64,000 bases of DNA, taken from contig JAHLEZ010000002.1 in assembly GCA_020726505.1 (NCBI GenBank), forward strand, positions 1,426,001 through 1,490,000, written 5' to 3'. Source of the stretch: Leptodontidium sp. MPI-SDFR-AT-0119 (Eukaryota > Ascomycota > Leotiomycetes > Helotiales > Leptodontidiaceae). Under the pieces are notes generated by a model. That model saw only the letters and a list, made by a program, of their open reading frames with translations, did not search any database and was not told the origin of the DNA. Shown here in pieces: positions 1 through 64,000 of this stretch (its first letter is position 1; the number at the start of each line of letters is the position of its first letter). The translations under genes and the position numbers were made by a program.

Positions 1-2502
1 GGATCTTCTCTGAAGGTCTTGGGTTTTGGGTGGTGATGGTAAGGTCAGGATAGGATAGGATGGGATGTTCCTGTAGACTTTTTGTTGATCTCGAGTATAA
101 GTAATTAGTCCATCCAGTAAGGAGGGAGGCAGGGCGTAACAAAAAATTTAAAAGGCTAAAGCACGTCTGTCTACCGAGGCGTCGGTAGAGCCTGCCAAGG
201 AGTGCAGGGGGGTGAGTGAGTTCTTGATTTAAGAGTATGACCTTCTCAAATCTAGAGTCTAGAGATGGATAGATAGCTAGTTCTGATTTCTGAATATGAT
301 TGAGTTGACGGAAATATGTCCCAAGAGGTCGTTCTGGCTTAATTAACTCCTGGCATTGATCTCGGATGAATGAAAAGGACATTCGTACGTCCAATGGAAG
401 TGCCGAGTCGGGTGGGAGTTGAATTTGCAGAAGAAATATCGACATTTAGAATATCCCCTCTTAATTTTTACGGTCCCCCCCCCCCCCCCCCCCACACACA
501 CCTAAGCACACTGATTGTAGAGACTCTAGCAAACTCAACTCCAGCTCAACCCAACGGTTCTGGCCGGAGAAATAAAGAAGAATAAAAGATAAAAGCGTCT
601 TCCTGGAGCACTTAACACACTCACCTTTCTTCTTTCTGTCACGAAGGAAACCGACGAACGGAAAATTTCTGGCAATGCCGATCTCGTACTCGAATGGACA
701 GTTGACTTCAATTCCGCGAGAGAGTCGAGGACCTAATCACATCTCTCTCTGTGTGTGATTCCGTTTTCCACACTCGCAAAAGACTTTGGACAGTATGCTT
801 CGTCTGAAGCATGGCTTAGTCTGGAATATCGATCGACAGGAATGCTTTCTTACTTTCTCTCATAGGTTGCTCCTCTTTTTACACTCCCTCAGACTCTGTA
901 TTACCAAGTTTCGTGACGGGGGAGTATTTGGGGTTGAGGGTAATAATGTAGTTCCGACACTCTTTCTGATTGTAAACTCCAGGTGGGTGGTGCTCTGTCT
1001 CGTTGGGATTCTGGAAAACTCCAAGGGATATCTGGGGTTCTGGCCGAATCAGGGTGCCTGACTCCGTTAATCCTGTCGTCGTTATCTATTTAATGCTTGC
1101 GGTAGTAAGTGTTGCCTCTCTTATTATCTCTCCAATAATATGTATCATTTCGACAGTTAAATACCCGCTAGAGTGTTGGGGAACAATCTCAGCCAAAGAT
1201 ATGCTCATGTGGAGTGTTGAGTCTAGCTTGCAAGAGGTTGGCATCCTGGCGTGGAAATGACATACAGCTCGAAAGCAGAGGTCGACAGGCCTCTACCTTA
1301 CACCTCTAATTAATTGTACACCGCCAGCAGGCTATTTTGCTGGAACTTGTTGCTTCCTGATTTGTAAATCGTGTCCGCAGTTAGCAGGGTTAGATTTAAT
1401 TCTGCTCACGCTACTTGCGTACACTTTTCGGCGCATGGCAACAAAATCTATACAGTCTCAAATTTCAAGCTTCGGCGGCAACGGTGGGTTAAATCGTCAT
1501 GATGTCAAGAAGTCTGGTATTGCTGCATTGCGGGGTTCACACGGCCACCTGGGCACATGAGCTTCATTTTTGATTGTTGACAAAAGTGGGTCCATTAAGC
1601 GAAAATTTGTACCTCCGAGTATTGTCCACCTCAGTCAACACTCTAGGCGACTGTTACACATTCCTTACCGTGTATCCACCGAATATAACCAATAGTAATT
1701 AAAATTATTGACGTCTATGATATCAACGCCTCCGGTACTTGAAGCGCAAAGGTCAACTTACACATCCTCGCTCTGCTCAAGGCTCATCAAGCTTACAGGG
1801 AGATCTTGTGGTCGCTACACTATCGAGAAGTACTTGTTCTGAGAGAGAAATGCGATCTAGTGAAGGTCCTAAAGTCTTTACAGGTATTGATATTTTATAT
1901 CGGTAAGACTCATTCCTCGACTTCCATTTCACCAGCACGGGTACTAAAAACCAGAGGCCGTATGATCGCGAATATCCGGATATCCTAGACAGCGGTAACG
2001 CATCTTGAAAATGCTTTGATGCGATTCGCATGTATATGTAAACAAAAGAAAGAGCTTAGAACAGACTACCCGCTTGGTGCCTTAAGTGGGCCCCAAGCAT
2101 TTGCAAGCTGCCTTGAGATGATCGACAACGGGCTCATTGAATGTCACTTGCCCATGCTCAGCTCATGTAACCGGAAAGAAACTTCAGGGTTGTCTGCACA
2201 AGACCAGCCAAGAAAATTCCAAGAACTGTTGGAAGAATTGAACACAGGCAAAAAGACAATCCAAGTGAAGCGGTTGAGCCAACAATCAGAATCCAGGAAG
2301 TAAGAATTACATATTATTTTGTATATTTCCTCCACCAACTCCGTTCATTCATATATACAAGAAAGCAACCTAAAAGGTTTATCTATATGAAATGCAGTCA
2401 TGACATCTTTAGTACTCCCTCAATATGTACATTCAACTCTCCCTCCATTCATACATGAATACATAAATAAATACAATCACTCAAAACCCCTGCCCAGCCA
2501 AT
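1..2502. other. Intergenic region, no supported gene
   Basis: Open frames here are short, unrelated to any family I recognise, and have no convincing splice partners. Visible features are a GGAT-rich stretch near the start, a run of 19 cytosines followed by a CA repeat at 475-500, and A/T-rich sequence before the phospholipase gene that ends at 2503. It may hold the 3' end or promoter of a gene outside the window. Confidence 0.5.
475..500. repeat. C19 homopolymer followed by (CA)n
   Basis: Nineteen consecutive C residues (475-493) run directly into an ACACACA stretch. Such runs are prone to length error in sequencing and slippage in replication, so any frame crossing it is unreliable. Confidence 0.9.
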
Positions 2503-4165
2503 CTAAGCCTTGTAACAGTACTTAGTAAAGCAAGCCGTACAAGCAGGAGGCAAGAACGATGTCGAACCCTCCATAATCGCACAACCTAGACACTTCGCCC
2601 ACTCCTGGCTGTTATTCTGGCTCATGACCGCAGCTCCATTAGCTATGACCTGGGCGCTCGCTGCGGCGCTGAACTGCATCTGACTTGTATCGACATTTCC
2701 TCCAGCGGCAGTAGCGCTGTAGTTCGGCATCCAGACAACAGTGGCTTTGGAGCTATCCCCACATCCGAAGAAGACTGGACGGGAAGTCAGGTTGGCGGCC
2801 AGGAGGACGGACGACTCGGGTACGAAAGGCATCTTGGTCAGGCCGGCAGCTTGGGCGGCGAGGTAGGTGGCGTGCATTTCCTTGCCGGAGGGGTAGTTGT
2901 TGTTGCCGTCTGTGTTGTCGCTTACGATGATGACGCTGATATTGCGCTGGGGGAGGAGCATGGGGAAGATGGGGTTGATCTGGCCGGATTCTCCGCCGTC
3001 GACCATGGAGAGCTTCTGTTGAGCTTGGACGAGTGGTGCTGCTGAGACATTGTAGAATGGGTTGGGCCATGAAGCGAATAGGTCGGAGACTTGCGTGAAT
3101 TGGATGGACGGGATTCCTACTGGGAGGGCACCCACTGCGGCGTTGGTTGCGGAGGCTGTAGCGGAGATGTTGACTGCCTCTGTGAGTTGGCAGAAGTTTG
3201 CGATCAAAGGCTCTGCAACGTCGAAGCCAATTCCAGGGTCTTGGAAGAGTGTCGACGATGTTCCGGCGATGAAACCAAGATTTTCATAGGCTGTGGTGCA
3301 GTTTCCAGTTGGCTTGCCTGCTGAGAGGGAAGTACCGAGATACTTGGTAGGTGTGAAGGAAGCAATTCTGCTGTCCCATGATCCGGTCTCGTAAGGTGTG
3401 AACTCCCAGAATGGGGCATCTGCGGGTGGCAAGCATGATGATCCGCTGAGGTCGACGTGCTGAGCGAGGATGATTGGGTATGGGACCGAAAACGACTTGA
3501 AGGTTGATTTCGTTGTTACTTGAGACAGAAGATTGTCTACTCCTCCATTGGTACCAGGTAGGATAACATATGAGATCAGGCGAGACCAAGCATCTGCAAT
3601 CGTGCCGGGGAACCCTGCTCCTTGCTTGAGAAGAAGATCGTTGCTGATGGTCTTGTATACTTCGGCCTGGTTACCAAGTGGATTGAAAAGTCCATTGGAA
3701 AGGGTGGTTTTCCAGATTGAGTTGAAGAGGGTGGAGATGGTAGCGTAGTTGTTGGAGATGATTGAAGAGAGTAGCCATGATCCTCCTGACAAGCCAGAGT
3801 GGTACGAGATTGCTTGGTAGAGGCCACTCGTGCTAACCTTGGTATCCCGAACGTCGAGTGCTTGAACAGTACCGGCACCAGAGAGTGTTGCTCGGAAGCC
3901 ACCACCACTGCTTGTCAAGGCAATAGTTGGCAAGTCACAACTCAAGCTAGCTATGAATAGCGGGTCTGTCTTCAGCAGCCACAGTGCCAAAGCGACATCC
4001 GCATTGGCCTTTCGAGATACTCGGTAAGTTTTCTTCGCTATCTGAAAGCCCACTGACGGTAGATCGGACAAGAGGTGTCTGAGGGCATGATGTGGAAATG
4101 GGGGCGTACGTCGAAACAGAGCTAGCAATGAGGGTGGCGAAAGCCAACAACGTGGAGGAATGCAT
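2503..4165 (-). pseudogene. Secreted phospholipase B / lysophospholipase with one frame break
   Basis: Phospholipase B removes acyl chains from phospholipids and lysophospholipids outside the cell or at the wall. The start chosen at 4165 gives an N-terminal secretion signal (MHSSTLLAFATLIASS), followed by the conserved CP..LVR segment. Catalytic signatures follow: the SGGGFRA oxyanion region near residue 87 (about 3900), the nucleophile motif GLSGGSW near residue 127 (about 3785) and DGGESGQ with the acid residue near 390 (about 2998). Length (about 553 residues) is near the family norm, with no C-terminal GPI signal. The signal peptide/LVR part and the catalytic part are in different frames, meeting at an AAAA run (4029-4032 on the plus strand). 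No plausible intron reconciles them without losing conserved sequence. It is either a one-base frameshift in the strain or an assembly error; otherwise the gene looks functional. Confidence 0.8.
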
Positions 4166-5692
4166 TTCGAGCGAAGGTACTGGAGGCGGCACAAAAAGAT
4201 TGAAAACTCAACAAAGAGCTGTGCAAAAGACCGTTGAAGAGCGACAGGAATGTGTGAGATCAGAAGAAAGCTTGACCTACACTTCGTTACTTGTACTCGA
4301 TACAATCCTTCGAATTTGATTAACAACCTCGGTGAGGGGGCTTCCAATAATGCGTTCCGCGACTTCGCCTGGAGGCCGTATCCCATTCAGCTAAAGACCT
4401 CCCTATTGAAGTCTGTTCTCCGTCAGTTACGAATGAAGATTTCCAAAAGGTGGAGTTATCCAGGGTTGAGGTTGATCCCCTTGCTGTTTCTAGCTTGTCC
4501 GCCGCAGATGGATCCTAGAAATTATTGAATCAAGCGATCAGGGAAAGGTTCATCAGACAACGCTACAACTAAATAGGAACAGCAAGTCGACTAGTTATGC
4601 GAAGATGCCGGTGAATCGTGACTTCAATGATTCCAGAGCTCGACAAACCAAAGGCATCACGGAGTATGAAGTGGTCTAGATATCGTGACTGCAATTCATT
4701 TTACATTCTCGTCGATCTCTCATCTACTGTCAATTGACATTTCATTCAACTCATCTTTTTTTCAGTTCTGACGAAAATTCAACTTTGAAGCAAGCCGAAC
4801 GGCCTGGCCCGCTGTTCAAATAAGCTTCCACCTGTCAAGTTCCCCTGCCACCATCCATACTCGACACTAATTCCGAAACAATTTGCCCCTCGGAGGGGGA
4901 GAGGCGCGACGCTGACTCGCGGCCTCAAAAAGAAGCCGAGAAGCTTCTTTAGCCTTCCCCCTGATTTCATCCATGCTTCCACGTTGTTATCTGCTCGATG
5001 GCATGCTGATGTCCCGATCTACTGCCCGGGAGGCCAGTATTTGCAAGCTTGACAGGCCTTCATTCTCCAAAAGGCCATTTCTGTTGAGAATTTTGTAAGC
5101 AACCCGAATCTATCATATGCCCCACTTCCAAAGCATAGAACCAGGAACATGGAACGGTTATCTCTCCTTCTCTTTACTGTACGTCTTCAATCCACAATTA
5201 CCCCTTGATAAAAGATCCTTATCCACACTAGTGAGTACACTTGCGAGATTTTATTGCACCCAACTTGAAGGGATTCTATCTCCGAAGACCAGTTGAAGGG
5301 AATTTTCAAGATTGGGAACGCCTTTGTGTCTTCTAGCCTTCTCTGTATCTGCTGTGGACCCTCTAACTACTGCTTCGGGGGGTCCGGATGGCATTCTATG
5401 CCGATTTTGACAAGCCATTCTTCTCGACTTGTGCATAGTGGCGTGCCTGGCTGCATGTTGCACCACTAGGGAGATTTTTCTTTGCCTCCTTTGGGTCAAA
5501 CGTCAATATGCATCGGGGTGGGTCTGGAGACGTATCGAAACCCTTCCTTCGCGGATTTCACGTTTGAAGTGGATAAGGACCTTGGAATCCTTAAAGTTCC
5601 AACAACTCCATCGATCTACTCTTGCGGACCCAGCGCAGCAGAGATCACCCAGACTTGTCCCGTACACTGTATATCAAAACAGCTCATCGGGC
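4166..5692. other. Intergenic region between divergent phospholipase B and rhodopsin-like genes
   Basis: The two flanking genes diverge, so this 1.5 kb holds both promoters. Open frames here show no conserved motif. I see no repeat or RNA gene. Confidence 0.5.
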
Positions 5693-7122
5693 ATGGGATA
5701 TACAACACAGGGCAATGGGCCTGCTCTATTAACTACTTGCATCGTGTGTCTTGTCTTGACTTGGGCTTTTTTCTCTGTGAGAATATACACCCGGGCATTC
5801 CTGACCAAAGTATGGAAGATAGAAGACTGGCTCTTCGTTGCAAGTCAAGTAAGTAGTATTCATAAAGCCCCGATACGGTTCTGGAAAGCTAACAAAACGC
5901 AGGTGAGCTTTACAGTCTATGCATTGGTTTCCTTGCAGTCGACGTTGCACGGAAATGGCCAATTCAATAGGGACATCGATCCCGTCGATATCCCAATTGC
6001 AATGCGTGTAAGCAGATCAACAAACCAACCGCGAAACACTTGATTAACATACAGGCAGTGGTTCTACTGGGGAGAGATCCTCTACATCATTACCGCATTG
6101 CTGATGCGCCTTTCCATTGGATTTTTCATCCTGCGCATCATGACCCAGAGAAACTTCATCTGGACAATTCGAATAACCATGGGCCTGATCACGCTCGCAA
6201 CAGTGATGGACCTGTTCTACACTATCTTCCAATGCAAGCCAATTAGATACTTCTGGCTACAGTTCTCCGGCTTGCCAGGGAGGTGTCTACCCGCTCCACA
6301 AGTACAAGCTATATCGATCGCATACTCAGCTGCTTCCGCCTTTGCCGATATTCTCTTCGGTGTACTGCCAATGTGCGTCCTGTGGAATCTGCAGATGAAT
6401 CGCAAGGCGAAACTTATCGTTGGAGTCCTTCTCTGTGTTGGTATTGTGTAAGTCAACATCCCACTTGCGGGATATCACCGGCTAATCAAATCAGTGCCGG
6501 GCTCACTGTGATTGTTCGTATTAAGTACATTGTTGATGTCTCTCTTACCGAGGACTTCATGTATGCTACAGCGGTAGGACATCTTTTTCACTCATCCCAT
6601 GCAGTCCTTGAAGCTCTTGGCTACCCAAGAGTGCTTGCACCTCCCTTCTGGCTTGAATACACTACGATTCAACACAAGTCATCCTTTTATCTTCACGCTG
6701 ACATTCCAATCTTCCAGAATGTCTCGATATGGGCACTTATCGAGCCCGCCATCGCTATCTGCTGCATGTCCGCCTCCACCTTACGACCACTCTTCAAATC
6801 CTTGCGCGATAAGACCTCCGCACCAAGCGGCTACGGAATCCAACCCACCGGCCCCGGCAACCGGTATTTCAAGAGCGGCTCGAACCCGGTACAGAGCAAG
6901 CAGGACAACAATTTCGGGAGTAGCAGGAACCACAGCGGATATACAAAGCGCATGGATAATAACCAGGAGACGGGCAGTTATGACGATGCCATTGCGCTGC
7001 GGACCTTGGTTGTGGGTGCGGATGGGAGGACGAGTGAGGGCGATGATGATACGAAGGGGATATTGACGAGTACGACGGTGGAGATCTCGAGGTATGATAG
7101 GAGGGGGGATGATAAGGCTTGA
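5693..7122 (+). CDS. Seven-transmembrane fungal rhodopsin-domain protein (Fung_rhodopsin/SAT4-like)
   Basis: Spliced model join(5693..5848, 5903..6007, 6059..6447, 6495..6573, 6718..7122) encodes 377 residues in an unbroken frame; every intron has GT and AG ends. Hydrophobic helices alternate with short loops: TTCIVCLVLTWAFFSVRIYTR, the WFYWGEILYI..LLMRLSIGFFILRI pair, the ISIAYSAASAFADILFGVLP helix and VSIWALIEPAIAICCMSAST followed by LRPLF. This order is typical of the fungal plasma-membrane family that includes PTH11-like proteins. There is no CFEM domain. The C-terminal 100 residues are polar, glycine-rich and probably cytosolic. The ligand and role are unknown. The 144-nt last intron is in frame and stop-free, so retention would add 48 residues between two helices. 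Confidence 0.8.
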
Positions 7123-7530
7123 GATACGAAGCGAAGCGAGCGATGTTTTTATGAATATTGATGATGGACTTTATTTGAACTGTTGATTTTGTATGACATA
7201 GAATACCAGGACAAGGTGTTTGATTTGCTGATGTTGTAGAATGCAAGTAGAAGCTCAAGCGAGACTGCTCAACGCAAAATTGACCTCAACCTCTAGGGAG
7301 GTGCAGATGTTTGATGGTCGTTTCTGGTTCTTCTTTTCTTGCCATTCAATATCTTTAAACCATTCCTTTTAATCCATCATCCGCAATCGGCTCTACTCAT
7401 TTATTCCGTAACAAGACCTCATAATTATCCACGTCCGAGGCACCTGAGCAGTCTCCATCGATACCGTAGTCGTGGTGCAACTCCTGTTTTCCTCCTTTGT
7501 CCACTTAGTTTTAAGATTAACTAGACGCGG
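7123..7530. other. Intergenic spacer before the transposon nest
   Basis: About 0.4 kb separates the rhodopsin-like gene from the transposon boundary. It probably contains that gene's 3' untranslated region. No other feature is seen. Confidence 0.5.
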
Positions 7531-7532
7531 TA

Positions 7533-7622
7533 ATCGTCGGTTCCCACTCCCCACCTCTGGTAGTCGGTGTTTTTAGGATGTCCGATTTTTTAGGATGTCC
7601 GGTTGCCTGAATACCTCAGGAG
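7533..7622 (+). repeat. Left terminal inverted repeat of the outer transposon
   Basis: Matches the reverse complement of 25322-25411 over 90 bp with only a few mismatches. It contains two direct copies of a TTTTTAGGATGTCCG unit 22 bp apart, which could be paired transposase-binding sites. Confidence 0.85.
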
Positions 7623-8211
7623 GGGCCTTGGCTCGCTCCGCTACTAGCGGCCGCGTACTCAACGCGCCCAAATCGCGACTTTTCTAAGTAACTCTTTGAG
7701 CTCTCAACGTGTCAATTACATTGGTTTCGCTTAATAATTTAACCTCCTTTTACTATAAATGCATTTATTAACCCCAGAAGAGAGTGGCCTCGGGATATAG
7801 ATTTTAATGCGTATTTACCTACTTCTCCACCACTACCTTATACGCCTCCTCCACCTTCGTCTCCACCATTTAATCCCTTTGTATTCAGTTCTCCTACGCT
7901 ACTTCCACATCTAAAGCCCTTACCTCCACCGAAAACACCTCCTCCGTCTCCTGCTAAAATCGACGCGGCTAGATTATAATATATAAACCACCCCAGAAGC
8001 TCTACCGCGAAAGCTTGTAAAGTTGTAGGCATAGGGGAACGATATCACCGGAATATACAACGGATTTTGAAGTATAGTTAAGGTCTTAATAAAGGTAGAA
8101 CGACTCTTTTACGTGGCGACGAGTTTAAGGTTATATATCAATATATTAAAAGCCAAGCGTAGGAAGGATTTAAGGCCAATTTGGATATAATTAGCCAAAG
8201 AATACGGATAT
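7623..8211. pseudogene. Decayed left interior of the pogo/Fot1-like transposon
   Basis: This A/T-rich stretch with many stops lies between the inverted repeat and the old copia insertion. One frame retains a proline- and serine-rich run (about 7820-7970) and degraded sequence that should lead into the transposase continued at 23.3 kb. No intact domain can be read. Confidence 0.45.
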
Positions 8212-8486
8212 TGTTGGGATAGCCTTAGCTGAGGGGTATTCTCTTACTCTGACAGCTTCCAAAGATAGTCGTCTCTCCTGGCCGAGATAAAGCTTAGTTT
8301 TATACCTTGCCTCTTAGTTTCGTACGAGTAATACTTATACGAGCTACAGGGTTTAGTACTTAATATATTTAAGGTAGTTTTCCCTTTCGTACGAAAGGGA
8401 CACACGGAATATACTTAATTAAACTTCACTTATTATATTCTTTATTACCCTAATATCAAGTATCGAACCTTGGTTAGATACTAACA
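8212..8486 (+). repeat. 5' LTR of the old copia element
   Basis: Begins TGTTGGGATAG and ends GATACTAACA. It is the reverse complement of the young LTR apart from transition mutations, and retains the CCCTTTCGTACGAAAGGG palindrome. Confidence 0.9.
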
Positions 8487-8687
8487 CTAATCAGTGGTTA
8501 AATAACCACAGAACAGTTAAGTAATACTTTTATACGACGACAATCAGAAAGACAGACCGGAGAGGCAAACTGATCGGACCTTACGTCGGCGACTAATAAA
8601 AGAAGACGATTCGTACGATCTAAGGATTCACGGAACGTAAACACGACTTAACAATTTTTCATTAACTTTTATACAAAGAAGGACACG

Positions 8688-8814
8688 ATGATTCTACTAC
8701 TAGAGGTCACTTACTTATTAAATACGGAAGTATAAGGGGAACCTTTTGACCTTACGAACGACGAGCATTAAACACTTAAGCGAGTCAATAACCACATTAC
8801 CTTAGCTCTCGTAT
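8688..8814 (+). pseudogene. Start of the old copia pol, cut by the younger insertion
   Basis: The ATG at 8688 and following codons align with the reverse complement of 15856 downward in the intact copy. The match stops at 8814, where the younger element begins, and continues at 16402. Confidence 0.8.
8810..8814 (+). other. Target-site duplication CGTAT, left copy
   Basis: CGTAT precedes the young element here and follows it at 16402-16406. Comparison with intact pol at 15728 shows that the target was a TCGTACGA octamer already mutated to TCGTATAA in the old copy. Confidence 0.9.
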
Positions 8815-9089
8815 TGTTGGTATCTAACCAAGGTCCGATACCTGATATCAGGGTGACAAAGAATATAACAAGTGAAGTTTGATCAAGTATATTCCGTGTG
8901 TCCCTTTCGTACGAAAGGGAAAGCTACCTTAAATACATCAAGTACTAAACCCCGTAGCTCGTATAAGCATTACTCGTACGAAACCAGGAGGCAAGGTATG
9001 AAACCAAGCTTCATCTCGGCCAGGAGAGACGACTATCTTTGGAAGCTGTCAGAGTAAGAGAATGCCCCTCAGCTAAGGCTATCCCAACA
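8815..9089 (-). repeat. 3' LTR of the young copia element
   Basis: It appears identical to 16127-16401. It contains an 18-bp palindrome CCCTTTCGTACGAAAGGG and a second TCGTACGA. A 61-codon open frame in each LTR reads antisense to pol and has no recognisable motif. Confidence 0.95.
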
Positions 9090-9092
9090 CTG

Positions 9093-9150
9093 GCAACTCT
9101 TCTTTTGTCAGAAGAAAAACTCTCCTACCTTCCTTCTTTCTCCTCTGTAC
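9093..9150 (-). promoter_or_regulatory. Candidate polypurine tract upstream of the 3' LTR
   Basis: On the minus strand, purine-rich blocks (AGAGGAGAAAGAAGGAAGG and AAAAGAAGAG) lie just before the 3' LTR, where plus-strand DNA synthesis should be primed. Position and composition fit; the exact cleavage point cannot be read. Confidence 0.4.
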
Positions 9151-9714
9151 GAAGTGCGCGCAACCTAGCGCATTATCCCCAGCTCCTCTTCTTCCTTCGT
9201 ACGAAGCACGTGCTCCATGTGACTTCGGCTCGCTATGTTGAATAGTGACCGCTTTGGGAAGGAACGACTTCGTTCCTTCCTCGTACGTCTCTCGCCAGCT
9301 GGCTGCTAGCCTTTTCCACGCACAAAAGAGATTTTCTGAATTCCCTCTTCTCTTCTTCTTCTCTTCTTCTTCAACCAACAGCAACAACAGCAGCAGCAAC
9401 AGTAAGTCCCCTTTCTCTTCTTCGTACAGCTCTCCTCCTCCTCAGATATTCTCTGTACGACCTGAGATAGCCTCGTACGAATCGGCGCCTCTCTTTTCCG
9501 CCTTGCCTGCAAGGTAATCTGATTCGTTGTCGCTGTGTACTAACGAAAGGTCTTCCGTAGGCCACAACACCACCACCACCACCACCACAACCAGGTGAGT
9601 ACTCTCCCTCGTACGAAGTCTACCCCCTCGAGACTAGCTTCGCACAGCTGCTGCAACCTTAGTGAGGTGGTACTAACGCCTGCGTAGCCACACCACACCA
9701 CACCACACCACACA

Positions 9715-10350
9715 ATGTTAGTCTTTTTCTCTTCATACGAGCTGGCCCTTATCCCCAGGATATAGCTTCTCGTACGAACCTCCGGTCCTTTTGTCTAAGA
9801 ACTAACATCGTATAGGGCCCTTGTTCTCTTCAACGCCGTCAATGCCGCGCTGGCTGCTGCCAACGCCAACGCCCATCCCATGCTCATTATCGGCGGGCAG
9901 CAGCTGGGCCCGTTGTGTCATAATGCGTTGCAACAAACAGTCTTGGCCATGCCAGGACGTGATGTCGCCTTCGTACAAGGGCGCATCACACCCCAGCAGC
10001 TTATGACACATCGGCCTTCGTACGTCAATGCCCTCTTGATTCAATCGAGAGGTGTTGTCCGAGCTGTTCCTTGTGCTGAATGTTCCCGGCGTGGCTTAAC
10101 GCCTTTCCCTGACTGTGCTTCGGTTCAAGGTCATTTCGGGGATAGCTGTGGTAACTGCAAGTGGCGAGATCATGCCGCTCGTTATAATCCCCCTCCTGAG
10201 GACTCATCGTCCGAAGACGGAGGTTCAGGAAACGAGAGTGACGAAGTTCAAGTGGTTGCTGTGCGGAGGGCACCACAGGGACTCATTGCTGGACCTGTAC
10301 GAAGGGGCTTGATAGAAGATGGGTCCAGAGATGCTCCGATTGTCTTGTAA
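9715..10350 (+). CDS. Antisense accessory gene of the copia element, cysteine-rich DUF3716-like protein
   Basis: Read opposite to pol. CDS join(9715..9716, 9816..10350) encodes 178 residues. The start ATG is split: AT ends one exon and the G begins the next after a 99-nt intron (GTTAGT..CTAAC..TATAG). Upstream untranslated exons (to about 9401, 9561-9594 and 9688-9716) are joined by introns 9402-9560 and 9595-9687, each with a GTAAGT or GTGAGT donor and a TACTAAC branch site. The protein has C-X2-C-X10-C-X10-C-X2-C (CAEC..CGNC, residues about 90-120), like DUF3716, probably binding zinc, then an acidic serine-rich stretch. The role is unknown; a DNA- or RNA-binding accessory factor is inferred. 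The old copy holds an equal-length decayed version at 21785-22319. Confidence 0.65.
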
Positions 10351-10720
10351 CTTCGTACGTATCTTTTGTGTTCCCTTTTGTTTGCAAGCACAATTCCTTC
10401 TCACAGCCAAGCTTCTGGGCATCGTACGGAGGCTCCCTTCAAGTGAATGGACTCAAGCTCATCTTCAACCTTTGCGCGGTGCTTGGGATAAGTACTTCGT
10501 ACAGGAGCCTGTACGAAGGAAACCAATGGAGATTTCCCTTAATCGATTCGTTGTTGGATTATCGTTGGACAGTTGGTCGTTAGGTAGTCGATCGTCGTAT
10601 TAGATATTATTTGTTTGGTCGAGAAATGCATAACCATCGTTTCGTACGGTATTCAAATGAGTGACTGAAATGAAATGAAAAACACGCATTTGACAAATGA
10701 AATCATCGTATCGTACGATG

Positions 10721-13700
10721 TTATTCCTCCCCTGGCTCTACTTTCTTTTCCCTCTTAACCCATCCTTCTACTCGTACTACAATCTGATTATTATCAATCA
10801 GCTTTTCCAAGCTTTTGTTCGGGTTTGACTTCGTCATCGCATCCGCCGGGTTGTCTTGACCATTGATCCATCGGATTTCTGCAAGTTCTCGTCGTTCGTA
10901 CGATTGACGCAAAGCCATGATATCGATCATTAGCCGCTTCTCTTTCGTAGTGCCAAGCTTCACGAGGCATTCGTACAGCGAGAACGAGTCTGTACAAACA
11001 ACGATTGGGATCGCTGGTATCTCAAGCCGCGACGTGATAATATCGATCGTACTCTTCACCGCGATTGCCATATCAACCCCGTTAACCATACCGTAAATCT
11101 CGGAAGCTAAGACACTTCGTGTTACTCGTTTGCTCTTCGTACTACTCCAATGAAATAGATTTCCAGAAAGAAGAAACGAGTCTTGATCGTTCGAATCGGG
11201 GTCGTCGTCCTCCGTGCCGAGAATCATTACGTATCCAAGCTGGGAACTTAAGTCCTTGTTATTCGCAAAGGATCCGTCGACAAAAACAAATAACTTCGTA
11301 CGATGTAAGTCCAAAGGAATATAGTTTAATCCTCGTCCGATGTTTTGAATCTGCCACTGAATGCGCTTATTCAAGTTCTTTACGTCGGTATCCTCTGGTT
11401 CTTGGAATTGAGCCGCAACTGATAGGTCGTACGAAGCTTCAGGTTGGCATAAAGTTGCGATATATGCCCCTCGAGCCCGTTGTTCCCGATACTGGTTCGT
11501 ACGGTCCGGTGCTCTTAAGTCAACTTCAGCTAACTTCTCGCCTTGCCCTTTCTGAAGGATTTGGACGAAGTCCTTTCGATCATGCACGATACATCCGTTG
11601 AACGCGAGGGGTGATTCGTACGATAAACGATCCTTCGGTTTTGCAGAGAAACCGGCAATCCCGAGTTCTTTCTCCTCCTTCTCTTGGAACTCGTTAGTAG
11701 CCAAGATCAGGGTATCGTCCGTTTGCATTCCAACTACTCCAAACGGCATTCCTGGTTGAGTAATCAGAAGGCATGGATCGTACGAAGACGTTTCCATATG
11801 CAACTTGACCTTATGATGTGTGTCGTACGTCCCCCACCAGTGTGTTCCTGATTCCGGGATACCGTATAATGGCTTTCGTACGAGCATGATTGTATCCGGC
11901 GAGTAGTTGCTGGCAATTTGCTTTGGCAGTCTCGCATAGATCGTACGATTCAGAAAAGTTGTCGACTGGACATACGCCTGAGTAATATCCCGAATAAAGA
12001 TCGATAACCCTTTTCGTACGAGTGACGGATAGAGTGCCAGAATTAGTCGCTGACTGATCCGTTGAATCGTCGGAGACTGAGTGAGGATCTGTTCCTTTCC
12101 CGCGTCATTATACGCTTGGATCACGAGTCTGGATTTCTCGTACGGAGCTTCAGTTGTCTTCCCTTTGATTTCATTAACAAGCCGGGAATTAAAGATCCGT
12201 CCGCGATGTTGCCTTGGGTCGTATCGTACGAACTCAAATACGCCTCGAGCAATCAAGCTATCAATCTCCTTTTGTTGAGATTCTTCAAATGGAAGACCAG
12301 GGCTGGTGATCTTCCCTGCTGCTCGCATCGTACGAGATAGGTCTAAGTCGGATTGTTCTTTCCGAGTCAGGAAAACTTCTGGTGATCGTACAAGTCCCTT
12401 CTCGAGTTCCTGCTTTGTCTTAAACGGAATCAAGACAACTGGCCGTACTGAAGGAGACACCTGGTCTGATCGTACACGGTCCTCCGGGGCCTCGGCGATT
12501 TCTTCCGTGTAAAACGGCTTAACCACCGTCGTACGAAAGGAAGTCGGTCCTGAAGGCAATTGAACAACACACTCTTTCCCCGTGACCGATAATAACGAAA
12601 ACGGGCCTGTCCATCCCTTTTTCTCCCGCCATACTTTCACTGAAGATTGTAATGGAAGTCGTACGGTCTCGGTAATATCAGGGCCGTTCCTTATACTCTG
12701 AGCATCTTTGATCTTTCGTACGGCTTGAATCTTTCGCAATTCCGTCATTGCTATCCGAACTGCCCTTGCTCTAGTAAGCATATCCGCAGATGGTGGGTCT
12801 TCGTACGAAAGTCTAGGATATGCTCCGAAAACTAGAAGTGTTGGAATCAGTCCGTTTGGACCAGCCGTATCGTTCACGGCTTTCACGGCCATTTGAAGGA
12901 CTACTTCTTTTGCCAGGTTTTCGCTTCTCGTCTCGTCCCAGATGATCTCGTACGATCGGCGTAAAGGGGCGTGATACCGCTCAACCTTCCCGACACTCTG
13001 ATGTGCCTCGACTGGGACTTCCTTTACATCGACGTTCATCGTACGAGCATTTGCTCTGAATTCTGATGATGCGAAGTTCGTCCCGGCATCGTGTACGAAG
13101 TAATCCGGGGGTCCAAGGTAAGTATCGATCCAACACGTACGAAGCGTAATCCACGTTGTCTTCGCTGAATTATCCTTTAGGAATCGAGCGGCATTAAAGC
13201 CGGTTGCCTCGTCAACTGCTTGAAGGACTGCTGCTCCTGAAAGATATAAAATATCCACGATTACAGAGAAATTGAATTCGATATCGTCTTTTAAAGAGAA
13301 TCTGAATCGACCTGGGTTCTTCGTATGAAGCTGACACTGTTCGCAGAACTTTGAGATCTTCTCAATCGTACGAAGGTTTGTTTCCTCGTGTCCTGCTCGC
13401 TGAAGAACGCGGTACAGTTTCTCAACTGAAGGATGTCCAAAGCGTCGATGGAGTTGCCTAAGCTCTGTTTCCGTGAAGTGCTGGTACATGAACGTGTCTT
13501 TCATCGTATGAATCATCATCCATGGATGTCCCCATTTTCGTACGATCGGAATTCTCTTATCCCCTTGAATCATAATATTCTGAAGGTTGTCTAATCGTAC
13601 ACCGAGGGAGTCCATATCTTGAATACATAACAGGAACGGGGTATTTGTCGGAACAATCCAGAACCTCACTTGCCCGATGGGTGTTCGTACGAGTATCGAT

Positions 13701-15856
13701 CCCTCTGATTCTGCTACTCCTTTGCCAAATCGAATCGTATGCGTTTGGCTGCTCGTACGATCAACTTCTAGCGACGGGTCAAGCTTCAGAAGTGCTTGGA
13801 CTTGTTGCTTTCCTGCGGTAGAGATTCCGGCAGCACCGCTGTCTGGCATAATCCCTTGGAAGACTTCGGACGAATATCTGTCTCCAATGACGAATACCTC
13901 GCCTTCGTACGAATGCTTCGTCGGGTCTCGTTGCAAAAAGGCGTGTTTTGTCGATTCGTCGTTTAGAACTTGGATCATTTGTCGTCCGTCGACTTCCCCG
14001 TACTCCGTAAAGAATCCTTCTGGCTCATCTTCGTCCTTCCATTCCTCTGTATCCTCTGGCACTTCTTTTATTGTCGTACAATCAAATTCCCTTGGGAAAT
14101 CTTCGTACGAGCTTAAGAAAGCCTGAGTTGCTTCCTCGGATCCATTGAACTCGGTCATTAGGTGATTCTTGACCTTCGCCCACGCGGCTTTCTGCTCTGC
14201 CTCCGGATGATCTGTTGACCAGCAACCTTCCTTCTTACAAACAATACATTTCCTATTCGTACGATCATTAGAAGGGTTCCTTGGACGAAAAGTCCTCTTC
14301 TGGAACTGGTTTGGTGCTGTGCGATCCGGAAATCGTCGTGCCTTCCCGTAGAATTGTCTCTCTACTAAGTTGTGATCATGATCGTACGAACGATTCTGTA
14401 GGTAAGTGCCAACCTCCCTCGTTCGTACGGCTGTAGCAATTGCAGACCGTAAGTCTGCGCATAGCCCTTCAAATGTCTGTGCAGGCTTATATAGTGCTAG
14501 ACTACACTCTTCTACTCCACGACATGCGTTTAGCACTTGATCGCGAAGATTATGCTCTGTCTGGTATTCCCTTGATAGGCCGCGTTGCGCCGTACGAAGA
14601 GAATCAAACATAATTTCCAAGCATTCTAACCGAGACTTCTCTGGGTTCTTTGCAATCGTAGAGATTAATGTAGTCTCTCTCCACTCAGACAAGTACTTTT
14701 GCTGATTCTCCTCAGTCTCAAAGTGATTCCGGGTCATACGAATCATTGTAGGGAAATCGTACGAACGTCCTGCAATCTTGTCGTAATAGAAATCCGCTGC
14801 TCGTCCTTTTAGCATAATCGAGAATGCTAGGTGGTACTGGTCACTTGAGATTCCGATCTTCGTACAACAGTCGAAGAAGACCTGGAGACGAATATCTAGG
14901 ATATCGTACTGCTCTCCGCCGTACTTCCGGCTCTCATTGCTATAAACCTTCATTAGGTCCGTTAACAACCGTGAGTTCGGGATGATTGTCCGAGACTCAT
15001 ACGATACGGTCGGTTCCGGCGGAGGAGCTCTCGGGGTCGGTGGATCATCTTCGTACGAATGTTGTCTCAGTGGTCGTTCGACGGTTTCGTAGGCTTGGTC
15101 CCGACTTGGAAGGTTGTTGTCTAAGGCCGGATGTGGCGTAGGACTGAAACGTTCGTACGCTGGGTAGCGTTGTTTGGCTGTTTGACCTCTGTCTGGTGAT
15201 AAAGACTTTGCCAGATTTGCGTACGAAGTCCGGTCAGAACTAACCGTGTTCTCGTTCAAAACGACATGGGGCGGAGGACTCAGATATTGTCCAGACGTTT
15301 GAGGCTGTCGCTGAGTTGTTTGAATTGGCTCTGAGAGTGGGTCCTCTGCCTCTTGAGTTCGTACGATTGGAGAATCTCTGGAATTGTCCGAAATAGCGTG
15401 TCTCGCTGGTGGTTCGCTTTGTACAGTTGAAGTCGGAGTACCTTGCCGGTTTCTGTCTTGCCCTTGGGATTTCCATTGGGCATAAGTCCTTCGATTTTGA
15501 TCTGTCCACTCATGTGGTTCTTCCTCTTCCAAAACATCTGCCAACGTTTGAGCGTACGAGATAGACCCCCTTTGCTCTCGTACCCATACTCCGTGATCAA
15601 GGAGGTATGTACGAAGATCCTTAACAGCTTCCCGGGATCCGATAGCAAAAGTATCTTCCGTCCATCCTTCGAAGCCTTCCTTGAATTCTTCCCAAAGTCC
15701 GTAGTCCCAAAACTCTTTTTGGCGGTATCGTACGAGGGCCAAGGTAATGTGGTTATTGACTCGCTTAAGCGTTTGATGCTCGTCGTTCGCAAGGTCAAAG
15801 GGTTCCCCCCATGCTTCCGTATCCAATGGGTAGGTGACCTCTGGTGGTGGAATCAT
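10721..15856 (-). CDS. Copia gag-pol polyprotein (Gag, protease, integrase, reverse transcriptase, RNase H)
   Basis: A single 1711-codon frame; ATG at 15856 is the first in frame, and the old copy keeps it. Order along the protein: Gag-like region, a cysteine knuckle CIVC...C....H near residue 537, aspartic protease DSGA near 674, integrase HHCC (HRRFGH..CEQC) near 808, with the DDE residues in VIVDILY, VHDAGTN and VGKVERYH, then reverse transcriptase near 1240-1420, and RNase H with DGSF near 1530 and the D of CTDSF. Integrase before reverse transcriptase marks Ty1/copia. Odd points: the reverse transcriptase signature is QTDD instead of YVDD, and the knuckle ends in H rather than C. No stops or frame breaks, so it may be functional. 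Confidence 0.92.
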   Translation of the reverse strand: MIPPPEVTYPLDTEAWGEPFDLANDEHQTLKRVNNHITLALVRYRQKEFWDYGLWEEFKEGFEGWTEDTFAIGSREAVKDLRTYLLDHGVWVREQRGSISYAQTLADVLEEEEPHEWTDQNRRTYAQWKSQGQDRNRQGTPTSTVQSEPPARHAISDNSRDSPIVRTQEAEDPLSEPIQTTQRQPQTSGQYLSPPPHVVLNENTVSSDRTSYANLAKSLSPDRGQTAKQRYPAYERFSPTPHPALDNNLPSRDQAYETVERPLRQHSYEDDPPTPRAPPPEPTVSYESRTIIPNSRLLTDLMKVYSNESRKYGGEQYDILDIRLQVFFDCCTKIGISSDQYHLAFSIMLKGRAADFYYDKIAGRSYDFPTMIRMTRNHFETEENQQKYLSEWRETTLISTIAKNPEKSRLECLEIMFDSLRTAQRGLSREYQTEHNLRDQVLNACRGVEECSLALYKPAQTFEGLCADLRSAIATAVRTREVGTYLQNRSYDHDHNLVERQFYGKARRFPDRTAPNQFQKRTFRPRNPSNDRTNRKCIVCKKEGCWSTDHPEAEQKAAWAKVKNHLMTEFNGSEEATQAFLSSYEDFPREFDCTTIKEVPEDTEEWKDEDEPEGFFTEYGEVDGRQMIQVLNDESTKHAFLQRDPTKHSYEGEVFVIGDRYSSEVFQGIMPDSGAAGISTAGKQQVQALLKLDPSLEVDRTSSQTHTIRFGKGVAESEGSILVRTPIGQVRFWIVPTNTPFLLCIQDMDSLGVRLDNLQNIMIQGDKRIPIVRKWGHPWMMIHTMKDTFMYQHFTETELRQLHRRFGHPSVEKLYRVLQRAGHEETNLRTIEKISKFCEQCQLHTKNPGRFRFSLKDDIEFNFSVIVDILYLSGAAVLQAVDEATGFNAARFLKDNSAKTTWITLRTCWIDTYLGPPDYFVHDAGTNFASSEFRANARTMNVDVKEVPVEAHQSVGKVERYHAPLRRSYEIIWDETRSENLAKEVVLQMAVKAVNDTAGPNGLIPTLLVFGAYPRLSYEDPPSADMLTRARAVRIAMTELRKIQAVRKIKDAQSIRNGPDITETVRLPLQSSVKVWREKKGWTGPFSLLSVTGKECVVQLPSGPTSFRTTVVKPFYTEEIAEAPEDRVRSDQVSPSVRPVVLIPFKTKQELEKGLVRSPEVFLTRKEQSDLDLSRTMRAAGKITSPGLPFEESQQKEIDSLIARGVFEFVRYDPRQHRGRIFNSRLVNEIKGKTTEAPYEKSRLVIQAYNDAGKEQILTQSPTIQRISQRLILALYPSLVRKGLSIFIRDITQAYVQSTTFLNRTIYARLPKQIASNYSPDTIMLVRKPLYGIPESGTHWWGTYDTHHKVKLHMETSSYDPCLLITQPGMPFGVVGMQTDDTLILATNEFQEKEEKELGIAGFSAKPKDRLSYESPLAFNGCIVHDRKDFVQILQKGQGEKLAEVDLRAPDRTNQYREQRARGAYIATLCQPEASYDLSVAAQFQEPEDTDVKNLNKRIQWQIQNIGRGLNYIPLDLHRTKLFVFVDGSFANNKDLSSQLGYVMILGTEDDDPDSNDQDSFLLSGNLFHWSSTKSKRVTRSVLASEIYGMVNGVDMAIAVKSTIDIITSRLEIPAIPIVVCTDSFSLYECLVKLGTTKEKRLMIDIMALRQSYERRELAEIRWINGQDNPADAMTKSNPNKSLEKLIDNNQIVVRVEGWVKREKKVEPGEE

Positions 15857-15935
15857 CGTGTCCTTCTTCGTACGAAGGTTAATGAAAATTGTCAAGTCGT
15901 GTTTGCGTTCCGTGAATCCTCAGATCGTACGAATC

Positions 15936-16075
15936 GTCTTCTTCTGCTAGTCGCCGACGCAGGGTCCGATCAGTTTGCCTCTCCGGTCTGTCTTTTCCGA
16001 TTGTCGTCTTCTTCTGCTAGTCGCCGACGCAGGGTCTGATCAGTTTGCCTCTCCGGTCTGTCTTTCCGATTGTCG
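15936..16075. repeat. Tandem duplication of about 70 bp in the copia leader
   Basis: Two adjacent copies (about 15937-16006 and 16007-16075) of a block starting CTTCTTCTGCTAGTCGCC differ by one substitution and one T. The old element has one copy at the equivalent place (about 8560-8630), so the duplication arose in the young lineage. Confidence 0.85.
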
Positions 16076-16126
16076 TCGTACAAAAGTATTGCCTAACTGT
16101 TCTGTGGTTATTTAACCACTGATCAG

Positions 16127-16401
16127 TGTTGGTATCTAACCAAGGTCCGATACCTGATATCAGGGTGACAAAGAATATAACAAGTGAAGTTTGATCAAGT
16201 ATATTCCGTGTGTCCCTTTCGTACGAAAGGGAAAGCTACCTTAAATACATCAAGTACTAAACCCCGTAGCTCGTATAAGCATTACTCGTACGAAACCAGG
16301 AGGCAAGGTATGAAACCAAGCTTCATCTCGGCCAGGAGAGACGACTATCTTTGGAAGCTGTCAGAGTAAGAGAATGCCCCTCAGCTAAGGCTATCCCAAC
16401 A
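16127..16401 (-). repeat. 5' LTR of the young copia element
   Basis: It appears identical to the 3' LTR and should contain the promoter for genomic RNA on the minus strand. Just inside it (16104-16119) lies GTGGTTATTTAACCAC, a 7-bp inverted repeat with a 2-nt loop, where a primer-binding site is expected; I could not match it to a particular tRNA. Confidence 0.95.
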
Positions 16402-16406
16402 CGTAT
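16402..16406 (+). other. Target-site duplication CGTAT, right copy
   Basis: Pairs with 8810-8814. Sequence continuing from here (AATACCACCAAAAAGAG) resumes the interrupted old pol. Confidence 0.9.
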
Positions 16407-19400
16407 AATACCACCAAAAAGAGTTTTAGGACTACGGACTTTAGGAAGAATTCAAGGAAGGCTTTAAAAGATAGACAGAAGATACATTTGCTATCAGATC
16501 CCAGGAAGTTATTAAAGATCTTTGTATATACCTCCTTAATCACGGAGTATAAGTACGAGAGCAAAGGGGGTCTATCTCGTACGCTCAAACGTTAATAGAT
16601 ATTTTAGAAGAAGAGGAACTATATAAGTGGACAGATCAAAATCGAAGGACTTATACCTAATGGAAATCCTAAAGGTAAGACAGAAACCGGCAAGGTACTC
16701 CGACTTTAACTATACGAAGCGAACTACTAATAAGATACACTATTTTAGACAATTCCAGAGATTCCCTAATCGTACGAACTCAAGAGGTAGAGGACTTACT
16801 CTTAGAGCTAATTTAAACAACTCAGTGACAGCCTCAAACGTCTAAATAATATCTAAGTCCTCCGCCTTATGTCGTTTTAAACGAGAACACAGTTAGTTCT
16901 AACTAGACTTCGTACGTAAACTTAGTAAGGTCTTTATTACTAGACAAAAGTCAAATAACTAAATAACGCTACTTAACGTACGAACGTTTTAGTCTTACGC
17001 CACATCTAGCCTTAAATAATAACCTTCTAAGTCAAGACTAAGCCTACGAAACTATCGAACGACCACTAAGACAACATTCGTACGAAGATAATCCACCGAC
17101 CCCGAGAGCTCCTCCGCCAGAACCGACTATATTATATGAGTCTCGAACAATCATCCCGAACTCACAGTTATTAACGGACCTAATAAAAGTTTATAATAAC
17201 AAGAGCCGGAAGTACGGCGGAGAGTAGTACGATATCCTAGATATTCGTCTCCAAGTCTTCTTCGACTATTATACGAAGATCGGAATCTCAAGTAACTAGT
17301 ACTACTTAGTATTCTCGATTATACTAAAAGGACAAGTAGCGGATTTCTATTACGACAAGATTACAGGACGTTCATACGATTTCCTTATAATAATTCGTAT
17401 AACTCAGAATCACTTTAAGACTAAGGAGAATTAATAAAAGTACTTGTCTAAGTAAAGAGAGACTATATTAATCTCTACGATTACAAAGAACCTAGAGAAG
17501 TCTCAGTTAAAATACTTAGAAGTCATATTTGATTCTCTTCGTATAGCGTAACGCGGCCTATCGAGGGAATATTAAACAGAGTATAATCTTCGCGATTAAG
17601 TGCTAAACGTATGTCGTGGAGTAAAAGAGTATAGTCTAGTACTATATAAGCTTATATAGACATTTAAAGGGCTATATACAGACTTACGATCTACAATTAC
17701 TACAGCCGTACAAACGAGGGAAGTTAGCACTTATCTCTAGAATTGTTCGTATAATTATAATTATAACTTAATAAAGAGATAATTCTACGGGAAGACACGA
17801 CAATTTCCGGATCGCACAGTACTAAACTAGTTCTAGAAGAGGACTTTTCGTCTAAGGAACCCTTTTAATAATTATACGAACAAGAAATATATTATTTATA
17901 AGAAGGAAAGTTACTAGTTAATAAATCATCCAGAGGCAGAGTAAAAAGCCGCGTAAGCGAAAGTCAAGAATCACTTAATAACCGAGTTTAATAGATTTAA
18001 GAAAGCAACTTAAGCTTTCTTAAGCTCGTACGAAAATTTCCTAGGGGAATTTAATTATACGACAATAAAAGAAGTACTAGAGGATACAAAGGAATAGAAG
18101 GACGAAGATGAGCTAGAAGGATTCTTTATAGAGTACAGGGAAGTCGACGGACAACAAATGATTTAAGTTCTAAACGACAAATCGATAAAACACGCCTTTT
18201 TATAACGAGACCTAACGAAGGATTTATACGAAAGCGAGGTATTCGTCATCAGAGACAGATATTCGTCTGAAGTCTTTTAAGGGATTATACTAAACAGCGG
18301 TACTGCCGGAATCTCTACTGTAGGAAAGTAACAAGTCTAAGTACTTTTAAAGCTTAACCCGTCGCTAAAAGTTAATCGTACGAGTAACTAAACACATACG
18401 ATTCGATTTGGCAAAGGAGTAGTAGAATTAGAGGGATTAATACTCATACGAACACTTATCAGGCAAGTAAAGTTCTAGATTATTCCGACAAATACCCTAT
18501 TCTTATTATATATTTAAGATATAGACTCCCTTAGTATACGATTAGACAACCTTTAGAATATTATAATTTAAGGGGATAAGAGAATTCCGATCGTACGAAA
18601 ATAAGGACATTTATAGATAATAATTTATATAATAAAAGACACGTTTATATACTAGTACTTCACGGAAATAGAGCTTAAGTAACTCTATCGACACTTTAAA
18701 TATCCTTTAATTAAGAAACTATACTACGTTCTTTAGCGAGTAAAACACAAGGAAATAAACCTTCGTATAATTAAGAAGATCTCAAAGTTCTGCGAATAGT
18801 GTCAGCTTTATACGAAAAACCCAAGTCGATTTAAATTCTCTTTAAGAGACAATATCGAATTCAATTTCTCTATAATCGTAGATATCTTATATCTTTTAGG
18901 AGTAGTAGTCCTTTAAGTAATTAATAAGGCAACCGGCTTTAATGCCGCTCGATTCCTAAAAGATAATTCAGCGAAAATAACGTGGATTACACTTCGTACG
19001 TATTAGATTAATACTTACCTTAGACCCCTAGATTACTTCGTACACGATACCGGGACGAACTTCGCATTATTAGAATTCAGAGCAAATACTCGTATAATAA
19101 ACGTTAATGTAAAGGAAGTCTTAGTCGAGGCACATTAAAGTATCGGGAAGGTTAAGCAGTATTACGCCCCTTTACGCCGATCGTACGAGATTATCTAAGA
19201 CGAGACGAGAAGCGAAAACCTAATAAAAGAAGTAGTCCTTCAAATGGCTATAAAAGCCATAAATAATATAACTAGTCTAAACGGACTAATTCTAACACTT
19301 CTCGTTTTCGGAGCATATCTTAGACTTTCGTACGAAGACCTACTATCTACGGATATACTTATTAAAGTAAGGGCAGTTTAGATAGTAATAACGGAATTAC

Positions 19401-21415
19401 GAAAGATTTAAGCCACACGAAAGATCAAAGATACTTAAAGTATTAAGAACGGCCTTAATATTACTGAGACTATATGACTTCTATTATAATCTTTAGTAAA
19501 AGTATAACGGGAGAAAAAGGGATAGATAGGCTCGTTTTCGTTATTATTAGTCACGGGGAAAGAGTGTATTATTTAATTACCTTTAAGACTGACTTCCTTT
19601 CGTATAACAGTAATTAAGCCGTTTTATATAAAAGAAATCGCCGAGGTCCTAGAGGACCGTGTACGATTAGACTAAGTGTCTCCTTTAGTACGGCTAGTTG
19701 TCTTAATTCCGTTTAAGACAAAGTAGGAACTCAAGAAGGGACTTGTACGATTACTAAAAGTTTTCCTAACTTAGAAAGAGTAATCCGACTTAGACTTATC
19801 TCGTACGATATAAGTAGTAAAGAAGATCACCAGCCTTAGTCTTCTATTTAAAGAATCTTAATAAAAGGAGATTAATAACTTAATTACTTGAGGCGTATTT
19901 AAGTTCGTATAATACGACTTAAGGCAATATCACGGACAGATCTTTAATTCCCGGCTTATTAATAAAATCAAAGGGAAGACAACTAAAGCTCTATACGAGA
20001 AATCCAGACTCGTGATTTAAGTATATAACGACGCAGGAAAGGAACAGATCCTTACTTAGTCTCTGACGATTCAACGAATCAGTCAGTAACTAATTCTAGT
20101 ACTCTATCCGTCACTTATACGAAAAGGGTTATCGATCTTCATTCGGGATATTACTTAGGCGTATGTCTAGTCGATAACGTTTCTAAATCGTACGATTTAT
20201 ACGAGACTATTAAAGTAAATTATTAGTAACTACTCGCCGGATATAATTATACTCGTACGAAAGTTATTATACAGTATCCCGGAATCAGGAATACACTAGT
20301 AGGGGACGTACGATATATATTATAAAGTTAAGTTATATATAAAAACGTCTTTGTACGATTTATGTCTTCTAATTACTTAACTAAGAATGCCGTTTAAAGT
20401 AGTTAAAATATAAATAGACAATACCCTAATCTTAACTACTAACGAGTTCTAAGAGAAGGAGGAGAAAGAACTTAGGATTACCGGTTTCTTTATAAAACCG
20501 AAGGATCGTTTATTATACGAATCACCCCTCGCGTTTAACGGATATATCGTATATAATCGAAAGGACTTCGTCCAAATCCTTTAAAAAGAGTAAGGCGAGA
20601 AGTTAATTAAAGTTAACTTAAGAGTACTAGACTATACGAACTAGTATCGGGAACAACGGGCTTAAGGGGCATATATCACAACTTTATGCCAACCTGAAGC
20701 TTCGTACGACTTATTAGTTACGGCTCAATTCCAAGAACCAAAGGATATTGACGTAAAGAACTTAAATAAGCGCATTCAGTGGCAGATTCAAAACATCAGA
20801 CGAAGATTAAATTATATTCCTTTAGACTTATATTATACGAAGTTATTTGTTTTTATTAACGGATCCTTTGCGAATAATAAAGACTTCAGTTCTTAGCTTA
20901 AATACGTAATAATTCTCGGCACAGAGGACGACGACCCTAATTTATACGATTAAGACTCGTTTCTTCTTTCTAGAAATCTATTTCATTAGAGTAATACGAA
21001 GAGTAAACAAATAACACGAAGTGTCTTAACTTCCGAGATCTATAGTATAATTAATAAGGTTAATATAATAATCGCAGTAAAGAGTACGATTAATATTATT
21101 ACGTCACAGCTTAAGATACTAGCGATCCCAATCGTTATTTATATAGACTCGTTCTCGCTATACGAATGCCTCGTGAAGCTCAGTACTACGAAAGAGAAGC
21201 GGCTAATAATCGATATTATAACTTTACGTTAATTATACGAACGACGAGAACTTATAGAAATCTAATAGATTAATAGTCAAGACAACCTAGTAGATGCGAT
21301 AACAAAGTCAAACCCGAACAAAAGCTTAGAAAAGCTGATTAATAATAATTAAATTATCGTACGAGTAAAAGGATAAGTTAAGAGGGAAAAGAAAGTAGAG
21401 TTAAAGGAGGAATAG
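16407..21415 (+). pseudogene. Remainder of the old copia pol, RIP-decayed
   Basis: Collinear with the reverse complement of the intact pol from 15724 down to its stop at 10721. Codon-by-codon comparison shows TGG to TAG/TAA and CAA/CAG to TAA/TAG conversions throughout, with few length changes. Recognisable remnants include the integrase zinc region near 18790 and the RNase H region near 20830-21300. Many TCGTACGA sites are now TCGTATAA or TATACGA. Confidence 0.9.
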
Positions 21416-21784
21416 TATCGTATAATATAATAATTTCATTTATTAAATACGTGTTTTTATTTTATTTTAGTTACTTATTTAAATACTATACGAAACAATA
21501 GTTATACATTTCTCGACTAAACAAATAATATCTAATACGACAATTGACTACCTAACGACTAACTGTCTAACAATAATCTAATAACGAATCGATTAAGGGA
21601 AATCTCTATTAGTTTCCTTCGTATAGGCTCCTATATGAAGTACTTATCCTAAGTACCGCGCAAAGGTTAAAGATAAGCTTGAGTCCATTTACTTAAAGGG
21701 AGCCTCTATATAATGCCTAGAAGCTTAGTTATAAAAAGGAATTATACTTATAAACAAAAGGGAACACAAAAGATACATACGAAA

Positions 21785-22319
21785 TTACAAGACAATTAAA
21801 GTATCTCTAGACCTATCTTCTATTAAGCCCCTTCGTATAAGTCTAGTAATAAGTCCCTGTAGTGCCCTCCGCATAGTAACTACTTGAACTTCGTCACTCT
21901 CGTTTCCTGAACTTCCGTCTTCGAACAATAAGTCCTTAGGAGGGGGATTATAACGAGCGGCATAATCTCGCTACTTATAGTTACTACAATTATCCCCGAA
22001 ATGACCTTAAACTAAAGCACAGTCAGAGAAAGGCGTTAAGTTACGCCGGGAACATTTAGCACAAGAAATAACTCGGACAACACCTCTCGATTAAATCAAG
22101 AGGGCATTAACGTACGAAGGCCGATGTGTCATAAGCTACTAGAGTGTGATGCGCCCTTATACGAAGGCGACATCACGTCCTGGCATAGCTAAGACTGTTT
22201 ATTATAATATATTATAACACAATAAGCCCAGCTACTACCCGCCAATAATAAGCATAAGATAGGCGTTAGCGTTAGTAGTAGTTAGCGCGGCATTAACGGC
22301 GTTAAAGAGAATAAGGGCC
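21785..22319 (-). pseudogene. Decayed copy of the antisense DUF3716-like gene in the old copia element
   Basis: This 535-nt stretch corresponds base for base in length to the main exon at 9816-10350, in the opposite orientation as expected. The cysteine region and the acidic C-terminal coding part can still be followed, with RIP-type changes and stops. Upstream, degraded CA-rich leader exons are visible near 22425-22450 and 22550-22575. Its presence shows that the antisense gene belongs to the family, not just to one copy. Confidence 0.75.
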
Positions 22320-23049
22320 CTATATAATATTAGTTCTTAGACAAAAGGACCGGAGGTTCGTACAAGAAGCCATATCCTAGGGATAAGGGCTAGCTCGTAT
22401 AAAGAGAAAAGACTAACATTGTGTAGTGTAGTGTGGTGTAGTGTGGTGTGGCTACGTAGGCGTTAGTACCACCTCACTAAGGTTGCAGTAGCTGTGCGAA
22501 GCTAGTCTCGAGGGGGTAGACTTCGTACGAGGGAGAGTACTCACTTAGTTGTGGTAGTAGTAGTAGTAGTATTATGGCCTACGGAAGACCTTTCGTTAGT
22601 ACATAGCGACAACGAATTAGATTACTTTATAGGCAAGGCGGAAAAGAGAGGCGCCGATTCGTATAAGGCTATCTTAAGTCGTATAGAGAATATCTAAGGA
22701 GGAGGAGAGCTATACGAAGAAGAGAAAGGGGACTTACTATTATTACTACTATTATTACTATTAATTAAAGAAAAAGAGAAGAAGAAGAGAAAAGGGAATT
22801 CAGAAAATCTCTTTTATACGTGAGAAAGGCTAGTAATTAGTTAGCGAGAGACGTACGAGAAAGGAACGAAGTTATTCCTTCTTAAAGCGGTCACTATTTA
22901 ATATAGCGAGCCGAAGTCACATAGGGCACGTGCTTTATACGAAGGAAGAAGAGGAGCTAAGGATAATACGCTAAGTTGCGCGCACTTTATATAAAGGAGA
23001 AAGAAGGAAGGTAAGAGAGTTTTTCTTTTAACAAAAGAAGAGTTACTAA

Positions 23050-23324
23050 TATTAAGATAGCCTTAACTAAGGGGTATTCTCTTACTTTAACAGCTTCTAA
23101 AGATAGTCGTCTCTCTTGGCCGAGATAAAGCTTAGTTTTATACCTTGCCTCCTAGTTTCGTACAAGTAATACTTATACGAGCTATAGGGTTTAATACTTA
23201 ATGTATTTAAGGTAGTTTTCCCTTTCGTACGAAAGGGACACACGGAATATACTTAATCAAACTTCACTTGTTGTATTCTTTGTCACCCTAATATTAAGTA
23301 TCGAACCTTAGTTAGATACCAACA
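23050..23324 (+). repeat. 3' LTR of the old copia element
   Basis: 275 bp, same as the other three LTRs, with scattered transitions. Its first bases read TATTAAGATAG where the intact form has TGTTGGGATAG. Confidence 0.9.
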
Positions 23325-23329
23325 AATAT

Positions 23330-25110
23330 TAATTTAGCTTCGTAAACCCGATTATAAAGGCCCATCCGAGAGTTTCCTATAACGATTTACACACTCCGAG
23401 CAATTCAAATCAAGGCTTAAAGCTATTACTTCAAAGCCTATTAACCACAAACGGAAAACCGCACAAGATGTTACGGAGTTATAAAAATAAATAAGGCAGT
23501 ATAAGAAGGTTCTTTAATTTACGAGCATTTTGGATGATCCAAATAGGGCCACACGTATATATAACTTCGACGAAGGAGGGATCTAAGTCGGAATAATGCG
23601 TAGAAAGAAGGTCTATGTTCTTGCGAGTATAAAAGAGTTTTATAAATTCTCTCTAAAGGACCATCGACAAGTAATAATAATTGAAGGAATATGTGCCGAC
23701 GGAACACGTATACTTAGCATGTGCATTATAGCGGCTTCTTTATTCCAAGAGGATTAGTTTAATAGTCAACAAACGAGAGATAAGCTTATTAGACTCAGTG
23801 ATTCTAGTTATACTAACGAGAAACTCGGCCTATACTAGCTTGCCTATTTCATTAAATATACCGGTCTTAAACCTTATAAAGAGACCCCATAAGTAGTTTT
23901 CTTAATAGATAAACATTCGTCACACCATTCTGATACCTTCAAAATCATGTGTAAAGAATATCGCATTTACTAAGTCCCTTTTATACCGCATAGTACACAT
24001 TATATATAACCGGCGGATGTCAAGTACTTTAATAAGATTAAAGGTTTTCATAGTAAGGCCGTACGACGGTCTGCCAAATCAAGGGAAACTCACTATAATA
24101 TCGTTAACTTTATATAGGACTTACTAAAGATTCGGGAGGAGGCTCTTGACGATATCACGATTCAAAGCGGTTTTTTAACACTAGGTTTATAGCTATTCGA
24201 CGAGCAAAAGGCCGTGGATTCTATATATATATTTAAGCCATTGTTACTACTAACTTATATAGTACTATCCGAGAATCCACTTAAACCACATTGCGTGCAA
24301 AATACGCTCTAAGGGTTCTTAGAGCTCAAAAGCTTTATTCAAGACCGAAAAGACGTATTGTCTAGCTCCCTTACTCGTCGTATAGAAGCTATTTTGAATA
24401 GTGCTAGTTTAACCCTCAAAAGCGCCCATTTGGAGACTTAAGGTTACACAGAGCTTAAACAAGGCTTAAGAGATCAACAGAATCGAAAGACTAAGTAGAC
24501 CAGTAGCAATATTAAAGCCAATATTCCTATAATTGTCGTCGGCGACGCTTTGAAGATTAAGAATACGAAGGTAGCTAAGAAGCGCCAGGATAAGTCAAAT
24601 ACCCGGGTGAGACAAATGGGCATCCGAGACAGCGTTATAAAGCGCAAATCCAATGCCCTAAATATTAAGATTCAGAAGTAAACTAACCTCAAAAACACTA
24701 GTTCTAAGGCCATTACAAAGGCCAGCCTAGAAAGGGCAAATGCTTAAGTAGAGTACGATAAAGCTATTAAACAAAAGACCGACCTACAGCAAAAGTACGA
24801 CACAGAAGACCGGATAGAAGCAGAGCGCCTAAAATAACTTCAAATAGACCCGGTTTTAAAGTATATACACCTAGATTATAGTGTTTTAGACCCCGCGATT
24901 ATCGCCATAAAGGCAAAGACACAATCAGACTATCCAGGCATTGTAAAAGCCCCGGAATCCTACTAAGAGAGCTTTGTTATTAATACCTAGGGCGATCGTT
25001 CTGTGTTTAACTCTTAATAAGACTTTATAACTATACCGCCGGTGACGTTAATTACACAAGAAGAGCACGCATTTTAAGAAGAAGAAGTGACTATTTCATT
25101 AGGATAGCAA
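23330..25110 (+). pseudogene. Decayed pogo/Fot1-like DDE transposase
   Basis: One plus-strand frame shows the family order despite stops: YNFDEGGI near 23567 (first catalytic D), ICADGTRIL near 23690, a segment with W codons turned to TAG (FQED*FNSQQTRD), LIDKHSSH near 23905 (usual DGHGSH), then PHSTHYI*PADVKYFNKIKG near 23990 (usual HSSHLLQPLDV). The remainder encodes the charged C-terminal region. Stops sit where W or Q is expected, consistent with RIP. The upstream part is separated by the copia insertion. Confidence 0.75.
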
Positions 25111-25321
25111 GATTATATTAATTCCCTCTCATTTATATATAATATATACTATATAACACGGAAATCAAGCATCCCCAAATCATTTGAAACAACATAATAT
25201 ATATTCTCACTTTTGACATAAAATGTATTATATCGTAAACAAAGAGGTTAAGACTATCTAAATTCCCCTCATTTAGGTAGGAAACAGGGGTACTAGTAAT
25301 AAGCGAGCCCTCTTGGCCTCT

Positions 25322-25411
25322 CTCCTGAGGCATTCAGGCAACCGGACATCCTAAAAAATCGGACATCCTAAAAAAACCGACTACCAGAGGTGGGGAGTGG
25401 GAACCGACGAT
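25322..25411 (-). repeat. Right terminal inverted repeat of the outer transposon
   Basis: Reverse complement of 7533-7622, bounded outside by TA at 25412-25413. It also carries the duplicated AGGATGTCCG unit. Confidence 0.85.
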
Positions 25412-25414
25412 TAC

Positions 25415-25940
25415 AAGCGGGCCTCTGTTTTTTGTGATTGTATCACGTGATACAACAATTATTGTAGTTGGGGGGAGAGAGAGAGAATGTGGGACATGTC
25501 ATGGAATCCTCGCACTTTATTCTATGGAGTGAGTTCATGCGGCCATTCATATGGGCGATGACCCTGCATTTCCAGTCCAGTCTAGAGTAGAGCCACTGGA
25601 CTAGACCGCGAAAGCTAGCTAGCCCTTCATTAATCCGTGCAAACATCTCGCCCTAGCCCTTGCCTGGTCGATGAAGTTGGTCGACTTCAGAAGCAAATTC
25701 TCAATCATGCCCGACGTACGCCACCAATGATGCAGACCCATCCGAACGTTCATCCATCCACCCACCTGTCCATCCATCCATCCAAATGGAGTAGAATCCA
25801 AACCGAACAACAAAAGGACTCCGGCTCCGCTGGATAAACAAGCTGGATCCCATTCAAGTAAAGTTCTCGCAAACTGAAAAAAAGACCAATGCAACAAATC
25901 AACATCCGCAGGTCCAAGTCTCTCCTCGCCGTAAGGAAAT
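25415..25940. other. Intergenic spacer with CATC microsatellite
   Basis: Follows the transposon boundary and leads into the 3' end of eIF2A. A (CATC)n-type repeat lies at about 25750-25790. No gene is supported. Confidence 0.6.
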
Positions 25941-28169
25941 CTATCCTTCGGCTTCGAGAGAGGTTAGTTCGGCTTGGACGGATGACTTGGTGCCGATCTT
26001 CTTCATCTGCGTGTCCTCTAGCTTCTCTCCTCCAGCGAGACGCATCTCCAGATCCTCGATGGCGCGGATCTTCTTTTGCAGGCCTCGCAACTTCTTGGCG
26101 TTGGGGCTTCCTCCACCAGGTGATGTGACGGACAACTCAGGTGCATCCTGGATACGAGACGCAGCGAGGTTTAGAGACAAGTTGTTGGCATTGCCAGCTG
26201 GTGGAGCCTGGGGTTGGTGTTGCCCATAGCCATTGTGGTGGCCGTTTCCGTTCTGTCCATAACCGTTGCCGTTCTGTCTGATGTCCTGCGAGCGACCTTG
26301 GCTCGATTGGTAGGTGTTGCTACGGTATCGTTGTTGAGAAGGTGTGCGCACATTATTGTCTTGTTGGCCCTTGGAACGGCTGCGCTGGTGCTCACGTCTG
26401 TCTCTTCGCTCAGGGCTTCGGTTCTCACCACCTGGTGCTGGACCATTCTCTGGAATCAGGCCAGCTGCTTTAGCCTCCGCATCCTTTGCCTTCTTGGCTT
26501 CTCTCTTCTTCTTGTTCTTCAATGCTGCTTTGGACAAATTCTCATCGCCCTCTGCAGTTCCTGGGGCAGCTCCGTTGGCGGGAGCGGCTCCTGGTGGTAG
26601 ACTGGGTTCGATGGTCTCGGCACCTGGGACTTGTCTTCGTTGCTTTCCAAATCCATTCGATCCCACCAAAGAAGTGCCGTTGCTAACGATGTGTGCAGCA
26701 CCTCCCTCATCCTCACGCTTGAAATGCAATGGGGTCGAGGTTCCACGGGCTCCAGGTGGTCGATAGGCTCCAGCTGGCTTGGAAGGGGTCTTGACGGTTC
26801 CGAGATAGGCCAGTGCCGATGAATGGGGAGCTGGGACCGGATTAAGCAGATCTCCAGATGGGAAACTCTCGAACAGCTGAGGTCTCCATGCAACATTGTA
26901 AAGCTCCACCATATCTTGGTTGTACATGATTCCACCCCCGACGTGCCACAAACGAATACCGTTGTCCACGCGGAGTCTGGGGCTTGTGGTAGCGGTCAAG
27001 ATGTACTTGCTGTCAGGGCTCCATTCGCAAACACTTGGGTTTCCACCTTCGATTGTACAAATCTTCTTATAGTCTTTTTCGAGATCATAAATGTCCATCT
27101 GACCAGCCAAATTGCCAAAACCGGCAACCAAAACAAACCGACCAGTTGGTGAGAAGATGATAGTGTTTCGGGGCCCAAGTGGGAATGTGTGGGTAGCAAC
27201 GGCCCGTTGGTTGAAGATTGTCGTCTTTGCCGGCATATATCCATAGATAACACCAAATTCTTTCGAGTTTGGTGACCACGATACATCATGAATTGGGCCC
27301 TCCTTATCCAGAGTAATTCTTGAATCGAATCCACCGTTTGCGCTCAGCACATATAGTGTAGTCTCTCCATAATAACTCTTGCCCGTCTTGTCAACCTCGG
27401 TCTGTGCCAGTACAATCAGAGTGGTACCGAGCTGGTTCCACTTCAATTGAACCTTGTCACCCTTGAAGAAAGTCTTTTGCGAGACAGGGGTGGTGAATTG
27501 AGGGACATTGAACACCTTGACGGCCGATGGTTGACCCTACGAATACTGTTAGCTCATAATCTAATAGGAGGATTCTTTGTTTACCTTGCGCTCTGGAATG
27601 AAGACAGCTACAGAGTGGTTATTGCCGGGGGAAATGGCAAAGTCGGCAACACCCTCGGCACGCAGCTTGTTCCAGACGGTGCCCAAGTCACCACTCTCGT
27701 AGAACTGGACCTCGTTGGTAACAACACGGGCACAGTATCTCTCGTCGAAAGTGTATTGCAGGTTCCAGCCCGTCTGATTCTTCTGCACAAATCTGCCCAC
27801 AACCTGCTTCTCGCCGCCTGCAGGCACGTCCTCCACCGTGTGCCAGACCTTCAGGTTCTTGACGGCATCTCCCTTCTCGTCCTTGGATGGTCGCTCCCAG
27901 GTAATGATGTATGATCCTCGAGGAGAGAAGCCTAATTCGTACACGTTGGGAGTGGGGAGGGTTGTGATGACGTGTCCGACGGAGGCGTCAATAACTGACA
28001 CGCCCTCAGTGGAGGCCCAGGCAAAGTAGCGGCCACATGGCGAGTAGACGGAGCAGCGAGAGGAACCTTCGGGCTTCTTGAAACCAGGCAAAGATTCGTA
28101 AACTGGGGCGGCATCGAAAACGCCAATCTCCTTCAGTGTTCGGTAGGCAAACTGTGTAGGAACCGCCAT
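25941..28169 (-). CDS. Eukaryotic translation initiation factor 2A
   Basis: CDS complement(join(25941..27536, 27585..28169)), one 48-nt intron, 726 residues. eIF2A is a cytosolic factor that can deliver initiator tRNA to 40S subunits and acts in alternative initiation. The N-terminal half is a WD-type beta propeller with family-typical segments such as CSVYSPCGRYFAWA, YELGFSPRGSYIITWERP, KIWHTV-like KVWHTV, WSPNSKEFGVIYGYMPAK and FSPTGRFVLVAGFGNLAG. The C-terminal third is lysine-rich (KAALKNKKKREAKK), low in complexity with Gln/Gly repeats, and ends in a predicted coiled coil (LRGLQKKIRAIEDLEMRLA). The start at 28169 is the first ATG and begins the propeller. Single-copy housekeeping gene. 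Confidence 0.93.
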
Positions 28170-29442
28170 GACTACTGAAAGTCACAGAGAAATCTGGGTA
28201 CAGGTTGCGTGGGTGTCTTCTTGTCGCGTTATGCGGACGGAGGTATCCTTGTAGAGTCGAGAGGCCTTGTTGAGAGGGGTCGGTTGGTGAAAGGCCGACG
28301 AAGTCGAGATGCTGTGATTTGCTTTGTTTGGGCGGTGTCTGGTCTTTCGACAATTGGGAAAAGCCGCGGCTGATGATTGATGGTGGTCGCACAGTGGGAG
28401 GGATAGACCAGATAGCAGATCCGCAGATAGGCAGACGTTTCTCGGGATGGACACGATGAAGAAGAATGAAGGAAGGGGTGGAATTGACTACACCGGTCAG
28501 GTAGAACAGATTGACGGGTACCGTGGGGATGGAGGCGCGTGAAGAAGAAGAGAAGAGGAAGCGGGCTGGGCCAGCTATTTTTCACTTTTGTGGTATTAGC
28601 GAGGGCGAGACACTAGTGCCGGGACTTGAGGCAGGCAGGCAGGGAGCAGCCGGCTGAGTGAGTGAAGTGGAGTGAATTGCAACCACCGGAAGATATAACT
28701 CTTCTACTTCTTAGCAAATGAATAGATAGAGACCCAGAATAGATGAAGGATTGGGGAATCTAATTCATCCAATCTAAAGGGTTTTTATTCACAAAATCCT
28801 TTGTTCAGCTGCAGGACTGCTAGAAGAGGCTGCTATTGGCTGGCTCAGCCTCTCTCGGCAGACAGCCGACGCCTCAATGACTCGTAAGGCTGAGAGTAGA
28901 GCTGAGTAGGCTGACAACAAGGAGGCAAAATGAATAGACAGATACAGGAATCGAATTGAAGTTGGTTTATATAAGATTGATTGGAAATGAACATATGGTC
29001 TAAATTTTGAGAATGTTGGTAATGAGTAATGAAATAATAGGCAAACAGTGACAACAATGGTGGTTGTCAGTCACACCCAGCGAGATCATTCAGTTCGTTT
29101 GCACCCAATGCGGTTAGCATGACGTGCGGTTTCACTTCTGACAAATTTTCTATGAATGATGAGCTATTTCCCACTTGGTCATTTCAAAAGACAATTGCAG
29201 ATCTAAACCCACACAAGAATCTTCATGTGATAGCATGTGATTTTGATAATTTATGGAGGTCTGCTGAGCAGCTCAGATTTGACTTGTACATTTATCAAAT
29301 GACAAGCAGTTGTGATACCTTGGGTGGCTGGTCAAATTAATCACAAAGAGGCAGTAAAACGAGACAAGCATCATATTAGTTCTATTTCCAATTAGTCCGG
29401 GTATCTTTTGTATCCTTTCCCTCCTATTCACAATCTATTAAA
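28170..29442. other. Intergenic region between eIF2A and an MFS transporter
   Basis: Holds the eIF2A promoter and the 3' end of the next minus-strand gene. Short frames lack conserved motifs. Nothing else is seen. Confidence 0.5.
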
Positions 29443-31515
29443 TCATATCTTCTCCGTCGTAGCAGTAGCAACCTGTTCTTTTGGGCCCTCACCACCCACA
29501 TTCTGCTCCGCAACTCCCCCACTATTCCCAATCTCAGCATCTTCTTTCCTCTGCCTCCTCCTCTCTCCCGCTGCGGCTCTCTTCCGAATCCTCTCGGCAT
29601 CCTCCCTCATCTGCTTGATCAACGGACTCCTTGCCCGAATCCGGTCACCATATTTGTAAAACACAAATGGGATGGGTATCAAGGCCACCTGCACCAATCC
29701 AAGTAGCGTTCCAGCCCATTGCGGCGACATTGCAGAATACATTTTCGGGCCAGCCAGGGGTAAGGTCCCGCCAACAATGGATCGAACAACGCTATTCCCT
29801 GCAAGAGCAGATGCGGCGTAGATACCATACGAACCAGCAATGTAGTTTGAAGCGTAGATAAAGACCAAACAATTCCCCGCACCAAACGGAACGCCAGCAA
29901 GGATGGGCCATATCCAGTGGATGGTGATTGGTACCGAGGTCCAGGAGAACCATAATTGGCCGATGGGACAAAGTAGCGAAGCGAAACAAACAATGCTGAT
30001 AGATGCCTCAGGGTAGACCCTGCCGGTTTCGGGATCTTTCTTGTGCGAATTGACGACTCGGCGGGCTAGGGGCTCGGTAACGATCGCGATCATGGTTCCG
30101 ACTCCAATACCGACGAATGCAAGGCCGGTGAAGCCGAGAGACCAACCGCGTAGCCCGGTGTAAATCAACGGGTAGGCGACGAAGCAGAGGTATAAAATTC
30201 CGTAGATGATCTGCATATGGTGTCAGCGAAGGGTCATCAAACAACATCCTTTTCGCTATTTTGAAGCCTTCGATAAGAAAGTTTGCGCTTAGAAAGAATG
30301 GGCACTGGAATAACATACAGCAATATAAGCATTCCAAAACCACAAAATTGGCTCTGTGAACGACAAAATAAACGGTCTCGAAAGGTTGATCTTGAGCATT
30401 TCAAATACTGTTTTACAATTAGCGTGGGGTTGTGCTGGAGGACGCACTGCAACTTACGACTCGATCTCTGGTCATATCGACACCACCATCTGTCATCTCC
30501 TGTTTCTTTTCGCATCTTTGCTGCTTTTCGTTGCAGTATAACAGGCGCATACGTCTCTTGCATTGACGAGCAAAATATCCAGCCGGCACCCGACAATATC
30601 ATCACTAGCCAATTCGTCCATCTCCATCCAAGATACTCGGCGGCAAATCCTCCAATAAGGGGTCCAGTTACTGGTCCATTCATGGGACCTATACTCCAGA
30701 TACTGAATGCGAGAGCTCGATAATTTTCAGTGACAATGTCCGAAACAGAGCCAGGAGCGTTGGCAATCATAGCCGATCCAGCAACAGCCCTATTTGGATG
30801 CATTAGCACCGCATAGTAAGTATCTCACACAAAGAGCTTACCCAAAAAATCTAACAACAAGAACTTCGGATAAAGAGGTAGCCAATGCACATGGTAATAC
30901 CATTAAACAGTAGAATGCCAGACTTCCGGCATAAACAATCCTTCTTCCATACATCTCACTCAACGGAGCAAGTATCAAACTCCCCACGGCCAATCCAAGG
31001 AGGTATGTGGTAACACCTAGAGTGGCTACTGGCTCACTCGTAACGTGGAACTCCTCCATCATTCCAGGCATACTGCTGGTGTAACTCGTGCTGTATAGAA
31101 CGACGGTCCATGTTGAATAACTGACAGCGCCAGTAACAATACTTCGATACCATAATGGCCAGTTGAGGGGATTGTCTTTATCTCCCTCCGCGAAGTCAAC
31201 TTCGAATGATGGAAGTCGTGAGCCAGTAGTGGCGAGTGAAGCCCCAGTTCTGGTGTATGTCAGCGCCGGACGGGCAGCTCGCTCTGCTTCGGTGGCGAGA
31301 TCAGTTGCTGTCAAGGCTCGTTCCAGAGCCGACAATGGATTTGAGTTGATCGACTCATGAGAGGAATTTGAATGTGCCGTATGTGTTGGTGACGACGATG
31401 TTGTTTGGATATCCTTCTCTGGGTCATCTATAGGGGTTCGTTGAGTTTCGGCAGGATGTGTTGCTGCAGATGGCTCTGGAAAATTGTCTTTCTCTGGATC
31501 TCTGAAGTCTGACAT
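29443..31515 (-). CDS. MFS multidrug transporter (DHA1 type)
   Basis: CDS complement(join(29443..30210, 30319..30407, 30458..30789, 30842..31515)), 620 residues in continuous frame. A proton-coupled plasma-membrane exporter, family-typical for drugs or polyamines. A 150-residue hydrophilic N-terminus ends at the marker DNPLNWPLWYR. Twelve helices follow, including the loop motif LAPLSEMYGRR and GPVTGPLIGGF. The central loop carries RKAAKMRKETGDDRWW and NLSRPFIL, common in this group. A frame at 31539 begins with GTG, so the ATG at 31515 is used. Introns are 52, 50 and 108 nt. The real substrate cannot be read from sequence. Confidence 0.88.
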
Positions 31516-32796
31516 TGTGGCTGTTTGAAAGGAGTCCACTAGACTCCTAACACAATCGTGATTTTCTCAAAATGGGGTGGTATTGAATAGGGAGAAAAAC
31601 ACCGAGGCACTCGGCAACACACCCCGCAGTAAGAATTGGGAATTGAAGATTGTTAAGCAAATAACGGGGAGAAGGCTGTCAAATCGAAGAACGAAGCACC
31701 ATGACTTGGTGGATGGCGCAAACGGAATGACGAAGTACAAGAACGAAAAGTTCTTGAGGTTCCAGTTACAAAATATAAAACAGAGAGGAGGTACGAGCAA
31801 CAATGGGGATAGTGGAGATAACAAGCACCAAAACAAATGACAAACCCACCTGCCCATCCACCCACCTGCCCACCATGAAAACCTGAAGCTTCCCTGCTCG
31901 CGTCTCGGGGCGGCTTCCATTCCGTTCAAAAGTCCCACCCAAAAAGCCCAACCGTACGATGGTAGAGCCGTCCCCTGTCACTTTCAGCTGGCAGCTTGAC
32001 GGGATAAACGGGAATCCTCCAGGATCTTGACAGGCACCATGCAAGACGATCTTGGGCTTGGAGATAAGCTTCTCAAGCCCTGTCTCAGCTTCCTTTCTCC
32101 TATCTTTGAAGCTGTTTGAGGCTGTCCTTGGGGTTCGAACTGGCTCGAACTTCTGAAGTGAAGCCGGGGATAACGCCCTTCGTCCTGCAAGTTCTGGCGG
32201 TGTGGTAGATGCCTGGATAATGGGGAGTTGAGAATTGTGAGTTGTAGCTTGCGAACAAGGCGCAGTCGTTGCCGTCATACCCGTCTTGTCGCCGATACTT
32301 ATTGCCGACTCCCCCTGGCTCTAGACCTCCAACTCGAATCGCGTGTGTGGTGGACGTGCATCTTCCGAAGAGCAAGATATCATAGGTTGACTTCTCTCAA
32401 TCATCCAATGGCGAATTTTCGTTACATGAGGGCGTGTTGCAGCTGACTTTGGGAGGCGCATGTTTGCTCGTCTGTTTGTTGTCGTCAGACTGGTAAGAGG
32501 TTAATGGAATTAATCGTCTCACAGAGTTTCTCGCCTAACGGGAAGAGTTTACAACTCAATCGCCTCTTCGGCTCAATGCCGAGATCGGAAAAATACCCAA
32601 GTCGGATAAATTCTCAAGCCGGACCGGAAAAACTCATACTGCGGCTACAATCGCGACCCTGGACCTTCAAACGCGGCTGGGTATTGACATGAGCATTCTC
32701 ACGTCGAATTCCACCACCGAATCCATACGGAAGCTCTTGACCGCGCCGTGAGCTCTGCATGAGCTGGGATTGACTCCAAACCTTGCAATAATTACT
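31516..32796. other. Divergent promoter region between MFS transporter and WD40 gene
   Basis: About 1.3 kb between two outward-facing genes. No open frame with a recognisable motif; no repeats noticed. Confidence 0.5.
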
Positions 32797-34725
32797 ATGG
32801 CGGAGACATTCTCCAAACCAAGAGTCTCCAAGAGCTCGCAAAGCATCCAACTGACGTATGCCCCTTGAGCTCTGGTTACCTCTCTCGTTGAAGAGCTGAC
32901 GTTGAATAGCTACGAGTTACCACACCGAGTGTATACCGCGAAGCCTTATCCCATCCTATCAGCGAACGGTTCAACGGTTATTCTCTATGGTCATGACAAT
33001 GGTGTGAAGATAATCTGGCGAGGCGGGAGGAAATTCAAGCCACAACGACCAGCATCTGCGTCTCACTCCAAGACGAACGGCTCTGGAGGTGCTGCTGTGA
33101 TATCACTCGACTCTGATGATGAAGGCGACTCTGCGAAGCAACCATTCGAGGACAAGCCTGAATTTGAAGCCGAAGACGACGAGCTAAATCCTTCACACCC
33201 ATACCCGGCTACCCTTCAAGAGCTTGACTTGTGGTTTGGGTCCGAAGTATTGGACCTCGCATTACTACCGCCAACTATCTTGAAAGTGGATGGCCCATCG
33301 TGGCGGGGCATGGATCCTTTGAAGCAAAAGATAGTCTTCGCTGCATCTTGCGCCGATAACACTGTTCGACTCGTCACTTTACCCCTTACTCCGCCATCGC
33401 CGGCTAGTAAAGCTAGACCTGAGCTTCGGAATGAGTTCACACTCGCCAATGCCGGAAAGGGCACTTGGGGCGAGACAGTCGTGGTTCTGAGTGGACACCA
33501 AAAGCCTTCGGAAGGTGTTTCCATTACCGTGGACTTTGCTGGAGCAAAGGCAGATGCGAAAACATCCGCTGATACACAAATCATTGTTGCTTCGCATTCT
33601 AGAGAAGTGAAAGGCCACTTGCTTCTTTGGCGAGTTCCTGTGAAGTCCTCCAATGCCCAGGTTGAGCCATTCCAATCGATCTCGCTTGCTTCACCCGCCA
33701 AATCTATTTCGTTCAATCCATCACTTTCGAGGCAATATTCGAGCCACCTCTTAGTCGCAGAATCCGTTGGCGTTTGTCGCATCTACGATTACAAGCTGGT
33801 TCTCAAGTCAAATGAGGAGCCCTCGGAGACAAGCTCAGCAGAGCACGGAAAATGGCTTCTTTCCCTCTACGCCGGATTTCCGGCTGTGAAGAACGACCCT
33901 CAAGCACCACAGCAGATAGGTACTCATGCAGGTTTTGGTCGGAAAACAGTTGTCGATGCTCAATGGGTATCTGGTGGGCGAGCTGTCGTTGTGTTGCTCA
34001 ATGATGGAGAGTGGGCTATTTGGGATATCGAGGGGGTTGGTCCAAACGCTCCACAAGGAATACTCGGTCGCCAAGGGATCAAAGGAGGATCGATTTCGGA
34101 ATACAGTCTGACTGGGTATATCGATGGTGCCACTAAAATTCGAACTTCTGGACCGCCTCAGATTACTAGCTCGAGATTTGCCCCCATGACACCAGGAAGT
34201 CGGAAAGCCGCAGACCCATTTAGTGGACGTGGATCTGACAGTCGGGTCCGTGGGCAGATCTCTGTTGTAGAAATACGCTCCTCTTCACCCACAACGCCAT
34301 CTGAAGAGTCCATTCTCTTCTGGTTGGGAGACACGCACGCCGTCGTACCCAACCTTGCGAAGTACTGGGCAGCAAATGCACAAAAGACTGGGGGTTCAGG
34401 AAGTCTTTTCAACGGTCCACCAGGAGCTCGAATGATCAAGCTCGAGAGCATTGACCTTCAAGGCGAGCGCTGCTCGGGTATTGAGCAAATCGTGAAGACT
34501 GCAACAAGCTCAACAGGGTTGTCTTCGGAAATTCTGATATTGGGCGAGCACAGATTTACCCTGCTCGTATCCGGAAAGCCGCTTCGTGAGCGACCAGCTG
34601 AAAAATCAGCCAGCCGCCTTGCATTGGTTGAGAAGAGCATCAATGGAGGGCAACTAGATGTTTTTGGTATTGACCAGGCACTTACGAGAATGGAGAGTAC
34701 GGGACCACAAAGAAAGATCTTTTAG
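32797..34725 (+). CDS. WD40/beta-propeller protein, possibly nucleoporin Nup37
   Basis: CDS join(32797..32855, 32910..34725) gives 624 residues. The short first exon supplies the ATG, and the 54-nt intron has GTATGC and GAATAG ends; the long frame itself has no ATG at its start. Blades can be recognised as ILYGHDNGVKIIW, FAASCADNTVRLVTL, IIVASHSREVKGHLLLWRV, HLLVAESVGVCRIYDY and VVVLLNDGEWAIWDI. An acidic insert (SLDSDDEGD) lies near residue 90. Length and layout resemble the Pezizomycotina Nup37 of the nuclear-pore outer ring, but I cannot exclude another WD protein. It diverges from the MFS gene. Confidence 0.6.
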
Positions 34726-35761
34726 TCACGACGCCGGAGGAAATGGCCAGAGATGTTTCACTAATGTACAAATGATACCCGGGTGGATGTTGCGCCTCTG
34801 TCCCGATTCAAAGAATTGTTCTATCACGGTAGGACGTGAGTTTTCTGGCTTCAATTTTCCATTGCACCCTCTCAATCTCCTTTTACTCCTCAAACACATC
34901 TATACATTCGCAAGGCCAGGTGGAGTACAAGGCGAGACTATTCCTTGAAACTCTGTATTCCATGCGAGATATCAAACTCTATCTCAGTCCTCCAGGGCAT
35001 TGAGATTAAAGGAGGCAACAAGCTGTACCTGCGCCAATGCTAAGGCTAGGACGTGTGGAGGCTGTTGCGGCAGATTCTACTCCCCCTTCTCTTGAACCGC
35101 AGACACCCCAAGGGACGCTTGTGGTTGTGAGTTGGTGGGCTATAAATTCTTCTACATTTCAATTCACACAATTGTCTCTTATCACTCGCCGCTGAATTGT
35201 TTCGCGATCTATCTGATTTCTGGGTTCATAATGTTCTTGTGCGGCTCCATTGACTCAGCAAGTTCCTTGGAACTTGATTCTTTTCAGCCAGGCTGAGTCA
35301 GGAGCGATGTGCAACAAAAGATTTTGCGATGCAGTCTCGATTAGCTCATCGTCTGCAAGGTCCACTTGACCAATTGGACAGAGGTTACACATTGGTCATG
35401 GTGTTGTTAATGTTGCAGAAGAGCATTGTATTTAAAATTTTCGAATGTGTGATAGTTTGAGTTCTGATAGACGTATATGACGGTATCTCGTATGTCATTT
35501 GGAATTCGCTCTAGCCGCGGAGGTAGAAACAAGTGCACCAAACTTCAGCCCGGCTTCTAGCTATGTCTAGATCTAAAGTCCCCTAGGCCAACGAGCCAAT
35601 TACTGCCGGTTAGAATGAGTCCTAGACCAGTCTAAATTGCAACCCACATAAATTTAAATATATTCTCTCGCTTCATAATTTCCAGATTCGTCTTCTGTAC
35701 AATCGACTCACAACTTCATAACAAGATTATCAAAACACAATCTCCCTCCCGAACGGACAAA
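34726..35761. other. Intergenic region
   Basis: About 1.0 kb between two plus-strand genes. It contains a short CCTAGG-rich stretch and an A/T-rich promoter-like segment at 35640-35760. No gene is supported. Confidence 0.5.
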
Positions 35762-37630
35762 ATGGATTCCATTCAAAGTAATGAAGCTTCTGCTTCTGCC
35801 AAGCGCAAGGCGTGCCTTAATTCAGTCGCAATGCCGAAAAAGGCTGTCAAAGTCATCAGTATATCGCCTCCCGAGTCACAAAAACAGAGCCTGAGTGGTA
35901 TCCTTCTCGGCCTCAATCGAGACAAAGTCATACAATCTCCCACATTCGGATGTATCGATTGTCGAGTTTCTAGAGAAGGCACATGTCCCCATTCCAACAT
36001 GACGGGATCCAGCATATTCGCAATATCTCAAACAAGCTTTGAAGCCGAGCTACAATCCTGGCTCTCTTCTCCAGCCCCTCGACCTCAATCTCTACCTCGA
36101 GCTCGGTCCGGTAAAAGGATTTCCTGGGACCCTGAAATCATTCCTAAAGAGCGTACTCAAAAGCAGATATCAAGCTACACCAGTTTATACATCGACATAG
36201 AACAAGCACAATGGTGGGAAAATCCACTTCTACTGAAGGCTTGCGAGTCCTTTCTCATGACCTCGGATGGGAAATTGCTCGATGCGTTAATGGGCTTGAC
36301 CCCGATGGATGTACTGAATATCGTGATGCAAATTCCGGTGCAGATAAAGACTATGATTCTGGACATCAGTCGGAAGTTTGCCGAGAGCCAGGAAATGCAT
36401 CGAATGAGAGAGTGGGAACGTTTGACGGCGAGCATCGAGGGCGACGAAGAATTTACCAACACGGATGCAGACAACGAGACAGAGTTTGAAGAAGACAATG
36501 CTGACGATCAGGAAGAAACGAATCGAAAATTCATTGCTGAGAAAATTGCTCATCGAAGAGTCCTCCTGGAGTATCTCGACAGCCGATTAGACGATTACAT
36601 GTTCTGCCGTTACCAGGGAATATTACAGCAACCGACCGTTTATCCCAAAGCCGCCCTTCGCAGCCAGGGGATCGGCGTCGTAGACCAAGCCACAAAAAAC
36701 TACGGACCGACCAGTTACACCGTCAGTTTCACGTTGTGCAGGAACCGTCCACTCCTCTCCCCCATCCGCTTCTCGCAGGCCTACATGACAATGAAACTTT
36801 ACCGTCTAGGGAAAGATTATAAACCCTGGATCAGATCTATCAAGGACATTGCGGGGTACTATTCAAAGGCGACGAATCATTACATGGCCTCTGAGAGCTG
36901 GATAACGGACGATCGCCTCCTCGTGCGAACCCAATCTTGGATCTACGCACACAACCTCGAGCCAGAATCAAAAGAATACGTCCAAAGTTTCCTGAACGGG
37001 GATCATCTCCCCGCTTACGAGAAGAACCAATTAACATCATGGGCATGTCGGCATCTCATCACCGGCCCCAACCGACACATTTTCGACTTCGCGAATCCCG
37101 AAGAAGCAGCTAAAATCCGACGATGTGAGGAATGCGCCTTGGAATATCGATTCGATATCGTCAAAACAATTCCTGTGAACTGGACACTCGTCTCATCTCA
37201 CCCCATCGGCGACGCTTTCTGCGCCGTCGTTACCGTCTATCGAGATTTCGGACGCTGTCTCACGCCTTACGATCCGCGATGGGCAGCGCACTTTGTCGAA
37301 TACGAGTTCAGTGGGTTCACTGGTGACTTCCCAGCCGATAATCAGATATTAAGGAACCCCGCCGAGGAAGAATGCGCTACAGATTGGGAACTGGGTGGGA
37401 TTATGAAGGCGTTTGAGGGCACGGATGAGATTGTTGCTATAGAACTTTCTCTGCATGAGTCGGTGTTGAAGAATATGCTGTCGACGGAGGAGTCGAGAAA
37501 AAGAGAGGTGGAGGAGAAAAGGAGAATGGATTTGGAGAAGCAGAGGTGGAAAAAGGAGGAGTTGGAGAGGCAGTTGAACGAGGAGGAGCAGAAGGAGAAG
37601 TCTTTGAGAAAGACAAGGACAAATTGCTAG
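35762..37630 (+). CDS. Hypothetical protein, 622 residues, no recognised domain
   Basis: Single uninterrupted exon with a clear ATG. Visible features: a possible zinc-binding cluster CIDCRVSREGTCPH near residue 60-75, a leucine-rich central part, an acidic stretch (NTDADNETEFEEDNADDQEE) near 240, a second pair CEEC near 450, and a strongly charged coiled coil at the end (SRKREVEEKRRMDLEKQ). No signal peptide or membrane segment. Codon use and the absence of stops argue that it is expressed. I do not recognise the family; it may be lineage-restricted. Confidence 0.7.
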   Translation: MDSIQSNEASASAKRKACLNSVAMPKKAVKVISISPPESQKQSLSGILLGLNRDKVIQSPTFGCIDCRVSREGTCPHSNMTGSSIFAISQTSFEAELQSWLSSPAPRPQSLPRARSGKRISWDPEIIPKERTQKQISSYTSLYIDIEQAQWWENPLLLKACESFLMTSDGKLLDALMGLTPMDVLNIVMQIPVQIKTMILDISRKFAESQEMHRMREWERLTASIEGDEEFTNTDADNETEFEEDNADDQEETNRKFIAEKIAHRRVLLEYLDSRLDDYMFCRYQGILQQPTVYPKAALRSQGIGVVDQATKNYGPTSYTVSFTLCRNRPLLSPIRFSQAYMTMKLYRLGKDYKPWIRSIKDIAGYYSKATNHYMASESWITDDRLLVRTQSWIYAHNLEPESKEYVQSFLNGDHLPAYEKNQLTSWACRHLITGPNRHIFDFANPEEAAKIRRCEECALEYRFDIVKTIPVNWTLVSSHPIGDAFCAVVTVYRDFGRCLTPYDPRWAAHFVEYEFSGFTGDFPADNQILRNPAEEECATDWELGGIMKAFEGTDEIVAIELSLHESVLKNMLSTEESRKREVEEKRRMDLEKQRWKKEELERQLNEEEQKEKSLRKTRTNC

Positions 37631-37988
37631 CGAGGAAGAACAAGAAAGAGTTAGCGCAAGCGGCGGAGTGATGTTTAGTTAAATCAAATTGAAAGTCAAG
37701 CTATCTTGTTCAAGAACCGATCTTTTGTGACAGGAGGAGCTTTTGTGATGTGCATTCACGTTCAATAACTTTGCCCACCTCTACCAAGCGTCGGTTTATG
37801 GGACTGGTGACCCACCCCCCAGTTGTGTTTCTTGATTATGACTTCACCTTTGATCTCATCTTAGCTCGGTTTGATCTTCTACGCACTCGCTATAATCTGA
37901 TTCCTCAATTCGAGGCTCCTTGGTTTCAACAACAAAGTGGTTACTGTACCCACAACCTACAACGCGACTCCATCCATACAGCGGCACG
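37631..37988. other. Short intergenic spacer
   Basis: 358 bp between two plus-strand genes, with no recognisable element. It must contain the 3' end of the 622-residue gene and the GT2 promoter. Confidence 0.5.
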
Positions 37989-39582
37989 ATGGCGTTCCTC
38001 CAGCACTCCAACGTAGGACTCGCTATTCTCTTTTTCATGTGGTACGTTCATCCCAGTGATTTGAGTGCTCGAGATCGACAACTAACCTCTCCAGGGTCTG
38101 GGGTATCATTGAACACTACGTCAACAAGCACTACTCCTCGAAATACAAACCTGCCGTTCGTGGTCCCAACACCCGCACAACCAACTCAGTCTCCGTCGTC
38201 GTCCGAACCCTTGAGCCACTTCCGATCTTCAAAGCCTGCCTCGTCCGATGGCTTGAGAACAAACCCCTCGAAATCATCATCGCCACCACCCACGAACACC
38301 TCGAGAAGATCGGCAAGCTTGTCAAGGAAGTGATCCAAGAGACCAGAGAATATAGCACCAAGATTAGGATCATCGTCGCAAATAAAGGTGCCAGGAACCA
38401 GTTCATAGCAGGTGTGCTCAAAGCCAAAGGTGAGATAGTCGCTACCTCTGACAACCACATTCTTTGGGGTCCTGAGTATCTTGCCAACATGCTGCCATGT
38501 TTTGATGATCCTAAGGTAAGTATCATCTCTATTCTGAGAGGATAATCATTTTCCTCTGGGCCACTCGAAGGAACGCGTTTGTTGATTAGACGAACAGGTT
38601 GGTGCGGCCGGACCACAAATCGGAATTCATATCCCCAAAGAACGAGAGTCCACAATCACTGCTTGGGAAGTCGCTGCTGCTAGATTGGCACATCGGGAGC
38701 GTGGAAAAGCCTCAGCTGCTATCATGAGTACGTTTCACATTTCTCCCAAACCGTCCAATGTAGTGACGATAGAGGCCGATTGATTCCTTGGCCATCATCT
38801 GATGTCACCTAACAATCAGATGAACCTACTGACTCGTTCAACAGTGCACGTCGTCGCTCGATGGTGCTGGATCCTACCTAGTACAACAGCTATATATCGC
38901 ACCCGCATTCTGCAAAACCCAGGATTTGTCAAGGGCTACCTGAACGATTATTGGAATGGAATCAAGTTTGACGCCGGAGATGATACCTGGATCTCACGAT
39001 ATCTGTTGAGGAACAATTGGATCATTACCGCGCAGAGAACTGAGGAGACGAATGTTGCACGCACTGTAAAGCGAACTAGCGATTACCTTGGCCAAATCCT
39101 TAGATGGGAGAGAAGTAAGTATTAACTGCTTTCCGGAAACTTTTGATTATGAGACTGCAGTGACTGACGAATCCGCTATCAGGCACGATCCAATCCTACC
39201 TCCGAACACTCACTGAAATACCCCAAATCTACAAGTTAGTATCTCCCGATTTTCACTCTCCAAAAACCATACTCACACCCAAATCTCCAGGCACGCCATC
39301 ATTGTCTTCAAAACATACGAGCGCCTCCTCCGATCCCCTATCCTCCTAATCCACCTCTTCGCATGGATCGACTCCTTCATCTCGCACCCCGTCATCACCA
39401 TGGTATTCCTGTCGTACTACATCTACTACAAGTACAAGGATCTTAACAGATTCTTTGCGTTTTACCCGTACATGAGAAAGTACTGGTGGGTTGTCATTGT
39501 TCAGGATTTTTCGGCTCTGTATATCAATGTTCATGCCATGCTCACTCTATCGAATCCTGCTTGGAAGCCTAATGTGGATTGA
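37989..39582 (+). CDS. Family 2 glycosyltransferase, polysaccharide synthase-like (Cps1/hyaluronan synthase type)
   Basis: CDS join(37989..38041, 38095..38515, 38598..38727, 38845..39114, 39183..39234, 39291..39582), 405 residues. These membrane enzymes polymerise or export a polysaccharide from nucleotide sugars. An N-terminal helix (VGLAILFFMW) precedes the catalytic region, with SVSVVVRTLEP, KIRIIVANKGARNQ, the metal-binding segment ATSDNHILWGPEYL, an acidic DAGDDTWISRYLL and the product-binding QILRWERS (QxxRW type). Two C-terminal helices follow (ILLIHLFAWIDSF and VITMVFLSYYIYY). The canonical DDD is SDN here. Shorter than chitin synthases; the sugar made is unknown. Five introns, all GT-AG, phases consistent. 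Confidence 0.85.
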
Positions 39583-40193
39583 AGGGAGGTCCAGTTATGC
39601 GATGGAGCGATGGATCGATACTGGGAAGTGGGTGGTTTGACGAAATGCCTAAAAGTGGGGGTTTATAGATAGGTAGAAAATCATAGGTTGAGAAATTGAT
39701 CTTTCATGCGATTATCTATGCTTGTATCCCGTTAAGATTGATGACAGAAAATGTGCCCGGGCTTCTAATCTGATAGATACGTACCGCACCGTTGCCAGCT
39801 TGATATACAAATCTCCAGCGACGATCTATGGGTAAGCATCAGCACTGAAGGAGCTAATGGAAGCAGTTGTCGCATGCTCGTCAAATGCTCCTTGATTATT
39901 ATAGTATACACGAGGATGTTTGGCGACCTGCCGAGCTATCAAATAATGATATGATCGTCTGGGAAATACAGGTGTGAGGTCATCTGAAAGTCACTGTCAT
40001 GTCTCGTATCCCAATAAATTAAGCGAAAAATGTGGGGACAAGTAAACAAGAACATACCGACTTCAGCCGAAATGGGGCACAGCCGCATCCCTCATCGTAC
40101 GACGACATCCTTACGCCACAACTTCGAGATGACGACTGGGTGGATCTTTATCTACATACTTTCAGAGGATGTATAATTGCAAGTTCATACACG
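39583..40193. other. Intergenic region
   Basis: About 0.6 kb between the GT2 gene and the hydrolase. No conserved frame; an upstream stretch without an ATG precedes the hydrolase start. Confidence 0.45.
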
Positions 40194-41578
40194 ATGGTGC
40201 TTAACAGGGCGGCCAGGAATTTATCTTTACATATTACTCGACCCTCACAGAATATTGTGTACCACCGACCGTTGCTGATTCTTGGTACTATCTTCTTGGC
40301 ACATCCTAAGTATGCTGACCGTTCCAATTTCAGTCTCGTGGCATTTCAAAGGAAGACTCAACCTAAGATAATCAAGAGCCCTACCTCAGTCAACAAGAAA
40401 AGGATGCTCTCCATTACCCACCTGACGCACTTCCTGGTGCTAGAGATGTTGATACTCCAGTATGTTGTATTTAACGCTTATGGTCTTCCATCACGTGTGC
40501 ACGATGCAGCTCTGACAAGATTGACAGTACGGTGCAATAAGAGTGTACGAATGGGGTCCAGAGGATGGGAGAAAAGTATTTCTTATCCATGGTCTCACGA
40601 CTTCAAGCATAGCCGTGGGTGCTATAGCTCATGAGTTAGTGAGCAGAGGATGCCGTGTCATGACTTTTGTAAACTCAACCCATTCCGCTTCCTTATTTTA
40701 AACCTGGTATCTAATGCCTGCCAAGACCTCTGGGGTCATGGATACACCGATTCTTGCATTGATCTTTCTCACGACATCCGACTCTACACCTCCCAAATAC
40801 TACTCGCAGTCACATCATCACATCTCCCTTGGACGGGAGTTGCTGGATTTGGCCTAATTGGCTGTTCTCGTGGTGGCGCTATTGCAGCAGAATTTGCTGG
40901 GTATTTCCCTAATATGGTAAATTCTCTTGATCTGTTGGCCCCCGCAGGTCTCGTTCGAAAGGAGAGACTCGCGACGCAGATGAGACTTCTCGAGATAGGA
41001 CCTTTTCTTCTTCCCAGTAGCATTTTGGGAAAACTCGTTATGAAGAGACTGAGCCGGCCGTTGTTTGAAAATGGTGCGAATGAATCGGCGTCTTCTGAGA
41101 AAGAAGGGGAAAGAAAATCGAGGTTCGTACTACTCTCCTTCATTTGTCCGAGCCCATTCTGAAACACGTTTGGAGCAGGAAAACCAAAGCTCAAGCCTCT
41201 CCAAAATACCCTCACGTAACCGTCGCCGAGACCATGAAATGGACGATGCAGAACCACAAGGGATTCTACACCTCCTTCATGTCGACTGCCATGCATATGC
41301 ATGGAACCGGGCAGCTTGAGAAGTGGGAATTGCTCAGACGGAGAGAAAACAAAACTTTGATCATTGCGGGATCGAATAATCCCATTGTTGTCGCGAAGGA
41401 ATTGTATGAGGATGCGCGTGAAGCTCTGGGAGATAAATTGGATTGGAGGGTTTTGGAGGGGGCACATGGTATTACTATTATGAGATCGAAGGAGATTGTA
41501 GATGCGCTGTGTGAGTCGTGGCAGATTCGAGGATCAGTAAGCGATGGACAGTCGCTGGCGATGAAGGAGGTGATGTGA
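40194..41578 (+). CDS. Alpha/beta hydrolase with one unresolved splice junction
   Basis: Proposed exons 40194..40309, 40390..40459, 40528..40668, then 40726..41036 and 41123..41578. The fold is clear: YPPDALPGARDVDTPYGAIRVYEWG, the oxyanion HG in VFLIHGLTTSS, DLWGHGYTD, and the nucleophile elbow GLIGCSRGGAIAAEF (GxSxG is GCSRG), ending with the histidine loop LEGAHGI. A hydrolase of esters or similar substrates; substrate unknown. At 40668/40725 canonical GT-AG removal of 40669-40725 leaves the frame one base short of the Asp codon of DLWG, as though one G had been lost at the donor. The 86-nt last intron is my inference; without it a further frame break is needed. The start ATG is uncertain. 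Confidence 0.6.
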
Positions 41579-41909
41579 AACTTGAAGATTCAACGACCAT
41601 GACTATACTTACCTGTTGACCGGGGATGTGGTAGGATTGAAGATTGCAGTCTCGGTCTGCTGTCGAATTTTTTTGTGGGTTGCTGATTGCTTGGGTTGAC
41701 ATTTAGTCAATTGATGATGTCTGGGTATCCGATCCTTAGTTCTAGCGCAGTCTCATTTCTGGTAGGAGGGGCTTGTGGCCGACGGTCTTCCATAGACGTT
41801 GGGAAGACTTCGCCTCAGTCATAGGCGCAAGTCTTTGGGAAACCCTGGACCTCACAGCGCGTTGGTGATTACAAGATCGAAAAACATACATTCTGATAAC
41901 TGAGGTTCA
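41579..41909. other. Intergenic spacer between convergent genes
   Basis: About 330 bp between convergent 3' ends; no feature noticed. Confidence 0.5.
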
Positions 41910-42611
41910 TTAACCCTCACACATTACAGCCAGTCCGTCTACTACACTCCAGAACCTCCACTCAGCGAGCACACCCACTCCTGCTATTTCCGCCTCAAGA
42001 ACTAAAATACTCCCTAATCCTGCACTATTCCTCTTCCTCGCGGCTCGATCCAATTCTTCCGTGCTCTGTTCTAACAACGCTATAACCGATCGCCAGTGTG
42101 ATGTCGCTACCCCCTTCGAAGTGGTGTCGAGTGGTGATAACTTGAGCGATAAACTGAGAACGTATTTCGAGCGGTACAAGTGTTCCGTGATATTTGCTGC
42201 GAGATAGACTGGCAGAGGGGATGGCTGCGTGTCGGATTGCACGGAGAAGGCGATGCCATCCAGGTGTTCAGAGAGAAGTTGTTGGGAGAGATCGTTCATT
42301 ATGTATGGAACTTCTGGGATCATTGGGACGCAGACTTGCGACGAGAGTGAGTAGGAGACCGGGATCGGTTGGTCTGGGCCGCAGGAAGATACATTGATCG
42401 TGCCGCGGAAAGCAAAAGTGTCTTCTGATGAGGATGGATGATGATCTAGGATGGGATGTTGGGAAGGCGGTGAGAACGATATAGGGCGTTGAGGTACTTT
42501 CGAATATGCGGGGGGAGGTGGAAGTGGTGATGTTGTTGCGTCAGATGGACTTGCGACCGCAACGCGGAGAGAAAGGAGCAGACACGAGAGAAGGTAGATT
42601 GACTTGGACAT
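41910..42611 (-). CDS. Small secreted protein of unknown function
   Basis: 233 residues in one exon, starting with a strong signal peptide (MSKSIYLLSCLLLSLRVAVA). A proline- and serine-rich segment follows (residues about 25-65), then a region with several N-glycosylation sites (NVSS, NITE) and only three cysteines in the mature part. It does not look like a compact disulfide-rich effector. No known family is recognised. Confidence 0.65.
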   Translation of the reverse strand: MSKSIYLLSCLLLSLRVAVASPSDATTSPLPPPPAYSKVPQRPISFSPPSQHPILDHHPSSSEDTFAFRGTINVSSCGPDQPIPVSYSLSSQVCVPMIPEVPYIMNDLSQQLLSEHLDGIAFSVQSDTQPSPLPVYLAANITEHLYRSKYVLSLSLKLSPLDTTSKGVATSHWRSVIALLEQSTEELDRAARKRNSAGLGSILVLEAEIAGVGVLAEWRFWSVVDGLAVMCEG

Positions 42612-43768
42612 CTTGAGGTGAGGTAGACAATAATTACGATTCCAAAACGATGACTATGACATCAACATGCCGAGAACTGCAAGGCTGAGTGCCGAACGAA
42701 GCCTGAGATATACGGCGTCACTGGCGGCGTGTAAATTTATCGATGAAGGACAAAGCTCATCGTAGCACGGAATTTGGGGACTGCCGCCTTTTCATCGCAA
42801 GTGGGGTTGCTAGGCAGGGCAGGCAGCGCTTGCATGCCCGTGCCAGGCCATGCCTTCAGCCTTCAGTGCCAACCAGCTCATCCGGCCAACCAGCCGCTGC
42901 CATGCTTAGAAGAGAAGATATTCCCAGGGGTTGAAGATAATCGTAGGGGGCGGTTGCTTCATGCTCCCGGATTGGCTCTTTAGCGAGCGCTACTCGAGCC
43001 CGAAGTTGGCTCGGTCCCGTTAAAAGACGGGAGCTACTCGGGACCTTCCTCTGATAGGCTAAGGATCTGGGCGCACCCCTTAGCTATACTGAATACGGGC
43101 TGGGGAAAATAATTCTACTATCTGCATCTGACTAGCGAAGTCAAACACTGCGACTGCTCTTCACCATATGCTGCCGAACGAACGGACACTATATTCGCAC
43201 GAAATCACCAGCTACATTCATTTGTGCTGAACTATCATAAAGACGTGGCCATGTGGGAAATCAAAGGAAACATTCCCCAGGTTCCTCCCCTCTCAAAAGC
43301 TTCCCCCTCCTAGAATCCCAGCAAGGCAAGACGCAAAAATCAAAGTTTCGTACACTTCCAAAAGCCCCTGTCTCGATTACTCTATCTCTGCAAGACAAGC
43401 CGTCTATCGCCTTCCTAATTCGATAATTTCTAGCTGAAAATATGTTCATTGGCTGCTATATCCATCCCTGGCGCGTGCCGCACGTCGGCTGTTGTGCATC
43501 AGATCTGAGACGACAATTTCTCTAACGAGAATAATCAGGGTGTTAGTTCTGACTGTTAGTTTACCTGATGCTGTGCCGCCGGTCGTGGGGGACAGGCACC
43601 CCTCTTCTCAACATGTCTCCCATCTCTACCTTTGCCTGCTCCTTCCCCTATCTTCCTGTGTGACTTCTGTTCTGTCACAACAACCTTCGCAGCAGAGACA
43701 CTGCTGCAAACATTCATACATGTCTTGTGGTGTCGTTTGATATTTTTTGCTCCTTTTGTACAGCAGTC
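42612..43768. other. Divergent intergenic region
   Basis: 1.15 kb between the small secreted protein and the protease-like gene. Near 43000-43050 there is GC-rich sequence with short hairpins (GGTCCCG/CGGGACC and TCCCGT/ACGGGA); it does not fold as a tRNA by eye. Confidence 0.45.
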
Positions 43769-45610
43769 ATGACGCGAGGTCGTCGGTTTTTTGCGCTCGC
43801 CACACTCTTTAATGGAGCATTTTCAGCAGATACCGGCCTCCCATTTCCCATGACATGGTCGAGCAAAAACTTTGGACCAGATGGACCATGGCAAGCGGTT
43901 CAAGTTGGTATTGGAATTCCCGCACAACAAGTTGCTCTCTATCCTGCCGGAACCTTTCGCTCACACGTTCTGACTTCGAAAATTTGCTCTAATGCGACGC
44001 TTTCTCCTGATGTTTGCTTCGCTTCCGCGGCTGGTCTCTACGCTGTCGAAAGCTCAAGTACCGGCCTGGGTACACTTGTACGAGCGCCATCGGCTATGGA
44101 CTTCACACATGGTGGTCTTCAAGTTCAAGGCTCGGACGGAGTTAGCGTGCTGGATCAGATGGATATTGGAATAATGGACAGCTCCAGAGACTCGGTCATT
44201 GTGCCAAATGTTACTTTCGCGACGTACGACAACATCGCAGCAATTTATCCAGGAGGGGATCTCAAGGCACTGCAAGTAGGGACGCTAGCCTTGGGGTATC
44301 TAGGAACTGTGAATCAGAGCTTCACGAGGCCAGGCCAGGATTCGATCAATGGAAGTCTTATCCCAGGATATCTACAGGAGAAAGGGTTGACACCGTCGAA
44401 TACTTTCGGGTTACATATTGGATCTGTCAATCCAAAGATAAAAGGCTCGCTATACTTTGGCGGTTACGACCAGGCTCGAATCTGTGGCAATATATCAACT
44501 CAACAAGGCGGGTTTGCTGGGCTTGAGCCTATTGACGATGGCGAGAAGGGGCTCATCGATCTCCTGGATGTGGGGATCAATGTGTACGACGGCGTGTCCC
44601 CTTTCAATACTTCGAAAATAAGCAACCTTCTTGCGACTGGCAACTCTTCGATTGGTCCTGCTTTGTCGCTTCCGTTGTTTCCGGAAGCTCCGTACCTGAA
44701 TCTTCCTAAAAGCAGTTGCGATGCCATCGCTGCTTGGCTTCCAGTAACATACAATGCCGACCTTGGTCTCTACACCTGGAACACCAAAGACCCACAGTAC
44801 AACCGAATTGTCTCCTCACCAACCGTCCTCAGTTTTGTCTTTCGCAAAGACCAGACCAACACGAAAAACATCACAATAAATGTGCCATTCATGCTCCTCA
44901 ACTTGACTCTTGAAGCACCTCTTGTCGCGTCCAGAACTCCATATTTTCCTTGCAATGCCCAGTCTCATGGCAGATACTCGCTTGGCCGTGCTTTTCTCCA
45001 AGCGGCGTTTGTGGGAGGAAACTGGAATGTCAACAACAATCAGGGGGTATGGTGGTTCGCGCAGGCCCCGGGTCCAAATGTTGGTTCACAAAGTACCGTC
45101 CAGACCATAAAAGATCAGGATACGGCTATTACATCGTCGCCTAACGACTGGGCTGCTAGTTGGGCAGGCTTCTTGGTGCCGCTGAATAGCCAGTCACTGC
45201 AACCTTCCAACACTACAGGGAGCAGTCCTGTATCATCATCGTCCCCGGAGAAGGGAGACTCCGCAAGTTCATCTGCTGGCATGTCAGTTGGCGCAAAAGC
45301 TGGCATTGGAATAGGGGCTGCCGCCTTAGTACTCGGGATTATAGGCCTCTGCGTATTTTTCTGGCATAGGAAGCGGAAGGAGAAAAAGGCGACGCCAGAA
45401 ATGGCTTTGGCGCCGGGTGCGAGGGTTTCGAATATGGAAAGTGTTGCATCCCCAGGGGGGAATTATAGGACTGGAGGGTACGCACCGACTGAGCTGCATG
45501 GCCAGGAAATCCATAACAATCAGACGTACGAGATCGGCAACAGTAAGGATGTGCCATACGGCAATGATCCACAGCCTCTATATGAGTTAGATGAGGGTGT
45601 GCGAAAGTAA
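43769..45610 (+). CDS. Membrane-anchored A1 aspartic-protease-like protein lacking catalytic aspartates
   Basis: 613 residues from the ATG at 43769; the frame extends upstream only with GTG. A signal peptide ends near FNGAFSA. The pepsin-like lobe pattern is visible: IGIPAQQVALYPAG where a protease has VGTPPQ...LDTGS, TFGLHIGSVNPKIKGSLYFGGYD in the middle, and LPLFPEAPYLNLP where a second D-S/T-G is expected. Both catalytic motifs are therefore replaced, so peptidase activity is unlikely. A Ser-rich stalk is followed by one transmembrane helix (IGAAALVLGIIGLCVFFW) and a basic stop (HRKRKEKK), leaving a 75-residue cytosolic tail. Such degenerate A1 proteins occur in many filamentous ascomycetes; the role may be wall sensing or binding (inference). 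Confidence 0.78.
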   Translation: MTRGRRFFALATLFNGAFSADTGLPFPMTWSSKNFGPDGPWQAVQVGIGIPAQQVALYPAGTFRSHVLTSKICSNATLSPDVCFASAAGLYAVESSSTGLGTLVRAPSAMDFTHGGLQVQGSDGVSVLDQMDIGIMDSSRDSVIVPNVTFATYDNIAAIYPGGDLKALQVGTLALGYLGTVNQSFTRPGQDSINGSLIPGYLQEKGLTPSNTFGLHIGSVNPKIKGSLYFGGYDQARICGNISTQQGGFAGLEPIDDGEKGLIDLLDVGINVYDGVSPFNTSKISNLLATGNSSIGPALSLPLFPEAPYLNLPKSSCDAIAAWLPVTYNADLGLYTWNTKDPQYNRIVSSPTVLSFVFRKDQTNTKNITINVPFMLLNLTLEAPLVASRTPYFPCNAQSHGRYSLGRAFLQAAFVGGNWNVNNNQGVWWFAQAPGPNVGSQSTVQTIKDQDTAITSSPNDWAASWAGFLVPLNSQSLQPSNTTGSSPVSSSSPEKGDSASSSAGMSVGAKAGIGIGAAALVLGIIGLCVFFWHRKRKEKKATPEMALAPGARVSNMESVASPGGNYRTGGYAPTELHGQEIHNNQTYEIGNSKDVPYGNDPQPLYELDEGVRK

Positions 45611-46177
45611 TGAATCGTAATCGAGGGACAGAGAATGTGACCGCTTCTGGGCAGATGTATCCAGTTTTGCGCGCCCTATATACCCAATGGCCAGCATAGA
45701 ACACCAAGCTTTCAATGTAATTTTCAAAAAGTCTAGCATGTCTTTTTTGGAGGGGAGGACTTCACAATTTAGGTCCCTCAGTGAGAGTAATAGTCGGTCC
45801 TCCTCCTGTTTTGCTCGGGGCTTTGTAATCGAGAGCCCGCAGATTCAGAGGAGGAGGACCGACTATTATGCCGAATCAGCGTCGACTGTCGGAGATTTGC
45901 ACAGCCACTGTTATCATAAGCGCTGTGGCTATTTTGCCACTTTGATGTTGCCGTATTAATAGCCTCATGAGGCCACAGTAAGGGCTATCTATTTCTGCCC
46001 AGCAGCATAGAAATAGGGCAAGATGAGGTCTATGATGCAGCTGTTACAAGGCCATCTTCCCTTCTGAGCCCACGTCCTGACCTCTTCAACAGTTGACAAA
46101 ACTCAGCAACGGACCACCATCTTTTAAGGTATTAAACCTTGTTCGCTTTCCGTGATCCTAACTCGACAGAGCGATCT
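45611..46177. other. Intergenic region with a long hairpin
   Basis: About 0.57 kb between two plus-strand genes. Its main feature is the 20-bp inverted repeat described separately at 45788-45868. No gene is supported. Confidence 0.5.
45788..45868. repeat. Perfect 20-bp inverted repeat with 41-nt loop
   Basis: The left arm TAATAGTCGGTCCTCC.. (45788-45807) is the exact reverse complement of 45849-45868. In RNA it would form a strong stem about 180 nt after the protease-like stop codon. It could be a transcript-end structure, a small inverted-repeat element, or a remnant; no target duplication is seen. Confidence 0.85.
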
Positions 46178-47469
46178 ATGCAACGAGACTTTCGAGATAC
46201 AAAAAGAAACGCCATGATCGGTCTCAAAGCCTCTCCTTACCTAATCATCGGGTGTGCACTGGCAACCATACTACTCCTCGTCTCTCTGCGCAAACATGCA
46301 GCAGCAGCCTCGACGTCATCGAATTGGGCATTTTCAAATCAACCAACTTCTACGAAGAACAGCAATTTTCAATCTGCCTCTGCAAGAAAAAGGATACCAC
46401 ATCTGAAGTTGGTCGTGCTAGTAATGCAACACTTGGGGTACGCGCTCCCCCATTCTAGTCTCGGGCTGTCGTCTAATGCCCACCTGTCAGTTCCAGAAGA
46501 TCTTCGTTCTAGGTCTACAGGAGCGATCAGACAAGAGAGATGCAATCGTTCTATCTGCATCCTTGACGGGATTTGAGGTAGAGTTTTTCGATGCCGTGAG
46601 AGGCGACCAGGTGTTGGACAAGACTCGACCACCAGTATGTATGACATGCTAGACATCATTGAGAGAGTCTAACAACCGCCCACAGGGTCTTAATCTGAGA
46701 GATGGCGCACTGGGTACCTGGCGTAGTCATCTAAATGCAATTCGCAGGTCCGTACTGACATCCCACGAAAACTTCATTGCAGAATTTGCTGACATTCTGT
46801 GCCTACGTCAGCATAATTGAGAATAACCTCGCAACTGCATTCATCATGGAGGATGATGCTGATTGGGATATCCGTCTCTTATCGCAGCTCCCAGAGTTTG
46901 CCAAAGGTGTTCGCTCACTGTCTGGTATTCCACTTTCCAAGACTCAACACTCTCCGTATGGCGACGATTGGGATATCCTTTGGCCTGGGCACTGCGGAGA
47001 TGTTCTACCCAAGGATGATGATCGTCTATACATCATCAAAAACGAAAAGACCGTTGCACCAAAAGCCCATCAACCTTGGCTGAAAGGCTTGAAGGACTTG
47101 CCTGAAAATACTCGCATAGTTCACAAAGCCGGCGCGCAGATGTGTACATTTGGCTATGCAGTATCTTACCGTGGTGCCCAGAAAATTCTCATGGCACTGG
47201 CCATCAAAGCAGGAGAGAACCTCGCAATCGATAATGGCATGGCATACTTCTGCCGAGACGGCTTTTTGGATATGAAATGCTATTCTGTCGAGCCTCAGCT
47301 ATTTCAACATCATCGTCTTGCTGGTCTGGTCAGCAAAGATAGCGATATCAACATCGGGACTTCTGATGCGGTTCGTCAGAAAGGCGTTACGGATTTCATT
47401 GTTCTGAGTGCGAGATTGAATATGGAGCAGATGATAACAGGATCGGAGACGTATGTTACACAATGGTGA
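46178..47469 (+). CDS. Family 25 glycosyltransferase (type II membrane protein)
   Basis: CDS join(46178..46420, 46491..46634, 46686..46747, 46812..47469), 368 residues, four exons in consistent phase. The short cytosolic N-terminus is followed by a signal anchor (YLIIGCALATILLLVSL), placing the enzyme in the Golgi or ER lumen. GT25 marks: FQKIFVLGLQERSDKRD at the start of the domain, FEVEFFDAVRGDQV, LGTWRSHLNAIRS and the acidic motif FIMEDDADWD for metal and sugar nucleotide. The family transfers galactose or related sugars to lipopolysaccharide or proteins; in fungi the acceptor is poorly known. A nearer ATG at 46214 is an alternative start. Confidence 0.83.
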
Positions 47470-48278
47470 GCGAGACCTGCTGTTGGCAATGTTTTCAAGT
47501 CCTGATTTGAGCCTGGCGTTGGTGGATTGGATTGGATAGGATGGGTAGGGATAGGTGTACAAACATCATGAGCGAATGGTTACGCATCGACTGGAACCTC
47601 TGCCATTTGCCAAAATGTAGAAAATAAAGTGCTTGGTTGGGCCCAAAGTTGTTCTGTTTAGAGCAAAGATGCAAGCGTCCGGTTTCGGTGTTTTAATGAA
47701 CTGTAAGCTCAACTCTGGAGAGAAGATATTAATGCGATAGGCTCAAACGTGGCCCCGAGAAGAATTCAAACATACAAACCCACGTGCGCAAAGTAATTCG
47801 GGTTTCAAACGTGTAAACAAGTGGATCTGTTTGGGGGATAAGCAGGTTGCATTCGCCTAGAAACTCTAATATATCGAAAGCTAAACCTGTTACAGATATG
47901 AATGGATCCAAAATTATTTCTCGTCCAGCACTCCTTGCACATATGACTCTTTAAGTATCTCCTGATGTGATGCAGTCGCCATCCGGTCAAAATATCTATT
48001 GATTTAGGTTTTGTAGGCTGGGGATGTCGGGTTTGGTATACGAGTTGGGAGACTGGGGGTTGGGGGTATAGCATCGCTGGAAAATTCCCACAGTAAGAAG
48101 CTCCTTTTGTCTTCCATCTTTTGCCCGAGATTAGATGTTAAAGGGTTTTCCCCCTTTGTATATAAACTCTGATTTCCGGCACGAATATCAATCCTTTGCC
48201 AGATAGCATCTCATCTCGTTCGTTTCGCTGGAAATAGCACCGCAAAATATCGTTCTAGCTACTGCTACACTCGGCAAT
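47470..48278. other. Intergenic region
   Basis: About 0.8 kb; it begins with a short GGATTGGAT-type repeat (47520-47555). A TATA-like TGTATATAAACTC lies about 120 bp upstream of the next gene (48157-48170) and is a plausible promoter element. Confidence 0.45.
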
Positions 48279-49295
48279 ATGCACTCATCTACTTTCTTGC
48301 AAGTTTTAGGAGGAACTATGTTTCTCCAAACGGCGCTCTCTTCTGCTGTACTCCCAAGACGATTGTTCGTAGACATCAACTCTACGGTCACGACTATCTT
48401 CCAGTTCTCGAGCCCGGCAACGCTGGAAAACCTCGCGGTCCGTGGGAATGGCGAGATTCTGGTCACGTCTGGTCAATCGCGATTGCTATACCAAGTCTCC
48501 CCTAACCCCGGGGATATTCCAATCTTGGTTACCCAGATCCCTGGGGTAAGCAGCATTCAAGGCGTCGTCGAGCTCGAGCCTGATATCTTCTACGTCCTGG
48601 CTCAGAACATCACCGGCCTTACAGTCATACCTAGCACGATCGCCTTATGGAGAGTCGATCTGAACCAACTTACTGTAGCAGAAGACAGGACAGTGCTACA
48701 ACCAGCTGCGATTCAGCTCGTAGCGAGAATACCAGAAGGAGTATTGTTCAACGGCATGTGTCGTCTTTCCCCGAGCGATAACTCGAACCTCCTGATCTCC
48801 GACTCGATGAATGCGACGATTACCATCATCGATGTACACACCGGGATCTACAAAACAGTTATCTCTAATCCATTGATGGAGTATCTGCCAACAGGTCTCA
48901 CGGTTGGCGTTAACGGCATTCACGTTCATGGGTCGGACCTCTTCTTCACGAACTTCAATCGAGCCATCTTTGCCCGTATTCCTATCTCACTGCGTACAGG
49001 CGAAGCAACTGGACCTGCTCAGGTCGTGGTCAATGGGACGGCGGGCGATGATTTCATATTGTCTGAGGATGGGAACAAGGCGTACCTGGCACTGTGGGGA
49101 CGAAATGAGATCGCTGAGGTCGATGTACGTGGGCGAGCTGTCAGAGTAGTTGCTACCTCACCGATTCTGGAGGCAAGCTCTGCAGTTGCTTGGGGGAGAG
49201 GACTGGTAGATCAGAACAGTTTGTATGTTTCGGCTGGAAATAGTGGGGTGGGGACTGCGATGACAGGAACGGTTGCGAGGGTTGATCTTCGCTAG
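48279..49295 (+). CDS. Secreted six-bladed beta-propeller protein (SMP-30/hetero-Diels-Alderase-like)
   Basis: 338 residues, one exon, with a signal peptide (MHSSTFLQVLGGTMFLQTALSSA). Repeated strand patterns fit a six-bladed propeller: LENLAVRGNGEILVTSG, FNGMCRLSPSDNSNLLISDS, TGLTVGVNGIHVHGSDLFFTN and DDFILSEDGNKAYLAL. The NG..L..SDS motif is shared with SMP-30/gluconolactonase-like enzymes and with the fungal family annotated after the hetero-Diels-Alderases of tropolone-sesquiterpene pathways. No polyketide or terpene genes lie nearby, so a biosynthetic role is not supported by context. Confidence 0.65.
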   Translation: MHSSTFLQVLGGTMFLQTALSSAVLPRRLFVDINSTVTTIFQFSSPATLENLAVRGNGEILVTSGQSRLLYQVSPNPGDIPILVTQIPGVSSIQGVVELEPDIFYVLAQNITGLTVIPSTIALWRVDLNQLTVAEDRTVLQPAAIQLVARIPEGVLFNGMCRLSPSDNSNLLISDSMNATITIIDVHTGIYKTVISNPLMEYLPTGLTVGVNGIHVHGSDLFFTNFNRAIFARIPISLRTGEATGPAQVVVNGTAGDDFILSEDGNKAYLALWGRNEIAEVDVRGRAVRVVATSPILEASSAVAWGRGLVDQNSLYVSAGNSGVGTAMTGTVARVDLR

Positions 49296-49700
49296 TTGAC
49301 AAACCTAGGGGAGGAAGCATCTACTGTTTTGATGGAAGCGGTGATGGGACTGGTGTGATAAAACTGTTTCTTGTATAGTAGCTGCAATAGACTTGTTTCT
49401 TCAATCATTCAGGGCAATGGCCAAGGGCTGGCCCTACGTTCCGTTTCAAACCAACAGCGTCCTCCCGTATGGGAGTACAGCAGTTTACATTTTATGTAGT
49501 TGAAAGCTGAAATAAAAAACTTGATTAAAGAACTTGAAGAGAGAATAGGCGTAACAAGTTTTAATGATCTTCGGCCATATTCCAGCTATTCGTTACATGG
49601 CTCTAAGTGGAGAAAGCTGATCTCCAGCGATCCGATGTAACGCTCCAAGCTCAAGGTACGGCATCATAAACAAAGGTATGGGAGATGACTAAAACAACCC
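49296..49700. other. Spacer between convergent genes
   Basis: About 0.4 kb between convergent 3' ends. Nothing else is seen. Confidence 0.5.
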
Positions 49701-50966
49701 CTAGAAGAACAAGAGGAAGACCAACCCGGCAGATAGAACCCCCACCAGGGAAGAGGTCACCGAAGGTACGAAACTTGAGACCCCTCGTCCAGTTGAGCCA
49801 CTGTTTCCCCCATTGCCAGCACCATTACTAGTTGGGTTTCCAGAAGGTGCAGAACCGCTTGATCCACCACCACCGCCCCTATTGTCAGTGTTCGCGACGC
49901 CACCATTTTCGGTGAGTGTAGCTGCGCCAGTGAGGGTTTGCTGGGAAGTGAGGTCGACGCCGAATGAGATCCAAGCGAAGATTCCGTCCTCCACGCTATC
50001 ACCGAGATAGCTGTATTCAACAAACGGATCATGCCCGTTCGCGACTCCTGTCGAAAGAATGCTGTCATCTGCGTTGGTGGTTAAAGTTTGAATGTTGGTT
50101 GTATAGACACCTGTTGCTTCCACTTCGCTAATGAGACCTTGGTCGAAGTACAGCTGGCCGACATGGGAGACATACCCACCCGCATAGGTACCGTTTTCGA
50201 AAGAAGTGCCATTGAAATGAACCAGGACGTGGATGTGGGTCGCTCGGCCGGTGTAATGGCCAGGAAAGAGTGTGGTGAATTGCGCTACTCCATCGGCATC
50301 AGATGGCTGCAATCCTCTCATGAAAGTGTTGTCCAAATTTGAGGGATCAGCTATCCCAACTCCATTTCCTCTAGTCACGATACCGGAATACACGCCGGTA
50401 GAATTGCAGCTCCAAATTTCGAGGACGGCGTTGGTGACAGGGTCGCAGGTTGAGATATCCAATACTTGGGCGTCGAGGATTAAAGATAGGCCAGCTTGGT
50501 CTTCGCTCACGTTTTCTCGCACATATTCACCGCCAACCCAGTAGGGGCCTAGGGTTACTTCCGGAGAGAGGATACAGGAGCTGTTGGAGGAAAATAAACT
50601 GGATGAATCGGTATCGGAAGAGTAGTTCACAGATGAGTGGTGATCGGTGTCGAGGGGTCCCGCACGGGCACGGAGGAATGGAGCAGCTATATCGTCAGAA
50701 TCGCTTATTCGTTGGCGAAGAGGCATCTTACTTGTGGAGAGCCCTCGCTTTTGGCGGATTTTCTGAGCAGTGGCAGCACGACGGGTAATGGCTCTTTGCT
50801 CAAGTCCAGAATCTTTGAGCTTCTTGGCACAATGACTGAGATCCTTCTTGCTGAGTTTTGCGAAAGCAGCTCTCTCAGCAATCTCGTGAGAGTGGTCATC
50901 GCCGGGATGAGCGAGGACGGCGGCGACTAGAATTGAAGCTGCCACAGCAGCAGAGAGGAAAAGCAT
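49701..50966 (-). CDS. Secreted, GPI-anchored intradiol ring-cleavage dioxygenase-like protein
   Basis: 421 residues from the ATG at 50966; upstream codons in frame begin with TTG. The signal peptide MLFLSAAVAASILVAAVLAHP is followed by a helical propeptide-like stretch. The intradiol dioxygenase core has LGPYWVGGEYVREN near residue 140 (first Tyr ligand), LEIWSCNSTGVYSG near 190 (second Tyr) and FPGHYTGRATHIHVLVHF near 240 (two His ligands). These are the four Fe(III) ligands of catechol/protocatechuate dioxygenases. The C-terminus has a Gly/Ser/Asn-rich spacer and a hydrophobic tail (SSLVGVLSAGLVFLLFF) typical of GPI attachment. It may oxidise aromatic compounds outside the cell; the substrate is unknown. 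Confidence 0.85.
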   Translation of the reverse strand: MLFLSAAVAASILVAAVLAHPGDDHSHEIAERAAFAKLSKKDLSHCAKKLKDSGLEQRAITRRAATAQKIRQKRGLSTSKMPLRQRISDSDDIAAPFLRARAGPLDTDHHSSVNYSSDTDSSSLFSSNSSCILSPEVTLGPYWVGGEYVRENVSEDQAGLSLILDAQVLDISTCDPVTNAVLEIWSCNSTGVYSGIVTRGNGVGIADPSNLDNTFMRGLQPSDADGVAQFTTLFPGHYTGRATHIHVLVHFNGTSFENGTYAGGYVSHVGQLYFDQGLISEVEATGVYTTNIQTLTTNADDSILSTGVANGHDPFVEYSYLGDSVEDGIFAWISFGVDLTSQQTLTGAATLTENGGVANTDNRGGGGGSSGSAPSGNPTSNGAGNGGNSGSTGRGVSSFVPSVTSSLVGVLSAGLVFLLFF

Positions 50967-52132
50967 GTCGAGGAGGATAATGTTCAAGATTTAAGATGTG
51001 AATGAATATGAGTGTGAAGAAGTTGAGGGCGGGGGTGAGAGTGAGTAGATGAAGAGCGGATACAACTTATAAATGAGACATATCCACTCAGTCAAGATTG
51101 CGCCAAAGTCCCGGCAATTCTTGGCAACTGTTTTACTCCTGTGGTATCTTAGCGAAACATCTTTGTTTATTCCCATACATGTCCAATTACAGGTTTCCGG
51201 TGTTCTCGAGCTCGGGCTACAGAAATCCTGGTTTGAGGTCGATTAAACAACTGTCGAGGATAGCGATGGAAGGAAGAATATCGTGCGAAAATAGGAGGAC
51301 GATGCTCTTTAGAGACACCAGCCTTACGCTATGGACAAGGTTAATTTCACTTGGCACTGGCAGAATGTCGGTTTTCTGGGCGGCTGTGTAAAGTGACGTT
51401 GCCTGCAACTCGTTGGAGGAGCACTGCCACACTGAGGCTCCCCCCACATTGGCATGGACGACCAACAATTTAGAAATATGAAAGTGCAAGAAGGAGAAGG
51501 TACGGAAATATGTCTTGGAAAGAAATTAGTTTTGGCCTTGAATAAAGCACTATCGGGAATTTTGCGCAGATTATCACAACAGCGAGTGTGGGAAATATCA
51601 AAGTAGAATACGCAGTTGTAACATAAAGTTGTAACATTCCTTCGAATTTTGAAGCGTGAGTAAATTGTATTTCGGGCGTAATGATTAGGGTATCATTTTA
51701 GACATCCTGTAGAGCCAGCTGAACCGAAAAGACAACGACTCGCCTTTACTAGAGCTCTGGACGAGGAAAGGGCCGAATCCAAGGGCTTGGTTACGTCCAA
51801 CTACCAATACAAAGCCTTCGGATACTTGCTGCCGCTGCACTATGCCAGTGCTTGGAGTTAGTGCACCACACCTTCCCCAAACCCCTCACACCTCAACTCG
51901 TTCCCCAGTCCTCATCCACGTCAAAAGAATCGTCGCCCACTTCTCCACAAAGCTTGTTTTGTGACTTGTCTTGTTATCGTTCGGTCCTTTATTTCGTAAG
52001 CAGTCACAATATCTTCCCGTGCCCCGCACTCTTCCATGTTGTTTTCTGTGTTGAATACTTTCCACTGCCTACGTCCATAATACAACATCTCGATTTTAAC
52101 TTCAACTTCAATCAATAGACCGCCCGGCAACG
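50967..52132. other. Divergent intergenic region
   Basis: 1.17 kb between the dioxygenase-like gene and a small membrane-protein gene. Short frames have no recognisable motif. Confidence 0.5.
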
Positions 52133-52506
52133 ATGGTGAATAACACGGTACGTGTGTCCATGCGAAGTTTCCCCGCACATCGTCCTGGGGATGCTTCTCC
52201 TTCATGCTCTAACGACCCCCTCTGCTCTTAATCGAACCAATATACTGATCTTGTATAAAGGTCATCATACCAGTTGCGGTTCTAGCTTCCATATGTGTAT
52301 GCATGTTCGTCTTCATGTGGTGGTGGTTTCCTCGTGCGTGGGCAAGAGGCGATGCTTCAGACAGAGCAGAATACGACGAGCGGAAGCGACAACGAGAACT
52401 TGCTGAGGAGACAGCAGTTGGGAGTGAGGGGGACACGGGTGTTGAGCTTGGTGAAAGGACGCCTCAGGCGAGGGTCACCTACGTGCCACCAGTCACACCA
52501 TACTAG
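52133..52506 (+). CDS. Small single-pass membrane protein, 86 residues
   Basis: CDS join(52133..52147, 52261..52506). The first exon has five codons (MVNNT) and a GTACGT donor; the 113-nt intron ends ATAAAG. The second exon starts in phase with a hydrophobic helix (VIIPVAVLASICVCMFVFMWWWF) and continues as a charged tail (AEYDERKRQRELAEE), ending PPVTPY. Without the tiny first exon there is no suitable start. The architecture (short lumenal end, one helix, basic/acidic tail) suggests a small organelle or plasma-membrane subunit; the family is not recognised. Confidence 0.6.
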
Positions 52507-52809
52507 ACAAAGTTGTTGGAGATCTGCATTCAGTATGTTAAGACCGTCCAGAATCAACCAATGGTTGTTAATTGATATAGCTAGGTCTGATATGGACTAT
52601 CCGCTCGAAGATGGAGAATGAGATACATGAGAGGAGATGAATAATGAACGGTTAAGCACTGCACATGGGAAGCAGATTTATGGCGTTAGCGATTGAAAAC
52701 ACAAACAAGCCAGACGGTTGGATAATCCCAAAACTCGACGACACACGAGATAGAGTTTAAGTGATTCCATATCAAATCAAGCCTGGCGTTCTTTTGTATT
52801 AAGTATCCT
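52507..52809. other. Spacer between convergent genes
   Basis: About 300 bp between the small membrane-protein gene and the transcription-factor gene; no feature noticed. Confidence 0.45.
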
Positions 52810-54672
52810 TTATAATGATTGCGTTATTGTCCGTGGCCAATCCAAATACCCCTGCATACCTATGGGCAGATTCTTGAAGATCCCATCCAGTTGAAAAACA
52901 GCCTCCCTATTCGGGGTTCCCCAATTCTCATTTGTCCAATCGCAAGACTTCACTGGATAAACGAGGACCATGATGGCAGCGAAATGACCTAGCAGAATCT
53001 GCATCACCGGGTTGTCGGGTGAGACGAGAAGCTGGAATTCCGCGTGGGGCAAGGAAGACAACGACGAGCAGAGGTTCGCGCAGTCGAAATAGCCTGATGT
53101 CCTTGTTTTGGATCCTAGGTGTGATGGTGGGTTGTAGGGAATGGTCGAGAAAGGAAGCCAGCCATCTCGTGAGGAGTGAGCGAGCGATTTCACGATGTCC
53201 AGAAGATATCGAAGGACTTTCCTCTCGAGTGGTTGCTGGCAAAGTGGACCTAAAGCCTCCAACGACCTAGTACCTAAAACAATAGACTCCGGGTCTATAT
53301 CAGGGAGAAATCGGACTTTGGAAGATACAATCTGTAGTTGCGATTCTTGGTCAAGATGTTGGAAGGCAGTTCCGAGTTGGTTTGGCCATTGCTGATCAAG
53401 GATCATTTGACAGCCGCGAATCATAGTAAGAAACTCTTCAACACTTTCACCAATGTAGGATGATTGCATTGCTAAGGCGTAGCAAGTTGCAAGCATGGCA
53501 TCTGCATCCGCACTGGTTTTGGGTGGACGTGATAGTGCTTCATTGAGGCCCCGAATGGCGACGAGACCTGACTAGCATTAGCGCTTGATCTACTGTACTT
53601 GGCCCACTTTTATTAAAACCGAGAAGCAAAAACGAGGTAGCACTCCTCTCAAACCAAACTGATACAAGCCGCGCTAGCAACGACGACTTATGTTTTAACA
53701 TTCTTGTCGAGGCTGGAGATATAATAGTCAATCAAAGTAAACAAACCATTAACGATGGAAAAGAAAAACCAAAAGCAAAAACGTACAACAGCAGGTATTC
53801 GCTGGTGGTCACCCACCCAACTACTAATCTGCCGATCTGATGCTTGTGTATGGCAGAGCGGACGGGATGCCCAAATCTCATCAGTCTATGGTCGTACGTG
53901 GCAGATTTTGTGCGATTTCACAGTATATACCAGATGAAAATTTGAAATTTGGGCTTAGAACACCAACAAATCCCATGAGATTCAGCCCCAGGACAACGAA
54001 ATCAACTCACGGTGAGAAAGACCAACCTCTTGAAGGTCTGAAGTACTTGTGAAACTCAAGTGGCTTGCTGAAAGTGCAAGCAGAGAATGTACCAGGAAGT
54101 CATACTAAGTCAGACAAACAGTCAATCATGTGCCCCTTTATTAAGCGAGAATTTCAAACAACAGCAAACTCACAGAATGGGAAAATGATGCAATACTTGT
54201 TACCCAGACTTTTGAATTACCTAGAGGCAAGTGTGGGAAACAGGTGATGATGAAATGGTGGAAGAGTCTCAGGTCTGTGAGGCTGAATTCACCAGGCGTG
54301 CTTTGCAGACTTGGTCTTAGGTGCAGTGATGACTCGTTGCTGGTTAGCAGGTGCGAATATTTTGCTGTTTGGTAAATTGCTGGTTTGTCTGGGCCATATG
54401 TACATGGAGTGCTTATTTTGATGCAGTTGACGCAGGAAGGTCGGTTTTCGGGACACTGAAGAAGGGTCAGTACCTTGGTCTCTACTGCGACTTAGGGACT
54501 TGGGTACCTTGATCTTACGCCGTTTGCATGTATGACATCCTCGACGAGATTTGGTGTGGCTCTTTCGGGTAGCTTGAGCGAAGGAGGGATGCACAGCATC
54601 ACCCTTGGAGTTGGGAGTGTAGCTGATGAATGCTGGAAGAACGTTGATTGTGGCATCGCTTGGATCGTCCAT
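52810..54672 (-). CDS. Zn2Cys6 fungal transcription factor
   Basis: CDS complement(join(52810..53567, 54011..54104, 54175..54455, 54508..54672)), with exon two starting at 54455; about 432 residues. The DNA-binding cluster RRGCHTCKRRKIKCPENRPSC..C..C lies near residues 45-75 and spans the first intron, giving C-X2-C-X6-C-X6-C-X2-C-X6-C. Downstream is the usual middle region: DLRLFHHF, FSHSYDFLVHSLLALSASHL, then LSHRLVAIRGLNEAL and MLATCYALAMQSSYIG. Nuclear activator or repressor; targets unknown. The third intron (443 nt) is long for this window, but its ends (GTGAGT, GTCAG) restore the phase and a family-typical junction. The second exon may end at 54174. Confidence 0.78.
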
Positions 54673-56145
54673 CGTGCTTGAAACGATTTCACTCAATTGT
54701 GAATGGTGAAGAGCTTGGAATGAAGATATCGTCAATTATACGAGTTCGGAGATGACCGTCGTTGCCTTGAGCCTGGTGGGGGGTCTTGGCGACCATGTAA
54801 GTGATCGGGATTGGCAAGCGAGGCCACTAGAGCGACTCCATTTAATACACAACCACTGATGACAGTAAATCTGTTCGCAAATCTTTCCAGACGACTCTAT
54901 CCAAGGAATTTCTGATAATAGACAAGGAGAACATAGTTATTCGTTACTAGCTAAATTTCCAAAGAACTATTAGTCGAAGTGCTGTGACTGTTCCCCCGCA
55001 TGTGATTTCCGTATTATGCAGAGCAAGAATAGGCATCTCAGCCCAGGGTTAAGCCCCTTCAAAGCAACCTTATCAACTCCACTGCCCATCTTTGTAATGC
55101 CCTGAGACTCCTTGTGAAGTATTAGACGGCACCAAAGGTGGATGTGTCTTCGTAGCGAAACTTCGTCATAGTGTGTCCACGCCTACCAAAGGTATAGGCT
55201 GCAGCGTCGTTGATATCTTCGGGCAAGGATTTGAAAATGAGGTTAATGGCAATATCAGAGTCGTGACTACTTTGCTGGTGGAGTAAATTATCACCTATGT
55301 CGCGATGAAGAAACCCACAGTCGGTGCCATGATGATTATCCAAGGCATAGACTTCTCCAATATTGTCTTGCGAGAGAAGGCTGCAAGCAATACTTATCGC
55401 CTTAATGAGTCTTCTTACTTTAATAATTAAAACATAATACTTCATCTTGGAGGTTATACATTCGGATCCAAACAAGAAAGATGCAACGAAATATTTTGCC
55501 TCTCGAGTCTCTTGAATTTATTAATATTTGTTTAATGTGCTGTCCGTTTAGGAGAAGCGTCGCATTTTGAAACAAGTGATGACTTTTCGACCGCTAGTAT
55601 AAAATCCGCTTGTATATTCCTATTTTGTTAATAAACCACTATTATGCTCGCTTGTCTTGGCCCGTGCACATGCCCGAGCCGGCCCGGCCCCCACTCTTCC
55701 GATGTGCTGACGGACGAAGGGACTGGACCAAGGAAGAAAATGGAAAGAGGATGTGATTGCGGGAGCAATGCTTGATAGACGGGGACTTGAGCTGGAAAGA
55801 AGTCATGGTGTAAACTAGAGCGAAAGAAGAAGTCGCATGCGAATGGCTTCATGTTCAAGCGCTATCTTTGCCACATCCCCGTACATTGGCTTCCTGCAAT
55901 GTAGCCGAGCCGAGATCGAGAGGAGGGATGTTTTGGTCAGACTAAGCCTGGACTCAGCTAGTTCAGCCCTGCATTCCCCATCTTTGAAAATGTTTCTTAT
56001 CAGTTGCTCCTCGGGGGCGGCCGCCGATCTAGGAACTTAGAGTATGACTAGGCATATCCATAAATACCTGGCAACTCCACTGTGATGTGATGATATCGCT
56101 CCTCAATTCAGTCATTGTCGTTGAAGACCAATCAGACAATTCAAC
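54673..56145. other. Divergent intergenic region
   Basis: 1.5 kb between the Zn2Cys6 gene and an MFS transporter that face away from each other, so the regulator might act on the transporter (inference from position only). A 107-codon minus-strand frame at 55122-55445 has no recognised motif. Confidence 0.45.
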
Positions 56146-57922
56146 ATGGCTTCTCCAATGCAGTTCGACACTGTAGAATGTGTCGAGATGGTGCCTGGCA
56201 CGATTCGGATCATTGACTGTGAGTAATAAACTGGCATTTCAAGTTTCCTGGACTGACTTTATCAACAAGTGCTACACACGATGAACGTCCAACATATGGA
56301 AGGTAGCAAATCCGACATCGTCCTCGTTCCACAACCAACTCGCGATCCCAATGACCCCCTCAATTGGAGTCGTTGGCGGAAAGAATACCACTACTGGCTC
56401 CTCTGGTGGTGGGGTTTCATCGCTGCCGTTTCAGTCAACTGGGGTGGTCCAGTATGGACTCAGCTCACCATTGACTACAATACCACATTTGTTCAGCTAA
56501 ACGTCGCCTCGGCTCTGTGTTGGCTTTTCCTAGGACTTGGCTGTGTCTTTCTCCAACCTACTGCGATGAAGATTGGACGTCGACCAGTATACTTGATGGC
56601 CACAGTCTTCAATCTGGTAGGATGTGCCATGGGCGGAGTCTCCCACACGGTTGGCATGTTCTTCGGTGTGAATATTTTGACTGGAATTGGTGCCGCACCT
56701 GTCGATTCTCTCGTCGAGATCTCAACCATGGATATATTTTTCGCACACGAGAGAGGCACCAGATTGAGTCTGCTTCTCTTCACCATCTACGCAGGATCAT
56801 ACCTTGGACCCGTGGCCGCAGGTTACGTGGCAGAATCTCAGACCTGGCGCTGGTGTTACTGGTATTTAGTGATATTCCTGTTTGTTCTTTTGGTCATTCG
56901 TAAGTGTAACTTGTCTGAGAATCCCTATTGAGATCTTGCTTTGGAAGCACCATTGTAAAGAGACGAGTACTGATATGACGAAACTTGCAGAACTTTTCAC
57001 CATGGAAGAGTCAACCTACCGACGACCACTCTCATCTGTTGAAGTCGGTGGAGTCCCAGCCTCCGCGCATGCCACACCCAAAGAACTTGAACTAGGTCTC
57101 GGCAAGCAGACCACCACTCCCATCACCGACGGCGATGGCGATACCCCAATACCACCACCCAAAACATACATGCAACGATTCAGTCTCATCCAAACCTCAC
57201 AAAATGACCCCCGGTTCTGGATTGTCATCGCCCTTCGCCCCTTCTCATTGGTAACCTATCCCGCAGTAATGTGGGCAGGCATCGTCTACGGCATTCAAGT
57301 AATGTGGCTTTCCCTCCTCGCAACAACCCAAAGCGAGATCTTCTCCTTGGAACCATACAATTTCTCCGTAGTGAATGTTGGCAACATCAACTTCGCTGCA
57401 TTCATCGGTGGTATCCTTGGAATGCTCTGGGGAGGCACAGTTTCCGACAACTGCCTGCTCTACCTCGCTCGTCGAAACGGTGGAATCGCAGAGCCAGAGA
57501 TGCGTCTGTGGACAATGGTCGTACCCAGCTTCATCAATTCCGGCGGCTTGCTGATGTATGGCTTGGGTGCGTTTTACGAAATGCACTGGATCCTCTCTGC
57601 TGGGTTTGGAACTGCCTGTATCGCTTTCGGGATTGGCTCTGGTGGAGCCATCGCTATCACGTATGCAGTAGACTGCTACTCTCTGGTTGCATCCGAAGCT
57701 TTGGTGTTGATGCTGTTTGTTCGGAATTTGTTCGGAATGGGTTTCACATTTGCTATTCAACCGTGGTTGACTGTCGATGGATTGAGAGACACTAGTATCA
57801 TCATGGCCGTCATATGTCTCGTTTCGAATTTGTCGTTTCTGGGCATGGTGTGGTTTGGGAAGGGGATGAGGAGGTGGACGGCTGGGAGGTATGCTGAGGC
57901 CGCAGATAGTGCACGCATTTGA
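56146..57922 (+). CDS. MFS transporter (HOL1/DHA1-like)
   Basis: CDS join(56146..56218, 56270..56899, 56991..57922), 544 residues, introns 51 and 91 nt. The N-terminus carries DPNDPLNWSRWRKEYHY, the marker preceding helix 1 in this MFS branch. Twelve helices are readable, with the motif MKIGRRPVYL after helix 2 and the signature GSYLGPVAAGYVAESQTWRW before helix 6. A 70-residue hydrophilic central loop begins MEESTYRRP, and the second half contains FGIGSGGAIAITYAVDCY. Likely a plasma-membrane proton-linked carrier; the substrate is not deducible. It is divergent from the Zn2Cys6 regulator gene. Confidence 0.87.
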
Positions 57923-58494
57923 GAGACGCAGTGATAATGATCGAATAAACGAATACAATATTCTTCAACAGATAGTATAACCTGTTATTATATGCCTCTG
58001 AACTCAATGGCGGGAGCACATCAAGAAGTGATCTCTTAAGGAACTGTTTCCGGCCCTGAACGGCAGCAGAGACAATTCAGCTATCAGTTGATGGTGATCC
58101 ACAAATTCAGTCCGGGGAGAAGTGGATAATCTGGCCGAACCGCTTACCTTGACTTCCTCGAAGCTATCTTCATTATAAAAGGAGAAACATGCATGTTCCG
58201 AAAAGAGACGCAATGAAGAAGCAAGATTCCTTTTTTGCTCTAGGGTTTTCTCTTCTCTGAGATAAGTACGCCTCACATACGCAATGACCTTTTGTACTGG
58301 AAATCTGGCCTCGCTGATACACTGCGAAACTTCAAGGAAGAAGTCAAAGAAAACAACGATGGTTGTTCCACTCCAGCAACCCCCCATCCCCACCCCACGA
58401 CGCCAGTAAACTTAATGGCAAATTTCAAAGAACGAATTTCTTTTGGAATTGGTCACTAGCACGGTAGGCATATCTTCAGAATGGGAGCAATGAC
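57923..58494. other. Spacer between convergent genes
   Basis: About 0.57 kb. A minus-strand open frame of 129 codons (58004-58393) has no recognisable domain and lies in the expected 3' regions of both neighbours; I do not call it. Confidence 0.45.
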
Positions 58495-59928
58495 TTAAGA
58501 GATTGTCTGCTTCTTCAGTGCTATCGCAGTTGTAGCTTCCATAAATGTGACCTTTTTCACAGTCCAATCGTTAGGGTCGCAAAGACAGTTAGAGTGACCG
58601 TTGTCGAGATTGTAAAGTTCTTGGTAGTTGGGATCCAGACCTTCTACAAATTGATGAGTTAGCACTAACTAACAAAGAATAAGATTTTGGGATAAGTACG
58701 ATCAGTGAAGTATTTTCTTCCTCGGACGTGATATTTCCGGACTCGCTGAATCTTGTCAAGCTGTTGATCCTCTAATTGCTGCCAATATAAGTGTTGAGAC
58801 ATGTCAGTTAATCCCAATTCCAACATTATTTTCTCATAATACTGCTTTGATAGAGTCTCGAGCGGAGGTTTCGATGGATTTCGGAAGGCAAGGTTGGGAC
58901 CCCGGCATAATTCTTTGCTGCCAACCACAAGAATGATTTCTTCAGTCTTCAACTCCTGAAAGGCCTCTAACGACATTGCCATGTAATGAGGGTCGTCTTC
59001 GAGAACCTCCTCACTGGCAAGGTACTGACAGGCGAAGCGAGGGATGAATCTAACTTCCAACAACCCAAACAAATTCAGGAAATGAGACTGGATTCCCTGA
59101 ACGACCATGTATATGGAGCCGACCTCGTTGTTTTGATCAAAAAAGAAGAGCATATCGGAACTTGTGTTGTAGTAGATGGTCGGCGCTCCATAGTGCTGGG
59201 ATGTACGAATAAGGCGCGTCGTCCCCCCAACACTTCTGTTTGAGCCTCTTTGCATGCGTAGAAAAGTTGGATTTGACGGGCAGTTTCGACTTAGTCAATA
59301 CTATTGCTACCATTATAAATTACTAAAAGTCCTAACACCCGAGGCGTGGCAAGTGTGATTGCAAGATGCCAGATCATTCGTCTCAATTCAAGCGGAAGCT
59401 TGGGGAAGAACCGAAACTCAGTGCAGCTATAACGACGTTCAATGTGCCTCAAACTATCGGTGACCTTTGCGTACTCTGTTCTAAGGGTTTGTGTTTTGGC
59501 GTTCAGCGTCGTGACTTGACTGGGAAGCGCCGCTAGGGAAGCAAGGAAAGAGGTAAACTGGCCACCTGAGATCTTGACTGCTGAGCCAGTGGAATCCTAG
59601 TTGCCGTGTTAGCGTTTTCTCATCTTAGGGTGTTGGGAGTCGGGAGAGGCACTGAGAGCAGTCATTTGGAGACAAGTTTCTCGAGGACCTTGCTCCCAGG
59701 ACTTCAGGGTATGCGGGGGGGGGGGGGGGGGGGGGGGCATATGCCGACCTTTGTCAATTGAAGAAGCTGAGCCTCCACTACTAGCTGTTCTTCCTTTGTA
59801 TCCTGTTCCTCAGAATCGTTGGTGGTGTCCTTTGTGTGTCCGTTAAGGGCCAGTACGACAGGGCTGACAATCTCGCACTCCGCTTCCTCTTGGGGAGGCT
59901 CGGTGATAGGAGACTTGTACGATGACAT
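58495..59928 (-). pseudogene. 2EXR-domain protein gene, probably disrupted
   Basis: The start at 59928 (MSSYKSPITEPP) leads into an acidic coiled-coil region. A first intron of about 150 nt (about 59750-59597) contains the G23 run and ends with CTAAC...CTAG. The next exon has the 2EXR signature EFRFFPKLPLELRRMIWHLA, then ARQIQLFYACKEAQTEVL, and in another frame GAPTIYYNTSSDMLFFFD. A stop at 59291-59293 and a frame change near the G6 run at 59221-59226 separate these parts. A 65-nt intron (weak donor GTAGCA, acceptor AAAGAG) could bypass both but would remove the CKEA segment. The last intron (58644-58699) is regular, and the final exon ends at 58495. Function of 2EXR proteins is unknown. Confidence 0.6.
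59715..59737. repeat. G23 homopolymer
   Basis: Twenty-three consecutive G residues flanked by ATGC and CATATGC. It falls in the first intron of the 2EXR gene. The length is likely uncertain in the assembly. Confidence 0.9.
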
Positions 59929-61043
59929 TTCGGGGTTGCTTGTTGATGAAAGAAGATGCTCTCGAACTTTTGGGGTTTGGCGCGTTAAAAGAGGGAAAAG
60001 TCGGATTCGAAGCTGAACAGATGTGGAAGATGTTGAGAGTGGTTCCGATCTGGTGCTGACAAGTCCAAGCTGAAAATCTTAGATTGGGACTGTCAAGATA
60101 GCTTGTGGAAGCTGCAATTTCTATGGAGTTGTTCAAAGAAATGGCCGTCGAGACGCGCTGGATGCTGTTGTTTCTTCCTCGAGGAAGGGAATCGCGCTTT
60201 TATGGAGATCATGTTAACCGAAAGTCTTGGCAGTGACATGAAGCGAATTCACCACAACACATCTCGTCAGCCTCGTGAACTTTAAATGCCTGTGAGTCAT
60301 TATTATATTCTTTACAAACTTTAAATAACATAACTAAGTTCATTCAAAGAAGCTTGTGGGAAGTGAATTCAACTGAAGTTACCAGCTCTTTGATTTTTAA
60401 GGTGCAGAAAGTAGTTCAAACGGAGATATCTCATCAGATGAGTATTATTGAATTTTGGAAGTTAATTTTTCCTCCTGACCAGACCCTCCTAAATTCTTGG
60501 GCAAATTTCATGTTTGTACAGAAAATGAGAACCAAAAGCTACGAATGCCCACGCCCACGTCCCCAATTCAAAATTCAGCACATCTGAGCCATCTCTACCA
60601 CATACAAGCCAATGATAACTATGGCAATGGCATGTTCCCTGATAAGCAAAATGTCAGTCTGACTTGTTATAGTAGCAGTAATAAAAGGGGAATAAGGTAT
60701 ATTGGTAGACATTGAGGCTTCAAGGCTGTCCATGGTACGAGCTTCAGCCGGATCCATCAACAATTCCACTTCTCATCATATACCGTTAGGACGCGGCTCC
60801 GCTCATCATTCCACACAAGGTACCGGAAGTGGAGAAGGAGCAAATATTTTTGAGTTACTCTTTCCTCAGTTTCGGGGCAAGAGGCATCGGTAGAGACCAG
60901 AAGCTGAGCTCCCACACCCAACATTCCTCGGCCGGGCTGTACACAACTTCTCTCCGAGGCCTCGCTTAATTGATACCGTATTTACTTAGAAGCATGAGGG
61001 CATCCTGGTCTGATCGGGCGGGGTTAGGCGGTACAATGGCGAC
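59929..61043. other. Intergenic region
   Basis: 1.1 kb between two minus-strand genes. Short frames are A/T-rich and without motifs. It holds the promoter of the 2EXR gene and the 3' end of the HET gene. Confidence 0.5.
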
Positions 61044-63529
61044 TCAATGCCTACGCATCCTAGTCATCCATTGCAAAGTCCTAGTACTCATTCGAATGTA
61101 GAAGCTATTCCGAGGATCTGAAGTTGGCGGAGGAAAGATATCGTAGTCTGGGACACAATACTGGAACGCTCTGAGCTCTTTCCTGGGCCGTCGATTTCTC
61201 TTTTCCTCTGTGGTCAGAACGAAAGCATTGCAAACGATCTCCCAAGTTCCAGATTTATCTTCTCTCAGCACAATTGCCAAGTCATGTTTCGGGAACATGC
61301 ATATCTCATCTCCTTCATCTGCCACAGAAGGCACTACTACGGTTTGGCCACCCGGAAGAGCGAAGGTTCTGAGTCCCGGTACCTCGGAGGGTTGGACGTC
61401 TGTTGTTGATGAACAGGTTGGTTCTTGTTGCTCAAGTGTCGAAGGGGACTTCTTTGGAGATTCCGGAGGTTCTAGCCAAGTGTATCCGATCGTTGTATTC
61501 GTTGGGTCCAATATGTAGCCGAACCCGCTATTCTGTGGCGCTTCGGGACCCTTATATACGAGCAACTCGCTATCAAGCATATTATATATATGTGAGATTG
61601 AGCCGTAAGTCCTTTCGTGTTTGGCATCGCTTCCACCTAGTTTTCCGCAGGAATAGCCTAGGATGCATATTGGATCACGTGCAATGTGTATTGGGAGCGA
61701 GTCTGGGCTGGTCATGGATAGGTTGAGGATCCTCTGGATGAAGTGACTGTAATGAACCATATCTGGCGATATAGCCTGCCCGGAGAAAAACGTCAGCATC
61801 TCGAGTCCCAAAACATCTCGATAGACCCCCGAAAGGTCCTTTTCGTAGTCTGGCTCGAATTTTCTTTTCTTGCAATCGCTCGCCAGCGCCAGCAAACCAT
61901 AAATCTTGTCCCTGCTTTCGCGACAGAGCGAGTTCTCGTGGCGATACAACAATTGCTTCAAAGTCATGCCCCGTTTCTGAAAAATGAGTGCAGACTCCAG
62001 AAGCTGGATCGCAGGAGTTTGCATCACTCGTTGCTTGATGGCCACGCTCTCAGGGTCTGTCTCCAGATGTCGGTCTCGGTCCGCCTGCAAAAAGTCAAAA
62101 AAAGCGTTGCCCGCAGTCCAATCAAATGTTCGGTCACCACAGTGAACAAGAACATTCTTCGCGAGCTGGATCTCCTGGATGATCCAAGTTCGCACCCAGT
62201 AGTCTCGACGGAAGAGGTAGTCCACAGCATGCCATTCCGAAGCTTCGTACTTTCCGTCGCCTTCATATATGTACGAAGAGAACTGACGAGATTTGTGGAA
62301 TCGAGACGACTGAAACACGTTCGTGATAAATTCTATTGCTTTCTCGCTGTTGCTGTTGTGCTCTCCAAGCCACACAAGGACTCTTTGAGAATTTTGGTAT
62401 ATCTGTCCCATGATGGCAACCTGATGACTCCTCTCCTTGCCATTACTCTGATCGATACACAGGCTGTCGATCCATAAACATCGATACTTTCCAGATCCAC
62501 CATTGCGAAGACGCTGGAGGGCTGAATGGAGATTTTTCGTCACGCTGAAACGCTTCCCATTGATCAAGATGATCTGAGGATCCCCTAGACTGTCTCCCCA
62601 AGTATAAGACAGGGCTTCATACTTGGTATGATCCTGGGAAGACGCAGGAATCAAGTGGCATCGTATTTCGGGCGTTTGACTTTCCCGTTCAAGCATAACG
62701 AGACGAAAATTGGCCCACTCCGGGAGCTGAAAGTAGTTGTAGTTGTCTAGAACAGGGACAGCATTACTCTGCGACGGAAGGGTATTTTGGCTGCTACACT
62801 GGTGGCTCACTGAAGGATCGTCTTGATGTTGGGTTACTGTGAAGTTAGATTAACCAGGGGCTCTGATTGAAATATACAACAAGACTTACCTTCCGAAATG
62901 TCAAAGTTCGTCAAAAGATTGGACAAGTCTCTTGGAGGTTCTTCTGTAAGCCTCTGGATAAGAAGAACCAGATCCTGCGGCGGAAGCGCTTCAAGACGTG
63001 CCAGCAAACTTGAATCCGCGGCTGTCGCCAGAACAAAGACAATCATTCCAAAATTTCTTCCAAGTCTATAGAACATGGAACCCATAGCTTTCGGGTCACC
63101 ATGCTGAAAGGTCTCCAGGTCGCTCATCATTTGCTCAGCAGTCACCGAACTTGGTTTCTGCAGTGCAGATTTCATGACGGTCTCCAACATCAGCAGATTG
63201 ATGTCGGATTCACTAAGCTCAACATGTCGGATGGCTTCGATAAGCTCCTGACGGACATGACTAGGGTATCGTCCGAAAGCGGTAGAGACGTTAATTGCCT
63301 CGCTGCCGAATATTGAAATCTTGACAGAGGAGCGATCAATCCAACCATCCAACTCCGAAGGCTGTTTATCTTGCGACTCGAAAGTGACGCTCGCGTCATC
63401 GACCTCCCTCTTTTGGAGAGGGGACTCGTGGCCAGGCAGGTCTGCCATATCTAACGCTTGATGGTTTGGATCAAGGAGATGATGAGAATGGGAGGTTGAT
63501 TGCGCCGCAATAATCCTTCGTTCCCCCAT
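61044..63529 (-). CDS. HET (heterokaryon incompatibility) domain protein
   Basis: CDS complement(join(61044..62836, 62890..63529)), 810 residues; the 53-nt intron (GTAAGT..CACAG) joins two frames in phase. HET proteins trigger cell death after fusion of genetically different hyphae. The HET motifs are in order: YEALSYTWGD near residue 285, LWIDSLCIDQ near 333 and WIIQEI near 430, followed by SRDKIYGLLALA. In front lies about 220 residues of helical, non-HET sequence (ELIEAIRHVELSESD, FGMIVFVLATAADSS, LLIQRLTEEPPRDLSNLL) that may be an effector or regulatory domain I do not recognise. A start at 63448 (MADLPGHE) is possible. The C-terminus is polar and not part of a known repeat domain. Confidence 0.85.
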
Positions 63530-64000
63530 ATGGCGCTAATCGGAGGTGTGGCTGGGACCTCCAGCGCCTCTCGCTTAGCGACAGCCCTGTAATTAAATGA
63601 CCCTCTTTATCTCGCTTCACGACATAAACATCAACATTGCTGTCGGAATTGTGTCTAAAAAATGCTAGCACTTCTCTGGAGCACGAAGTACTGTTGGGCC
63701 AAAACAATTTCACTCCTTTTTACATGGTGAATTGGATAGACAACCGAGACTTGGTCGCCAAATTGCAGGTCTACCAATATTTCGGTCCCAGAAAACGCTC
63801 ATCAGGGTAGGAATTATCGTCATCAATAATTCTAGACTCACACTCCAGTTAATTGGAACAAAGCCCCCAACCCCGTACCCGAGAAATAATTTCATGTCCC
63901 ACACGCATAATATTTCAAGCATCAATTCAATAGCCATGGCACCCACTTTGTCAAACCTCCGGCGGATCTGGGCCACAGACAGGAAGTCTCAGCCAGGGGG
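63530..64000. other. Window end, no supported gene
   Basis: About 0.47 kb upstream of the HET gene. It likely contains its promoter; an 88-codon minus-strand frame lacks a conserved motif. Confidence 0.45.

What the first reader, a model, noticed from the sequence alone, without database searches (positions are those of the whole stretch)
8905..16295. Retrotransposon saturated with the palindrome TCGTACGA
Seen directly: about 53 CGTACG cores (about 37 full octamers) in 7.6 kb, versus about 2 (0.1) expected and under ten cores in the 46 kb outside the nest. They occur in LTRs, leader, antisense-gene introns and exons, and in pol in three frames: Val-Arg (15728), Ser-Tyr (15553), Arg-Thr (11495). 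Selection must therefore act on DNA or RNA sequence rather than on peptide. A self-encoded binding-site array for an integrase, an accessory protein or a host factor is the natural inference. I know of no described copia family with this property.
Basis: partly seen in the sequence, partly recalled or inferred. Interest (0 to 1): 0.92.

Follow-up and report, generated by a model that had tools for sequence, protein, structure and literature searches.

The report
Retrotransposon carpeted with its own motif
A fungal jumping gene carries one eight-letter DNA palindrome about every 140 letters, even inside its protein-coding parts, and a sister family carries a different motif in the same way, which suggests that each element marks its own DNA for a protein that it encodes itself.

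Summary
Codon-preserving shuffles of pol never reach the count. Sites are evenly spaced and lie in all three frames. Dead, RIP-mutated copies lose them at least as fast as matched CpG contexts, so living lineages must maintain them.

The property is conserved: judged by peptides able to encode the octamer, TCGTACGA ranks 1-3 of 256 palindromes in the 13 closest pol relatives, against no excess on average in 107 others. Site positions turn over.

A sister copia family in this genome, and a relative on a stray fungal contig, are saturated instead with a direct repeat, CGG-N8-CGG. All three carry an antisense gene between pol and the 3' LTR for a cysteine-cluster protein: DUF3716 with TCGTACGA, an unnamed type with CGG-N8-CGG. 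A third related family has neither gene nor motif.

Best reading: a self-encoded zinc-cluster-like protein reads a dispersed array covering its own element, much as VANC proteins do in VANDAL transposons; anti-silencing or activation is the likely effect. Binding and function are inferred; integrase or a host factor as reader is not excluded.

The parts
8815..16401 (-). Young copia element (family A), pol on the minus strand, ends TGTTGG...CCAACA; 53 CGTACG and 37 TCGTACGA dispersed over its whole length
16127..16401 (-). 5' LTR with respect to pol (two octamers)
8815..9089 (-). 3' LTR with respect to pol (two octamers)
10721..15919 (-). gag-pol frame, 1732 codons stop to stop (first Met at 15856), open; RVT_2 over its cut-off, integrase domains below theirs; 38 cores and 27 octamers in this stretch
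9816..10350 (+). Main coding exon of the antisense gene: DUF3716 (PF12511); the start codon is split, AT at 9715-9716 plus G at 9816
   Evidence: splicing is inferred from sequence signals
9402..9815 (+). Leader of the antisense gene with three inferred introns (9402-9560, 9595-9687, 9717-9815), each with a GT donor, a CTAAC branch-like site and an AG acceptor; octamers lie inside introns
15920..16126 (-). Leader between 5' LTR and pol, one octamer, with a 62-bp tandem duplication
8810..8814 (.). Target-site duplication CGTAT (other copy 16402-16406); it lies in a mutated octamer, TCGTATAA, of the older copy
8209..8814 (+). Left part of the older, RIP-mutated family A copy in opposite orientation
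16402..23325 (+). Right part of the older copy, about 34% GC

Best explanation
TCGTACGA is the recognition site of a DNA-binding protein, and the element is under selection to carry a dense, even array of it along its whole length, in coding and non-coding DNA alike. The most likely reader is the element's own antisense DUF3716 protein, a small cysteine-cluster protein resembling fungal zinc-cluster transcription factors. It would cover its own family's copies and keep them transcribable, as VANC proteins do for VANDAL transposons in Arabidopsis. The sister family does the same with another cysteine-cluster protein and another site, CGG-N8-CGG, so that each family recognises itself. Shown: the array, selection on DNA, conservation in relatives, turnover of sites, a different array in a sister family, the antisense genes.
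For: Array beyond codon and dinucleotide use; even spacing, CV 0.54 against 0.97, 0 of 2000; losses in 14 old copies, 56 of 167 octamers intact; conserved in the 13 closest pol relatives by peptide test and clustered on the tree with turnover of positions, 53 of 96 columns private. Sister family B and L050: CGG-N8-CGG 27-35 per element against 1-8 at neighbouring gaps, beyond codon shuffles. Antisense gene at the same place in A, B and L050, with different protein types; family C without the gene has no motif. Both sites are of kinds read by zinc-cluster factors: CGG half-sites, and TCGTATA for Upc2/Ecm22 (PMC3334620, passages).
Against: No binding data. Few lineages: A, B and L050 with gene and motif, C with neither. 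Integrase differs between the same families, so it co-varies with the motif. L040, a family A copy with the antisense gene deleted, keeps its sites, as expected of a recent deletion but not a proof of dependence. The two antisense types cannot be shown to be homologous, neither has the canonical zinc-cluster spacing, and structure matches to HAP1 are not significant. Three young copies, the window's among them, lack the sixth conserved cysteine. Sites are not shielded from RIP in dead copies. Outside the clade P0113, P0212 and P0224 also pass the residue-shuffle test.
Confidence: 0.6

Rival explanations
1. A host transcription factor, for instance an Upc2-like sterol regulator, reads the array, and the element borrows a host site in order to be expressed.
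For: A 19-bp repeat containing TCGTACGA lies in the Pseudocercospora fijiensis cyp51 promoter, and isolates with six copies express the gene 3.3-5.6-fold more than one control isolate (PMC6637983, passages). Yeast Upc2/Ecm22 bind TCGTATA (PMC3334620, passages).
Against: A promoter needs a few sites, not an even array through pol. The sister family in the same nucleus uses another site. The octamer is not general in this genome: 2223 places against 1186 for the reversed control, with family A alone holding several hundred.
Confidence: 0.17
2. Landing pad: integrase, or a tether such as the antisense protein, directs new copies into the array of older copies, so that nests form away from host genes.
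For: Two of 16 young copies lie in older family A copies: the window one exactly in a mutated octamer, L006 a few bases from an LTR octamer. Integrase differs between families A and B, as the motif does.
Against: The other 14 of 16 left flanks show no octamer at the junction and no match to family A over most of their length; one of them, L013, lies in a family B copy. Even coverage of pol is not needed for a landing pad. RIP-mutated islands are common targets anyway (inference).
Confidence: 0.12
3. An RNA-level signal, such as genomic RNA dimerisation or packaging through self-complementary UCGUACGA.
For: The octamer is self-complementary.
Against: The sister motif is a direct repeat, not a palindrome, and lies on both strands; sites lie inside introns of the antisense gene; the 11-bp step is close to a turn of duplex DNA.
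Confidence: 0.04
4. Codon, composition or mutation bias, or survival of a sequence that RIP spares.
For: None found; the octamer holds no CpA, the main RIP target (CpA mutated 3447 of 5011), so sparing was conceivable.
Against: Codon shuffles, dinucleotide shuffles, faster loss than matched contexts in dead copies, restriction mainly to one clade.
Confidence: 0.02

Closest known systems
VANC proteins and VANDAL transposons of Arabidopsis (Hosaka et al. 2017, PMC5735166; abstract and Results read)
   Same: Element-encoded protein, short motif at high density in its own family, related families with different proteins and motifs.
   Different: VANDALs are DNA transposons; VANC motifs lie mainly in non-coding DNA and spread by tandem repeats. 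Here it is an LTR retrotransposon, the protein is unrelated (DUF3716 or an unnamed type), sites fill pol itself, are evenly spaced and turn over at scattered positions. Binding and effect are untested here.
LTR retrotransposons with antisense additional ORFs: Grande, RIRE2, Retand in plants, Boty with gene brtn in Botrytis (PMC7264820 and PMC11963269, passages; Zhao et al. 2011 not seen)
   Same: Gene antisense to gag-pol between pol and 3' LTR; the Retand TRP28 protein is predicted to bind DNA; Retand elements often hold tandem repeats in that region.
   Different: Function stated as unknown there; no whole-element array was reported in the passages seen. This one is copia, with DUF3716 or the type B protein.
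Fungal zinc-cluster (Zn2Cys6) transcription factors such as Upc2/Ecm22 and HAP1
   Same: Six conserved cysteines; sites TCGTA-like (Upc2/Ecm22) or CGG triplets at set spacing (PMC3334620, passages); the only PDB matches of the model beside one ribosomal chain are HAP1-DNA complexes, not significant.
   Different: Cysteine spacing differs and no Zn2Cys6 Pfam match appeared; that HAP1 binds CGG direct repeats is recalled.
Fungal Copia clades FunCo1-27 (PMC5445492, passages)
   Same: Copia elements of filamentous ascomycetes.
   Different: The words antisense and additional ORF do not occur in that text; which clade this element belongs to was not tested.

Membership tests
Copia (Ty1) LTR retrotransposon | LTRs with TG...CA ends and a short target-site duplication | tested here: met
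   Identical LTRs, ends TGTTGG...CCAACA; 5-bp duplication seen in full in 4 of 16 young copies and in its first three letters in the other 12 (the script's own test printed 0 of 13 because its element end was one base too long)
Copia (Ty1) LTR retrotransposon | Integrase before reverse transcriptase, RVT_2 type | tested here: met
   RVT_2 at residues 1245-1411 over cut-off; gag_pre-integrs and rve at 817-965 below their cut-offs
DUF3716 (PF12511) | Match over the curated cut-off | tested here: met
   48.5 bits, cut-off 22, family A antisense protein only
Zn2Cys6 zinc-cluster factor | Cysteine spacing CX2CX6CX5-12CX2CX6-8C (recalled) | tested here: not met
   Type A relatives CX2CX10CX10CX2CX8C, type B CX2CX11CX9CX2CX6C
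Zn2Cys6 zinc-cluster factor | Fold | tested here: inconclusive
   Three HAP1 chains among 4 Foldseek matches, E 5.8-8.9; no VIA-align match; type B model poor
VANC/VANDAL anti-silencing system | Short motif at high density restricted to the family that encodes the protein | tested here: met
VANC/VANDAL anti-silencing system | Related families with different motifs | tested here: met
VANC/VANDAL anti-silencing system | Protein homologous to VANC (DUF1985, DUF287) | tested here: not met
   Pfam gives only DUF3716 for type A and nothing for type B
VANC/VANDAL anti-silencing system | Protein binds the motif and removes silencing | not testable with these tools
   needs binding assays and chromatin data

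The most novel reading that the evidence does not exclude
Copia elements of filamentous ascomycetes run a self-recognition code: each family encodes, antisense to pol, a cysteine-cluster protein with its own DNA specificity and rewrites its whole body, protein-coding sequence included, to carry the matching site at regular spacing. Specificities split as families split, so that each protein serves only its own copies.
Probability: 0.5. Interest if true: 0.93.

Novelty: new variant of a known kind. Interest (0 to 1): 0.86.

Why it matters
If true, it carries the logic of sequence-specific self-recognition, which I know from VANDAL transposons of Arabidopsis, into LTR retrotransposons of fungi with an unrelated protein. 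It would give the uncharacterised family DUF3716 a likely function and offer an explanation for antisense genes of LTR elements, whose role the reviews seen call unknown. Selection for DNA sites is strong enough here to shape the pol protein itself (Ser-Tyr-Glu, Val-Arg, Arg-Thr), so that sites can be read from proteins alone. Sister families with different sites in one nucleus make the evolution of DNA-binding specificity directly testable.

Tried and rejected
Rejected: codon or composition artefact; product or survivor of RIP, and shielding of the sites from RIP; RNA signal; integration into the octamer as a general rule.

Literature: DUF3716 in 0 papers, PF12511 in 1, listing only; TCGTACGA in 194 papers, 15 listed, one followed. 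The listings show no title describing such an array in a retrotransposon; the library lacks most subscription journals, and the Boty/brtn paper (Zhao 2011) was not seen, so it may hold more.

Full report
What is there. The window is part of an unnamed 77-Mb genome, a filamentous ascomycete to judge by its relatives (the 3 of 3 homologues of the type B antisense protein are from Leptodophora sp.; DUF3716 homologues from Botrytis and others). At 8815-16401 lies a copia element with identical LTRs and an open pol frame. It is inserted, with the 5-bp duplication CGTAT, into an older copy of its own family in opposite orientation; that copy is AT-rich (about 34% GC) and RIP-mutated. The genome holds 16 near-identical copies: the 15 others differ from the window copy by 0 to 2 bases in the roughly 3 kb compared. 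Decayed copies are more numerous; the search with the antisense protein gave 57 matches, host genes and split matches included.

Observation. In the stated interval there are exactly 53 CGTACG and 37 TCGTACGA, and in the 48.9 kb outside the nest 9 and 1. Dinucleotide shuffles of the window do not approach the totals. Pol from its first Met holds 37 cores and 26 octamers, in all three frames; shuffling synonymous codons gives means of 6.1 (maximum 15 of 3000) and 2.7 (maximum 9 of 3000). Of 33 places where the peptide admits the octamer, 26 use it. For the core CGTACG it is 37 of 56; of nine other palindromic hexamers six are never used, CGATCG 3 of 26, GTCGAC 3 of 20, and ATCGAT 5 of 12. Density is 4.8-7.3 cores per kb in LTRs, leader, antisense-gene region and pol. 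Spacing is more even than chance: mean 142 bp, minimum 41, CV 0.54 against 0.97, 0 of 2000 simulations as low.

Selection in living lineages. Fourteen old copies (82-89% identical) keep 56 of 167 octamers. CpG cytosines inside CGTACG are mutated in 359 of 1060 cases against 1031 of 4276 outside; in matched contexts TCGT 0.405 against 0.335 (P 0.02) and ACGA 0.273 against 0.185 (P 0.0006). So the sites are neither cold spots nor shielded. In the window's older copy and in L040 the 34 octamers lost relative to the young copy all show C-to-T or G-to-A changes.

Conservation in relatives, read from proteins. DNA of the nearest relatives was not available, but proteins are informative, because TCGTACGA requires SY[DE], [FILV]VR or xRT[IKMNRST]. 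I counted these in the window's pol and in the 120 listed relatives (of 502 found). TCGTACGA ranks first of 256 palindromes in 11 of 14 proteins (window and P0105-P0117) and second or third in the other three, z 4.2-12.1; the remaining 107 have mean z 0.12, sd 0.97, maximum 4.4. Residue shuffles agree: 0 of 400 reach the observed count in each of the 14 members of the tree clade; of the 107 others P0113, P0212 and P0224 also pass. Over 2080 hexamer classes in 122 pols, taking the two best hexamers of each protein, the 19 largest outliers are CGTACG or GTACGA in this group. On a 58-row tree (window, 54 of the 120 relatives, L031, L034, L050), 13 of the 14 positives fall in one clade of 14 (SH-aLRT 98) whose remaining member, P0128 from Coleophoma, is weakly positive; P0113 lies apart. 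Of 96 alignment columns with a permissive peptide in at least one of 12 clade members, 53 are private to one: positions turn over while density stays.

A sister family with another motif. Related copia elements in the same genome (RT 57% identical in the best copies) have no CGTACG excess. They are filled with a direct repeat, TTCGG-N6-TTCGG, that is CGG-N8-CGG with an 11-bp step. The dyad CGAA-N6-CCGA is first or joint first in 7 of 8 copies examined and second in the eighth, L036. CGG-N8-CGG counts are 34, 35 and 27 in L031, L032 and L033, with 1-4 at gaps 7 and 9 and a harmonic at gap 19, three units in a row. In an open part of L031 pol 11 are seen against 1.6 by codon shuffle, maximum 8 of 2000. 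L050, a 7.6-kb contig filed under a bacterial MAG but fungal by content, carries another relative: CGG-N8-CGG 30 (3 and 8 at gaps 7 and 9) and CGTACG 1; in its pol 19 against 3.5, maximum 12 of 2000. Site clusters are again evenly spaced: P 0.004 in L031, 0 of 3000 in L032, 0.012 in L050. Genome-wide, TTCGG-N6-TTCGG occurs 770 times against 284 for the reversed control, TCGTACGA 2223 against 1186.

The antisense gene. Between pol and the 3' LTR, on the other strand, family A carries a gene whose start codon is split by an intron (inferred from sequence). It encodes a 178-residue DUF3716 protein with 101 homologues at E up to 0.01, among them proteins of Botrytis, Histoplasma, Blastomyces and Aspergillus. 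Family B and L050 have a gene at the same place with a six-cysteine cluster, CX2CX11CX9CX2CX6C, a basic stretch and an acidic tail, without Pfam family. Family C (L034, L039, L048; 6.3 kb from LTR to LTR, about 1.2 kb shorter) has neither gene nor motif. L051, a different copia with a 1504-residue frame, shows no motif in the 7 kb held. L040 is a family A copy from which the antisense gene is deleted; it keeps the array. Six cysteines are conserved in 71-74 of 73-74 type A sequences; the window copy and two others lack the sixth and 13 young copies keep it. The DUF3716 model is good over residues 1-125 (mean pLDDT 83); its 4 PDB matches are one ribosomal chain and three HAP1-DNA chains, none significant.

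Mechanism. Binding sites in duplex DNA explain the array best: orientation of the sister motif does not matter, its step is close to one helical turn, and coding and non-coding DNA are treated alike. The motif goes with the type of antisense protein and is absent in the family that lacks the gene, so the antisense protein is the most economical reader. Zinc-cluster factors mostly read CGG triplets, and Upc2/Ecm22 read TCGTATA (PMC3334620, passages), so both motifs suit such proteins. The effect cannot be seen from sequence. By analogy with VANC, whose localisation depends on motif density (PMC5735166, Results read), I favour anti-silencing or activation of own-family copies. Steering of integration into older copies has two suggestive insertions of 16. 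A host reader is possible: TCGTACGA is part of a promoter repeat linked to higher cyp51 expression in P. fijiensis (PMC6637983, passages).

Limits. Few lineages carry the comparison; integrase co-varies with the motif; no DNA of other A-clade elements was seen except the copies in this genome; only one other contig appears to hold both DUF3716 and A-type pol (P0001 and P0105, inferred from an equal contig length of 5528). Family D was too decayed to count.

Noticed in passing
window 7530-7622 and 25322-25414: A 93-bp inverted repeat, 98% complementary, flanks the whole nest at 17.7 kb distance; perhaps the ends of another transposon into which the nest grew.
   Followed up: no
L040 (C8:1796001-1806000), 3000-9151: Family A copy with the antisense gene deleted; the junction lies at a CTGTACGAAG-like stretch that occurs on both sides of the lost part in the window copy. 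It keeps most octamers.
   Followed up: partly
L041, L042, L043 (C45, C56, C14): DUF3716 domains in long open frames outside any motif-rich element (0-1 CGTACG per 10 kb); possibly host genes or domesticated copies.
   Followed up: partly
P0077, Blastomyces percursus: DUF3716 joined in one predicted protein with a GCR1_C domain (PF12550), a transcription-activator-type domain by its name.
   Followed up: no
PMC6637983, Pseudocercospora fijiensis cyp51 promoter: The tandem 19-bp promoter repeat linked to fungicide insensitivity contains TCGTACGA; the authors ask whether it stems from a transposon.
   Followed up: partly
L050 (JAPYPR010000046.1): A complete-looking fungal copia element filed as a contig of an Erythrobacter MAG; other relatives bear names of Massilia and Scandinavium MAGs (P0173, P0206): likely contamination.
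   Followed up: partly
L037 (C25:197801-207800): An 8.9-kb RIP-mutated copia with a long stretch between pol and LTR and a mild excess of TACG-N8-GTAA (9 against 0.8) and TACG-N7-CGTA (6 against 0.4); could be a third motif family.
   Followed up: partly
window 10183-10185: The window copy and two others depart from the family at the sixth conserved cysteine of the antisense protein; 13 young copies do not, so two active lineages may differ in this protein.
   Followed up: partly
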